Below, piece by piece: positions 1 to 64,000 of a stretch of 64,000 bases of DNA. The notes beneath the pieces were generated by a model. The model saw only the letters and a program-made list of their open reading frames with translations, was not told the DNA's origin and did not search any database. How positions within the stretch are numbered: the first letter of the stretch is position 1; every line of letters starts with the position of its first letter. The stretch comes from Panopea generosa. Lineage: Eukaryota; Mollusca; Bivalvia; Adapedonta; Hiatellidae. The position numbers and the translations under genes are program-made. The DNA lies in assembly GCA_029582155.1 (NCBI GenBank), contig CM055906.1, forward strand, positions 14,248,343 to 14,312,342, in the 5' to 3' direction.

Positions 1-160
1 CCTGGTCCATTATACAATTTATCATTAAACTTGTTTGCATGATGTAATACAAGTAGTTGCATAAGTCTTAGAAAGGGTGATGGTGATAATGATGGAAGAT
101 TTGATAAATATTTCATTTTTTAAGACATTAACAGGGTTAGATATCTGTTTGGCAAATCAA

Positions 161-178
161 GGGAGGGAGGGAGGGAGG
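161..178 (+). other. G-quadruplex-forming motif, one per satellite unit
   Basis: Four GGG runs separated by single A bases, followed by a GG, lie about 160 bp into the first unit and recur at the same phase in every complete unit (653, 1145 and so on). Single-base loops between G3 tracts fit the most stable class of intramolecular G-quadruplex. The folding is inferred from the sequence. Confidence 0.75.
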
Positions 179-230
179 TAATAAAGTTGTTTAGCCAATT
201 TTAATTGTTTCAAAAACCCTGATATCTGTG

Positions 231-370
231 CCCTTTATGTCTGGTGGTGCTCTGTGTCACCTGTGCTTGCCAGGGGGCCCCCTGAGGTCCCTGCTCCTTT
301 GTCTGTTGGTGTACAGAATTCCGTTTGCACCGGGACCATCCAACGGTATAGTACTGCAGGACATAAAGGG
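231..370. repeat. Inverted-repeat segment inside the satellite unit
   Basis: An 11-bp sequence (CCCTTTATGTC, 231-241) is matched by its exact reverse complement at 360-370, enclosing about 118 bp. Inside lies a perfect 14-bp palindrome at 271-284 (CAGGGGGCCCCCTG). The same arrangement repeats in each complete unit. It could be a small non-autonomous transposon captured in the unit or simply a hairpin-forming patch. No target-site duplication was identified. Confidence 0.5.
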
Positions 371-3300
371 ACTGACTGCATCATATTTTTTTTCCAACAT
401 TTGTTTTTTTTTGAGTATGGCCTTACAGTGGCAACATACTTTGTGGCATACATAATTATTAACTGAGTTTTGTGATTTTGTTTTGATTTCAGCCTGGTCC
501 ATTATACAATTTATCATTAAACTTGTTTGCATGATGTAATACAAGTAGTTGCATAAGTCTTAGAAAGGGTGATGGTGATAATGATGGAAGATTTGATAAA
601 TATTTCATTTTTTAAGACATTAACAGGGTTAGATATCTGTTTGGCAAATCAAGGGAGGGAGGGAGGGAGGTAATAAAGTTGTTTAGCCAATTTTAATTGT
701 TTCAAAAACCCTGATATCTGTGCCCTTTATGTCTGGTGGTGCTCTGTGTCACCTGTGCTTGCCAGGGGGCCCCCTGAGGTCCCTGCTCCTTTGTCTGTTG
801 GTGTACAGAATTCCGTTTGCACCGGGACCATCCAACGGTATAGTACTGCAGGACATAAAGGGACTGACTGCATCATATTTTTTTTCCAACATTTGTTTTT
901 TTTTGAGTATGGCCTTACAGTGGCAACATACTTTGTGGCATACATAATTATTAACTGAGTTTTGTGATTTTGTTTTGATTTCAGCCTGGTCCATTATACA
1001 ATTTATCATTAAACTTGTTTGCATGATGTAATACAAGTAGTTGCATAAGTCTTAGAAAGGGTGATGGTGATAATGATGGAAGATTTGATAAATATTTCAT
1101 TTTTTAAGACATTAACAGGGTTAGATATCTGTTTGGCAAATCAAGGGAGGGAGGGAGGGAGGTAATAAAGTTGTTTAGCCAATTTTAATTGTTTCAAAAA
1201 CCCTGATATCTGTGCCCTTTATGTCTGGTGGTGCTCTGTGTCACCTGTGCTTGCCAGGGGGCCCCCTGAGGTCCCTGCTCCTTTGTCTGTTGGTGTACAG
1301 AATTCCGTTTGCACCGGGACCATCCAACGGTATAGTACTGCAGGACATAAAGGGACTGACTGCATCATATTTTTTTTCCAACATTTGTTTTTTTTGAGTA
1401 TGGCCTTACAGTGGCAACATACTTTGTGGCATACATAATTATTAACTGAGTTTTGTGATTTTGTTTTGATTTCAGCCTGGTCCATTATACAATTTATCAT
1501 TAAACTTGTTTGCATGATGTAATACAAGTAGTTGCATAAGTCTTAGAAAGGGTGATGGTGATAATGATGGAAGATTTGATAAATATTTCATTTTTTAAGA
1601 CATTAACAGGGTTAGATATCTGTTTGGCAAATCAAGGGAGGGAGGGAGGGAGGTAATAAAGTTGTTTAGCCAATTTTAATTGTTTCAAAAACCCTGATAT
1701 CTGTGCCCTTTATGTCTGGTGGTGCTCTGTGTCACCTGTGCTTGCCAGGGGGCCCCCTGAGGTCCCTGCTCCTTTGTCTGTTGGTGTACAGAATTCCGTT
1801 TGCACCGGGACCATCCAACGGTATAGTACTGCAGGACATAAAGGGACTGACTGCATCATATTTTTTTTCCAACATTTGTTTTTTTTTGAGTATGGCCTTA
1901 CAGTGGCAACATACTTTGTGGCATACATAATTATTAACTGAGTTTTGTGATTTTGTTTTGATTTCAGCCTGGTCCATTATACAATTTATCATTAAACTTG
2001 TTTGCATGATGTAATACAAGTAGTTGCATAAGTCTTAGAAAGGGTGATGGTGATAATGATGGAAGATTTGATAAATATTTCATTTTTTAAGACATTAACA
2101 GGGTTAGATATCTGTTTGGCAAATCAAGGGAGGGAGGGAGGGAGGTAATAAAGTTGTTTAGCCAATTTTAATTGTTTCAAAAACCCTGATATCTGTGCCC
2201 TTTATGTCTGGTGGTGCTCTGTGTCACCTGTGCTTGCCAGGGGGCCCCCTGAGGTCCCTGCTCCTTTGTCTGTTGGTGTACAGAATTCCGTTTGCACCGG
2301 GACCATCCAACGGTATAGTACTGCAGGACATAAAGGGACTGACTGCATCATATTTTTTTTCCAACATTTGTTTTTTTTGAGTATGGCCTTACAGTGGCAA
2401 CATACTTTGTGGCATACATAATTATTAACTGAGTTTTGTGATTTTGTTTTGATTTCAGCCTGGTCCATTATACAATTTATCATTAAACTTGTTTGCATGA
2501 TGTAATACAAGTAGTTGCATAAGTCTTAGAAAGGGTGATGGTGATAATGATGGAAGATTTGATAAATATTTCATTTTTTAAGACATTAACAGGGTTAGAT
2601 ATCTGTTTGGCAAATCAAGGGAGGGAGGGAGGGAGGTAATAAAGTTGTTTAGCCAATTTTAATTGTTTCAAAAACCCTGATATCTGTGCCCTTTATGTCT
2701 GGTGGTGCTCTGTGTCACCTGTGCTTGCCAGGGGGCCCCCTGAGGTCCCTGCTCCTTTGTCTGTTGGTGTACAGAATTCCGTTTGCACCGGGACCATCCA
2801 ACGGTATAGTACTGCAGGACATAAAGGGACTGACTGCATCATATTTTTTTTCCAACATTTGTTTTTTTTTGAGTATGGCCTTACAGTGGCAACATACTTT
2901 GTGGCATACATAATTATTAACTGAGTTTTGTGATTTTGTTTTGATTTCAGCCTGGTCCATTATACAATTTATCATTAAACTTGTTTGCATGATGTAATAC
3001 AAGTAGTTGCATAAGTCTTAGAAAGGGTGATGGTGATAATGATGGAAGATTTGATAAATATTTCATTTTTTAAGACATTAACAGGGTTAGATATCTGTTT
3101 GGCAAATCAAGGGAGGGAGGGAGGGAGGTAATAAAGTTGTTTAGCCAATTTTAATTGTTTCAAAAACCCTGATATCTGTGCCCTTTATGTCTGGTGGTGC
3201 TCTGTGTCACCTGTGCTTGCCAGGGGGCCCCCTGAGGTCCCTGCTCCTTTGTCTGTTGGTGTACAGAATTCCGTTTGCACCGGGACCATCCAACGGTATA

Positions 3301-6300
3301 GTACTGCAGGACATAAAGGGACTGACTGCATCATATTTTTTTTCCAACATTTGTTTTTTTTTGAGTATGGCCTTACAGTGGCAACATACTTTGTGGCATA
3401 CATAATTATTAACTGAGTTTTGTGATTTTGTTTTGATTTCAGCCTGGTCCATTATACAATTTATCATTAAACTTGTTTGCATGATGTAATACAAGTAGTT
3501 GCATAAGTCTTAGAAAGGGTGATGGTGATAATGATGGAAGATTTGATAAATATTTCATTTTTTAAGACATTAACAGGGTTAGATATCTGTTTGGCAAATC
3601 AAGGGAGGGAGGGAGGGAGGTAATAAAGTTGTTTAGCCAATTTTAATTGTTTCAAAAACCCTGATATCTGTGCCCTTTATGTCTGGTGGTGCTCTGTGTC
3701 ACCTGTGCTTGCCAGGGGGCCCCCTGAGGTCCCTGCTCCTTTGTCTGTTGGTGTACAGAATTCCGTTTGCACCGGGACCATCCAACGGTATAGTACTGCA
3801 GGACATAAAGGGACTGACTGCATCATATTTTTTTTCCAACATTTGTTTTTTTTGAGTATGGCCTTACAGTGGCAACATACTTTGTGGCATACATAATTAT
3901 TAACTGAGTTTTGTGATTTTGTTTTGATTTCAGCCTGGTCCATTATACAATTTATCATTAAACTTGTTTGCATGATGTAATACAAGTAGTTGCATAAGTC
4001 TTAGAAAGGGTGATGGTGATAATGATGGAAGATTTGATAAATATTTCATTTTTTAAGACATTAACAGGGTTAGATATCTGTTTGGCAAATCAAGGGAGGG
4101 AGGGAGGGAGGTAATAAAGTTGTTTAGCCAATTTTAATTGTTTCAAAAACCCTGATATCTGTGCCCTTTATGTCTGGTGGTGCTCTGTGTCACCTGTGCT
4201 TGCCAGGGGGCCCCCTGAGGTCCCTGCTCCTTTGTCTGTTGGTGTACAGAATTCCGTTTGCACCGGGACCATCCAACGGTATAGTACTGCAGGACATAAA
4301 GGGACTGACTGCATCATATTTTTTTTCCAACATTTGTTTTTTTTGAGTATGGCCTTACAGTGGCAACATACTTTGTGGCATACATAATTATTAACTGAGT
4401 TTTGTGATTTTGTTTTGATTTCAGCCTGGTCCATTATACAATTTATCATTAAACTTGTTTGCATGATGTAATACAAGTAGTTGCATAAGTCTTAGAAAGG
4501 GTGATGGTGATAATGATGGAAGATTTGATAAATATTTCATTTTTTAAGACATTAACAGGGTTAGATATCTGTTTGGCAAATCAAGGGAGGGAGGGAGGGA
4601 GGTAATAAAGTTGTTTAGCCAATTTTAATTGTTTCAAAAACCCTGATATCTGTGCCCTTTATGTCTGGTGGTGCTCTGTGTCACCTGTGCTTGCCAGGGG
4701 GCCCCCTGAGGTCCCTGCTCCTTTGTCTGTTGGTGTACAGAATTCCGTTTGCACCGGGACCATCCAACGGTATAGTACTGCAGGACATAAAGGGACTGAC
4801 TGCATCATATTTTTTTTCCAACATTTGTTTTTTTTGAGTATGGCCTTACAGTGGCAACATACTTTGTGGCATACATAATTATTAACTGAGTTTTGTGATT
4901 TTGTTTTGATTTCAGCCTGGTCCATTATACAATTTATCATTAAACTTGTTTGCATGATGTAATACAAGTAGTTGCATAAGTCTTAGAAAGGGTGATGGTG
5001 ATAATGATGGAAGATTTGATAAATATTTCATTTTTTAAGACATTAACAGGGTTAGATATCTGTTTGGCAAATCAAGGGAGGGAGGGAGGGAGGTAATAAA
5101 GTTGTTTAGCCAATTTTAATTGTTTCAAAAACCCTGATATCTGTGCCCTTTATGTCTGGTGGTGCTCTGTGTCACCTGTGCTTGCCAGGGGGCCCCCTGA
5201 GGTCCCTGCTCCTTTGTCTGTTGGTGTACAGAATTCCGTTTGCACCGGGACCATCCAACGGTATAGTACTGCAGGACATAAAGGGACTGACTGCATCATA
5301 TTTTTTTTCCAACATTTGTTTTTTTTTGAGTATGGCCTTACAGTGGCAACATACTTTGTGGCATACATAATTATTAACTGAGTTTTGTGATTTTGTTTTG
5401 ATTTCAGCCTGGTCCATTATACAATTTATCATTAAACTTGTTTGCATGATGTAATACAAGTAGTTGCATAAGTCTTAGAAAGGGTGATGGTGATAATGAT
5501 GGAAGATTTGATAAATATTTCATTTTTTAAGACATTAACAGGGTTAGATATCTGTTTGGCAAATCAAGGGAGGGAGGGAGGGAGGTAATAAAGTTGTTTA
5601 GCCAATTTTAATTGTTTCAAAAACCCTGATATCTGTGCCCTTTATGTCTGGTGGTGCTCTGTGTCACCTGTGCTTGCCAGGGGGCCCCCTGAGGTCCCTG
5701 CTCCTTTGTCTGTTGGTGTACAGAATTCCGTTTGCACCGGGACCATCCAACGGTATAGTACTGCAGGACATAAAGGGACTGACTGCATCATATTTTTTTT
5801 CCAACATTTGTTTTTTTTTGAGTATGGCCTTACAGTGGCAACATACTTTGTGGCATACATAATTATTAACTGAGTTTTGTGATTTTGTTTTGATTTCAGC
5901 CTGGTCCATTATACAATTTATCATTAAACTTGTTTGCATGATGTAATACAAGTAGTTGCATAAGTCTTAGAAAGGGTGATGGTGATAATGATGGAAGATT
6001 TGATAAATATTTCATTTTTTAAGACATTAACAGGGTTAGATATCTGTTTGGCAAATCAAGGGAGGGAGGGAGGGAGGTAATAAAGTTGTTTAGCCAATTT
6101 TAATTGTTTCAAAAACCCTGATATCTGTGCCCTTTATGTCTGGTGGTGCTCTGTGTCACCTGTGCTTGCCAGGGGGCCCCCTGAGGTCCCTGCTCCTTTG
6201 TCTGTTGGTGTACAGAATTCCGTTTGCACCGGGACCATCCAACGGTATAGTACTGCAGGACATAAAGGGACTGACTGCATCATATTTTTTTTCCAACATT

Positions 6301-6728
6301 TGTTTTTTTTTGAGTATGGCCTTACAGTGGCAACATACTTTGTGGCATACATAATTATTAACTGAGTTTTGTGATTTTGTTTTGATTTCAGCCTGGTCCA
6401 TTATACAATTTATCATTAAACTTGTTTGCATGATGTAATACAAGTAGTTGCATAAGTCTTAGAAAGGGTGATGGTGATAATGATGGAAGATTTGATAAAT
6501 ATTTCATTTTTTAAGACATTAACAGGGTTAGATATCTGTTTGGCAAATCAAGGGAGGGAGGGAGGGAGGTAATAAAGTTGTTTAGCCAATTTTAATTGTT
6601 TCAAAAACCCTGATATCTGTGCCCTTTATGTCTGGTGGTGCTCTGTGTCACCTGTGCTTGCCAGGGGGCCCCCTGAGGTCCCTGCTCCTTTGTCTGTTGG
6701 TGTACAGAATTCCGTTTGCACCGGGACA

Positions 6729-7228
6729 NNNNNNNNNNNNNNNNNNNNNNNNNNNNNNNNNNNNNNNNNNNNNNNNNNNNNNNNNNNNNNNNNNNNNNNN
6801 NNNNNNNNNNNNNNNNNNNNNNNNNNNNNNNNNNNNNNNNNNNNNNNNNNNNNNNNNNNNNNNNNNNNNNNNNNNNNNNNNNNNNNNNNNNNNNNNNNNN
6901 NNNNNNNNNNNNNNNNNNNNNNNNNNNNNNNNNNNNNNNNNNNNNNNNNNNNNNNNNNNNNNNNNNNNNNNNNNNNNNNNNNNNNNNNNNNNNNNNNNNN
7001 NNNNNNNNNNNNNNNNNNNNNNNNNNNNNNNNNNNNNNNNNNNNNNNNNNNNNNNNNNNNNNNNNNNNNNNNNNNNNNNNNNNNNNNNNNNNNNNNNNNN
7101 NNNNNNNNNNNNNNNNNNNNNNNNNNNNNNNNNNNNNNNNNNNNNNNNNNNNNNNNNNNNNNNNNNNNNNNNNNNNNNNNNNNNNNNNNNNNNNNNNNNN
7201 NNNNNNNNNNNNNNNNNNNNNNNNNNNN
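6729..7228. other. Assembly gap (500 N)
   Basis: Exactly 500 N, a conventional placeholder size. It interrupts a satellite unit, so the number of missing units is unknown. Frames that seem to run through it are artefacts. Confidence 0.99.
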
Positions 7229-7611
7229 TCATGTTAAATTTTAAAAGAAAAAAAAATCATATGAATTAGAATTAAAAAAAAAGATAAACAGTACGAAAAT
7301 GCGGACGAGTTCGGAACTAAGGCAGCGAGCCAAAGGAAACAGTCAAGCAACATATAAATTATTATCTATAGGTCATTATTTACAGTATTACAGCGTTGTT
7401 CGAAAAGTTTGTAGTCTTCGGTATTAAAACGCGAGTATATATTTGTGAAGCACTAAATATTTCGACGTTTGTATTGTGGGAGAGACGAGGTTCACCATAG
7501 AGAAGTGTGTTGAGGGTAACAGTGCATATGTGAGAAGTGTAGCCGGTTCGATATGGTAAATAGGAAAGACGAGGAGGTTGTGATTGCTCCACTTGACTTC
7601 ACTTGTTAAAA
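7229..7611. other. Low-copy AT-rich DNA, nothing recognised
   Basis: No coding frame with convincing features, no tandem structure and no recognised transposon. The short minus-strand frames at 7380-7669 have no recognisable content. Confidence 0.5.
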
Positions 7612-7840
7612 TTACAATCTTCGAATCCTCGCTTCGGCAACAATCTCCATGATGATTTATATACGACATTGCGTCTCACTGCTGATTCCAAGCAAAAAGT
7701 TAACCGTTTCTTGCGGAGATGATTGTGCTCGACTACTTGTTAACCTTCCAAGATCCAAGGAAGAAGTGGTTTGGTTAATGATCGTCTATTATCTCTCGAT
7801 GGTACAAACTAATGCTAATATTCAAATAATCAAACTAGTT
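7612..7840 (+). mobile_element. tRNA-derived SINE, family A, 5'-truncated
   Basis: The copy starts at the B-box-like part of the tRNA head (TTCGAATCC at 7620-7628) and continues through the family body: an ACGACATTGCGTCTCA block, a TTGCGGAGATG core, a CTCGA block and an ATTCAAATAATCAAAC tail. It aligns by eye with the fuller copy at 37259-37544. The first part of the tRNA-like head is missing, as in many SINE copies. Confidence 0.8.
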
Positions 7841-7975
7841 ATATATATATAAATACTAGTATAATATCTTCCTACAGTAATACATTCATAATACAATGAT
7901 TCGTTTGATGCCGAAACGTAAGTAAAATGGATTTAAACATTGGTGTGAGTGCCCTAAAGAGCAAAATACGTTTCA

Positions 7976-8130
7976 AGAAGGATGGTAGCGCAGTTAATAG
8001 AGTGTTGACCACTTACTCCAAAGGTCACGGGTTTAAAGGCCATACAGATTACCAGTCCTCGTCTGTGCATTCATCATCAAAGGAGTCAGTGAGTCTTACA
8101 ACACAACTCACTGTGTGTATCTGAAACTTA
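7976..8130 (+). mobile_element. tRNA-like SINE head, separate family
   Basis: GATGGTAGCGCAGTTAATAG resembles a pol III A box with its D-loop. About 40 bp further on a degenerate B box (CACGGGTTTAAAGGCC) completes a tRNA-sized 66-bp segment at 7976-8042, followed by a short unrelated tail. The B box departs from the GGTTCGANTCC consensus, so this is a decayed SINE head and not a working tRNA. Confidence 0.55.
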
Positions 8131-8378
8131 TTTGTATTATTTTAATTGCTGTTTCATAAAAATATAAAATGCATTTCCATCATATTTCTATTCAATCAAA
8201 CTTTGATACAACTTCATGTTTTGGAAAGGAATTAATCTGCCAAAGCGTAATTTAATCCGTTTGGAAGTGTATTTAATCGGAAGTAGTAACAGCTGACCAC
8301 GTGACTGTCCATTGGTGTGTTTCTGCAGATGAAACATTTTTACAAACAATAGTAATAATATCCAACGGTTTTGTTTTG

Positions 8379-8412
8379 TGTGTGTGTGTGGGTGGGGGGG
8401 GGGGGGGGGGGG
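8379..8412. repeat. (GT)n followed by poly-G
   Basis: Alternating GT passes into a run of about 20 G with one interrupting T. Simple-sequence tract. Confidence 0.95.
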
Positions 8413-8491
8413 TTGCTCCGCTGTACATTCGATGACGGAATACCTGGAATCTTTTGCGACAGGCAGTTATGCGATATTTAGCGTTTACTTT

Positions 8492-8775
8492 AGATTGATT
8501 AATTGAATATTTAGAGTCATTTTTATGCCATCGAGGGCTAACAGACGATCAGATAACCTAACCACTGTTTCCTGGGATTATCCAGAACTCGAGTACACCC
8601 CATCTCCGCAACTTAATGATACGTTTCCCACTTGAATTAGAGGTGAGAGACGAATGATAATGAGACACAATGTCGTATATCAATCATCACGGAGATTGTT
8701 GCCGAGCAAGGATTCGAATTCACGATCCCTGGATTGATAGTCAGACGCGTAACCGACTGAGCTAATCGTGCCTGG
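8492..8775 (-). mobile_element. tRNA-derived SINE, family A, near full length
   Basis: Read on the minus strand it begins with a tRNA-like head (A-box TAGCTCAGTCGG, B-box region TTCGAATCC) and continues through the family body to the TTGCGGAGATGGGGTG core, a CTCGAG block, TGATCGTCTGTTAGCCCTCG and a tail of ATTCAATTAATCAATC. Both pol III promoter boxes are recognisable. It is one of the best preserved of about eight family A copies here. Confidence 0.88.
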
Positions 8776-8975
8776 CACGTCTACTTTAGACAGTATTCTG
8801 AGCGCTTCCACACTTGAATTTGATGCCGCAGATACATGTTATGATACTACACCCAGTTGCATTATACTGACACCGTGCCAACCACTCTCAATGCAGAGCA
8901 TCAAGCGAAGAGGCTTCTAGTACCATTTTTTCAAATCTTTGATATGACAAGACCGGATACAGATACATATGCGCC

Positions 8976-10247
8976 ATGATACAGATACTGCTGGATCAGC
9001 AACATGTAATATATTACCCACAACCCTTCACTTACTGTGATAACCTGAAACATCGCCGTGTTCTGACTATATACAGGACCGGGGCAGTGTATGTCTGTGT
9101 ACATGTCTCCCATACCATCCACCAGATTACCGCTAGCTGTACCAAGATACAGATACTGCTGGATCAGCAACATGTAATGTATTACCCACAACCCTTCACT
9201 TACTGTGATAACCTGAAACATCGCCGTGGTCTGACTATATACAGGACCGGGGCAGTGTATGTCTGTGTACATGTCTCCCATACCATCCACCAGATTACTG
9301 CTGGCTGTACCAAGATACAGATACTGCTGGATCAGCAACATGTAATATATTACCCACAACCCTTCACTTACTGTGATAACCTGAAACATCCCCGTGGGCT
9401 GCCTATAGACAGGACCGAGACAGTGTATATCTGTGTACATGGCTCCCATACCATCCACCAGATTACCGCTGGCTGTACCAAGATACAGAAACTGCTGGAT
9501 CAGCAACATGTAATATATTACCCACAACCCTTCACTTACTGTGATAACCTGAAACATCCCCGTGGTCTGACTATAGACAGGACCGGGACAGTGTATATCT
9601 GTGTACATGGCTCCCATACCATCCACCAGATTACCGCTGGCTGTACCAAGATACAGATACTGCTGGATCAGCAACATGTAATATATTACCCACAACCCTT
9701 CACTTACTGTGATAACCTGAAACATCGCCGTGGGCTGACTATAGACAGGACCGGGAAAGTGTATGTCTGTGTACATGGCTCCCATACAATCCACCAGATT
9801 ACCGCTGGCTGTACCAAGATACAGATGCTGCTGGATCAGCAACATGTAATATATTACCCACAACCCTTCACTTACTGTGATAACCTGAAACATCGCCGTG
9901 GGCTGACTATAGACAGGACAGGGACAGTGTATGTCTGTGTACATGGCTCCCATACCATCCACCAGATTACCGCTGGCTGTACCAAGATACAGATACTACT
10001 GGATCAGCAACATGTAATATATTACCCACAATCCTTCACTTACTGTGATAACCTGAAACATCGCCGTGGTCTGACTATAGACAGGACCGTGACAGTGTAT
10101 GTCTGTGTACATGGCTCCCATACCATCCACCAGATTACCGCTGACTGTACCAAGATACAGATACTGCTTGATCAGCAACATGAAATATATTACCCACGAC
10201 CCTTCACTAACTGTGATAACCTGAAACATCGCCGTGGTCTGAAATAG
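8976..10247 (+). pseudogene. First open segment of the NHL-like array (423 codons)
   Basis: About 7.5 blades without a stop. The first ATG lies at the array's left edge and is not preceded by a recognisable domain, so it is unlikely to be a true start. The segment ends where GGTCTGACTATAG of other units has become GGTCTGAAATAG, a one-base loss that makes TAG. The same change recurs at 11422. If translated it would give propeller blades only. Confidence 0.5.
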
Positions 10248-13200
10248 ACAGGACCGTGACAGTGTATGTCTGTGTACATGGCTCCTATACCATCCACCAG
10301 ATTACCGCTGACTGTACCAAGATACAGATACTGCTGAATCAGCAACATAGAATATATTACCCACAATCCTTCACTTACTGTGATAACCTGAAACATCCCC
10401 GTGGGCTGCCTATAGACAGGACCGGGGCAGTGTATGTCTGAGTACATGGCTCCCATACCATCCACCAGATTACTGCTGGCTGTACCAATATACAGATAAT
10501 GCTGGATCAGCAACATGGAATATATTAGCCACAACCCTTCACTTAATGTAATAACCTGAATCCTCTCCGTGGTCTGTCTAAAGACAGGACCGGGATAGTG
10601 TTTGTCTGTGTACATGGCTCCAATAACATCCACCAGATTACCGCTGGCTGTACCAAGATACAGATACTGCTGGGTCAGCAACATGGAATATATTACCCAC
10701 AACACTTCACTTACTGTGATAACCTGAAACATCGCCGTGGTCTGACTATATACAGGACCGGGGCAGTGTATGTCTGTGTACATGTCTCCCATACCATCCA
10801 CCAGATTACTGCTGGCTGTACCAAGATACAGATACTGCTGGATCAGCAACATGGAATATATTACCCACAACCCTTCACTTACTGTGATAACCTGAAACAT
10901 CCCCGTGGGCTGCCTATAGACAGGACCGAGACAGTGTATATCTGTGTACATGGCTCCCATACCATCCACAAGATTACCGCTGGCTGTACCAAGAAACAGA
11001 TACTGCTGGATCAGCAACATGTAATATATTACCCACAACCCTTCACTTACTGTGATAACCTGAAACATCGCCGTGGGCTGACTATAGACAGGACCGGGAA
11101 AGTGTATGTCTGTGTACATGGCTCCCATACCATCCACCAGATTACCGCTGGCTCTACCAAGATACAGATACTGCTGGATCAGCAACATGTAATATATTAC
11201 CCACAACCCTTCACTTACTGTGATAACCTGAAACATCGCCGTGGTCTGACTATAGACAGGACCGTGACAGTGTATGTCTGTGTACATGGCTCCCATACCA
11301 TCAACCAGATTACCGCTGACTGTACCAAGATACAGATACTGCTTGATCAGCAACATGAAATATATTACCCACGACCCTTCACTAACTGTGATAACCTGAA
11401 ACATCGCCGTGGTCTGAAATAGACAGGACCGTGACAGTGTATGTCTGTGTACATGGCTCCTATACCATCCACCAGATTACCGCTGACTGTACCAAGATAC
11501 AGATACTGCTGGATCAGCAACATAGAATATATTACCCACAATCCTTCACTTACTGTGATAACCTGAAACATCCCCGTGGGCTACCTATAGACAGGACCGG
11601 GGCAGTGTATGTCTGAGTACATGGCTCCCATACCATCCACCAGATTACTGCTGGCTGTACCAATATACAGATAATGCTGGATCAGCAACATGGAATATAT
11701 TAGCCACAACCCTTCACTTAATGTAATAACCTGAATCCTCTCCGTGGTCTGTCTAAAGACAGGACCGGGATAGTGTTTGTCTGTGTACATGGCTCCAATA
11801 ACATCCACCAGATTACCGCTGGCTGTACCAAGATACAGATACTGCTGGGTCAGCAACATGGAATATATTACCCACAACCCTTCACTTACTGTGATAACCT
11901 GAAACATCGCCGTGGTCTGACTATAGACAGGACCGGGACAGTGTATGTCTGTGTACATGGCTCCCATACCATCCACCAAATTACCGCTGGCTGTACCAAG
12001 ATACAGATACTGCTGGATCAGCAACATGGACTATATTACCCACAACCCTTCACTTACTGTGATAACCTAAAATATCCCCGTGGTCTGAATATAGACAAGA
12101 CCGTGACAGTGTATGTCTGTGTACATGGCTCCCATACCATCCACAAGATTACCGATGACTGTACCAAGATACAGATACTGCTGGATCAGCAACATGGAAT
12201 GTATTACCCACAACCCTTTACTTACTGTGATAACCTGAAACATCCCCGTGGGCTGCCTACAGACAGGACCGGGGCAGTGTATGTCTGTGTACATGGCTCC
12301 CATACCATACACCAGATTACCGCTGACTGTACCAAGATACAGATACTGCTGGATCAGCAACATGGACTATATTACCCACAACCCTTCACTTACTGTGATA
12401 ACCTTAAACATCCCCGTGGGCTGCCTAAAGACAGGACGGGGCAGTGTATGTCTGTGTACATGGCTCCCATATCATCCACCAGATTACCGCTGACTGTACC
12501 AAGATACAGATACTGCTGGATCAGCAACATGGAATATATTACCCACAACCCTTCACTTACTGTGATAACCTGAAACATCCCCGTGGGCTGCCTATAGCCA
12601 GGACCGTGACAGTGTATGTCTGTGTACATGGCTCCCATACCATCCAACAGATTACCGCTGGCTGTACCAAGATACAGAAACTGCTGGATCAGCACCATGT
12701 AATATATTACCCACAACCCTTCACTTACTGTTATAACCTGAAACATCCCCGTGGGCTGACTATAGACAGGACCGGGACAGTGTATATCTGTGTACATGGC
12801 TCCCATACCATCCACCAGATTACTGCTGGCTGTACCAAGATACAGATACTGCTGGATCAGCAACATGTAATATATTACCCACAACCCTTCACTTACTGTG
12901 ATAACCTGAATCATCGCCGTGGGCTGACTATAGACAGGACCGGAAAAGTGTATGTCTGTGTACATGGCTCCCATACCATCCACCAGATTACCGCTGGCTG
13001 TACCAAGATACAGATACTGCTGGATCAGCAACATGTAATATATTACCCACAACCCTTCACTTACTGTGATAACCTGAAACATCGCCGTGGGATGACTATA
13101 GACAGGACCGGGACAGTGTATGTCTGTGTACATGGCTCCCATACCATCCACCAGATTACCGCTGGCTGTACCAAGATACAGATACTGCTGGATCAGCAAA

Positions 13201-14627
13201 ATGTAATATATTACCCACAACCCTTCACTTACTGTGATAACCTGAAACATCGCCGTGGTCTGACTATAGACAGGACCGGGGCAGTGTATGTCTGTGTACA
13301 TGGCTCCCATACCATCCACCAGATTACTGCTGGCTATACCAATATACAGATACTGCTGGATCAGCAACATGGAATATATTACCCACAACCCTTCACTGAC
13401 TGTGATAACCTGAAACATCGCCTTGGTCTGACTATAGACAGAACCGTGACAGTGTATGTCTGTGTACATGGCTCCTATACCACAAACCAGATTACCGCTG
13501 ACTGTACCAAGATACAGATACTGCTGGATCAACAACATAAAATATACTACCCACAATCCTTCACTTACTGTGATAACCTGAAACATCCCCGTGGGCTGCC
13601 TATAGACAGGACCGGGGCAGTGTATGTCTGAGTACATGGCTCCCATACCATCCACCAGATTACTGCTGGCTGTACCAATATACAGATAATGCTGGATCAG
13701 CAACATGGAATATATTAGCCACAACCCTTCACTTAATGTAATAACCTGAATCCTCTCCGTGGTCTGTCTAAAGACAGGACCGGGATAGTGTATGTCTGTG
13801 TACATGTCTCCCATACCATCCACCAGATTACTGCTGGCTGTACCAAGATACAGATACTGCTGGATCAGCAACATGGAATATATTACCCACAACCCTTCAC
13901 TTACTGTGATAACCTGAAACATCCCCGTGGGCTGCCTATAGACAGGACCGAGACAGTGTGTATCTGTGTACATGGCTCCCATACCATCCACAAGATTACC
14001 GCTGGCTGTACCAAGAAACAGATACTGCTGGATCAGCAACATGTAATATATTACCCACAACCCTTCACTTACTGTGATAACCTGAAACATCGCCGTGGGC
14101 TGACTATAGACAGGACCGGGAACGTGTATGTCTGTGTACATGGCTCCCATACCATCCACCAGATTACTGCTGGCTATACCAATATACAGATACTGCTGGA
14201 TCAGCAACATGGAATATATTACCCACAACCCTTCACTGACTGTGATAACCTGAAACATCGCCTTGGTCTGACTATAGACAGAACCGTGACAGTGTATGTC
14301 TGTGTACATGGCTCCTATACCACAAACCAGATTACCGCTGACTGTACCAAGATACAGATACTGCTGGATCAACAACATAAAATATATTACCCACAATCCT
14401 TCACTTACTGTGATAATTGGAAACATCCCCGTGGGCTGCCTATAGACAGGACCGGGGCAGTGTATGTCTGTGTACATGGCTCCCATACCATCCACCAGAT
14501 TACTGCTGGCTATACCAATATACAGATAATGCTGGATCAGCAACATGGAATATATTAGCCACAACCCTTCACTTAATGTGATAACCTGAAACATCGCCGT
14601 GGTCTGACTATAGACAGGACCGGGGCA

Positions 14628-15956
14628 GTGTATGTCTGTGTACATGACTCCCATATCACCCACCAGATTACCACTGACTGTACCAAGATACAGATACTGC
14701 TGGATCAGCAACATGGAATATATTACCCACAACCCTTCACTTACTGTGATAACCTGAAACATCCCCGTGGGCTGCCTATAGACAGGACCGGGGCAGTGTA
14801 TGTCTGTGTACATCGCTCCCATACCATCCACCAGATTACCGCTGACTGTACCAAGATACAGATACTGCTGGATCAGCAACATGGAATATATTACCCACAA
14901 CCCTTCACTCACTGTGATAACCTAAAATATCCCCGTCGTCTGAATATAGACAAGACCGTGACAGTGTATGTCTGTGTACATGGCTCCCATACCATCCACC
15001 AGATAACCACTGACTGTACCAAGATACAGATACTGCTGGATCAGCAACATGGAATATATTACCAACAATCCTTCACTTACTGTAATAACCTGAATCCTCT
15101 CCGTGGTCTGTCTAAAGACAGGACCGGGATAGTGTTTGTCTGTGTACATGGCTCCAATAACATCCACCAGATTACCGCTGGCTGTACCAAGATACAGATA
15201 CTGCTGGGTCAGCAACATGGAATATATTACCCACAACCCTTCACTTACTGTGATAACCTGAAACATCGCCGTGGTCTGACTATAAACTGGACCGGGACAG
15301 TGTATGTCTGTGTACATGGCTCCCATACCATCCACCAAATTACCGCTGGCTGTACCAAGATACAGATACTGCTGGATCAGCAACGTGGAATATATTACCC
15401 ACAATCCTTCACTTACTGTGATAACCTAAAATATCCCCGTGGTCTGAATATAGACAAGACCGTGACAGTGTATGTCTGTGTACATGGCTCCCATACCATC
15501 CACAAGATTACCGCTGACTGTACCAAGATACAGATACTGCTGGATCAGCAACATGGAATATATTACCCACAATCCTTCACTTACTGTGATAACCTGAAAC
15601 ATCCCCGTGGGCTGCCTACAGACAGGACCGGGGCAGTGTATGTCTGTGTACATGGCTCCCATACCATCCACCAGATTACCGCTGACTGTACCAAGATACA
15701 GATACTGCTGGATCAGCAACATGGAATATATTACCCACAACCCTTCACTTACTGTGATAACCTGAAACATCCCCGTGGGCTGCCTAAAGACAGGACAGGG
15801 CAGTGTATGCCTGTGTACATGGCTCCCATACCATCAACCAGATTACCGCTGACTGTACCAAGATACAGATACTACTGGATCAGCAACATGGAATATATTA
15901 CCCACAACCATTCACTTACTGTGATAACCTTAAACATCCCCGTGGGCTGCCTATAG
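14628..15956 (+). pseudogene. Longest plus-strand open segment of the array (442 codons)
   Basis: About 7.5 blades in one frame, mostly of the QQHGIYYP subtype, ending after a one-base loss near 15796 (AGGACAGGGCAG where other units have AGGACCGGGGCAG) moves the blade frame. A very similar loss is seen near 12437. The overlapping frame 15803-17107 carries the blade sequence onward for another 434 codons. Confidence 0.5.
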
Positions 15957-17139
15957 CCAGGACCGTGACAGTGTATGTCTGTGTACATGGCTCCCATTCC
16001 ATCCACCAGATTACCGCTGACTGTACCAAGATACAGATACTGCTGGATCAGCAACATAGAATATATTACCCACAATCCTTCACTTACTGTGATAACCTGA
16101 AACATCCCCGTGGGCTGCCTATAGACAGGACCGGGAAAGTGTATGTCTTTGTACATGGCTCCCATACCATCCACCAGATTACCGCTGACTGTACCAAGAT
16201 ACAGATACTGCTGGATCAGCAACATGGAATATATTACCGACAACCCTTCACTTACTGTGATAACCTGAAACATCGCCGTGGTCTGACTATAGACAGGACC
16301 TGGGCAATGTATGTCTGTGTACATGACTCCCATACCACCCACCAGATTACCACTGACTGTACCAAGATACAGATACTGCTGGATCAGCAACATGGAATAT
16401 ATAACCCACATCCCTTCACTTACTGTGATAACCTGAAACATCCCCGTGGGCTGCCTATAGACAGGACCGGGGCAGTGTATGTCTGTGTACATCGCTCCCA
16501 TACCATCCACCAGATTACCGCTGACTGTACCAAGATACAGATACTGCTGGATCAGCAACATGGAATATATTACCCACAACCCTTCACTCACTGTGATAAC
16601 CTAAAATATCCCCGTGGTCTGAATATAAACAAGACCGTGACAGTGTATGTCTGTGTACATGGCTCCCATACCATCCACCAGATTACCGCTGACTGTACCA
16701 AGATACAGATACTGCTGGATCAGCAACATGGAATATATTACCCACAATCCTTCACTTACTGTGATAACCTGAAACATCACCGTGGTCTGACTAAAGACAG
16801 AACCGGGATAGGGTATGTTGGTTTACATGGCTCCCATATCATCCACCAGATTACCGCTGATTGTACCAAGATACAGATAATGCTGGATCAGCAACATGGA
16901 ATATATTACCGACAGCCCTTCACTTACTGTGATAACCTAAAATATCCCCGTGGTCTGAATATAGACAGGACCGGGGCAGTGTATGTCTGTGTACATGGCT
17001 CACATACCATCCACCAGATTACCGCTGACTGTACCAAGATACAGATACTGCTGGATCAGCAACATGGAATATATTACCCACAACCCTTCACTTACTGTGA
17101 TACCTAAACTATCCCCGTGGTCTGAATATAGACAAGACC

Positions 17140-17334
17140 GTGACAGTGTATGTCTGTGTACACGACTCCCATATCACCCACCAGATTACCACTGACTGTA
17201 CCAAGATACAGATACTGCCGGATCAGCAACATGGAATATATTACCCACAATCCATCACTTACTGTGATAAGGAGGACAAACTGTGTGTTGGAATGTTGGC
17301 AGGAAATCTCGCGAAAACGTTTCAGTTGAAATAG
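17140..17334 (+). pseudogene. Terminal NHL-like blade with authentic-looking C terminus
   Basis: The last repeat departs from the consensus after TYCD: instead of NLKH it reads KEDKLCVGMLAGN and ends ...KTFQLK before TAG at 17332-17334. A final strand of the form DKL-x-VGM-x-x-GN-x-x-K-x-FQL is how many molluscan TRIM/NHL-type proteins end, from family knowledge. It therefore marks the true 3' end of the ancestral reading frame and fixes plus as the sense strand. It is separated from the preceding blade frame by a one-base loss near 17101 (GTGATACC where other units have GTGATAACC). Confidence 0.65.
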
Positions 17335-18119
17335 TACTGAAATATCTTGAAAGTGTAAAAAATTACTAAAAATAATATGAATAATAACAATAAAAATGAA
17401 TAAAGAAAATCAATGCACAATAATTATGATGTTACTGGTAGTGACGGTTCTGATGTCGTAATAACACCAACCACGGCCACGATACTGTTGATACAAACAC
17501 TTAATATTAATGACAGACAATCATTATAAAAGTATTAAATATGTTTTGATGATAGAAAATACAATCCCTACAAATACGAACAAAACTTACATACAATATC
17601 ATAAACAAGTGATTCATTTAAATTAGAGTATAAGAAATGTATTAAATATAATGAGTATATTGTAAACCGTTTTTATCTAATATATAATATAATTAATCAA
17701 CATGTTTTAAATTATTATATATTGATATATGTTTATTATTTAAATCACTTGTATTCACTTTCTTGATGAAATAAATAATTGCATCTATTTCGTTGCATCT
17801 TATTCCTAATTTATTTTTTATAAACTTTAATTTTTAAATGTAAGACTTAAATTAAATAGATACATAGGTTATAGCATAATATTTCATACATTCAAATGAT
17901 TGTGTAATACGTATTTTGGTCACCTGTGAGGCTTCCCAATATAACAACGTTCTCCAACTTAGACGTTATTTCACATTTTGCCAAACCCAGCTGTCAGAAA
18001 ATAAAGTACAAATCAGTGGTAAATACAAGTGTATGGTAATAAATCGATCATATTCATGTTTATGCATTAAATAAATATTTACATCGATGGACGTACTACC
18101 TTGTGGAAATATCTCCATG
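17335..18119. other. AT-rich unique DNA, nothing recognised
   Basis: Follows the terminal stop of the array. It has many A/T runs, but no frame of note and no repeat structure. A 3' UTR could lie here, but no polyadenylation site can be assigned with confidence. Confidence 0.5.
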
Positions 18120-18253
18120 TATAATAATAATAATAATTATAATAATTATAATAATAATAATAGTAATAATAATAATAATAGTAGTAATAATAATTATAAT
18201 ATTATTATTAATAATAATTATAATATTATTATTAATAATAATAATAATAATAA
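18120..18253. repeat. (TTA)n/(TAA)n microsatellite, probable LINE tail
   Basis: Imperfect TAA repeats of about 130 bp adjoin the 3' end of the minus-strand LINE remnant at 18254-18950. On the minus strand this is a TTA-rich tail, the type of simple-repeat 3' end common in CR1/L2-like LINEs. Confidence 0.9.
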
Positions 18254-18376
18254 AGGCTTTTATTAACGAGAAAATCATTTGAATTAATTCAATCTTCCAT
18301 GAAGACCTCAACATATTTATAAAGTACAACATTAATTTAACAAATAAACAAATGAATAGACAAGAAAACATATATA

Positions 18377-18424
<48 letters not shown>

Positions 18425-18950
18425 TGTCAATTTTGACGAGAGCTACTCGATTTATTAGAGTTGCTCAGAAATGTTAAGGTTTGTTTAAACAGATTAATAG
18501 AATTTGTATTTTTATATAAGAATAGAGTTCCACAAATAAGAGTCTGAATAAGCAAACGAATTTCGAAACATTTAAGAATTTGGCTTTAGAGAATATAACT
18601 AGACATTAGAGGATGTCCGTAATGTGCATGTATGAACATTAGCTGTTAGAGTAAATAAATATTTGAGATATGCAGGAGCCTGGTCATTAAAATTAATGAT
18701 TTATATATGAGTACTGCTTTTTGGAATTTAAATCTTTCATGAAACGTCATCCATTAAGCTCTGCGTATAATTATGTAGAAGGGGTATCGTAAATTTTATC
18801 GAGAATAAGTCAAGCAGCTCTCTTTTGAAACCTAACAATTGTATCTACAAGTGAAACATTACAATTTCTCCAAATACACAACAGTAATCTAAATGTGGTA
18901 AAAGAATCTCTATTATAACAGTAAAACATATTAAATTGAGATACATCAAA
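18254..18950 (-). mobile_element. Decayed LINE (CR1/L2/Jockey-like), C-terminal part
   Basis: Minus-strand translation, with frame changes, shows LLPHLDYCCVFGE, then NDQAPAYLKYLF, then FAYSDSYLWNSI. These correspond in order to the region after the reverse transcriptase catalytic core in CR1/Jockey-like LINEs (the PHLDYC-x-x-VWG block, the L-x-APxYL block and the YSG-x-x-LWNSLP block). The catalytic RT core and endonuclease are absent, so this is a 5'-truncated, dead copy. A TAA/TTA tail lies at its 3' side (18120-18253). Two imperfect TG/CGTG tracts interrupt it. Confidence 0.75.
18374..18427. repeat. (TG)n(CGTG)n microsatellite
   Basis: TATATA passes into TG repeats and then about ten CGTG repeats. 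Confidence 0.95.
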
Positions 18951-19066
18951 CACTTAGATAGATGTTTAAACACTTACATATATAAACACTTAGATAGATG
19001 TTTAGACACTTACATATATAAACACTTAGATGAATGTATAAACACTTAGATTGATGTATAAACATT
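18948..19066. repeat. 36-bp minisatellite with shortened units
   Basis: AACACTTAGATAGATGTTTA followed by an ACACTTACATATATA half occurs twice in full and then twice as shortened units of about 20 bp. Confidence 0.85.
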
Positions 19067-19538
19067 TTGTAAATATATTGATTTCTGTGTATGTAAAATT
19101 TAAATTGAATGTATGCGCTTAAGCCAAGTATAATAGCAAATGACGCGATATATTACTACGGAAACAACCACGTGTACTAATTTATAGAAATAAAAAAAGA
19201 TTACAATCAAAAATAAAGTTTCAAGCACTGCCAGCGCATACCTTAGTTAAGTCGGTTGGGGAGAAAAAAAAATGAGTATCTGTCCGTTTGTGAATACACA
19301 AAACACGCACGCACGCACGCATAAAAACGGCACTGCTTTCATAAATAGTTTTAAGCAGGACTACTTTTATCACCATGTTGTCACGAATTCGTATATTGGA
19401 GACCAAAACAGATGTATCCCACGGGTAGGGAGGGTGGAATTTACGAAAGAGGTATATTTTTTAATTAAATTAATAATTGTGAAACTATTTATTTATGTAT
19501 CGTATTTGTTTACATCTTGTCAGGGAGACTTATTTGAA

Positions 19539-19540
<2 letters not shown>
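19067..19540. other. AT-rich DNA with a small ACGC tract
   Basis: Contains a short (ACGC)n tract at 19303-19322. No supported coding frame. Confidence 0.5.
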
Positions 19541-19575
<35 letters not shown>

Positions 19576-19589
19576 GCCTGCCTGCCTGA
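19539..19589. repeat. (TCTG)n/(CCTG)n microsatellite
   Basis: About ten TCTG repeats pass into CCTG repeats. Confidence 0.95.
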
Positions 19590-19760
19590 CTGCATTGCTT
19601 CCTTCACAACGCCCGCCTGTCCAAAGGGCCACCGCTAGATCGCCCACCCGCCTGCTCGACCGGCCAGCAACGAGTTGTCCTACCTTCCAGTCCACCAGCT
19701 GTTCTTCCGGAAACCTGTCCGTCCGTCAGTCCGCCCGCCCGCCCGCCCGTCCGTTATTTA
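19590..19760. other. C-rich, GC-rich patch
   Basis: A strand-asymmetric patch rich in CCGCCC and CCGTCC motifs (four tandem CGCC repeats near 19732-19750) in otherwise AT-rich DNA. It looks like a decayed CCTG/CCGTC-type simple repeat that grew from the neighbouring TCTG tract. The frames across it are low-complexity. Confidence 0.6.
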
Positions 19761-20001
19761 CGCTTTAGGTCGGCTTGTTACACATATAGATTGATAAATT
19801 TGGATTCTTATTTTATTTCTACGCAACTAAGTTTATTTATAAAGTTATATTTCCATCAGGTGTTCGCGGCATAATTTGAACATAGTTCCTTCAAACATTT
19901 AATACTAAATGCACTTCCGTTTTAGAGTGTTTTAGAACAGTTGTGAACCCTTTTCGGTACATTGAGGTGAAAGAGATGGCATATGCATTTTTTACAAAAA
20001 C

Positions 20002-20300
20002 GCAGCGGTTGTCTAGAGGCATCTAGCGTTCGCCTTGCATGCGGAAAATCGTGGATTTGATACGTCGCTGAGTCATAGTTGGTACTTGAGAAATGGTAGT
20101 AGAAGTGCTTGGCCTTTAGAGAAAAGTTTTATGTCTGGTCAGTCCGGCGTCAATATGATGTGGGTGGGGTATCATACAAGGTTTCTGTGGCATGATACTC
20201 CAGTAAAGCAGTGCTTAAAATACTGTCTCAAGTAGACCATGACGCGATACAGTTGAAAAAGTGTTGAAAACAACGCTAAATACCATAGAAACAAACAATT
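20002..20300 (+). mobile_element. tRNA-derived SINE, family B, near full length
   Basis: GCGGTTGTCTAGAGGCATCT resembles a tRNA head with an A box, and GTGGATTTGATACG a degenerate B box. The body carries GTCAGTCCGGCGTCAATATG, a TGGCATGATACTCC block, CTGTCTCAAGTAGACCATGA and an end ACGCTAAATACCATAGAAAC. The body from about 20120 onward is shared with the copy at 22341-22538, which defines it as a dispersed family. Confidence 0.75.
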
Positions 20301-20598
20301 CTAAAGAGGCACAGTATATATTTGACTATTTTAGACGGTTCGCATGCAGTTTCTTGTACCAGACTGCAGTCAATTCAACTTTACTTACCAACGTTTTTGG
20401 GCGGGGCTGGCACCTGTGGTAATGTATCTGCCAGTGTCATCCGCCCTGGAATTTAAAGTCATTATTAATTTTAAAATATTCATTTTTGTTTTGAGGTACT
20501 TTCCTACGTTAAGAGCCTGGTGATTCGGTTCTAAAGGCTTACGCGTGAACGTGTGTACGAGTAGTTACATTGTGAACAAATTTACGTTAAATTTCACA

Positions 20599-20631
<33 letters not shown>

Positions 20632-21230
20632 GGACCTCGGAATCCACCGCACTTGGATTTGTAACGGTCTTCGGGTTTTGAATGATATAGTTTAAAATTA
20701 ACGTGGACCTCTTTTGTTCGGATTTTTCCTTATGCAAGTGTGTAATTGCCTCCCTCTAACTGTCAAAACTCCCACCACATGGCGTGTTGAAATGAGGGCA
20801 ACACACACTTTATGATTTTGACCAATCAAAGATGAGTTTCAAATAAACAACGGTAGACAACTCTATTCAATCGTGGATCTCGCAAACTTACACAGACATA
20901 CAAAAGCTCATATGAGGCAATAAACAAGATCCGTTGGCGAGATGAATAGAAAAGGTAAGTTAAATAGGACTGTACATTATCATAAAGTGTATTAAATCTT
21001 CCAATGTCCAAACATAATATATTAATAACATTATTATGTGGATCTCAGGACGTAACACAGGGGGTGGCGGTGGGGCTAAGTTTCATCGTTTTATCGTTTT
21101 CAGCGTAAATATAAGAGGGGCAAACTATATGTTGCCTCCGTCTACCTGAATAAGGGGGAGGGGGGGGGGGGGTGGGCGGGCTTGCTACCTTGTAGCTAGC
21201 TTAAAATAATGGGTACACAAATAAAAAGAA
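20301..21230. other. Unique DNA with simple-sequence tracts
   Basis: No supported gene. Holds a (GT)15 tract at 20600-20630 and a G-rich run at 21154-21180 containing 14 consecutive G. Confidence 0.6.
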
Positions 21231-22331
21231 ATGGACCTCTTAAAGATATACATTGTGTGTGTGACAGTCTGAGATCTTTAATGTTTTTGGACCTCTCAAA
21301 GATATACATTGTATGTGTGACACTCTGAGATCTTTGATGTTTTTACTTAATGATGGACCTCTCAAAAATATACATTGTGTGTGACACACTGAGATCTTTG
21401 ATGTTTTTACTTAATGATGGGCCTCTCAAAGATATACATTGTGTGTGTGACAGTCTGAGGTCTTTAATGTTTTAACTTAATGATGGACCTCTCAAAGATA
21501 TCATGACATTGTGTGTGTGACAGTCTGAGGTCTTTAATGTTTTTACTTAATGATAGACCTCTCAAAGATATCATGACATTGTGTGTGTGACAGTCTGAGG
21601 TCTTTAATGTTTTTACTTAATGATAGACCTCTCAAAGATATACATTGTGTGTGTGACAGTCTGAGATCTTTAATGTTTTGACTTAATGATGGACCTCTCA
21701 AAGATATACATTGTGTTTTTGACAGTCTGAGATCTTTAATGTTTTTACTTAATGATGGACCTCTCAAAGATATACATTGTGTGTGTGACAATCTGAGATT
21801 TTAATGTTTTTACTTAATGATGGACCTCTCAAAGATATCATGACATTGTGTGTGTGACAGTCTGAGGTCTTTAATGTTTTGACTTAATGATGGACCTCTC
21901 AAAGATATACATTGTGTGTGTGACAGTCTGAGATCTTTAATGTTTTTACTTAATGATGGACCTCTCAAAGATATCATGACATTGTGTGTGTGACAGTCTG
22001 AGATCTTTAATGTTTTCACTTAATGATGGACCTCTCAAAGATAAACATTGTGTGTGTGTGACACTCTGAGTTCTTTAATGTTTTTACTTAATGATGGACC
22101 TCTCAAAATATACATTGTGTGTGTGACAGTCTGAGATCTTTAATGTTTTTACTTAATGATGGACCTCTCAAAGATATCATGACATTGTGTGTGTGACACT
22201 CTGAGATCTTTAATGTTTTTACTTAATGATGGACCTCTCAAAGATATACATTGTGTGTGTGTGACACTCTGAGGTCTTTAATGTTTTTACTTAATGATGG
22301 ACCTCTCAAAGATATACATTGAGATATTTGA
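21231..22331. repeat. 66-bp minisatellite, about 16 units
   Basis: The unit contains ATGGACCTCTCAAAGATATA, CATTGTGTGTGTGACAGTCT and GAGATCTTTAATGTTTTTAC. Some units carry a four-base longer variant (GATATCATGACATTG). Minus-strand frames here only reflect the repeat. The array resumes at 22539 after a SINE. Confidence 0.93.
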
Positions 22332-22340
22332 TGTTTTTAT

Positions 22341-22538
22341 TCGCTTGGCGTTAAACATTTAGAGGATAGTGCTAGGTCTGCTCGGCCCAGTGTCAGTATA
22401 ATGTGACTGGATGGGGAATCATATCATGTATCTGCGGCATGATACTCCTGTGTGATAGCGCTTATAAAACTGTCTCAAGTAGACACCGTCGCAAAATTGT
22501 TGAAAGCAACACTAAACACCATACAAACAAAACTAACA
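22341..22538 (+). mobile_element. SINE family B copy inside the 66-bp minisatellite
   Basis: Shares the family body with the copy at 20002-20300 (CGGCATGATACTCC, CTGTCTCAAGTAGACACCGT, CACTAAACACCATACAAAC). The tRNA-like head is missing or unrecognisable, so it is 5'-truncated. Minisatellite units lie on both sides, so the SINE inserted after the array had formed. Confidence 0.8.
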
Positions 22539-22640
22539 AACTTAATGATGGGCCTATACATTGTGTGTGCGACTGACTGAGATCTTAAATGTTTTTTTCT
22601 AAATGATGGACCTCTCAAAGACATGCATTGTGTGTGTGAC
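22539..22640. repeat. 66-bp minisatellite, continuation after the SINE
   Basis: About 1.5 diverged units (TTAATGATGGGCCTATACAT, then ATGATGGACCTCTCAAAGAC). Confidence 0.85.
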
Positions 22641-23830
22641 AGATTTGTATCATAAAATATCTTCTTTATTCTCTTTCCTTTCATTCATTTGTTTGTGCGT
22701 TCGTCCCATCAAATTTGTTTTCAGTGAAATAATTCTGAAAAAGGTCTGTGAATGTTGTAATTTTCGATGTATAATTGTTTAAATTACGTCCTCTTTTCAA
22801 CTTAATTTTTGTAAAGTAAACATATATCGGGGGAATCATTGTTGAATGGGCATTTACTCAAGTTGGAGATATGTTTAAACCTTTCAATAAATAATCGGCG
22901 ACCAGTTATATAGATAAATGAATATCTTTTAAAAGCGTAAACTTAAAAAGGATGATCTTTTTTTGCAGGTACTAGAATGAAACAGAGAAAAAAGGTTTCA
23001 CATGAAAAGTTTATATAGAGCAAGATGAAGAAAAAGGTATGTGATGATTTATTATGTAGATTAAAGGGATTATATTGGCTACACATTAAAGCGGTTCGCT
23101 CACACTAAGTCCATATATTATAACTTAAATATATATGTTTTAGGGAACTTTGTAATACTATTATAAATGTCCTTCATATATAAGTGATACAAAAAAAGTA
23201 CAATAAAACATTTTTTCATCAAAATTCAAGCTAAACACATTTGTTAAAAAGCGGTACAGAGAATTCCCCCAATATAAACTGGAGATTTTGTCTTGGAGCA
23301 CCTTGAGGAAAATCACGTGATACATCAGTTGTACAGCTCAACATGGCGGAAATGACTCTCGTGCATGCGTGATGTCCAACATGTTTATCGTTATGATGAC
23401 AGTATCTTAAAATACTTCACATGGCAAACTAATTTTAAAAATAAAACATATCAAATGGTTTATTTTTCGGGTACAGATTTTGCAAAAAAAAATCAACAAA
23501 ACTCATACTTTTGGGGCCGCCAGGATCATAGTCATTAATTAAATTTGATGTAATTGCATGTTACCGAAGCATTTTTATCATATTTTGACGGTAAAAAATA
23601 TTTTTTTGTTCAAATCAACAAAGTATGAGCAAATAGTTTTAAAGCTGCAAATGGACACTTTCTCTATTTGTTATGCACATAAAATAGTGCTTGTATACCC
23701 ATTCAATGCCAGAATTAGCCTAAGGGTTATTTAGTTAACACTTAAAAAATTAATAGTACTTTTCCTAAAAGATCTGTTGAAGAGGAACTTACAAAAAACA
23801 TTTCCTCTGATATGTTCATCTGTCCATTTG
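22641..23830. other. Probable intron or intergenic DNA
   Basis: No supported gene. Splice-like signals bracket 22971-23038 (TTTTTTTGCAG before, AAAAAGGTATGTG after), but the enclosed 68 bp has stops in the frame that the downstream SET exon would need. Confidence 0.45.
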
Positions 23831-23834
23831 TTGC

Positions 23835-23873
23835 CAGTAGAGCGATTCAGGCCCTCATGGGTCTCTTGTTTTT
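23835..23873 (+). mobile_element. Right end of a dispersed element
   Basis: AGAGCGATTCAGGCCCTCAT followed by GGGTCTCTTGTTTT. The same terminal sequence recurs at 24386-24417 and, with changes, at 27036-27072. Copies sharing one end indicate a dispersed non-autonomous element whose left part is diverged here. Confidence 0.6.
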
Positions 23874-24324
23874 TATGAAAGAAAGCCAATAATGTCTTCT
23901 ATATATATAAAATTTACTGTATATAAAGAGAAACTTTAAAAAAAAATTCCTCTAAATGTTCAAGGCCTAAACCATAGATATGTTTTCATAGTAACACTGA
24001 ATGGAGGTCCCCTGAAGGGTTTATTGAAGTCAGGTTACACGGGTCAAATTTGGGGCAGCCTCGGGGTCACTGTTTTAAAATAGGAAGATATAGGGAAAAT
24101 GTAAAATTTTTCGTGTAGACGCAATATTACCCACATTTTCCATTGAACCTTAACAAACTTTGCACAGCTGTATCTTGGATTGATTCTTGAATCAGTCAGA
24201 TTTGACCACAACTGCCCCTGCCACAGGGCTTATTTATAGTTATACATAAATAAAACATGACTTTGTTGTGTAGACATGGTAGAAATTCCATCTTTTGAAC
24301 CAGCCATATTGGTCTTATAGCACA

Positions 24325-24417
24325 ATTAAAGAGGAACTTGCATAAAACATTTCATTTGAAATGTTTATCTCTTCAATTGTTATAGTAGAGTGATTCAGAC
24401 CCTCTTGGGCCTCTTGT
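24325..24417 (+). mobile_element. Right part of a dispersed element
   Basis: AAAGAGGAACTTGCATAAAA and the terminal CAGACCCTCTTGGGCCTCTT repeat sequence seen at 23779-23873 (AAGAGGAACTTACAAAAAAC and then the same end). Two copies of one family in the same orientation. Confidence 0.6.
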
Positions 24418-24735
24418 TAATACATGCATGCAGGCATAATGGGGAAATATATAGTTTTACATCTTATGATGATGTGACAGTTGTTTAGTTAAGACTAAAC
24501 TTCAAATTCATTTCAGTTATTATAAATTTGTTAAAAAAATAATTTAAGAAGTGCAAAAGCTGTCTACCTTTTCCAACAAAATTTGAAGATCATATCAAGG
24601 AAATAATCTTGAGACAAAAAATCTTAACCAGCATAAAATTATCTATATCAATTTTTGTCTCGTCGCGATGAAGGATAGACGAGATAAAGGTGTTGCTTTT
24701 CCGTCAACGGCAGAGGCGTCAAACATTTATATATT
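24418..24735. other. AT-rich DNA, no gene recognised
   Basis: Contains a GTCTCGTCGCGATGAAGGAT segment at about 24657 that looks like part of a dispersed repeat, but it has no second copy in the window to confirm this. Confidence 0.4.
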
Positions 24736-24736
24736 C

Positions 24737-25195
24737 AGCTCCAACGTTAAATTTTTCGGTTTTACACTTTTTCTCAACAAGTACAAATGCTAGGACACTC
24801 ATACTTGGATCATAGTTACAACTAACACCCTGCATCACATTATATACTGCAGATGCTGAGTATGACCTCCATTGACTTTGTTTGATGCTGAATTTTGCAT
24901 TTACCTCCAACGTTTAAAAGTTTTCATTTTTACACTATTTCTCAATAAGTACTAGTGCTAGGACACTCATATTTGGATCATAGATACAACTAACACCCAG
25001 CATTACATTATATACTGCAGATACTGAGTATGACCTCCATTGACTTTGTTTGATGCTGAATTTTGCATTTAACTCCAACGTTAAGTTTTCATTTTTACAT
25101 TATTTCTCAATAAATACTAGTGCTAGGACACTCATATTTGGATCATAGTTACAACTATCACCCTGCATTACATAATATAATGCAGATGCTGAGTA
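24737..25195. repeat. 167-bp tandem repeat, about 2.8 units
   Basis: CTCCAACG recurs at 24739, 24905 and 25073. Units share GCTAGGACACTCATA, TTGGATCATAG and ACATTATATACTGCAGAT. Confidence 0.9.
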
Positions 25196-25249
25196 TTTTT
25201 ATTTTTTCTTTATTTTAAAAAAAAATTATTCTTTTTTTATTTTTAAATA

Positions 25250-25340
25250 TGTTTTACTTAGAAATACTGGTTAAAGTTCTTTTTTTTTTAAATTTGTTTT
25301 ACCTAGAAATACTGGTTAAAGTTTTGTGTGCAACTACCAT
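25250..25340. repeat. 45-bp direct duplication
   Basis: TGTTTTACTTAGAAATACTG followed by GTTAAAGTT occurs at 25250 and again at 25295, separated by T-rich spacer. Confidence 0.8.
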
Positions 25341-25637
25341 GAAGCTCATATCTCAAAAATCACTTAATGTATTTGATCGAAACTTCACACAATACTTCCT
25401 ACAATATTTCTTAGTCATTAAACCTACTACAACCAAGTTAGATAACCCTTACATGAATATAATGTTGTAATTTTTTCTTTTCCATGTGTGTATTAACAGT
25501 CAAAGCGGACACGGCGAGACATATCATTCTGCAGAATTCTTGTTTAGTTCTGACCTGTCTGCACTTTAAGAAAAAAATACATTTTCAAACAAATGTACTT
25601 AGGTCTTGTATTATCAATTTAGAATCTTTACTTACAG

Positions 25638-25773
25638 GAAGATGTGTTTTCACCAAAAATTTGATCCAGAAGGGCGACTATTTTCTTAAATACAGTGGAA
25701 CTTTCTGCAAAACAGATCCTGTTAGAGATGATACATATGTTTTTGAATTTAGATTTCACGGGAAGAAATGCTG
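25638..25773 (+). CDS. Internal exon encoding part of a SET domain (KMT5A-like)
   Basis: Between an acceptor (TTTACTTACAG, ending 25637) and a donor (CTG|GTAAGC, intron from 25774) lies a 136-bp open stretch. It encodes RCVFTKNLIQKGDYFLKY, then DDTYVFEFRFHGKKCW. This is the N-terminal part of a SET lysine-methyltransferase fold: the G-R-G-V-F-A motif that contacts S-adenosylmethionine, the K-G-D/E-F-x-x-x-Y-x-G strand and the Y-x-F-x-F-x-x-x-K-x-x-W/C-I-D-A-T approach. Layout and length fit KMT5A/SETD8-type domains best. The motif reads GRC instead of GRG, replacing a normally conserved glycine. The exon enters after codon base 1 and leaves after base 2. The second half of the domain (NHS-x-x-PNC and the Y-D-Y motif) was not found downstream. 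It may be one exon of a long-intron gene or an orphan exon of a pseudogene. Confidence 0.6.
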
Positions 25774-26728
25774 GTAAGCTTTGTTACCTTATACTCTTGC
25801 TGTTAATGGCTATACAGTTGTTAACAATTTTGAAATATTTGAATTTTACAATCATATTCTGAAACCATAAAACTTAAATAATTGACATGTAATACACATG
25901 GTGCGCTGGCCTTGCAATATCCTTGAATATTAACAAGCCTAAAAATTCTTAAAATTGTCAAAGGGACTTAAACAGTTCTAAATTTCATGCATTTGCCTTG
26001 AAAAGTACAAAAAATCCTAGTTTGAATTTTAACCGGAATGAACATTGGAGGAGATTCTGGTTAGCAACACATATTTGCCCAAATTGTTGAAACAAACGTC
26101 CCTGTTTAGAAATATCAAAGTTTTTTTATAGCCACATCACACAATTTGTGACTGTGGTCAGTTATCATTATGCCTACAGAGGGATGAGACAAGCGACTTG
26201 GGTATATTGACTGCATGTTTATGAAAGGTTTTCGAATCATAATATTCATGATTTATTTAATCCAGCATCAAATACACCATATCTACAGTACTCGATTGTA
26301 TGATGTGCAGAAAAACACCCTAAATTTGAAATGTGTTTAAGTTTGAAATTATGTAACTGTGTATAAAAAGAGCATGAAAGAATAATGTCAATGATAAAAC
26401 AGACAAAATGTGAAAGTTTCATCAGCTTTTTATACATCTTAATTATGAATTCGTGGATATTTACTAACAAATGAGTCTAATAATGAAAACATTAAATTAC
26501 CTTGATTTATAAATGTCGATCAAACTTGTGAAAGAGATCACCTCTATAAGGCAACCCCCTGTCTTAGCAGCCACAATTTTGCTATTTTCCGTTTCTACAC
26601 TTTCAGTACAAATTAACCTGTATTAAGCAACAATCTGTCTTAAGAGGCCAGTTTGGTTCCTTCCATTGACTGACTGAAGACAGGTTTGACTGTATTTAGG
26701 TAAATTTTAGTGTTAAGCTCTACATGCC
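25774..26728. other. Probable intron, no gene recognised
   Basis: Low-complexity AT-rich DNA. Two degenerate copies of a GGCAACC...CTGTCTTA segment lie at about 26550 and 26618, probably part of a dispersed repeat. Confidence 0.4.
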
Positions 26729-27072
26729 AAAGGCCAGAAGGGCCTATGTGATGGCGCGCTATCTGTTGTTCATCGGCTTAGACCATTAGGAACTATTTCT
26801 CTCTGAAACCACTACGCAAATTAAACTCACATGAAGACGACATTAAAATAGTCCAAAACTTAAAAAATATTCTTCTCATGAATGGCCCAACAGATTTTCA
26901 AAATGTTTATGTAGTAATGATGACTAACTATTGGTTTGTTATTTTTGTTCAAATTGTGTCCCTAGGATTAAAAATGACCCCGCCCCGATGTTTCTATTGC
27001 ATAGGAGAATTTCAAAAAGTGCTATAGCCACTATGAGTCAGCAGAGTGTCCTCAGGCCCTCTTGGGCCTTTT
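26729..27072. mobile_element. MITE-like element with imperfect terminal inverted repeats
   Basis: The left end AAAGGCCAGAAGGGCCTATG is matched, imperfectly and in reverse complement, by the right end AGGCCCTCTTGGGCCTTTTG, enclosing about 340 bp with no coding capacity. The right end is the sequence also seen at 23835-23873 and 24386-24417. Inferred to be a non-autonomous DNA element; no transposase is visible. Confidence 0.55.
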
Positions 27073-27381
27073 GTTTATGATGGAAGACAAACATTAAAAA
27101 GTTAAGCCCTATTGAGAACACTTCTTTTATTTGTTTATTTTAATTTTTTTCAAAAGGTTTAGAAGAGTATGAAGATGATACAACATGAAAGGATGAGGAG
27201 GATGCCGATGAGGAGGAGGAAACTGAGATTGAGGATAGGCAGGATACCATTGGTAAGTGCATAAGTAAAGCATATATCTAATTACTGGTCAAACATCCAT
27301 AGTATAGTTTCTGTTTTAATTTAGGCAAAATTGTAGGCAACTTTTAACTTAAAAATATAGTATGTTAGCAAGTCAGATTTT

Positions 27382-28726
27382 TAGGTCACCTGAAAAGTGG
27401 ACCTATTGCGATCGCCTTTTGTCAGACGTTGTGCGGTGAGCAACTGTAACCAATTATCATTTTCAACTTCTCAAAAACTGTAAGCTCGATCATTATGAAA
27501 TTTTGTCTGCAGCTTTGGTGCCTAAGGGTGAATCAAAGTTGTGAATTGCACTGTCCCCATCCCCTTTGGGCCTTGGGAGTGGGGCAAAAATAGTGAAATT
27601 CAAGGTAAACTTTGAAAATATTCTTCTTACTATCAGAAGCAGCGGGAAACAAATGGTGGGCATGATTATTGACACATATAGGTCCTTTATGTAAATTGTG
27701 AATTGAATGGCCCTGGATTTCACGGTTTGGACCTGGGGGTGGGGCCTACTTTACTAAACCTATGGAAGAGAAAATGACAAAAAACGTTATTTCTGATGAC
27801 TGGATAGACTTGTGTAAATGTTTTCTGCTTTGATTTGTTGTTGCTAACATGACAGTTAATAATTACCTGAATTTTATTGTCCCTTTCCCCATGGGGGCCT
27901 GAGGGGCGGGGTCAAAACAGTCAAATTCAAGGTAAACTTTAAAAATCTTCTTCTTATTATAGGTAGCACTCAGAAAGAGATAGTGAGCATGATTATTGAC
28001 GCATATAGGATATAAGAATTGTAAATTACATGCCACTGGGTCTCACGGTTTGGCCCTTGGGGTTGGGCCTACTTTATTCATTTTATAGAAGAGAAATAAC
28101 CAAAAACGTTATTTCTAATGACTGAATAGACTTATGTGAATGTTTTTATGGTATGATTTGTTGTTATTGACAACCTGAATTTTATGGTCCCTACCCCCGT
28201 TAAGGCCTTAGGGGCGGGGCCAAAACAGTGAAATTTAATGTAAACTTTTAAAATCTTCTTCTTATTATAGGTAGCACTCAGAAACAAATATTGAGCATTA
28301 TAAATGACGTATATAGGTCCTTTATTAGAAATGTTAACTGTATGCCACTGGGTCTCACAGTTTGGCCCTCTTTACTTATTCTATAGAAGAGAAATGACTA
28401 TAACCATTATTTCTTATGACTGTATAGACTTATGTGAATGTTTTATGGTGTGATTTGTTGTTGCTTACATGACAGTTAATACCTACCTGAATTTTATGGT
28501 CCCTACCCCCATTGGGGCCTTAGGGGCGTTGGGCCAAAACAGTCTAATTCAAGGTAAACTTTAAAAATCTTCTTATTATTATAGGTAGCCCTCAGAAACA
28601 AATGGGGAGCACGATTATTGACGCATATAGATCCTTTATGAAAATTGTCAATTGCATGCCCATTGGTCTCACGGTTTGGCCCTGGGGGTGGGGTCTACTT
28701 TACTTATTCTATAGAAGAAAACTATT
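27382..28726. repeat. 310-bp tandem repeat, about 3.7 units, with a distinct left end
   Basis: A GTCCC-x-x-CCCC...GGGGCCTTAGGGGCGGGG block recurs at 27553, 27879, 28187 and 28499. Each is followed by GTGAAATTCAAGGTAAACTT, a CTTCTTATTATAGGTAGC block and CTCACGGTTTGG. The left end (GGTCACCTGAAAAGTGGACC, GCGATCGCC) is present once and looks like the terminus of a dispersed element whose interior was amplified. Confidence 0.85.
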
Positions 28727-29117
28727 TTATAGATATCTTGCGACTGTAGTCCTACATGTACAATCAAGTAATGACCACTTGTTATAGACATCTTGCGGCC
28801 GTATTTCTACAATCAAGTAATGACCACTTGTTATAGACATCTTGCAGCCGTATTCCTACAATCAAGTAATGACCACTTGTTATAGACATTTTGCGGTCGT
28901 ATTCCTACAATGAAGTAATGACCAATTGTTATAGACATCTTGCAGCCGTCTTCTTACTATCAAGCAATGAGCACTTGTTATAGACATCTTGCGGCCGTAT
29001 TGCTACAATCAAGTAATGACTACTTGTTATAGACATCTTGCGGCCGTATTCCTACAATCAAGTAATGACAACTTGTTATAGACATCTTGCTGCCGTATTC
29101 CTACAATCAAGTAATGA
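28727..29117. repeat. 49-bp tandem repeat, about 8 units
   Basis: The unit is TATAGACATCTTGCGGCCGT, ATTCCTACAATCAAGTAATG, ACCACTTGT. The first unit carries extra bases. The array passes directly into a SINE-derived segment. Confidence 0.92.
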
Positions 29118-29165
29118 CTCTCACAGCTAATTCAAGATGATTAATCATTAAACTGCCGAGTTGGG
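29117..29165 (+). mobile_element. SINE family A remnant at the minisatellite border
   Basis: CTCTCACAGCTAATTCAAGA followed by TGATTAATCATTAAACTGCC and GAGTTGGGTATGCTCGGGTA matches, in order, the family A body (CTCTCACCGCTGATTCAAGT, GTTATCAGTTACTTGCGGA, GGTGTGCTC) seen at 37259-37544. It lies immediately left of the 38-bp array. Confidence 0.7.
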
Positions 29166-30948
29166 TATGCTCGGGTAGTGAATCAGTTACTTGCGGAGAT
29201 TGGTATGCTGGAGTATTTAATCAGTTACTTGCGGAGATGGGTATGCTGGAGTAATGAATCAGTTACTTGCGGAGATGGGTATGCTCGAGTAATGAATCAG
29301 TTACGTGCGGAGATGGTTATGCTGGAGTGATGAATCAGTTACTTGCGGAAATGGGTATGCTGGAGTGATGAATCAGTTACTTGCAGAGATGGGTATGCAC
29401 GAGTAATGAATCAGTTACTTGCGGAGATGGGTATGCTCCAGTAATGATTCAGTTACTAGCGAAGATGGATATGCTCGAGTAATGAATCAGTTACTTGCGG
29501 AGATTTGTATGCTGGAGTTATGAATCAGTTACTTGCGGAGATGGGTATGCTCAACTAATGAATCAGTTACTTGCCGAGATTGGTATGCTGGAGTAATGAA
29601 TCAGTTGCTTACGGAGATGGGTATGCTCGAGTAATGAATCAGTTTCTTGCAGAGATGGGTATGCTGGAGTAATGAATCAATGACTTGTGGAGATGGGTAT
29701 TCTCGAGTACAAGATACAAGATACAAGATGTTTTATTGAGTAAATAAAGGCCTCCGGCCCAAAATACAACAGTAATTATTGATCATTGATGTTTTACAAA
29801 GTTGTGTTGCAATATATTAAATATACATTTGAAGTGTCTGAAAACTGGTACAGTAATGAATTAGTTACTTGTGGAGATGAGGTTGTCCGAGTAATGAAGC
29901 AGTAACTTGCATAGATGGGTATGCTCGAGTGATGAATCAGTTACTTTCAGAAATGGGTATGCTGGAGTGATGAAACAGATAATGGCTGAGATGGGTATGC
30001 TGGAGTAATTAATCAGTTACTTGCGGAGATGGGTATGCTCGAGTAATGAATCAGTTACTTGCGAAGATTTGTATGCTGGAGTAATGAATCAGTTACTTGC
30101 GGAGATTGGTAAGCTCGACTAATAAACCAGTGACTTGACGAGATTGGTATGCTGAAGTAATGAATCAATTACTTGCTGAGATGGGTATGCTCGAGTAATG
30201 AATCACTTATTTGCGTAGATGAGTATGCTGGAGTAATGAATCGGTTACTTGTGGAGATGGGTATGCCCAAGTTATGAATCAGTTACTTGCAGAGATGGGT
30301 ATACCGAAGTAATGAATTGGTAACTTGCAGAGATGGGTATGCCCGAGTAATGAATCGGTTACTTGCCGGGATGGGTATGTTGGAGTAATTAATCAGTTAC
30401 TTGCGGAGATGGTTATGCTCGAGTTATTAATCAGTTAATTGCGGAGATGCGTATGGTTTAGTAATGAATCAGTTACTTGCGGAGATGAGGATGTCTGAGT
30501 AATGAATCAGTTACTTGCAGAGATGCGTATGCTTGCTTGAGTAATGAATCCGTTACTTGCAGAGATAGGTATGTTCGAGTGATGAATCAGTTACTTGCAG
30601 AGATAGGTATGCTCGAGTGATGAATCTGTTACTTGCAGAAATGGGTATGCTGGAGTAATGAAATAGATACTTGCGGAAATGGGTATGCTGGAGTAATGAA
30701 TCTGTTACTTGCGGAGATAGGTATGCTGGAGTGATAAATCAGTTACTTGCGGAGATGAGTATGCCCGAGTAATGAATCAGTTACTTCTGGAGATGGTTAT
30801 GCTGCAGTAATGAATCAGTTACATGCGGAGATGGGTATGCTGGAGTGATGAATCTGTTACTTGCGGAGATAGGTATGCCCGAGTAATGAACCAGTTACTT
30901 GCAGAGATGGGTATGCTGGAGTAATGAATAAATTACTTACGGAGATGG
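29150..30948. repeat. 38-bp minisatellite derived from a SINE segment, over 40 units
   Basis: The unit is AATCAGTTACTTGCGGAGAT, GGGTATGCTCGAGTAATG. It corresponds to the SINE family A segment CAGTTACTTGCGGAGATGGG and TGTGCTCGAGTACTGG with only a few differences. Units vary at scattered positions (CTCGAG/CTGGAG, GCGGAG/GCAGAG). The array is interrupted at 29706-29852 and ends in an assembly gap, so its length is a minimum. Confidence 0.93.
29706..29852 (-). mobile_element. Short LINE 3' end inserted in the minisatellite
   Basis: About 147 bp of non-array sequence. Read on the minus strand it ends GGGCCGGAGGCCTTTATTTA, ...AATAAAACATCTTG with a short TATCTTG repeat tail. A 3' UTR with such a microsatellite tail is typical of a severely 5'-truncated LINE insertion. 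No protein-coding part remains. Confidence 0.55.
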
Positions 30949-31448
30949 NNNNNNNNNNNNNNNNNNNNNNNNNNNNNNNNNNNNNNNNNNNNNNNNNNNN
31001 NNNNNNNNNNNNNNNNNNNNNNNNNNNNNNNNNNNNNNNNNNNNNNNNNNNNNNNNNNNNNNNNNNNNNNNNNNNNNNNNNNNNNNNNNNNNNNNNNNNN
31101 NNNNNNNNNNNNNNNNNNNNNNNNNNNNNNNNNNNNNNNNNNNNNNNNNNNNNNNNNNNNNNNNNNNNNNNNNNNNNNNNNNNNNNNNNNNNNNNNNNNN
31201 NNNNNNNNNNNNNNNNNNNNNNNNNNNNNNNNNNNNNNNNNNNNNNNNNNNNNNNNNNNNNNNNNNNNNNNNNNNNNNNNNNNNNNNNNNNNNNNNNNNN
31301 NNNNNNNNNNNNNNNNNNNNNNNNNNNNNNNNNNNNNNNNNNNNNNNNNNNNNNNNNNNNNNNNNNNNNNNNNNNNNNNNNNNNNNNNNNNNNNNNNNNN
31401 NNNNNNNNNNNNNNNNNNNNNNNNNNNNNNNNNNNNNNNNNNNNNNNN
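30949..31448. other. Assembly gap (500 N)
   Basis: Placeholder-sized gap between the 38-bp minisatellite and an AAT-type microsatellite. The right border of the minisatellite is therefore unseen. Confidence 0.99.
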
Positions 31449-31766
31449 AATAATAAAGACAATAATAATAATAAAAAAATGAGGATGATAGTGATAAAGA
31501 TAGTGATAGTGATAATGATAGTTATAATGATGATAATGAAATGAGATGATAATGATAATGATTATAATAATAATGATAATAATAATAATAATAATAATAA
31601 TAGTGGTAATGATAATATAGTAATGATAAGATAATAATGATAATTATAATATTATATAACAACAATACTAATAAAAATAATAATTATAATAATATAATTA
31701 TAAATAATAATAATATAATAATTATGATAATATAATAATAATAATAAATGATTATGATAATATATG
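31449..31766. repeat. (AAT)n/(GATAAT)n microsatellite
   Basis: Degenerate AAT, GATAAT and GATAGT repeats of about 320 bp. Confidence 0.93.
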
Positions 31767-31924
31767 TAAACATATACATACAAACATAGCTTCAGGAAAC
31801 GGCTATGAAATATTGTTATAATATCAATATGTAAGTCTAGTAATATAAGTGAACTAACACTTCTTGCAATAAGTGTGAATGTTGATATTTTTTTATATGT
31901 TTTGTTTGTTTTAATACTGATATC

Positions 31925-32137
31925 ATTATTATTATTTCTGTCATCAAGGGCAAACAGACGATCCAGGATGATCAATACGTACTCGAGCACACACGTCTTT
32001 GTAACTAACTGATTAGTTTCCCACCTGAGTCAGTGGTGATCGACTAATGGAAATGAGACGCAATGTTTTATATCAATTATCAGAGAGAGAGTGGCCTGGC
32101 GGGGATTAGAATTCATGATTAGACACGCTACTGACTG
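31925..32137 (-). mobile_element. SINE family A, diverged copy
   Basis: On the minus strand: tRNA-head remnant (CTCAGTCAGTAG), a B-box-like TTCTAATCCCC, the GACTCAGGTGGGAAAC block, a CTCGAG block and GATCGTCTGTTTGCCCTTGA. The head end runs straight into the GGTAGT microsatellite. Confidence 0.72.
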
Positions 32138-33600
32138 AGATAGTGGTAGTGGTAATGGTAGTATTAGTTGTAATTTTAGTGGTAGTGTTAATGGTGTCGG
32201 TAGTTATAGTGGTAGATGTAATTAAAGTGAGAGTGTAGTTATAGCGGTAGTTGTAGTGGTGATTGTAATGGTAGTTATCGAGGTAGTTTTAGTGGTTGTT
32301 TTAGTGGTAGTTGTTGTGGTAGATTTTTTTTGTCAAAGTGGTAGTTATAGTGACAGTGGTAGTTATAGTAGTAGTTATAGTGGTGATTGTAGTAGTAGTG
32401 GTAGTTATACTGGCAGTGTAATTACAGTAGTAGTTATAGTGACAGTGGAAGTTATAGTATTAGTTATAGTGGTGATTGATAAGGTAGTTGTAGTGGTAGT
32501 TATAGTGTTAGTTTTAGCTATAGTGGTAGTTATAGTTGCAGTGGTAGTAATAGTAGTTGTTATAGTGGTGATTTTAGTGGTAGTGGTAGTTATAGTGGTA
32601 GTTGTAGTGATAGTAGTAATGGTGATTGTAATGTTTTTATCGAGGTTGTTATAGTGGTAGATAAGTTAAAGTGGTAGTTACAGTTGTTGTGGTAGTGGTA
32701 ATTATAGTGGTGATTGTAGTGGTAGTGGTAGTTATAGTGGTAGTTGGAGTGGTAGTAGAAGTGGTGATTGTTATGGTATTTAACGAGGTAGTTATAGTGG
32801 TAGTTTAACTTATAGTGGTAGTTATAGTGGTAGTGAGAGAGTTATAGTAATAGTTATAGTGGTGATTGTAGTGGTAGTGATATTAAGTTATAGTGGTAGT
32901 TATAGTAGTAGTTTTAGTTTTAGTGGTAGTTAAAGTGGAATTTATAGTGGTAGTTTTAGAAGTAGTTTATGTTTTAGTGGAAGTTATAGTGGTATTTGTA
33001 GTGGTGAATGTAATGGTAGTGGTAGTGATAGTGGTAGTTTTAGTGGTGAATGTAATGGTAGTGGAAGTGATAGTGGTAGTTTTAGTTGTAGTAGTAGTGG
33101 TAGTAGAAGCGGTGACTGTAATGTTATTCGAGGTAGTTATAGTGGTAGTTATAGTGGTATTTGTAGTGGTTATTGTAATGGTAGTTTAAGTGGTATTTTT
33201 AGTTTTAGTGGTAGTTAAAGTGATAGTTGAAATGGTGATTGTGATGGTAGTTATAGTGGTAGTTTCAGTAGTAGTTTTAGTTTTAGTGGTAGTTAAAGTG
33301 GTGATTGTAGTGGTAACTATCGTGGTAGTGATAATTATAAATATCCTGACAGTGGAATTACTAGCGATTCTGGTAATCGTTTATATTGGTAGTAGTAGTA
33401 TTGCTAGTGATAGTATTTATGGAAGTTCAAATGTTAGTATGGCGGGAGAGGTAGCGACAATTATAGCGGTAGTGTTACATGTAGTGTTAAAGTTAGTGCT
33501 AATGATAATGGGAGTGGTAGTTGTAGATACGGTGGTAGTGATGATTTTAGAGATAGCGGTAGTGGTAGTGTCACTCAGAGTGGACATTAGAACGATGATG
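32138..33600. repeat. GGTAGT-type degenerate microsatellite (about 1.46 kb)
   Basis: Built from GTAGTGGTAGTTATAGTG-like units with a hexamer/18-mer rhythm. The long Val/Ile-rich frames at 32256-32654, 32893-33189 and 33190-33603 are simple-repeat translations, not genes. Confidence 0.95.
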
Positions 33601-33766
33601 TAAATGAAAGTGGTTTGATAGTAGTACTTTTATAATGGGTGATTTAATTTTGGAAAGTCTGTTTCCTTAATAATTATTCCATAATTGTGTCGCTATGCAT
33701 AACTTTAATTTAGTTGTATTTAACTAGGAACTAAACTGAACTAAATGTTTAAAAAAAAATTTAAAC

Positions 33767-33850
33767 GAAGGTCGGTAGTGTAGTAGTCAATAATGGAGAG
33801 CGTTGATCGCTCGCGCCAGAAGGTGCAGGTTCGATCCTCAATGTATCCAC
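33767..33850 (+). mobile_element. tRNA-like SINE head
   Basis: GGTCGGTAGTGTAGTAGTCA plays the A-box role, and GCAGGTTCGATCCTC is a near-consensus B box. The spacing is tRNA-like. It is preceded by A-rich sequence and followed by unrelated body sequence, so it is read as a SINE head. No second copy occurs in the window. Confidence 0.6.
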
Positions 33851-34354
33851 TCAATGTATATCAAAAACAAAATTCAGTTTTGAAAGCAGACGGACTCGAG
33901 AGTAGTTCGTTAAAGCTATCAGCTTTCTTCACAATTAGGCAAAACAAAATTAGTATACACTAAACTTGAATGATTTCCAGCTGGTGTCGATGTCAACATG
34001 GTCGTAAACCTTCTTTGATTGCGAAATCGTGATTCGTTAAACAAATAATAGCGGTCCAAATAAAATGGGCCCAGCCATTATCCTAAACATCGTGACTGGT
34101 CGTACAATAGATTTAAGTACATAGAAGTACATCTGGTAAATCCGGATAATCCTCTGGTCAGTTAAAAGAAATCGTGTTGAGATTTTATTCAGTATAATGC
34201 ACCTATATTTTATACATTCAGTGTATTAGTATAACAATTTTTGCCATTAACGACCATTTGCAAACATGAATATATTTGCTTTAACATAAGTATAATGGTA
34301 ATATAGTGATAACTGATTTAAAGTTATTTATTTTATGTTCAATAGGTTTTTGTT

Positions 34355-34484
34355 ATATCACACTCGAAGACGTCATGGCAGAAAAAAGGTATTAAGAATA
34401 TGCGAATAAAGTATGTTGCTCAATGACACCGAACCGAGATACACGACCCTCCGACCCTGGGTCAGATACTCTACCACTGTAACA
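34355..34484 (-). mobile_element. SINE family C copy
   Basis: The minus strand starts GTGGTAGAGTATCTGACCCA and ends GACGTCTTCGAGTGTGA. It aligns in order with the copies at 54936-55086 and 62380-62533 (tRNA-like head, TGAGCAACATACTTT block, CTCGA end). Confidence 0.68.
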
Positions 34485-34585
34485 AACATTCAGTTAAAAA
34501 TAATATGAATGAAAAACAAATACTATGATATCATAAAGTGATATGAACAATGATAATAATAGCGATAGAAAAGGAGATGTTTTGA

Positions 34586-34815
34586 TTGTTTGAATATTTA
34601 GCGTAATAGATCCTGAAGGTTAACTAGTACTCGAGCACACCCCATCTCCGCAAGAAACTGATAACTTCCCCACTTGAATCGGCGGTGAGAGACGAATGAT
34701 AATGAAACAATGTCGTATAGCAATCATCGCGGAGGCTGTGGCCATGTGGGGATTCAAACTTACGACCCCTGAATTAATAGTCTGACGCTTTACTGACTGA
34801 GCTTATCGGGCCCGA
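34586..34815 (-). mobile_element. SINE family A copy
   Basis: On the minus strand: GGGCCCGATAAGCTCAGTCA head, ATTCGTCTCTCACCGCCGAT block, TTGCGGAGATGGGGTGTGCT core, CTCGAGTACTAGTTAACC and an ATATTCAAAC tail. Head and core are well preserved. Confidence 0.85.
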
Positions 34816-34894
34816 CTAGAAATAGGGAGGTGAATATAACATTGATGATAATTGTTATGGCGACAGCCATCCCTCTAATTAGGGAGAGTGATAT

Positions 34895-36765
34895 GAAATG
34901 ATTATGACAGTGATTGATAGTTATAATGTAGTAATAATGACAATAGTGATAATGCAGTGATAGTGACAGAGAGAGAAAGTGATAACGTAGTGATAATGAT
35001 AGTGAGATAAAGTGATAGTGTATTGATAGTGACAGTGAGAGACATTGATAATGACAATGAAAGATAGTGATAGTGTTGGCATAATGTCAGTGAGAGATAG
35101 TGATAGTGTAGTGATAGTGAAAGTGAGAGATAGTGATAGTATAGTGATAATGATAGTGAGAGATAGTGATAGTGTATTGATAGTGACAGTGAGAGACATT
35201 GATAATGACAATGAAAGATAGTGATAGTGTTGGCATAATGACAGTGAGAGGTAGTGATAGTGTAGTGATAGTGAAAGTGAGAAATAGTGATAGTATAGTG
35301 ATAATGAAAGTGAGAGATAGTCATAGTGTATTGATAGCGAAGTGAGAGATAGTGATAATGCTAATGAGATATAGTGATAGTGTAGTCATAATGACAGTGA
35401 GAGATAGTGATTGTGTAGTGAAAATGATAGTGAAAGAGAGAGAGAGAGAGTGATAATGAAGTGGTAATGACAGTAAGATATAGTGATAATGACAGTGAGA
35501 TAAAGTGAAAGTGTAGAGATAATGACAGTGAGAGATTGTTATTATGTAGTGATAATGACAGTAAGAGACAATGAAATGGAGTGATAATGACAGCGAGAGA
35601 AAGTGATAGTGTAGTGATAATTACAGTGAGAGAATATAATAATGTAGTGATAATGTCAGTAAGAGATAGTAATAATGTAGTGATAATGACAGTGATATAT
35701 TGTAATAATGTAGTGATAATGACAGTGAGAGATAGTGATAATGACATTAAGATATTGTAATAATGTAGTGATAATGATAGTGAGATATAGTGATAATGCA
35801 GTGATAATGACAGTGACAGATTGTAATAATGTAGTGAAAATGACAGTGAGAGATAGTTATAATGTAGTGATAATGACAGTGACAGTGGTATACAGTGACA
35901 ATGACAGTGAGAGATAGTGATACTATAGTTATGATGACAGTGAGAGTGATTTGCAATGATAATGACAAATATATAAATTGAAAATGTAGTGATAATGACA
36001 GTGAGAGATTGTGAAAATGCAGTGATAATGACAGAGATATAGTGACAAAGTAGTGATAGTGACAGTAAGAGTGATAATGTAGTGATAATGACAGTGAGAG
36101 ACAGTGATAATGTAGTGATAATGACAATGAGAGACAGTGATAATGTAATGATAATGACAGAGAGAGATAGTGATTGTGTAGTGATAGTGACAATGAGAGA
36201 AAGGTATAATGTAGTGATAATGACATTGAGAGATATTTATAGTGTATTGATAGTGACTTTGAGAGACAGTGATAATGTAATGATAATGACAGTGAATCAT
36301 AGTGTAATGTAGTGCTATTGACAGTGAGATATTGTAATAATGTAGTGATACTGACAGTAAAAGATAGTGTAGTGGTAATGACAGTGAGAGATAGTGATAG
36401 TGTACTGTTAATGACAGTAAAATATAGTGATAGTGTAGTGATAGTGGCAGTGAGCGATAATGATATGTAGAGATAATGACAGTGAGAGATAGTAATAATG
36501 TAGTGATGATGACAGTGAGAGATAATGATAATGTAGTGATGATGACAAAGAGAGATAGAGATAATGACAGTGAGAGATAATGCTAATTACAGTGAGAGAA
36601 AGTAATAGTGTATTGGTAGTCACAGTGTGATATAGTGATAATGTAGTGACAATGACAGTGAGAGATATTGATAATGGAGTGATAATTGACAGTGAGAGAT
36701 TGTAATAATGTAGTGATAATGACTGCAAATATTGTGATAGTGTAGCGATAGTGACAGTGAGAGAA
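34895..36765. repeat. 33-bp degenerate minisatellite (GATAATGACAGTGAGAGATAGT-like)
   Basis: Units combine GTAGTGATAATGACAGTGAG and AGATAGTGATAAT, about 33 bp, over 50 imperfect copies. Repeated minus-strand frames translate as His/Tyr/Ser/Leu periodic sequence and are rejected as genes. Confidence 0.93.
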
Positions 36766-36817
36766 AGTGGCGGTGGAAGTGGTGGTGGTGGACGACGACG
36801 ACGACGACAACGAAGAA

Positions 36818-36851
<34 letters not shown>

Positions 36852-36877
36852 ATGATGATGATGATTATGACGACGAA

Positions 36878-36919
<42 letters not shown>

Positions 36920-37130
36920 ATAGATGGTGATGATAGCTGCAATGAAGATGGTTGTGGTTGTTATTATAATGGTAAGTGTTACTGTTGGGATAGAGGTGGT
37001 GTTAGTGATGTTATTGGTGTTGGTGTTGGTGATGGTGATTGAGATGGTGTTGGTTATGTTGATGATGAGAGTTGTGGTGATTCTGACGATGTAAGAAATG
37101 GTAACGGTGGTTGTGATATTGGTAATGATC
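36766..37130. repeat. (GAT)n/(GAC)n microsatellite and degenerate GTT/GAT flank
   Basis: GTGGTG, then GACGAC, then long GATGAT repeats to about 36925, followed by degenerate GGTGTTGGT sequence. The aspartate-rich frame at 36767-37042 is a repeat artefact. Confidence 0.93.
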
Positions 37131-37164
37131 TATTTATTGTGATGATATGCATAACAATTACAGT

Positions 37165-37240
37165 AACATATCGGTACAACGCCTGACTATCAACCCAGGG
37201 CTAGTATATTCGAATCCCTGTCCGGGGAACTGCCATTTGT
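37165..37240 (+). mobile_element. tRNA-like fragment upstream of a SINE
   Basis: ACAACGCCTGACTATCAACC, CAGGGCTAGTATATTCGAATCCC resembles an anticodon arm plus B box. It lies about 20 bp before the complete tRNA head of the next SINE, giving two tRNA-like modules in a row. Confidence 0.5.
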
Positions 37241-37258
37241 CTCTGTCCGTTAATTAGC

Positions 37259-37544
37259 CGGGCCCGATTAGCTCAGTCGGTTACGCGTCTGATTATCTAT
37301 CCAAGGGTCGTTAGTTCGAATTCCCACCCGGCAACAGTCTCCGTGATGAGTGATATTCGACATTGTGTCTCATTATCATTCGTCTCTCACCGCTGATTCA
37401 AGTGGGAAAGTTATCAGTTACTTGCGGAAATGTGGTGTGCTCAAGTACTGGTTAATTCCAGGAAATAGTGGTTAGGTTAACTGATCGTCTGTTAGCCCTA
37501 TATGGCATAAAAATGACGCTAGATATTCAATCAATCAATCAATT
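37259..37544 (+). mobile_element. tRNA-derived SINE, family A, full-length reference copy
   Basis: Head: GCCCGATTAGCTCAGTCGGT (A box) then GTCGTTAGTTCGAATTCCC (B box), about 72 bp in all, lacking a mature tRNA fold. Body: ATTCGACATTGTGTCTCATT, CGTCTCTCACCGCTGATTCA, CAGTTACTTGCGGAAATGTG, CAAGTACTGGTTAATTCC, ACTGATCGTCTGTTAGCCC. Tail: AATATTCAATCAATCAATCA. RNA polymerase III promoter boxes are recognisable. It is used here to define the family. Confidence 0.9.
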
Positions 37545-37708
37545 TCTCCGTTAATTCAATTGGGAGAGTTATTAATTAATTCCGGAGATTGCTGTGCTCG
37601 AGTTCTGGTTAACCATCCCCGATCCCAGCAAAGAGGGATTTGGTTAACTGATCGGTCTGTCCATTGTATACTAATGACACTAAATGTTCAAACACACAAA
37701 CAAACAAA
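37545..37708 (+). mobile_element. SINE family A, 5'-truncated copy in tandem
   Basis: Begins at TTCTCCGTTAATTCAATTGG (body) and continues through CCGGAGATTGCTGTGCTCGA, GGTTAACTGATCGG and a CAAACACACAAACAAAC tail. It follows the previous copy directly, in the same orientation. Confidence 0.8.
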
Positions 37709-38354
37709 TACAAATATCAATTACAATTATAGCTCTTGGCGCTCCAGATAGAGCTTATTTCACATTTAATATCGTGTTTGAAATTAAGGGGCTGGTTCCA
37801 GTAAATATCTCAACTCAGAATTCTCAATTTCTCTCAATATTCTCTTAAACTCATTATGAATTAAAGAGCTACATATAATTTAACTACGAACACATATAAT
37901 ATACAAACTGATTGACAAAAGATAAAATGCTAATTGATCAATGTTAATGAAGTTTTAACATTTCAAAAATTTTAGTAAAGGAAAATCTTAAGTTGAGATG
38001 TTTAGTGTAACTGGGGCCAAAATTGTAAATAAACAGAACCATTGATTGTTTCCGTAGACATTATAACCGTCGAATCATTAAAGAACAAATATATACCAAG
38101 TAATTAAATTTGTCTTTAACAACACGTCAACGTTTATTAGAATCTATAAAGTATAACATATTAAGTTATTAAAGTTTAAGAATATTCACACATAAACAAT
38201 AATCTCCCTCTTGCTTCAGTGTGGCTACGGCCCTGTAACTGTCTACGATATACATATTGCATGCCTGTAACTAAATGTAGTTATATTTTTGTAGCTAAAT
38301 TATTTGTTAAGTAAAACAAATATACTGTTGTTAATATTTATTCATATTTATCCT
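37709..38354. other. AT-rich unique DNA, nothing recognised
   Basis: No supported frame or repeat. Confidence 0.5.
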
Positions 38355-38468
<114 letters not shown>

Positions 38469-38531
38469 AAAGTGTTATGGTCGAAGAGAGGTTAAGAAAC
38501 AAGATGGTATTAATGGTGAATTAAGTAAAGT

Positions 38532-38634
38532 CAAAACAACGAAACAACGCTGGTGAAAAGTATCATTTCGACTTTTCACCATCGTAGTATCGACTTTTCA
38601 CCATCGTAGTTTCGTTGTTTCGGCTTTTCACCAT
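38532..38634. repeat. Inverted and direct repeat cluster (CTTTTCACCATCGTAG motif)
   Basis: The left arm 38532-38560 (CAAAACAACGAAACAACGCT, GGTGAAAAG) pairs with 38593-38621 (CTTTTCACCATCGTAGTTTC, GTTGTTTCG). The motif CGACTTTTCACCATCGTAG is also directly repeated at 38569 and 38591, with a third partial copy at 38621. Together these form a potential hairpin with slippage. Confidence 0.75.
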
Positions 38635-38639
38635 TTAGT

Positions 38640-39020
38640 AGGCCATCCAAACATAGGGAAAAAACTTTTGATGGCAAATTTGAGTAGAATTTGGCATCCT
38701 TGCTTAATGTCTTCCTTGGTATGTATACAAACCTGTGAGGGTGGATGCCACTCATGAAATCACCTCATAATCTCAAAATTAGGTCAAAGGTCAACTGGGT
38801 GCTGTTATTGATATATGGAATGTAGAACACTGTCTTGTTAAAATAATTATTTATTTATTTAACTGAAAACTATAGAAATATGTTTGTTGTAAGCCACTAC
38901 TAGCAATATGAATAAAATATGTTAAAAATTGTGTTTCAAACTGAGGTCATATTGAGGTCAAAGGTAAAAAATGTGCGAAATTGATTAATTTTGATTTTTT
39001 TGTGAAATGCAAGATTCCAG
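38640..39020. other. AT-rich DNA, nothing recognised
   Basis: No supported gene. It has the look of dispersed non-coding repeat (AGGTCAAAGGTCAA runs), but no internal second copy. Confidence 0.4.
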
Positions 39021-39024
39021 TTAT

Positions 39025-39210
39025 TCGGGAAATACTAATACGGTGTATATGCCCTTGGTTGCCAGAGTGTAAACGGTGTGCGACCCCGTTTAAACTGTCT
39101 CGTACACTTTTACACACTTGGTCCCCGGTTACTCGATAAATACTGATACGGTGTGTATGTCCCTGGTTGCCAGAGTGTGTAAACGGTGTGCGTCCCCGGT
39201 TAGAGTATAA
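39025..39210. repeat. 108-bp direct duplication
   Basis: AAATACTAATACGGTGTATA at 39030 recurs as AAATACTGATACGGTGTGTA at 39138. Both are followed by GTTGCCAGAGTGT and AAACGGTGTGCG. Confidence 0.85.
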
Positions 39211-39295
39211 AATTTAATTAGTCACTATTTTAACAATAGACAACACTTTGAGCCTGGAACGATTTTAGGGTGCTATACTTGATACTTGGTAGAAA

Positions 39296-39465
39296 TGAGC
39301 GTATATGTGCATGTAAATTGTACAAATGATTGCGTATGTCTGTATGAATAGTAAAAATGAGTGTATATATGTGTGTAAATAGTAAGCTGGAGCGTGTATA
39401 TATGTGTAAATAACAAAAGAGGCGTGTATGTGTGTGTTAATAGTAATATTGTGTGAGTTTATATA
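39296..39465. repeat. Degenerate minisatellite (GTGTATATGTGTGTAAATAGTA-like)
   Basis: Five to six imperfect units of about 30-35 bp, immediately past the 3' side of the Penelope-like element. Confidence 0.7.
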
Positions 39466-39689
39466 TATATGGAGACAACTATTTGTGAATAACCAAGACA
39501 TAAATGTACAGACCAGACTACGGCGAGCGCGCCTAGCTACAATGCACATCATCGAACCATAGATACAATATCAAGGCCTCTGCCAAATAAATCAATTTGG
39601 TGTCGACCATGACTTATATACTATTGAATTACATGCAACACATCTGGACATGGTGGACAAATTAACATACATGAACTGATAGCTTTATA

Positions 39690-40460
39690 TGAGTAGTATT
39701 TAATCTGCGAATCCAGTACGATTTTCGTATTTTGCGCTTCTCGTCTGACCAATTACGGTTATGATATATGCATATAATGGATATCTCCGAGAAAATATGT
39801 CACGTGGAGCATAAGTGATCAGCCACTGGCAGTCTGGCGAGCTTACGGGTAAGAACATCGTATCGATGTGTGTTAACTCTCGGATTAAGAGGAGTTTTCG
39901 TTTCACCGACATACTGTTTTTCAACATTACTTGTTTTACAGTTGGCTTTAAATCTCAGACCTAAAGTTGCACCAGTCTTTGATTGTTTAAAACAGTTAGT
40001 GACAGGCATTTGTTTGCATGTTAGGCATCTACGTGAACTGCAAGGGCCTGACTGTCCTATTTTGGCATCGTTAGGGTGCGGGCTCAATCTAGATCGGACG
40101 AGAATATTGCGGAGACTTTTCGGCTTTCTGTAGGCGATGACTGTTTTTTTCTGGGAACTTTTTTAAAGGTTTGTAGATTCAGTTATGGGCCATTGATTTG
40201 AAATTATATTTTTTACATCAGAAGTATCCGGTTGGTATGTTAGTACAAATGGTAGACGCGTTGAAGGGTCGTGTGTTTTAGTTTTGTATTGTAGAATATC
40301 TGTTCGATTTTGTTCTCTAGCTATCGAAATGGCGGAATCAATGGCAGCTTTGGTGTAGCCCCTATTGAGTAAATGTTGTAATAGTTCCTAGGATCGTGTT
40401 ACGAATGTCAGAGGGCCTGAACAGATTATCTTAATGCGTAGTGCTAAGCTATATGGTATG
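39690..40460 (-). mobile_element. Penelope-like element remnant with GIY-YIG endonuclease region
   Basis: The minus-strand translation gives, in order, RGYTKAAIDSAI, RTDILQYKTK, RLPFVLTYQPDTSDVKNII, KPKSLRNILVRSRL, RCLTCK, QYVGETKTPLNPRVNTHR, LPVADHLC and DEKRKIRKSYWIRRLN. This series is the region after the reverse transcriptase followed by the GIY-YIG nuclease of Penelope-like retroelements. A stop after the segment NL (about 40175) and a frame change near 39800 break it. Between NCKTSNV and EKQYVGET about ten residues are absent, which removes the VY-x-I-x-C-x-x-C strand carrying the first half of the GIY-YIG signature, so the nuclease is defective. The RT core upstream (above 40460) is absent. 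Open parts are 39800-40087 and 39700-39927. Confidence 0.85.
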
Positions 40461-42450
40461 TTCCTACAACAGTGTTTGGGGCATATTTAATTACTAAATT
40501 TACAGATATTGAACATCACATGATAATACATATGTATATATAACATACGCAAATAAAATTGAACTACAAGTTATAACAGTATTAGTTACAGTTCTCGCCA
40601 AATCATAAATATCAATATATTATGTATTCCAGAATGAAATGTAATAACATTCATAACAGACACCAAACAATCGCCCCTTATACTGTTCAATCTAAAGTTT
40701 TGACAGCCACGCATAACACACTGTACTAATAAGTTTGTCGATTTGATAACATTGTGTGTTTTTAATACTTTTTTGAAATTCTTGAAAAAAAAATTGATTA
40801 TAAGTATTTGAGATATCTGGAGTGCTGCACGAGATGTGCACACGTTCAGTGCATTGGCTTGGCAGCGATTTTAACAGCGTTCCCTGTTTATCTATTTATA
40901 GACAATAATTTGTTTTTCAAAACAATCATAACCGCTTTCAGCAATTTCCTCTGCTTCTGGCGTTCTCCCATTTACTGTTACACGCGGTCATTTTTCTGTT
41001 ATAAACTTGACAATATGAAGACAAGTGTTTAGATAATAACACCAGATTACAGGAGAAAGATGGGAAGAACAAATGAGAATGGCTGGACAAGAATGATTCT
41101 CAGGATCATATACATATTAAATTATAGTTCAGGAACATCTTATGAAGAATGAAAATATATGGACCTTACATAAGTAGTTTGATAATAATACATGGTTAAA
41201 ATTTTGTTATTGTAAAAATATATTTACGTACAGTTAGCATGTCTGTAGTGAGGCTGAGTTATTGTTGATGACAGCAGGGCGAGTGTTCATCCAGCAATCT
41301 ACATCGTTCAACAGATTGCATCTGGTACATGATGTATTGCATGCCTTAGGTTGCAAATGATCTAAAAGAAGAATTATTAACAACACATTGTCAAATTTCA
41401 AACATATTATGCCCGAGGCACTGGCATTCCAGCTAACCTAACATCTGAATTTGATCAAGTATGATGTGCAAATTTATTTTCTTAGAATGAACTGTTTTCT
41501 TTCGGGCATATATGTTTGTTTTTTTCATACAAATTGCATACACACTTTATCACTAAATGTGAAACTAACGATGGTGTGAATTTTATGCTATTGATTATAA
41601 TTACCCCTTTTTGAATTTTTGGTTTTAAGGATTTCTCTATCCCTACTATTATTTGCCATGTTCTGTGCTGAGAGACTGTCGAACAAATGCTGACGTTTAG
41701 TTTTCGATGTTCGCTCTTATTTGTAGTTCCTATTTTTTTCTCTAATGGGAAGTGATGTAAACGCCCCGAGAGTAGCCATCACAGATTTATACAACATAAC
41801 ACATTCAGAGTCGAGGTTATTTTTATTAAAAATAATTCGTTTTTTTTTGTATTTATTGGTGTTTTTTTAAAGTTACTAATTCTTTCCGTCACTGGTCTTG
41901 CACATCATAAGAAGTATGCACTTTTTAATTTAAACTAAGAATTTACATTCGTTATTATATTGTTAGTGTTCGTGTCTGGGGACATTGGTAATGTGATATA
42001 TTGCACGTCTCTAAAGAGCCTTTACCGATTTTCTATTTTGCACCTGCCGAGCCGTGCAACCGCGGAAGCCGATTTTACTTACTGGAAGTTTCTAACAGAA
42101 TCTGTTGCGAAGGTTTCACTACTTAAAAATCCAAACAATCGACATATTATTAATGCGAATTTAAAACTTAACATTAAATGCATCGATCCATGATCAAATT
42201 ATATGGATTGCATGTTAAGCATGCCGATAAACCTATCTCAAACACGAAAGGGGTTTCATTTCGATGATTATGTATTATCCGTAAATGCCCAGCTACAATA
42301 CAATGAGGAGCAATGTTGTATTTTTACGCCTATTAGAAGTTATAGTAAAATATGTAAATGTTTGCTGTTTTGGCAAAACTGTTTTTATTAACATGTGTTT
42401 CACTTGACACAGTTTCAAACATTGAATATATCAAACACGATAATACTGCA
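40461..42450. other. AT-rich unique DNA, no gene recognised
   Basis: Short frames at 40586-40843, 40808-41032, 41960-42193 and 42203-42391 have no recognisable domains, splice structure or periodicity. Confidence 0.45.
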
Positions 42451-42600
42451 GCATGGTATAGTGATAGAGCGTCCACGAATGTGGAAGGTCGTGGGGTCGA
42501 TTCCAGGGCTGGTCATACCAACGACATAAAAAAAGGGTACTAGAAGCTTACCGTTTGTCTGCTTAACACCATACAACAACAACAAATCAAACATGTTGTT
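42451..42600 (+). mobile_element. tRNA-derived SINE, family D
   Basis: GCATGGTATAGTGATAGAGC is an A-box-bearing tRNA-like start, and GTGGGGTCGATTCCAGGGCT contains a near-consensus B box. A short body ends TTAACACCATACAACAACAA. It is tRNA-sized with an unrelated tail, so it is called a SINE. Confidence 0.65.
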
Positions 42601-43062
42601 AACCTTTCCTTGCAACATGTCACGGTTTCCCAGTCACTTTATTGTTCACATATACGGTTAAAAATGGAACCTATTGTCATATTAAGCACAATTGCTAATC
42701 TAAATAGCCAAATTAAATAATCTTTGAATATTGATTGGTGTTATTTTACTTTTTATATTTTGAAATAAATTAATATATTGTTGACAGATATTTTTCGCCA
42801 GATTAAATTTCCTATAATTGTATTATTGATACCATTTCATGAAAATGAAGAAATAATTTTACCGAAAATTAAATTTCATGAAAATGGAACAAAGTTAAAC
42901 TTTAATAAAAAGTGATTTTTTTACCTTTTACAACTGGCCAGTTTTGCCCCCATGATAATGGTTCTTAACAAATTTGAGAGAGATCCACAAACTGACCCTT
43001 TTTGTCACAAACAAATCTAAGCTCAAGTACTTGAACTTTAACTAGCTAAAACAGATCTAAGT
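42601..43062. other. AT-rich DNA, nothing recognised
   Basis: A CATGAAAATG(G/A)A motif recurs at about 42838 and 42888. No supported gene. Confidence 0.4.
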
Positions 43063-43400
43063 TTAAAAGGACTTTTTCTCTGTAGAATTGCAACCCAGAT
43101 GTATGGTTCTCATCTCTGTGCATTTCGTTGACGATGCTGAACACACATGTACAATTCCATTCATATTCAATGATAAGTTGATGAAATATATATATTCGAA
43201 AGCTTGAACCTGATTAAATACTTTAACCAAATTTTTGAAGTCTAAAATGGCCATAATTCTGCCAAAATATAACCAAGAGCTATGGTTCTTGTGTTTGTGT
43301 GTTCCATTGATGATGCTTAACACACATGTGAAGTTTCTTCATATGGAATGTGTGATTGCATAGATATCTTACCTGATAAAATATTTCACCTGAAAAGCGT
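43063..43400. repeat. 180-bp direct repeat, two diverged copies
   Basis: ATGGTTCTCATCTCTGTGCA, TTTCGTTGACGATGCTGAAC, ACACATG near 43100 recurs as ATGGTTCTTGTGTTTGTGTG, TTCCATTGATGATGCTTAAC, ACACATG near 43280. Confidence 0.75.
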
Positions 43401-44129
43401 CGCCGATACTGACACAAGACGCCGGGCGAGTATAATTGACACCCTTCTACGAAAAGTCGAGCTAAAAATGAAGAATTATGTTATCCATTGTTTTGGGAAA
43501 TTTTTCATATCAATATTTGAAAACAAATATCCTATTCCGTGCTAAATCACTAATAAACTGATGTTTCCTTCATTTCTTTAAACTAAAGAAAGAAACGGTT
43601 ACTAGCCAACGTTACAATCATGGCTTACATTTGATACTAAAATCATAAACATCCTATGGTTGGTTCTGGAGGAATTTTTATTTTGGAAAATGTCAGGTGT
43701 GCTACCCGAAATTTAGACAAGTAACTGCAGTTACGTATCTGTGTTGATATGTCTCTACTTTGTCCAATCCATCGTACTTTGCCCCGACAATGGTGATTGA
43801 CAATGGTGCCATATTGCGGATATCATCATATTAATTAAACCTTTAAAATTATATTGATCAAAGTCAGAACATAACAAATGTCAACGAATGGTTGTATCTC
43901 ACTTTTCCAACCTTTTAATCGTACACCTATGCGAACAATCTCATGTTCCCAACTTTCCAATTCGCACCTTTAAGTTACCTGTGCTTTTCTACAGTGCTCA
44001 TAAACATTGAAAATAAAATGTGTATAAGGCAAACTTAATCTAAATCAGTTCAATTGTTTTTGTTTGGTATCATCTGTAATTAAAGATAAATATTCCTCAT
44101 ATATAAAATTAGTTTTAAATTTACAGTAA
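43401..44129. other. AT-rich DNA, nothing recognised
   Basis: The frame 43348-43545 has no recognisable family. No repeats noted. Confidence 0.4.
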
Positions 44130-44406
44130 AAATTAAGTTTTAACATTGCAAGAATACTTCGTCTACAAAATTGGATGTATTGATCTCGCAGTCGTTTTAT
44201 AAGATAATACGTATTACCATTGTATCAAAATGTGATAATTTTGTTTCAATATCGACTTTGATTCTTTCAAACAATGATAATAAATTATTCATAGCTCTTA
44301 GAGTTTGATCTCCTAGAGATTTTGGAACTATTATCGTATTACCGTTATACATAAATTTTGCTCCCAAGTAGCAGAAATTGTCTACAATATTCAATTTAAG
44401 TGACAA
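44130..44406 (-). mobile_element. LINE fragment, post-catalytic reverse transcriptase region
   Basis: The minus-strand frame 44197-44406 reads LNIVDNFCYLGAKFMYNGN, then KSLGDQTLRAMNNLLSLF and LSHFDTMVIRIIL. This is the strand after the YADD box in LINE reverse transcriptases (VDxFxYLGxxFxxxG, xxLxxQxxKAxxxL, LFDxxVxPILxYG). The usual PIL-x-YG continuation is lost to a stop at 44197. It is a short orphan fragment and shares its general pattern with the plus-strand LINE remnant at 58960-59770. Confidence 0.75.
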
Positions 44407-44749
44407 AGATAACCGTACGTGTTCGTATTTATTGAGTATTGATTTAACGAGAAAATGTAACCATTATTTTATCAAAAAGTATAGCCAACCATAGCAATTA
44501 TCACCACTTAAATCTATTGTCATATCTGAACAACACATTTCCATCACAACTCTATTTTCTGTTTTAAACAATAGAGGTTTGGAAAGTTAGAACATACCTA
44601 AAGAATAATGCTTTATGATCTGCTCATTTACCAGTATGTTAGATATAACTGAAGGGAGATAACACATTCTGAAAACTCAAATCAGTCAAAACTCAGTTAT
44701 GTGTCTTTCATACCAAGACTGGGTAGATGAATGCATTACTGGTTGTGAC
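44407..44749. other. AT-rich DNA beside the LINE fragment
   Basis: Could contain further decayed LINE sequence upstream of the fragment, but no motif was recognised. Confidence 0.35.
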
Positions 44750-44965
44750 GATCTAAACACTGATAAATGAATGACTGAATGAGTGAATGAATAAAATGAA
44801 TTGAATGAATAGATTAATTATCTAATGAATGAATTGACGAATACATGAATTAATGAATGAACGGATAATTAGAAAAAAATAATGAATGGATAGATGGATG
44901 GATAAATGAATGAATTTATAAATGAATGAATGAATGAATGAATGAATGAATGAATGAATGAATAA
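44750..44965. repeat. (GAAT)n degenerate microsatellite
   Basis: GAATGAAT repeats, best between 44912 and 44965, degenerate before that. Confidence 0.92.
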
Positions 44966-45182
44966 ATGAACATAAATAGTAATATTTTTTATTTTTAATT
45001 GGCTTAAATGCATATGCAACAATGAACATACTATATGATTAATATAAAACATTATTATTAAATCAAGTCTTTGGTATTCTATTTTATTTTAACATGTAAA
45101 TCAAATGAATATATATTATTTTTCTAATTCATTGATCAAGAAAAATGATTAACAGACAATTCTGATATTGTTTAAAACGCTC

Positions 45183-45187
45183 ACACA

Positions 45188-45235
<48 letters not shown>

Positions 45236-45237
45236 CG
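45183..45237. repeat. (CACG)n microsatellite
   Basis: About thirteen CACG repeats followed by AACACACACG. Confidence 0.95.
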
Positions 45238-45649
45238 AACACACACGTGCCTTGAGCAGCAAGTCGAGGGATGGAACAAAATAATGACAGATTGTAACTT
45301 AAAACAAGTTAATTTTCTCTGAAAGAATTGAATGTGGCAAATGTGGCTGTTTTAGACAAGTGGCTGCTTGCATACACAGCTATAAATATATCAGTAGATA
45401 AACAATCATGGAATAGATTACTATCTTAAGCAGATTATATATATGTTTGGTCGGTGTTTCATCCATTTTTACAACACTGTTGATTGCTTAATTTGTCTAC
45501 CAATTATGAACTTAAATAAAAGTCATTTTACAAAGCACAACACATGCAGTTCCATCAATGTGAGTATGAGTTTGTATTATTGGATGGTGCTTGCACGTGC
45601 AATGTGTTCGACATAGCAGAGATGTATTGTTTTCCCTTATTTGTTAGGT

Positions 45650-45880
45650 CGCGTGAACGACCGAACCATATATAAGGGCCAGTTAAGAAATTAACGCTTG
45701 CCGCTGCCATATTGAAACGTCACGTTCACGTGTTAAAAACACGGCATTCGCCATATGGAGGTCGCCATTGTTTTTCTAAACAGTGCATCATGGAAATGTA
45801 CAAACCGCTATTGATATTAAAACCTGGTTATGTTCTGACCACTTTCCGGCTAAAAAGAAAATTCAAATGCGGTGTGTGTA
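45650..45880 (+). promoter_or_regulatory. Promoter-like GC-richer patch
   Basis: In AT-rich surroundings this stretch has CCATATATAAGGG (TATA-like, about 45665-45677), then AAACGTCACGTTCACGTG (CRE-like and E-box-like) and an ATG at 45790 followed by 20 open codons to TGCG|GTGTGTG. The segment GACCACTTTCCGGCTAAAAA resembles GACCACTTTTCTAGCTGTAG at 51995, in a second GC-richer patch. Core elements such as these arise by chance, so no TSS is claimed. Confidence 0.25.
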
Positions 45881-47149
45881 ATATTTGATTGTAACGTTTT
45901 AATGCACTAATTGAGATCACCATGAATTGTTCTTTGCATTTTTAAATGAGGTCTTGAAACTTTTCTTTTTTGACAATTTATCGCCGTTTCTGAAAGATAC
46001 CTACCGAGTTAATGTAAATAAATTTCAAATAACGATGTATTAACTTAATTATTATAATATGCTGAACCTATAACAATGGAAATAATAACAAAATTAAACA
46101 GCTACAGTTGTTTATTTTACTCAATACAACATAAATATAAAGATAGTTTACCAGTGTGACTTATTTTCAGCACGTCATCAGAATCAGATATATCGTCGAA
46201 TGCACAAGTTTTGAAACACAGTTATTTTTAACTGTTGTTTTTAAAAATAATATATCCACAAATTAATTTTAAATATGGATACCAATTATTTTTAAATATA
46301 TTATGATCACTGTAGTAAATTGTATAGAACATAGCAGTAAGTACGTTAGACAATATATTAGGTAAGTATCTTTTTAAATATGCAAATGTCAATACATATT
46401 GATTGAGATCAGTACATTTAAACATCAAAGTTACTATCAGGCACACTTGCATGCGGGAATTCGCTGTGTCAGCCGGAACCTTGTCGGGATTTGGTATCAC
46501 TCGTGTATTTAGTATCCTGCACAAGGAACAAAACTTACACATTAATCACTTTAATTGCCACATCGTTTATAAGACCTTACCACTGGATGCTTTTTAAAAG
46601 CAGCCAACTTGTTTTTCAACGGCTGTCTGGAGAAATCGTTTATGTACTGTGTATGTTATGATGTCATTATAGGCAATTATATTACTTGCAGACGACATGA
46701 AGCAAGGAAATGGAGCTTCCAAAACGTCATTAATTATATATTAAATGATATGATATAAATGACTGTTATGATGTTAAAATTGTTTGATGCAATATATTAA
46801 ATAGGACAACATGTGCCAGTGTTTTGTGTTTATGTATACACAAGAGTATCGCTTGTGGGTGAAGACGTTCTTCTTTTTTCCAAATCTATTAAGTAGGTCA
46901 ATGTCAGTGAAGTAAACTTTTAAAACATTAAGAACAGCGTTAACTCGACTATTCTAGCCTTGTCACAGAACAGTATATTGTAATGTACTATCCGAAAAAC
47001 AGATATATCTGTATGGATAAAACCATCTTTCATATTAGTAAAATAGTAGAATATACACTATATCTATGTCTGGCTATTGATCGGTAGCCAGTACTAAAGT
47101 TGAATTGTTAATTTGTAATTCATTTTTTTTTAATCCGGATGTGGATGGG
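45881..47149. other. AT-rich DNA, nothing recognised
   Basis: Frames at 46228-46542 (minus) and 46403-46597 (plus) overlap each other and have no recognisable content. Confidence 0.45.
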
Positions 47150-47520
47150 AGTATGTGCCAAAGTGTAATTAATATGGCTGTGGAGGAGATGTTGTCTTCG
47201 GGTTGGTAACAAAGTTGAAAAGGGGCTGTGTATCTAATTCAATATAGAACAAATTTTAGAAATAAACAATTGGCGGGTATGGGGTGGGGATCGGGGTGAT
47301 GGTATTATATTTGTTATATTTGGATGGTCTTGGTCTTGGGAGAGAATAGTATTAAATTTAAAACAAATGAAATTTTAAAAGAAAAAAAATGGGCGGGGGT
47401 TCTTTGTAATGGGGTTGTTCTTTGGGTCGGTAAAAAACTTGAAATGGGGCAAAGTATTTGATTTAATGCAAAACAAATTTTAGAAATAATATGGACTGCG
47501 GGGTTGAGATGGTTGTCTTA
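47150..47520. repeat. Degenerate repeat, about three diverged units
   Basis: GGTTGGTAACAAAGTTGAAA, AGGGGC...ACAAATTTTAGAAATAA recurs as GGTCGGTAAAAAACTTGAAA, TGGGGC...ACAAATTTTAGAAATAA about 230 bp later, with a weaker intermediate copy. G-rich segments alternate with A-rich ones. Confidence 0.55.
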
Positions 47521-48169
47521 GATGAGCTCGGGCAGGTCACCAACTAGATAAGGGACAATTTTCAAACAATGATATAAAGTTTTTACAATCTGTGATCTAT
47601 ATATCAATCTGTTCATATGAATACACAATAACAGTTTTGGGCTCATTGAGATAAAATATTAAACCGTATTATGCAAGTATTCACCAAGTCCATTAAATAG
47701 GTCAAGGTCAGTGATGTAAACATTTGTTTCGTTGATGGTGATCAGTTTACAGAGTCAATACTCTAATTGAGTTTAAAGATAAAAACCAGCTAGCCTGTTA
47801 TCATATTCGGTGCTTTCTAATTTTGTTAATGTGTATTTGACTAATTACTTATATTTGTCATATTCATTTGTCCAATAAACATATAATGAATACATCCGCC
47901 GAGGTGACCTAGGTTCGAGTCACACAAGCGGCAATTATTCTTTTCACTAGTATACTACTTGTTTCTTGCAGTACTCCATAAACTATATTAGTATCTTATA
48001 AAATATGCTTCAAAGAAGACAAAACAAAAAAGATTTGTCCAGATATGCAATTGATTCTTTGCACATATCTGGCAATCGCTCTTTGTTATTTTTTTATATT
48101 ATTTGCAGAATTCGACAAGGTGATTGAACATTTTTTTAAAATACATACACTATAGTGTATTGACTCCGA
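47521..48169. other. AT-rich DNA with a tRNA-like 3' half
   Basis: At 47893-47930 CCGCCGAGGTGACCTAGGTT, CGAGTCACACAAGCGG holds a good B box (GGTTCGAGTC) without an A box upstream. It is probably a SINE or tRNA-pseudogene fragment. Nothing else recognised. Confidence 0.45.
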
Positions 48170-48665
48170 ATTAACGATGTGCTGAACGTCCTTACTTTCT
48201 TTGAAATACACAATTCACTTCGAACTTTTTAAATATATGCCATCTGTGAAATATAGTATGGTTAAATTTGGTTATTCAATTTTGTATTCAAACTTTAAAC
48301 GGCAGCTCTGAGATAATAGTTGATTTTTTTCATGGAGTTATGGAACTTTCTTTGAAATGCAGATTTCAACTCGGAGACTGGACTTTTCTGAAGATGTTTA
48401 CAATGTAACTGTAGGTTATGTTGATACTAGACATTCTTTGAAATACATTGTTTAACTTGGATATTCGATTTTTTTCACAATATATCAATAAATTAATGCG
48501 GGAATTGAACTTTATTAAATATATAATTTAACTTTTATTCAATACAAAATGTATATATATATATACATGTATATACATATCTAAGTCATCTTGGAGAATG
48601 ACGTTTTTTCCAAGTACATTGGATTGAACTTTCTTTGAAATACATAATATACTGAACGGAACAGC
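48170..48665. repeat. Decayed repeat with TTTCTTTGAAATACA motif
   Basis: The motif (A/G)AACTTTCTTTGAAATACA or a close variant recurs near 48194, 48350, 48432 and 48632, each followed by AACT-rich sequence. The spacing is irregular (about 80-155 bp). An (AT)n tract lies at 48552-48582. Confidence 0.55.
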
Positions 48666-49837
48666 CAACCCACCACCTGTCATTTTTATGTACCTGACAT
48701 ATTATGTTTTTTCTCAAAAAGTATCAAAGGAATGTCCTTGAAATTTGGACTTGAATAAGAAAGAATATTTAGGTTATGTTAAACTACACAATTGTCTGTC
48801 AATCATTTTACAGTTAAACATTCTAAAGAAATAAAATAAAAAATATTATCCTGTCTTGTGTATACGACAAACAACGATTTGTAAATAATATATTATAACC
48901 TCTGCTTAATCAATTTTCATCAGTGGATATGTAACAAAATAGTTATGTTGTTAAGGCTTTATTTAGTAGTGTCAGCTAGTACATGTACGTGTCTATTGGA
49001 ATGATGTTATCTATATTTAGAGCAGGTAGCGTGGATTGGTTAAAACGTATCGATAGATAGGATGTGACGATAACGATATTTAAACATATTCATTATTTTA
49101 TCAAAGACTAAATCATTTTTTATGTTTATTTCATGAAAATCCATTAAGTATTCAGAAAATAAGAAAAATAATTTATTATTAAATTTTGTAAAACTAATAT
49201 AAATAAACATTGAGCCTATTTATCGTAAGACACATCGTACAATACATTGAAACTTGTTTATTCATAATTTGCACGAAATTCACTAAGGTACGTGAGGTGT
49301 TTTACTACATATATCTGACTCTATTATGGAAACTTTGTCCAGTCTGATCTTTCGGAATCGTTGTGACGAAAAAGGATTCAGCATGTTACTGTTTCATTAC
49401 ATAACGGCAGATGGGTATGTGAATTTTATATTATGTTGTATATGGTTGAGTTATTAAAATGTCTGATAGATATTTTTTGACGTAATTAGATCTAAGTTGT
49501 GTTGTATAAATTGTTCATATCCATACCGACGAGAATGTCTGTAATTTATTTTCACTTCAGCGGTTTTGAGAGTTATTTTGTTAGAATATAGGCCGAAGAA
49601 TCTGAGAACGTATTTTGAGCTGTTGATATCGTCTTTACGATGAAGTATTGAAATTCATCATGTTACAATTGATTGATATGTGTAATCAAATTAAATTGTG
49701 GATGCTTATTCTGATATTCGCAAAGTGAATAGATACAGAATTTGTCGTAAATTGCTTATATTATAAATTAGAATTTATGTAGAGATATAATTGCTATGTT
49801 GAGATTGACGGAAGGTCATATATGAGATGTTGTTTTA
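48666..49837. other. AT-rich DNA, nothing recognised
   Basis: No supported gene, repeat or RNA. Contains many short A/T runs. Confidence 0.45.
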
Positions 49838-50065
49838 ACTACCATGAAACTGCAGATGGTAAGAATTGAATGAACTGTTATCATATATTGATAAATCTAC
49901 CATGACACTGTTAGATGGTAAGAATTGAATGAACTGTTATCATATATTGATAAATCTACCATGATACTGTTAGATGGTAAGAATTGAATGCACTGTTATC
50001 ATGTATTGATAGAAATGCCATGACATTGATAGATGGTAAGTTATAGACACAATGTTATTACGTAT
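49838..50065. repeat. 59-bp tandem repeat, about 4 units
   Basis: ACCATGA-x-AC recurs at 49841, 49899, 49958 and (GCCATGACATTG) 50017. Units share GATGGTAAGAATTGAATG and TGTTATCATATATTGAT. Confidence 0.9.
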
Positions 50066-50099
50066 TGAGTAACTAGTAAATCTGAGTTTTTATATATAT

Positions 50100-50345
50100 A
50101 TTGTAGCCGTTTTTAGACGTACGCAAAACATGTGTCCGCTACGTTAACGACGTATAGACGTGACAGCTGGTGGTAGTACCGTTATGAGGACAACAATCCA
50201 CATAATCGTTATATGGTCGACTTGACGATCCTGGCGTCGGAGTATAGCCGAAATATAGTTGCTACGAGGCGACGTAAAGCCAGAGTTCTAGGGAAGATAA
50301 CCCTGTTTATACGGCCATCGCTACGAGGGACGTTAGACGCATCAT
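50100..50345. other. CpG-rich patch
   Basis: About 245 bp with many CpG pairs (ACGTACG, CGCTACGTTAACGACG, GGTCGACTTGACGATCC, GAGGCGACGTAAAGCC), unlike the AT-rich flanks. It could be a promoter or unmethylated 5' exon, or part of an unrecognised transposon. No reading frame of note. Confidence 0.4.
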
Positions 50346-50999
50346 GGGACATTTTTGTGTTGATAAGTAATTAGGTTTAATTTGTATATATTATATAATT
50401 ATATATTCATAATTTTATTCATGTGAAAATAAAACTGTAGAGTTATGCTTAAAGGCTCATTAAACTTCCGAAACGTGTTTTAATGTAAGTCAATTTTACT
50501 CTTTCAGATGATAGAATATATATTTGTTTAATCGCTGAGAAACTTTGCAAACGAAAAAATAAGATTAAAGCACATAAATAAGTACATAATTAAGAAATTG
50601 TTATGTTTACAAATTAATGTTCGTCTCTTTCCGATAAACAACTTCGGCAGAAAACGGGGAGTTACGAAGCTTGTTCGTAAACACGTCTGTAAGTGATGTA
50701 TGATTAATTCGCTCCAGAGAGAAACATAGTATGGGGAACTGTAGGGGATGCAGTTAAAAATTAAATAACCGCTTATATATAGAATGGCTGTTAAACAAAT
50801 TGATAGGGTGCACACATAAAACATGTCAATGCTTGGTTAGGAATTGTAAAGCAGTGGAAGTACAAGGAAGTTACACAAACACCGCTTAATATATACATTT
50901 CTTGATATTTTATACCAAGTTTTATTAGTTTGTCCAAATTTTTAATAATAAAATATGTGTAAATGGAAAATTCAATAGTTGTCCAGTCAATCTACTGTC
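50346..50999. other. AT-rich DNA, nothing recognised
   Basis: The minus-strand frame 50528-50824 is unsupported. Confidence 0.4.
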
Positions 51000-51735
51000 A
51001 TTTTAGGTTAACCCGGACAAAATGCAACATTTTGGTTCTGAACTGCTTTTTCTTTACATAAATTGCTGCAAACCTATAAAATGTTTACCGCAATTGGACG
51101 ACAGGAAAGCTTATTTTCTTAGTTCAAACATACCACCTAACTGAAACGTTTAAGCTTTGAAAAGGTTGCTACTAATACCAGTTGGGTATAATTTCCCTTT
51201 TTACCTCTAATAATGTTGTTTCCTGTGATACAGATTTATTATAAACACATTTTAGATTATCTGGAACTTGAATGTATTGAAAATATGCCTTTTGAGTATG
51301 TGAAATTACCCTATCCACCTATTTCAACAAGTGAATCTATAATTATTTTAGGTCAAATTTGACATAATTGAAGAATGTTTTTAAACTGTTATTTTTATCA
51401 ACCTATATTGCTGAAAAACATATCAAATGTTTATCGCAATCGAACAATTTGAAAGTTTATTTCTAGTAGTATAAATATACCACCTAATTATTAAGCTCTG
51501 AAAAAGTCACACTGACAATATTTGCGTATAATTCAGCTTTTTACGCCTAATACTCTTATTTTCAATGATGCATATGTTGTAAGCGTTTTACCACAAAAAA
51601 ATTACATATTTAAGAATATATTGAACCTAAATGTATTGAAATGCCGCTTGAACATGTAAATTACCCCAGCCACATTTTATCAAGTAAATATGTAATCAAT
51701 TTAGGTTAAAGCGGACATCATTACGTTGGAACTCA
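51000..51735. repeat. 350-bp tandem repeat, two diverged copies
   Basis: TTTTAGGTTAACCCGGACA (about 51002), ATTTTAGGTCAAATTTGACA (about 51346) and AATTTAGGTTAAAGCGGACA (about 51698) mark unit starts. Between them the order AATGTTTA(C/T)CGCAAT, ATACCACCTAA, AAGCT(T/C)TGAAAA, TTGGGTATAAT/TTGCGTATAAT is conserved. Confidence 0.85.
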
Positions 51736-51839
51736 GATTAATAAGTTTAATTTCAGCCTCGAAAGTGACCATCAATTCGCACTTTATGTTAACACGGTAA
51801 AGCAGTAGTAAAGTAATTTTGTGTGAGCCGGTCGCGTAT

Positions 51840-52326
51840 AGTAGAACGGGTTATTCCATTATTGACCAATAAGTCACCAGAGACGAGTAAATCGAGCGCC
51901 CGCCGAGAATATTATTGGTTAGTTGAAAGCTAGCGAGAGCCCGTTCATAATTCAAGATGGCGTCAATCAACATCGGAGAGTGGTACTTAAACCCGGCCAA
52001 ACTCGACCACTTTTCTAGCTGTAGGAAGAATGCAAATAAGGCAGTATTTTTTCCGTATATTTTCTTAATATATATATGTTACATAACAATTGAGATTATA
52101 TCATTTTAACATGAGAAACACTATAACACACATCACCTTTCCTTTTCCCTGCAGCCGGAAAAGTGGCCGGATGAGCCTGAACTTGGACGGGTGGTAATCT
52201 TGGAAATCTTGGCGAACCACCTCACTTGGGCGCCGCGTTCAGAAGCAAAGCGCTCGGGATACCTCGCATTATTGAACTCACCTCTGGAATCTCTGGATTT
52301 TGTGTATGGAAGAACACTGGTATAGA
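51840..52326 (+). promoter_or_regulatory. GC-richer promoter-like patch with possible short exons
   Basis: Two CCAAT/ATTGG motifs (ATTGACCAATAAG near 51873; TATTATTGGTTAG near 51909) precede AAGATGGCG, an ATG in strong Kozak context at 51958, followed by 47 open codons. A strong acceptor (CTTTTCCCTGCAG, ending about 52154) precedes a GC-richer open stretch of 56 codons ending TAG near 52325. The only donor that would keep frame between them is a GC-type site (AATAAG|GCAG), which is weak support. The CCATTAT...TTGACCAAT sequence recurs near 52337-52366, so the patch may be flanked by direct repeats as in a mobile element. Confidence 0.25.
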
Positions 52327-52647
52327 GGTAGCACGGTTGGTTCCATTATGAGTTTATTGACCAATCAGAAGATTGTTTTAGGACTTATCGGTCCAGTTTC
52401 CTTTCATTGTGAATGCGTTGAATATAAAGCCCTGTATTTGCTAAATGTTAACCAAAAGCCAAAGCTTAAAATAATGTCTAAAGCAATAGCTTCGTAGAAT
52501 GACAGAAACATCATTGACAGTGACACTAAAAATTATTTTAAATAGCATTTAAAATTAAGATTTTGAAATGAGTTTTTGATAATACAACGGTTAAAAGCAC
52601 AGTCGTTTTAATTATTTTTGTCTCAAATATTAACCGTCATCAATATA

Positions 52648-52915
52648 CGACCAGACATGGTTAGTTCAGTTTGTAGCGCATCTGACTATCAGTCCAGGGG
52701 TCGTGAGTTAGAATTTAGACCTGGCCACAATTTTCGTGTTGATTTATTTACGACATTGCGTCTTATTCCATTCGTCCCTCGCCACGGATTCATGTGAGAA
52801 ACTTACCAGTTGCTTTCGAAGATGGAAATGCTCGAGTACCGGAAAAGAATGATGAACTATTCGTCTGTTATACCTCGATGGCATGTAAATTACAATAAAT
52901 TTTCAAACAAACGAT
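52648..52915 (+). mobile_element. SINE family A copy
   Basis: Head ACATGGTTAGTTCAGTTTGT and GTCGTGAGTTAGAATTTAGA (decayed B box). Body TACGACATTGCGTCTTATTC, CTCGCCACGGATTCATGTGA, TCGAAGATGG, TGCTCGAGTACCGG, TATTCGTCTGTTATACCTCG. Tail AATTTTCAAACAAAC. Confidence 0.85.
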
Positions 52916-53587
52916 CTAAATTGAATCACTCCACTTTGCCACTGGACCGTATTCTAGTTAATCATTATTGATAAAAGCAATTAAGTTTAATCTAGATATA
53001 CATAGTTTAGAGATAGTTTTGTTTTATTTCATGCACGGATTGTCTCTAAGTTTTCAATTCTAGTTGCCAGGGTTTCCTGGAATAGATGTCCGACTGCATT
53101 AATCATCAATATCGAGAATGTGTGACAATGTGACGCACTGGTACTTTATTCCGAGAATCGACCCGGGAACTTTTGTGTGACTAATATAACCATTAATTTA
53201 TCACAGCCTCAACTGTACAAGGCTCTATGTAATGATGATGAGGAGCAGTAACGAATACATGACGTTTTACTTAGAGAAGGAGATAATATCAGTTCAACGT
53301 GACTGTATGGGTGTTATTAGCCAGTCAAAGGGCAAAACTATTAATTGAAAAAAAGGCAGTAAGTTTTCTCTATTGTTTATATGCCACAGGGATGTTACAG
53401 GAGATAATCTTGATCTCGCGTATGGGCATAGTTTTTAAGGAGGTCGAAGGTGCAAATTGTAATTTACGATTATATTTGAAAATTATACTTTAAAGGCAAG
53501 AGGATGTCAAGTACATGCTAAGTATCGTTATGAATTGATCACAGGGTTACACGGTGCAGAATTGAAAAACGTGTAATGATTTGTGTG
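52916..53587. other. AT-rich DNA, nothing recognised
   Basis: The frame 53299-53493 is unsupported. Confidence 0.4.
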
Positions 53588-54036
53588 TTTGAATATTTAG
53601 CGTCATTGCTATGCAATCGAGAGATAACAGCCGACCATCTGACCTTACCTCTTTTATACGGATCATGGAAGATAAACCAGTACTCGAGCACATATGTCAC
53701 TGCAAGTAACTGCTAACATGAGGACGTTGAGCAAAAAGGGAACATGTGTATTTGTCACTTTTGAGAAAAATGAACCTTTTATGTGTGAGTACCTGTGTAA
53801 ATTCAAGAAAGCATTGCCTGATTAATATAATTATAGTGAGGGCATCTTTGTAAGCAAACAAGGTACGATTACTGAAAGTATTATCAATATGAAATAGTTT
53901 GCTCTACGCCATCGAACCACTTAAATTAGTTGCGAGAGAAAATGACAATGAAACGAAATGTCGCATATCAATCACAGAGACTGCGGCCAGGCGGAGGATT
54001 CAGACGCGGTACAGACTGAGCTAACCAGGTCCAGTT
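53588..54036 (-). mobile_element. SINE family A copy split by an insertion of about 190 bp
   Basis: Minus strand. The head and upstream body lie at 53910-54036 (TGGTTAGCTCAGTC, ATATGCGACATTTCGTTTCA). The rest lies at 53588-53716 (GTTAGCAGTTACTTGCAGTG, ATGTGCTCGAGTACTGG, GTCGGCTGTTATCTCTCGAT, AATATTCAAAC). The two parts join at the point where the family consensus is continuous, so 53717-53909 is extra DNA inserted in the SINE. Confidence 0.75.
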
Positions 54037-54935
54037 TAATATAATGAATACATGCTAATGTGGCTTTGGGTAGAGCCATTTCTCACCGTACAGTAGATGA
54101 ACAATGTGTCTTTGTGTTGCGCATAGCAATCAAATATCGAATGAACTAAAAAAAAAAAAAAAAAAACAACAACACAAGAACAAACAACGAATACATACAT
54201 TTTGGACTAAAGGGAAATGATTGAAAAAACTACGATTTGTAGCACTGCGCAAAGCTTAGTTTATACGTATCTATTCAGCTTGTTAGACAAGTATATGCAT
54301 CGCTCTCGATTCGAATTTCTCGTTAAAACCAAACTGCCGTCGGACCGAACGTGAGATTAATCAAGCGATCTCGGGCGTGAATAGCAAACTGTCTATTCCA
54401 TTTATCCCACAGTATTATGTAATAGGCCAAACATGGTATACTATATATTTTGGAGTTCATCGCTACATAATGGCATTGTTACACAGTAATGAATACAAAT
54501 GTTTAACACCCCAGTGGCAGTTCATCGGTGTATGTTTAATGTCAAAATGAAAATGAACGTGTGTGATTCGATTTGGGATAAGTTGTTAAAATGTCGGAAA
54601 TACAAAATAAAAGAATGCATACAAATTTGATGCTCTTTTGTTTTGGAAGTAAAAAGGATATCGGTACGGTTTCTGAATAAATAGAAAACAAATACCGCGC
54701 TTTTAACTGAGCATGGTATTGTTTTAAAGTCCAAAGGACAAAATCAAACTTTATTGAGTAAGTTAGGCTTTAGTTTGTGAGAACAATTTGCATTACCGGA
54801 TATTTTATGCACTCATGATGGACAACTCGAGGCCTTGTCAATCTAATAATAAGATTGTTTGTAGAGTTTTCGTCGGTGCACAGTTTATACATATTAATTT
54901 TACTTTTACGAAACAAGTAATTACAACTTCAAGAA
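54037..54935. other. AT-rich DNA with a poly-A run
   Basis: An 18-19 A run lies at 54148-54166. No supported gene; the frame 54522-54734 (minus) is unrecognised. Confidence 0.45.
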
Positions 54936-55086
54936 ATTACGCTCGACGTCTTCTTGGATGGAACCAGTACTAAATATATGCATAAAAGTGTCTTACTAAA
55001 CGAAACCACACTTAGTCGTGAGATAGGATCGAATCCATGACCCTTATATCCTGGGTTCGGTGCTTTAACACTGGACCTCGCGCTCC
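54936..55086 (-). mobile_element. SINE family C copy
   Basis: Minus strand: GGAGCGCGAGGTCCAGTGTT head (A-box-like), TATGGGTTCGATCC-type B box (GGATTCGATCCTATCTCACG), then AGTAAGACACTTTTATGCAT and an AAGAAGACGTCGAGCGTAAT end. Matches the copy at 62380-62533 over its full length. Confidence 0.8.
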
Positions 55087-55198
55087 AAAGTTACAGTTGG
55101 TAACACTGTTATAATTTTTTGAGATATTCTAAAATGACAAAAAATGTCAATATTGTTATAGCTAATATATTGTTTGTGTGTTCTGTTTTATATACGTC

Positions 55199-57040
55199 TT
55201 TTATTGAATGAATGAATGAATGAATGAATGAATGTAAGTCTTTATTTAAAAGAGGGTAGCTCAATAACTTTGAAACTTATCTACTTGGGGCCCTTAAATT
55301 ATACATTTACAAGTTATTTAGAAAATACAATAGCAAAACAAAATAAAAACTTTTAAGCATTGCAAGCAATATGATTGTAGTTGATCAATGATAACTACAT
55401 GCATATCAATTTTTTAGATTTTTTAAGTAACCCTTTGAAAGTGTCTTTGATTAAAAAATATAAAATCAAGAAAGTGAATATCACAACATGTGTCACAACA
55501 ACGAAAACAACAACAGGTATAATTATGTACAGTTAATAATACATGTGTTAACATTGGACGTGTTGACTTATATGTAGCACTTGCGACAATAATTATTGAA
55601 TTATTGCTAGATATTTTATTCGGGACATATGAAGTAGTTTATTCTGTTTGTTTCCATTTAACACAATTTGTTGTAAAACTTAAGACTGTAGTACAGTGTT
55701 TTTTTTATATTAACCGATATACTATTCCAGATTAAAGTTCCAGAGAGGACAAACTACCTTTGAACAATTCCATACTTGGTTTTGAAGTGATACAATTTAA
55801 ATCTTTTGTTGAACATAGATTTTACGAACGTTATCATGGGTATTACACATGTTTTTTTTATATACGAAGATGGATTGTTTTTCAAACTCTGTACATAAAT
55901 TTTGTTTTTTGGAGAAATATTATTTGATCAATGGAAAATGTATTTATTAACTTCATAGCGTCTGTAAAATTGATGTTGAATATTGATTACATACGATAAT
56001 AAGACATGCTTTTTTGCAATATTTAAGAGACAGTTTATGTTTGACCCCAACTTACGTTACAATAATCTTAGACAGGGTTTGATATAAGCTTTATAGAAAT
56101 TCATTCTGTAATTTAATGGAATGTTGTTTTTTATTTTTGATAATAGCCACAAGTAGAATGAAATTTTCCTCTTTTTAAACTTGATATGTGTATTTCACTT
56201 AATGTTATTATTTATATGCATTTCAAGAACCTCGTTACTAGATATAGGCTCTCATCAAATATCATTATACGTTAATGATATAATTTTATCAATACGCCTA
56301 GCATGCCGTTGTGGTGTAGTAAGACATAAAACGTTTATTAGTTTTTGATGTGTTTATAACCATTCCATATTTTAAACACCATCCATTTAAAATATCTAAA
56401 GAAGACTGAAGATTTTTTTTGTATATGAACTTGAGCTGTTTCAAAACTGTGTTGTTTTCTTAACACGCTTTGGAATGAATTCACACAATACTTTATAGTG
56501 AATTGAATATAGAATAACATTTCTTAAATACATTTTTCAATCAATTTAGACTGTGTCTGTAGTATTGTAATAGTTCGATACTTGTTTATATCATCGCTGC
56601 ACCGCTTTTAAATAAAGGACTTATTCTAGCATACTTCCAGATGTCGGGAAAAACACCACATGTTATACTACTATTTATAATGTGTGTTTACATGAGTGGA
56701 CATTTTTATCAGTTTTGGTCCGATCTGGTCAATACCAATGACTTTTGGTGTATCTAAATTAGAAAGTATTTCTTTTCTTTTATTCTCTCTAGGGAGGGGT
56801 ATATTGAAAAATATTCTTTCTGGACTTTGGTGTCAACAAACGATTTTAAATTCATTTACAATACCATTACTTTTTTGTATTTCAAGGCTATCTTTATTAA
56901 ATAATTGTTATTGATATTAGTTGAACAGTCTGTGGCTTTTGTTAGAAGCGCCGTGTTCTTTAAGAAGTTTCCAGACAGTTTTTTTTAAGTCTTAATAAGA
57001 TGGCATACTATTTTCATGCATTTTGTCTTATATTTTCAGA
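55199..57040 (-). mobile_element. Decayed LINE (CR1/L2/Jockey-like) with GAAT-type tail
   Basis: The minus-strand translation in shifting frames gives DTPKVIGIDQIGPKLIKM, then (frameshift) WKYARISPLFKSG, NKYRTITILQTQSKLIEKCI, FQSVLRKQHSFETAQ and, near the 3' end, SGTLIWNSISVNI. In order these match the RT fingers (PGxDGIxxxLLK), the W-K-x-A-x-I-x-P-x-FKSG block, NYRPISxLxxxSKxxEK, Q-x-G-F-R-x-x-H-S-T-E-T-A, and the terminal SG-x-x-xWNSLP block of non-LTR retrotransposons. The YADD region was not recognised. Many stops and frameshifts make it dead. On the minus strand the 3' end reaches a (TTCA)n tail (55204-55234), a typical LINE terminus. The open frame 56338-56520 is one piece of it. Confidence 0.85.
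55204..55234. repeat. (GAAT)n tract, LINE tail
   Basis: Seven to eight GAAT repeats at the 3' terminus of the minus-strand LINE. Confidence 0.93.
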
Positions 57041-57685
57041 TGCATACGTCTGACTTCTGACTATGAACAGAAATATAACATCTCTGGTTGCAGATCATAC
57101 GTAATCACATGTCAAAGCTACTGAGAATTTTAAACCGTTGGTTGTTTATCATTCACACTATGGTCAACTATAGTATACAAACTCAATTTGCATAATATAA
57201 CGAGAGCGACTTCCACGATAGGTAGGAGAGTTATACTGACTTAACAAAATTATTCATTTCTTCCTTATCCATACATTTAGGACAGATTCATGTCGTATTT
57301 CTTTAATTTCGGGCGTTTAACTGATGTATCTTGCCCCAGTTTTTATTGTTTACGAGTATCAATGCATAACAATACTACGTTTTTATGCTACTTCTGCAAA
57401 CTACTTCCATAAAGCTCCATAAAGCATACCGTGTTCCAGGGGTATTTGGAGGAAAAATGTCCACGTGCTGCTACACTGAATTATAGTTATGTAACTGTGA
57501 GCAACACATATTTGATATAAAACATGGCCTTAACTTTAGTTTAGTTTTCATCACAGATATGAATTCTACTATACAGTAATGTATGGCCGACAGTAAAGTC
57601 AACAAAACGTCACTCTGAAAATTTAAATTAAGAAAGCTTAGTTCTAGACCTAGATTTAACGGCATGAATTTGCAATGAACAATAA
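57041..57685. other. Unique DNA upstream of a possible exon
   Basis: No recognised element. If 57686 is a true start codon, the promoter and 5' UTR lie here, but no core motif is convincing. Confidence 0.35.
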
Positions 57686-57875
57686 ATGTCTTTGTTGGAA
57701 GAAGAAATGGCGGAAATCGGTGAAAATTTTCAAACAATGAAAGGACGTTCCAACTTAAGTCAACTTCAGAACAGAGCTCACCAACAAATAGTGAATGGAA
57801 ATATGGATGGTACATTTATAACGGTTATATTAGAATCACAGCTGATTAAAATGAGACACTCATATATCAACAGAG
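57686..57875 (+). CDS. Possible first coding exon, unrecognised protein
   Basis: An ATG opens 63 codons that begin MSLLEEEMAEIGENFQ, continue NLSQLQNRAHQQIVNGNMDG, and reach RHSYINR just before a strong donor (CAGAG|GTATGT, intron from 57876). The composition is that of an ordinary soluble, charged, helix-prone N terminus, with no signal peptide or membrane segment. Two upstream ATGs (near 57664 and 57676) open only very short frames. Downstream a LINE remnant at 58010-59770 would lie in the first intron. I do not recognise the family. The overlapping minus-strand frame (57471-57815) lacks splice-like context and is judged a shadow. Confidence 0.4.
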
Positions 57876-58009
57876 GTATGTCGACTTTTCAAATGTACAT
57901 GTAACGCGTTTTATAGCAAGTGAGTCACGTTGCTTCCGTTACAAATAGAAACACTGATCTCCTTTAAGCACTACCATATAAACATATATATTAGGGAGCT
58001 CGTAGTCGG

Positions 58010-58530
58010 AGAAACGATCTCAGTTTTTAAGGAGAAGGCGGGGTGAATGAACGACCAGGTAAAAACTGCTTTCAGAGAGTTCGAGAGGTGATGTCAAATA
58101 GGCTCGACTTAGATACAGGGATGTATATTAGACGTGCACGTTGGCTATGACAACGGAAAATCGGGCAGCAGAATCCCCGCAGACCCATTATTGTGAAACT
58201 TCGGGACTTTAATGTTATGGGAAGAAAGGATCATGTCAAATTCATACATGTTAAAAATACACCGATTTATATCTATCTTGATCTGCCCAATGAGATACAT
58301 GAGGCACGTAAACGATTGTGGCCTAGATTCAAAGAAGCAAAAAATCGACGAAACAAAGCACAATTAATCTACTCAGCCAACTATGTGATTGATGGGAGGA
58401 TTGTCCAAGATTAATTTTCTGACTGGTTTCAAACAGTTGGGCAAAGTCGATTGGTTGACTTTTCCCAAACTGATATAAGTAAAACAATCCCGACACCAGT
58501 GCCACAGAACGGCACTCGATCAGACAGCTG
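58010..58530 (+). mobile_element. LINE ORF1-like fragment (L1-type RNA-binding C terminus)
   Basis: The plus-strand translation reads MSNRLDLDTGMYIRRAR, a stop, then NPRRPIIVKLRDF, VKNTPIYIYLDLPNEI, RKRLWPRFKEAKNRR and YVIDGRIVQD. The order (xxIxRAHR, RPIIVKFxxF, EDFPxxIxxxRKxLxP, LxYDxLxIxG) is that of the C-terminal domain of L1-like ORF1 proteins, which coat the element RNA. The open part is 58193-58414. At least one stop near 58149 and the missing N-terminal coiled coil mark it as dead. It has the same orientation as the RT fragment 0.5 kb downstream, and possibly belongs to the same element with an internal deletion. Confidence 0.7.
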
Positions 58531-58959
58531 CGGTGACCAATGAGGAAACGGGAACTCCAAAATGACTGCGTATCTAGGTCAAAGTGTAAAACAACAGGGT
58601 CATTTGTTTTTTACTTGTGATGAGCATATTAACATATCTCAAACCGGCAAAATCTCATATGGCAAATTAGTTCTCTAATCTTGATGTGGACAATTTTACA
58701 TATGTTATACTAATATGAACAGAAAATAAATAGTAAGAGAAACTCGGATGTCGTCATAATTTATATACGAAATTGTAATGTATTGAATGATACTTTAGTA
58801 TTAACAAGTTCTGATGATATAATTTGAGTAAAATTTAATGGTTCGATATTTCCATTTACTCATGATTTATTTGTTTGACTTAAAATAGTTGTAGACAAGC
58901 TTTGGTTGAAACTTATATATTTGACCGCTTACTTGAATCTATAGTAATGGTAGAAAACA

Positions 58960-59770
58960 AATGTCAGAATAAGTGTATTGAATTATTTGGAAATGGTATT
59001 TACCCCAGGGGAAGAATTTGCTAAGGCACATAACACACTAGCAGGTCAAGCACAAAAAGAACAAAAAGCTATCTTTAAATTAAACGAATATTTCTTTTAG
59101 TTCACATTTATTTCACCGAAACATAAACTTGATTTGTTTGATATTATTATTATTATTAAGCTCTTTATACCAATGTTAAACTATTCACGTGAAGTATGGT
59201 GTTTTATTCAAGCTAACGCTATAAAACGCTATTAAAGGAGTGCATCAACAATTTTGCAAAAACATATTAGGAGTTATGAAATCTGCACAAAATGACGTTA
59301 CGTAACTATTATAATATATTGGTTATTTTTGTTTAAAAATGAATGATGTCAAATATGTTAAAGTTTTTATTATGATAATTAATGATACTGAAATAAATCA
59401 AAATAAAATTAACTGGGCATCATAAGTAAAACATTTACTAGCATCTTTTGGTTTTTATAATGTTTGGTAACAGCAAAATATCGGGAATGATAAATATTTT
59501 GTTGAAGTAATTAAACAAAGATTAACTTAAAATTTTATAAAAAAAATAGCGAAGCAGATTAGAAAATTCCGCAAGAGCATCTTTCTATAAAATATAAGAA
59601 TAATATAGTGTTCTTGTTAGTGTAAAAATATTGAAAACACGAAATTTTGCATATGACAAGTCGTTACGATATGTCACTCACGCTTGTTTCGCAATTGATT
59701 CTTACCATCTAATTGGTTGTCCTTAAAAGCAACACAGAAATACCAAATCTCTTTATAACATAGTGTTAAT
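58960..59770 (+). mobile_element. LINE ORF2 C-terminal fragment
   Basis: The plus-strand translation, with stops and frame changes, reads VLNYLEMVFTPGEEFAK, AHNTLAGQAQKEQKAIFKLN, ISPKHKLDLFD, PMLNYSREVWCFIQANAI, NDTEINQNKINWAS and HLLASFGFYNVW. This is the post-YADD part of a LINE reverse transcriptase (xxYLGxxFxxGG, LAxQAxKAxFxL, LFDxLxxPILNYGSEVWGF) and its C-terminal extension. Endonuclease and catalytic RT are absent between here and the ORF1-like fragment. Confidence 0.8.
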
Positions 59771-61683
59771 TATATTCCGGCTACTCGAGTTGCGCAGTTA
59801 ATGTCGTTCTGTAGTTAAAGCTAGGTAATCTGGTAATCATAGCAGTTTTATATGATATCGGGATCTTTGTATATAAATCTCTCATTGTATTAAATATTCG
59901 TATATATATTGAACATATTTAAGTTTATTTTGAAATGACACTATCAAACGCTTACACTTTATATAGCAATACTTTGGTTAGGCTAATTCACTTAACTTTT
60001 GACAAGTTAATTGTTTAGTTCATGTTATAAAACTGTCCATTTAACAATCATTTCTCTTCAATGCTTTCGAGTTTAATAAGAGTCTACAATAAATCGAGCT
60101 CATTGATTTGTCCAAAGTGTCAAATATGTACATGTAACTCATGTAAATAATATATTATATATTCTATATTATGATAATGTAACCGAACAAATGTGTTTCA
60201 CGGGAGAATATGATTATCTGTGATATTCGTTTGCAGAAGAAAGGCTTTGTTGAGTTAAAACATGTCGGAGTAAATATCTAATGAATATATACATGTTACA
60301 AAATACAAGATGCAAAATGTTATTTATAGTGGGTATGAGACATAACATAATAAACATATGCTATGTATAGCTACATGTATTGACTAACATAAAATTAAGG
60401 TAAGTGTCGTTAGATCACCCGGCCTCGAAGAACCCTTTTTATTGAGAAGCGACTAAAGTCATGTTTATTATCAGTTCTCTGCGTTAAAATGTTAGGTCTA
60501 AGAAGTTAAGTTACACTAGAGCTAAAAAATGTATCGATTGCAAATTGAAGATGGTTGCACCGCATTTAGATTTAGGAACGCATTCCTTTGGAGCTAGTGG
60601 CGTAACCATGGCAGCGAAATCTTAAGGCGTTACTGACAGGTGTCCGAAGAGACACAGTAGGTGGAAGACCGATCAGGCAAAGTATGGTTACTTGGTAGAT
60701 TCGGTTGAGAAGAGAAATTAAACTTATAAAATAATGATGTAAACATGTACATAAATAAGCTATGCTATACGTAAATGTAGATAAGTGTAGGCCTACACGT
60801 ACACGTACATCTTATGAATTTGAATTTGAAAACTTTTCTAAAATTTATAAGTCTATAAAGCGAAATATTAGTTGTTCTTTCTTTTGAGAGGTTCGTTAAG
60901 ATTTATCAGTTTTCTGCGTTGCTATGTATAGCAGATAACTATTGTCTTAACGGTTCGTGAAATAAATTAAAGGTATTTGAGCACATGAAAAGTTGTCACG
61001 CAACTATTGTCTGGTATTTGGTTTTGAAAATTAGTTCTACGCCAAATTTCAACGTATTCACATCGAGTATCATTTTAAATTCAAATTAACATTAAAAAAA
61101 ATAAAATATTTTCTGAAAAGCGAATAAGGCAAGAGTATATTTTGCATACGATTTATGGCTTTTTATGTATCTTATGTGACACTACAATGTTAAACGTAAC
61201 ATCAAAACAGTTATTGTTCCATACGTTTAAATGTGTTTAATTGATTATTTAGGCAGGTAAATCAACACTGGAGACAAGTTGTCACGTGGTTGCGCTGGTA
61301 TTGCAGGACCATATCATTAATCATTCTGGCTGTATGGTACCTGTTTGATCAGTACTCGTCTTGATTTTTCGTCTTTGCTGTACAGCACATGGTCAAATCG
61401 TACTCCCCCCTCCCACAGGGAGTAGGTTAACGTAGCCGGCTTGCAGAGGCCTGTGACGTATTCCTGTATGTGTGACTGTGTATGCTCATATTGTATTTTA
61501 TGATTTTTCTATATAAAATTGCATGTGTACAACAACCACAAACCACGAACGAACACGCACGTAATAAAGCTCGCTGTATGAAATCATTAGTAGTTGTTAT
61601 GTTATTTGAGAGTTTAGCTAAGTCAGACATATAACATGGACAGCAAGCCTGATGATATCATCTGATTAGATCATGTAAGAATG
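59771..61683. other. AT-rich DNA, nothing firmly recognised
   Basis: A segment at 60300-60336 (AAATACAAGATGCAAAATGT) resembles the LINE tail at 29706-29852, but is too short to call. CAGTTTTCTGCGTT recurs in varied form near 60470 and 60907. No supported gene. Confidence 0.4.
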
Positions 61684-61820
61684 TTACATGGGTGTGAGGC
61701 TCAGATAGAAATGTCCGTCCCGAGGAATAACTGAGGGAACGACGCTCTATCGAGTTCCTGCGCAAAAAGTTATCCCTAGAGATGGAATTTTCTATCTGAA
61801 CCGAAAAAAAAACATGTTAG
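61684..61820. mobile_element. Palindromic MITE-like element, copy 1
   Basis: The left arm (TCAGATAGAAATGTCCGTCC, CGAGGAATAACT, about 61701-61732) is an imperfect reverse complement of the right arm (AGTTATCCCTAGAGATGGAA, TTTTCTATCTGA, about 61768-61799). Outer ends are GTTACATGGG and AACATGTTAG. A second copy lies at 62098-62236 and a half copy at 62628-62694. It has no coding capacity, so it is a foldback element. Confidence 0.75.
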
Positions 61821-61998
61821 ATTATCTTTAATTATCACATTTAATGTTAATTTTATTTCATTTTTTATTAAACATTTTAGACGTCAAACTAAATGTGTAA
61901 CGTCAAAAATGTCAATACGTCGTGTGATAAGTTTACAAGTCACAGCAGGGTAGGATGAGCGGGAACAGCGGTTGCAGAATGAACATATCGTACCCGCC

Positions 61999-62074
61999 AA
62001 AAATACGCGGATATTCTTGTCCGGTATGCAAGAATTTCGTTTCTAGCACACCGGATAAGAATATCTGCATTTTT
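61999..62074. repeat. Inverted repeat, 25-bp arms
   Basis: AAAAATACGCGGATATTCTT, GTCCGGT (61999-62025) pairs with ACCGGATAAGAATATCTGCA, TTTTT (62050-62074) with few mismatches and a 24-bp loop. Confidence 0.8.
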
Positions 62075-62097
62075 AACAGGGTTAGATAAAAAAAAAC

Positions 62098-62236
62098 TTA
62101 CATGGGTTTGTGATTTGGATAGAAAATTCCGTCAGAAGGGATAACTGTTTCGGCGGGCACGAGGCTCTGCCAAATTCTCGCGTAAACAGTTATCTCAAGG
62201 GACAGAATTTTCTTCCCGAATCGGAAAGGACATGAA
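62098..62236. mobile_element. Palindromic MITE-like element, copy 2
   Basis: Ends TTACATGGG and GACATGAATG. Arms TGGATAGAAAATTCCGTCAG, AAGGGATAACTGTTT and AAACAGTTATCTCAAGGGAC, AGAATTTTCTTCCCGA. The unpaired centre GGCGGGCACGAGGCTCTGCC resembles the centre of copy 1 (GGGAACGACGCTCTATCG). Confidence 0.78.
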
Positions 62237-62379
62237 TGATTCTTTTTCTTGCATACCAAATATAATAAAAAATATTTCAACTTATTTTATCATTATTATC
62301 GTTTTATAGCAATCACTTTTAATACGTGAATCATTTGTTTAAACATTTTTATTGTACTTCGATTGTGAAACAAGGTTTC

Positions 62380-62533
62380 AAATCACGCTCGAAGTTTTCC
62401 TGGTTAGGACCACTACTATTCATATGCGGAAAAGTGTATTGCTCAATAACATCACACATAGCCTTGGCGGCGGATCGAACCCATAGCACTCCGATCATGG
62501 GTTTGGTGCTCTACCACTTGACCACGCGCTCCA
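62380..62533 (-). mobile_element. SINE family C, best copy
   Basis: Minus strand: GGAGCGCGTGGTCAAGTGGT, AGAGCACC (A box and D-loop), CTATGGGTTCGATCCGCCGC (B box), then GTGTGATGTTATTGAGCAAT and an end GGAAAACTTCGAGCGTGAT. The head could be mistaken for a tRNA gene, but the 3' end lacks an acceptor stem match and the family has two more copies here. Confidence 0.82.
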
Positions 62534-62550
62534 CGTTAAATCATAATTCG

Positions 62551-62623
62551 TCCCATTGGTGCAAAAAGGTACCAAGTGCCTTCTTCTTTCATATACACTT
62601 GGTACCTTGTTGCACTAATGGGA
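62551..62623. repeat. Inverted repeat, 28-bp arms
   Basis: TCCCATTGGTGCAAAAAGGT, ACCAAGTG (62551-62578) pairs with CACTTGGTACCTTGTTGCAC, TAATGGGA (62596-62623) with two mismatches. The loop is about 17 bp. It lies directly before a half copy of the palindromic MITE. Confidence 0.85.
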
Positions 62624-62627
62624 CTAT

Positions 62628-62694
62628 ATGAGCCTCGTACCCGCCAAAACAGCTATCCCCCGGGACGGATTTTTTCTATCTGAACCCCAAAGTC
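62628..62694. mobile_element. Palindromic MITE-like element, right half only
   Basis: CCTCGTACCCGCCAAAACAG, CTATCCCCCGGGACGGATTT, TTTCTATCTGAACC, CATGTAAG matches the central and right parts of copies 1 and 2. The left arm is missing, so this is a deletion derivative. Confidence 0.7.
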
Positions 62695-63639
62695 ATGTAA
62701 GATTCTTATATTCCAATATGGCAACGTTGTGTCATGCCATAATGAACAGAGTTATAACGTAACGCCCCCAGTGACGTAACACCCCCAGTGCCCATTACTT
62801 AATGCTGTTCAATGATGTTTGCAAAAATTGTTTCTCTTCTTAACTTTTGGAATATTCAGAATCACCTTAATTTGTTATGAATACAATAGACCTTTTGGAA
62901 AGGTTGTATTCAAGAATACTCAAAAGTGACAGAACATTTACTAAAACATGCATAGGCCTACTGTGCATGAATGTAGGTACTTACAATACTGATAAACTCC
63001 CGCTGGACATATGATGACTAGCATTTATAACATTCAAAGTAAGCGCATTAGTTTATTTCTAATGGTCTTAAATACATATTCCAATAATTTGTAGATTTTA
63101 ATGGTTGCCGTGATCACAAGATAACAAAACAGAAGACTCGGTTTAAGGTCTCACTACACATTTGCATTTTGTTTTTTGTTCTATGTAAAATAAGGTCTAG
63201 GATTTCCCTTGTGAAAAAAGAATTCCACGTAGAAATTGTTTGTATTTTTTTTTTCATAGCAGAAATTGTAAACCCACATAAAAATGCACAATAACTGGTA
63301 GGTTGACCACGTTGTTTTTTTAAAGAGGGTGCAGTGACACCTTGAGATGTTTTGAAAAAAAGAAGTCCTCAAATGCTCATAAATATATGGATATGTTGAA
63401 ATCCTTTAAAAGTCACTTTTTTAACACCTGTGATGTCTTATTTCAGCATTTTGCTCTACACATGTGCAGCAAGAAATCATAACTACTATGAACCATATTA
63501 AAAATATTTGAAAACCAAATTAAGCATATGAATCATGTTGCCGTGGGAAAAAAGGAACGCAACTGTGCACTGAGACGTTAAGGGAGAAGGCATGCGCCAC
63601 TTTGTCGACAAAATTTTACTCGCGAGAAAATTACAATTG
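62695..63639. other. AT-rich DNA, nothing recognised
   Basis: A 15-bp near-duplicate, TAACGCCCCCAGTGACGTAACACCCCCAGTG in two pieces (62760-62791), is the only repeat noted. No supported gene. Confidence 0.4.
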
Positions 63640-63816
63640 CTAGAAAGTTACAATTGTAAACAGAAACAATGCTGTTTTTAGCCTTCCGGGAAATATCTGA
63701 CAATTTGTCAATACCATAAACATTGCTAGGATGGTAGGAAATTAAAATTAGTTTTCTAGTGCCAATTGTCATACACTTATGTGCAATTCTTTCTGTTTAC
63801 AATTGTAACTTTCTAG
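63640..63816. mobile_element. Non-autonomous element with 33-bp terminal inverted repeats
   Basis: CTAGAAAGTTACAATTGTAA, ACAGAAACAATGC (63640-63672) and its reverse complement GCAATTCTTTCTGTTTACAA, TTGTAACTTTCTAG (63783-63816) differ at only a couple of bases and enclose about 110 bp without coding capacity. Size and structure fit a MITE. No clear target-site duplication was identified. Confidence 0.75.
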
Positions 63817-64000
63817 TAAAGAATCACCTTCTGTCATCATGAAAAGGCTACAATTGCATGATCAAACATTGAGGGCATGTTTACACGACTCCAGCATATT
63901 TTATTTTATTAATCATGTTAGAAATGTACCTCACCCACTTCAATTTTATAGAGTCAAACAAGCCCTTCTATGGAAATTGGTATTCAAACATTAACTCTAA

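Follow-up and report, generated by a model that had tools for sequence, protein, structure and literature searches.

Here we report that an array of 168-bp units in the genome of Panopea generosa, contained in a 64,000-nucleotide stretch of DNA (hereafter the window), is very probably a non-coding, satellite-like tandem repeat that arose from part of a protein-coding gene. Proteins combining a B-box with an NHL propeller form an abundant animal gene family, and the source was found in the P. generosa genome itself: dispersed one-exon genes that encode a B-box and, at the C terminus, an NHL domain.

Layout and edges of the array

TRF reported a period of 168 with 49.4 copies and 92% matches at 8974-17270, and anchor scanning returned 50 starts, corresponding to 49 units and a terminal one; the initial annotation of this DNA, which had described about 49 tandem 168-bp units closed by a distinct terminal unit with its own stop, was accurate on both points. 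The 49 full head-to-tail units measure 168 bp in 44 cases and 167 bp in five (units 8, 15, 21, 41 and 49), and their pairwise identity is 85-100% (mean 92%). The array and its surroundings comprise:

8493..8776, minus strand: another dispersed repeat, labelled SINE-like by eye, that has more copies in the window and flanks
8779..8956, minus strand: dispersed repeat, judged by eye to be a tRNA-derived SINE; truncated, with remains by eye to about 8971
8974..17200, plus strand: 49 full tandem units (44 x 168 bp, 5 x 167 bp), their source being the 3' end of a B-box/NHL gene
17201..17268, plus strand: 50th unit, first 68 bases only, continuous with the native gene end
17269..17334, plus strand: native end of the parent coding sequence, consisting of the remainder of the last blade (KEDKLCVGMLAGNLAKTFQLK) and the stop TAG (17332-17334)
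17335..17980, no strand: right flank, for which a genome search finds itself alone, and which is unrelated to the 3' flanks of the fetched parents

Both array edges are abrupt. As assessed from its local copies (window and flanks), other copies of the left repeat continue beyond the point that matches 8956. Scans for tRNAs and against Rfam found nothing, so that "SINE-like" is a by-eye label only. At the opposite edge, homology to the parents stops at the stop codon, and the DNA is single-copy from there rightward. A genome search with the unit gave 49 full-length matches, every one of them in the window, and no second array of the 168-bp unit was found genome-wide among the candidates scored (40 of 91). 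With one array on this count, the repeat falls outside classical satellite DNA, which is abundant, centromeric or heterochromatic and forms many arrays; it has the head-to-tail units, the apparent spread by exchange and the lack of coding constraint of a satellite-like tandem repeat.

These observations bear on possible carriage by a mobile element, for instance a non-autonomous Helentron that has a tandem array at its centre, as described from oyster, and that had captured a gene fragment. Satellite-like arrays do occur in oyster Helentron elements, according to excerpts of PMC7492417, and the dispersed repeat that forms the left flank is partly tandem-amplified elsewhere. Against this, the right flank is single in the genome and there is no second array among the 40 of 91 candidates scored; no two-flank element is therefore seen in more than one copy, and the two flanks were not found to be parts of one dispersed element. 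We consider such carriage unlikely.

Parent genes, unit and junction

The terminal part of the array is matched elsewhere in the genome by at least 107 loci. Unit DNA was found at no fewer than 39 loci elsewhere, with unit positions 65-168 present once in each (40 of 91 candidates scored); at 35 of these 39, positions 1-50 or 1-70 come next after a gap of 0-3 bases, this second piece beginning at position 2-4 in part of the cases. The unit shares 84-92% identity with these loci across approximately 100 bp. In three of five fetched parent loci the frame is open for 636-647 aa (counted from stop to stop), and the other two carry internal deletions. In all three intact parents, zf-B_box and NHL exceed their Pfam cut-offs within a single open frame. 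The parent genes also have a weaker second B-box-like stretch, and their NHL domain matches the structures of TRIM2, TRIM3 and Thin. No RING family was detected in the three (Pfam, E up to 0.1), and PF25600 (TRIM_CC) gave a weak match of 0.036 in one of them, below its cut-off. The parents thus resemble the TRIM-NHL proteins TRIM2, TRIM3, TRIM71 and Drosophila Thin in pairing a B-box with an NHL domain at the C terminus, and differ from them in that no RING, and a coiled coil only weakly, was detected in the three examined. A parent gene with RING or B-box ahead of such blades had been anticipated, and the B-box and NHL parts of that expectation were confirmed in three of three intact parents whereas RING was not found. 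Since the parents are single open frames, the proposal that a "last exon" had expanded does not fit.

The array itself corresponds to the end of the NHL domain only, repeated and broken, and is thereby unlike a TRIM-NHL protein. The three parent proteins gave 148 tblastn matches in the window, each of them inside the array and involving parent residues from 390 onward. The 200 kb of flanking DNA, in which 8,000 bases read N, gave none. The B-box part is consequently absent from the window and within 100 kb, the 8,000 N aside, and no RING, B-box or coiled coil was found upstream of the NHL sequence of the array (tblastn, same 8,000 flank bases N). A candidate multi-propeller gene on C16, with an open frame of 2,088 aa, proved artefactual, produced by a long stretch of N, and was discarded.

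A retrocopy, in which a parent mRNA would have been reverse-transcribed, 5'-truncated, inserted and then expanded, could explain the left truncation and the intact coding sequence end. However, parents L029, L030 and L032 share 3'-flank homology for about 420-590 bp beyond the stop (partly bounded by the fetched length), the window lacks this homology, and a poly(A) tract is absent after its stop. Intron loss is no criterion here because the parents are intronless, and we judge this origin very unlikely.

A single 56-aa unit matches PDB entries for PknD (3.9e-18) and Thin (2.6e-5), in line with the NHL-type likeness that had been read from the letters; the Pfam NHL profile, whose cut-off is 20 bits, in contrast gave it no more than 16.7 bits (0.0076), and all NCBIfam matches were under their cut-offs. 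A query made up of repeated units produced Pfam matches to unrelated families (MBTPS1, SGL, N-glycanase), some above cut-offs, which we dismissed as repetition-inflated because a single unit lifts no Pfam family, NHL included, above cut-off. AlphaFold2 was uninformative on units 1-7 (mean pLDDT 40). The further assumption of one blade per unit did not survive. With blade boundaries and the 44-residue blade step of the parent assigned and counted by eye on the sequences, the 56-residue unit consists of a 44-residue blade and 12 residues, of which 8 open the next blade and 4 lead into the repeated blade; it is blade 5 of the parent with the start of blade 6, not a clean blade, and aligning it to the 42-residue Pizza blade requires 14 extra residues. 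For copies to form a propeller, the unit would have to be a single blade, which it is not.

The junction sequence of the array is ctgTGATAAcctg. The segment carries the word TGATAA at its 5' end in four of the five fetched parents, and at its 3' end in two of the five as well as in the window's own terminal copy. Both ends carry it in one fetched parent only (L029), so that the microhomology depends on an inferred ancestor; judged from sequence, the units are likely joined at this 6-bp word.

Lesions, block copying and constraint

The consensus unit is open in one plus-strand frame, and the array had been thought to lie in a single frame. The arithmetic (168 = 3 x 56) is correct, but the array has no continuous frame: five one-base deletions and 11 stops break 12 of the 49 units. 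Read in register, the 11 premature stops fall at three sites in seven of the 49 units. Lesions recur across copied multi-unit blocks, and the affected units are:

10154..10656, plus strand: units 8-10; unit 8 has lost 1 bp, and units 9 and 10 contain premature stops
11329..11831, plus strand: units 15-17, which duplicate units 8-10 (differing at 0, 2 and 0 sites) and bear identical lesions
12336..12502, plus strand: unit 21 (167 bp), with a 1-bp deletion at unit column 102
13511..13846, plus strand: units 28-29, with premature stops whose codons match units 9-10
14519-14686, plus strand: unit 34, with stops in common with unit 10
15695-15861, plus strand: unit 41, where the column-102 deletion of unit 21 recurs
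17038..17204, plus strand: unit 49 (167 bp, anchor register), with a 1-bp deletion at the unit junction

Block copying is also apparent from the order of the units: in 19 of 48 cases, the nearest neighbours of two successive units are themselves successive (mean 0.96 and maximum 7 in 2,000 shuffles).

Among the units, silent (27 of 117 possible) and amino-acid-changing differences (83 of 368) are equally frequent (Fisher p 0.90), three of 19 possible stop changes are seen, and nearest-neighbour units give pS 0.0197 and pN 0.0220. Variable columns number 29, 29 and 34 of 56 by codon position, and therefore no frame has a marked third-position excess. The parents' own 56-aa segment gives pairwise dN/dS of 0.57-1.09, and the unit consensus against the parents 0.80-1.84. 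Given these values, the missing constraint is less telling than usual, and the argument rests on the lesions.

These data contradict the second option of the initial annotation, a giant multi-propeller gene, in which the array would be translated as one or a few many-blade NHL proteins. Divisibility by three, the 37 of 49 units left unbroken, plus-strand open stretches of 434-459 aa (the longest covering about 8 units) and a minus-strand open stretch of 843 aa speak for such a gene. The broken units, the even spread of variable columns, a unit 12 residues longer than a blade, and parent proteins that match nothing besides the array in the window or the 200-kb flanks (8,000 N aside) speak against it. 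We reject it as extremely improbable because frameshifts and stops are common to copied units. The first option, the end of a TRIM-NHL-like gene turned satellite-like, is supported by the NHL match, the B-box/NHL parents, the lesions and the lack of constraint; its RING and any attachment to a parent gene were not recovered.

Proposed origin and significance

For the gene-derived, non-coding repeat that we favor, the following course of events is envisaged. A 3'-end piece of a one-exon B-box/NHL gene, up to its stop, adjoins a truncated dispersed repeat, the fragment having either moved to this locus or being a resident gene stripped of its other parts. A 168-bp segment inside it (blade 5 and the start of blade 6) would then have been duplicated in tandem, most likely via the TGATAA at both segment ends; 168 being 3 x 56, the first copies could stay in frame. 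Later growth copied blocks of several units, probably through unequal exchange or slippage, and so spread frameshifts and stops, and the array presumably makes no protein.

Suppressor-of-Stellate repeats of flies are a small-RNA source that silences, and by analogy the array might silence its parental family. The 39 parent loci with 84-92% identity to the unit along roughly 100 bp, and the many copies in one orientation, would suit this role; a decayed array requires no function, and we hold the idea to be highly improbable.

Literature searches for satellites derived from genes, and for an expansion of TRIM-NHL genes among bivalves or molluscs, yielded little of relevance. In the portions available, a review (PMC6947457) describes transposable elements giving rise to repeats and then to coding sequence, and its figure 6 legend calls the reverse sense not yet proved. 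The array is like the repeats and satellites treated there in its head-to-tail units, block copying and neutral decay, and differs in that its source is a host gene family and one array was found. Nascent beta-propellers, as partially seen in PMC6805158, arise by amplification of a single blade into working proteins; the array likewise amplifies about one blade of an existing propeller, but here the unit is a blade with 12 residues more and the frame is lost. The available extracts of the oyster Helentron study (Cg_HINE, PMC7492417), in which monomers of 100-500 bp were screened, describe short dispersed satellite-like arrays, a likeness to ours; here, in contrast, no two-flank element and one array were found, and the unit is gene-derived.

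The array represents a well-resolved case of a coding segment becoming a satellite-like repeat, in which parents, likely microhomology and block copying are legible in one genome. It also carries a warning for annotation, as in-frame 168-bp units mimic a huge propeller gene and may draw false gene models. It is a very long shot that the array is transcribed and that small or antisense RNAs from it tune the 100-odd parental B-box/NHL genes; if so, a gene-derived satellite would regulate in trans a gene family that is large and possibly immune.

Structure and reading frame of the array

Tandem Repeats Finder (TRF) assigned 8974-17270 a period of 168 bp (49.4 copies, 92% matches), and an anchor scan returned 50 starts from 8978 to 17205, which mark 49 units plus the terminal one; the spacing is 168 in 44 cases and 167 in 5 (units 8, 15, 21, 41 and 49). 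Pairwise identity among units averages 92% (range 85-100%), and the last unit continues into KEDKLCVGMLAGNLAKTFQLK and then a stop codon ending at 17334. The period, copy number and distinct terminal unit with its stop described in the initial annotation therefore stand, but the single reading frame does not: read in register, the array contains 11 stops in 7 units, at 3 sites, which together with five one-base deletions, also at 3 sites, leave 12 of the 49 units broken. Open stretches within it reach at most 459 aa on the + strand; on the - strand the maximum is 843 aa, to which the codon-position spread of variable columns gives no support:

12390-14921, - strand, longest open stretch inside the array (843 aa, antisense)

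Two origins had been offered for the array. A translated giant multi-propeller gene is rejected in view of the broken units, whereas a gene fragment turned satellite-like tandem array, consistent with these lesions and with the lack of visible purifying selection described below, is the best-supported account.

The encoded unit and its parent family

A PDB search with a single copy of the 56-residue consensus unit finds NHL propellers, bearing out the proposed NHL-like character: designed Pizza proteins, PknD (3.9e-18) and Drosophila Thin (2.6e-5), the best whole-sequence E-values being inflated by repeats within the target proteins. A single unit gave 0.0076 with Pfam NHL, under the curated cut-off; Pfam families obtained with repeated-unit queries were not counted as evidence, because repetition also lifts unrelated families over their own cut-offs.

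Searching the genome with unit DNA (91 candidates, best 40 scored, loci counted by hand) yielded at least 124 matches, to which the array contributes its terminal part and all 49 full-length units. Among the best 40 candidates, at least 39 loci lie outside it, on contigs C4, C11, C12, C16 and C18. Each of the 39 listed carries a single copy of unit positions 65-168, or nearly so, at 84-92% identity, and at 35 of them the first 50 to 70 unit positions come next, 0-3 bases on. Five such parent loci were fetched. Three are intact, their stop-to-stop open frames being 636, 644 and 647 aa long, and two (L031 and L038) bear internal deletions. The predicted TRIM-NHL-like parent gene was found in part: zf-B_box and NHL exceed Pfam cut-offs in all three intact parents, with weaker scores for a coiled coil and for a second stretch resembling a B-box, but the same Pfam scan found no RING in them. 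The C-terminal 310 residues of one parent match the structures of TRIM2, TRIM3 and Thin.

Counted by eye, there are six blades in the parent propeller, and the array unit comprises the 44-residue blade 5 and a further 12 residues, of which 8 open blade 6 and 4 lead into blade 5; the unit is thus longer than the one blade it had been taken for. The terminal 76 residues match at least 107 loci outside the window, on 11 contigs (hand count among the best 150 of 567 candidates; 150 of 151 matches listed), and judged by these matches the parent family is large. This one-exon family, to which the intact parents L029, L030 and L032 belong, is also dispersed, with many members on C12, C16, C18 and C19. 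A block of ~3.0 kb in total is common to two parent copies on different contigs, suggesting that they spread by segmental copying or on a mobile carrier. A 2,088-aa open frame around one member (G000:C16:24728760-24728975) was discarded because a run of N had created it.

Edges, first duplication and growth

All 148 parent-protein hits in the window fall inside the array, and none was found in 200 kb of flanks (8,000 bases N). Parent matches begin at 8974, left of which the unit has no homology, alignment scores lying inside the shuffled-DNA range. This edge adjoins a dispersed repeat (8779-8956) that recurs elsewhere in the window; of the 20 flank pieces, each 10 kb long, at least 6 also contain it. 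Copies in L010, L026, L011, L017, L028 and at window 42549-42442 continue past the point matching 8956; the copy beside the array is therefore cut. A ~62-bp unit matching part of this repeat (window 8809-8873) is itself tandemly amplified in another flank piece (L015:2692-6673), with 47.7 copies in 2849-5787 (TRF) and BLAST matches extending to 6673.

On the right, homology to all five fetched parents stops at 17334-17336; among the non-window matches listed, ends fall between 17296 and 17341, and the closest is on C12 (87-88%). The fetched parents have common 3' flanks. Retrocopying of a parent mRNA is unlikely, given that the sequence after the stop lacks both a poly(A) tract and the 3' flank of a parent. 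Satellite-like arrays are borne by Helentrons in the oyster genome (PMC7492417), but a mobile-element carrier is weakened here by the right flank, which occurs once in the genome search.

The array junction reads ctgTGATAAcctg. At the segment 5' end, four of five parents (all but L030) have gaTGATAAcctg or, over the part displayed, aTGATAAcctg; at the 3' end, TGATAA occurs in L029, L030 and the window's own terminal copy, the remaining three parents being one base off. One fetched parent, L029, has it at both ends. On the simplest reading, the first duplication would have joined two copies of this 6-bp motif, by slippage or end joining. On the best-supported account, the gene fragment passed from duplication at a short repeat through block growth to neutral decay.

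The adjacent unit is the nearest relative for 3 of the 49 units. When two units stand next to each other, however, their nearest relatives are consecutive as well in 19 of 48 cases (mean 0.96, maximum 7 in 2,000 shuffled orders), and several blocks match:

Matching blocks of array units (at most 5 differences per pair)
Units 6-10 and units 13-17
Units 3-6 and units 22-25
Units 18-20 and units 38-40

Judged from these patterns, the array thus grew by copying of multi-unit blocks, which carried along the lesions of units 8-10.

Relative to the consensus, the units show 27 of 117 possible silent changes, 83 of 368 amino-acid-changing ones (Fisher p 0.90 between these two classes) and 3 of 19 changes to stop. 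Nearest-relative units gave pS 0.0197 and pN 0.0220, pN exceeds pS over all pairs pooled, and variable columns number 29, 29 and 34 by codon position; none of these measures shows purifying selection on the units. Values of dN/dS are 0.57-1.09 for the parents' version of the segment (pairwise), 0.55-0.84 for their full coding sequences and 0.80-1.84 for the unit consensus against parents. Constraint is therefore weak in the source too, and the lesions are the stronger argument against coding.

Neighbouring repeats and wider context

Other tandem repeats near the array
C13:14237392 through L018 to window 6727 (including window 1-6727 and L017:9050-10000): 492-bp repeat, ~17.7 kb, ~36 copies
Window 21288: minisatellite, 66 bp x 15
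Window 28759: minisatellite, 49 bp x 7
Window 29154, up to a 500-N gap (30949-31448): minisatellite, 38 bp x 47
Window 34943-36769: 33/66-bp arrays

The 492-bp copies are 99.8-100% identical to the first and stop at a 500-N gap (6729-7228); by this identity the array looks very young. Many other minisatellites occupy window 21288-36769.

New propellers are known to arise by amplification of single blades (PMC6805158), and a study of bivalve gene-family expansion tabulates a B-box group (PMC8382680). Our literature search found no described array of the present kind, which is weak evidence of absence. RNAs from the array could conceivably regulate the parent family, for which the Stellate system of flies would offer a model. 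The legend to figure 6 of one review draws a path from transposable elements through satellites to coding sequence and states that the reverse sense had still to be proved (PMC6947457), so a clear coding-to-satellite case has some value.
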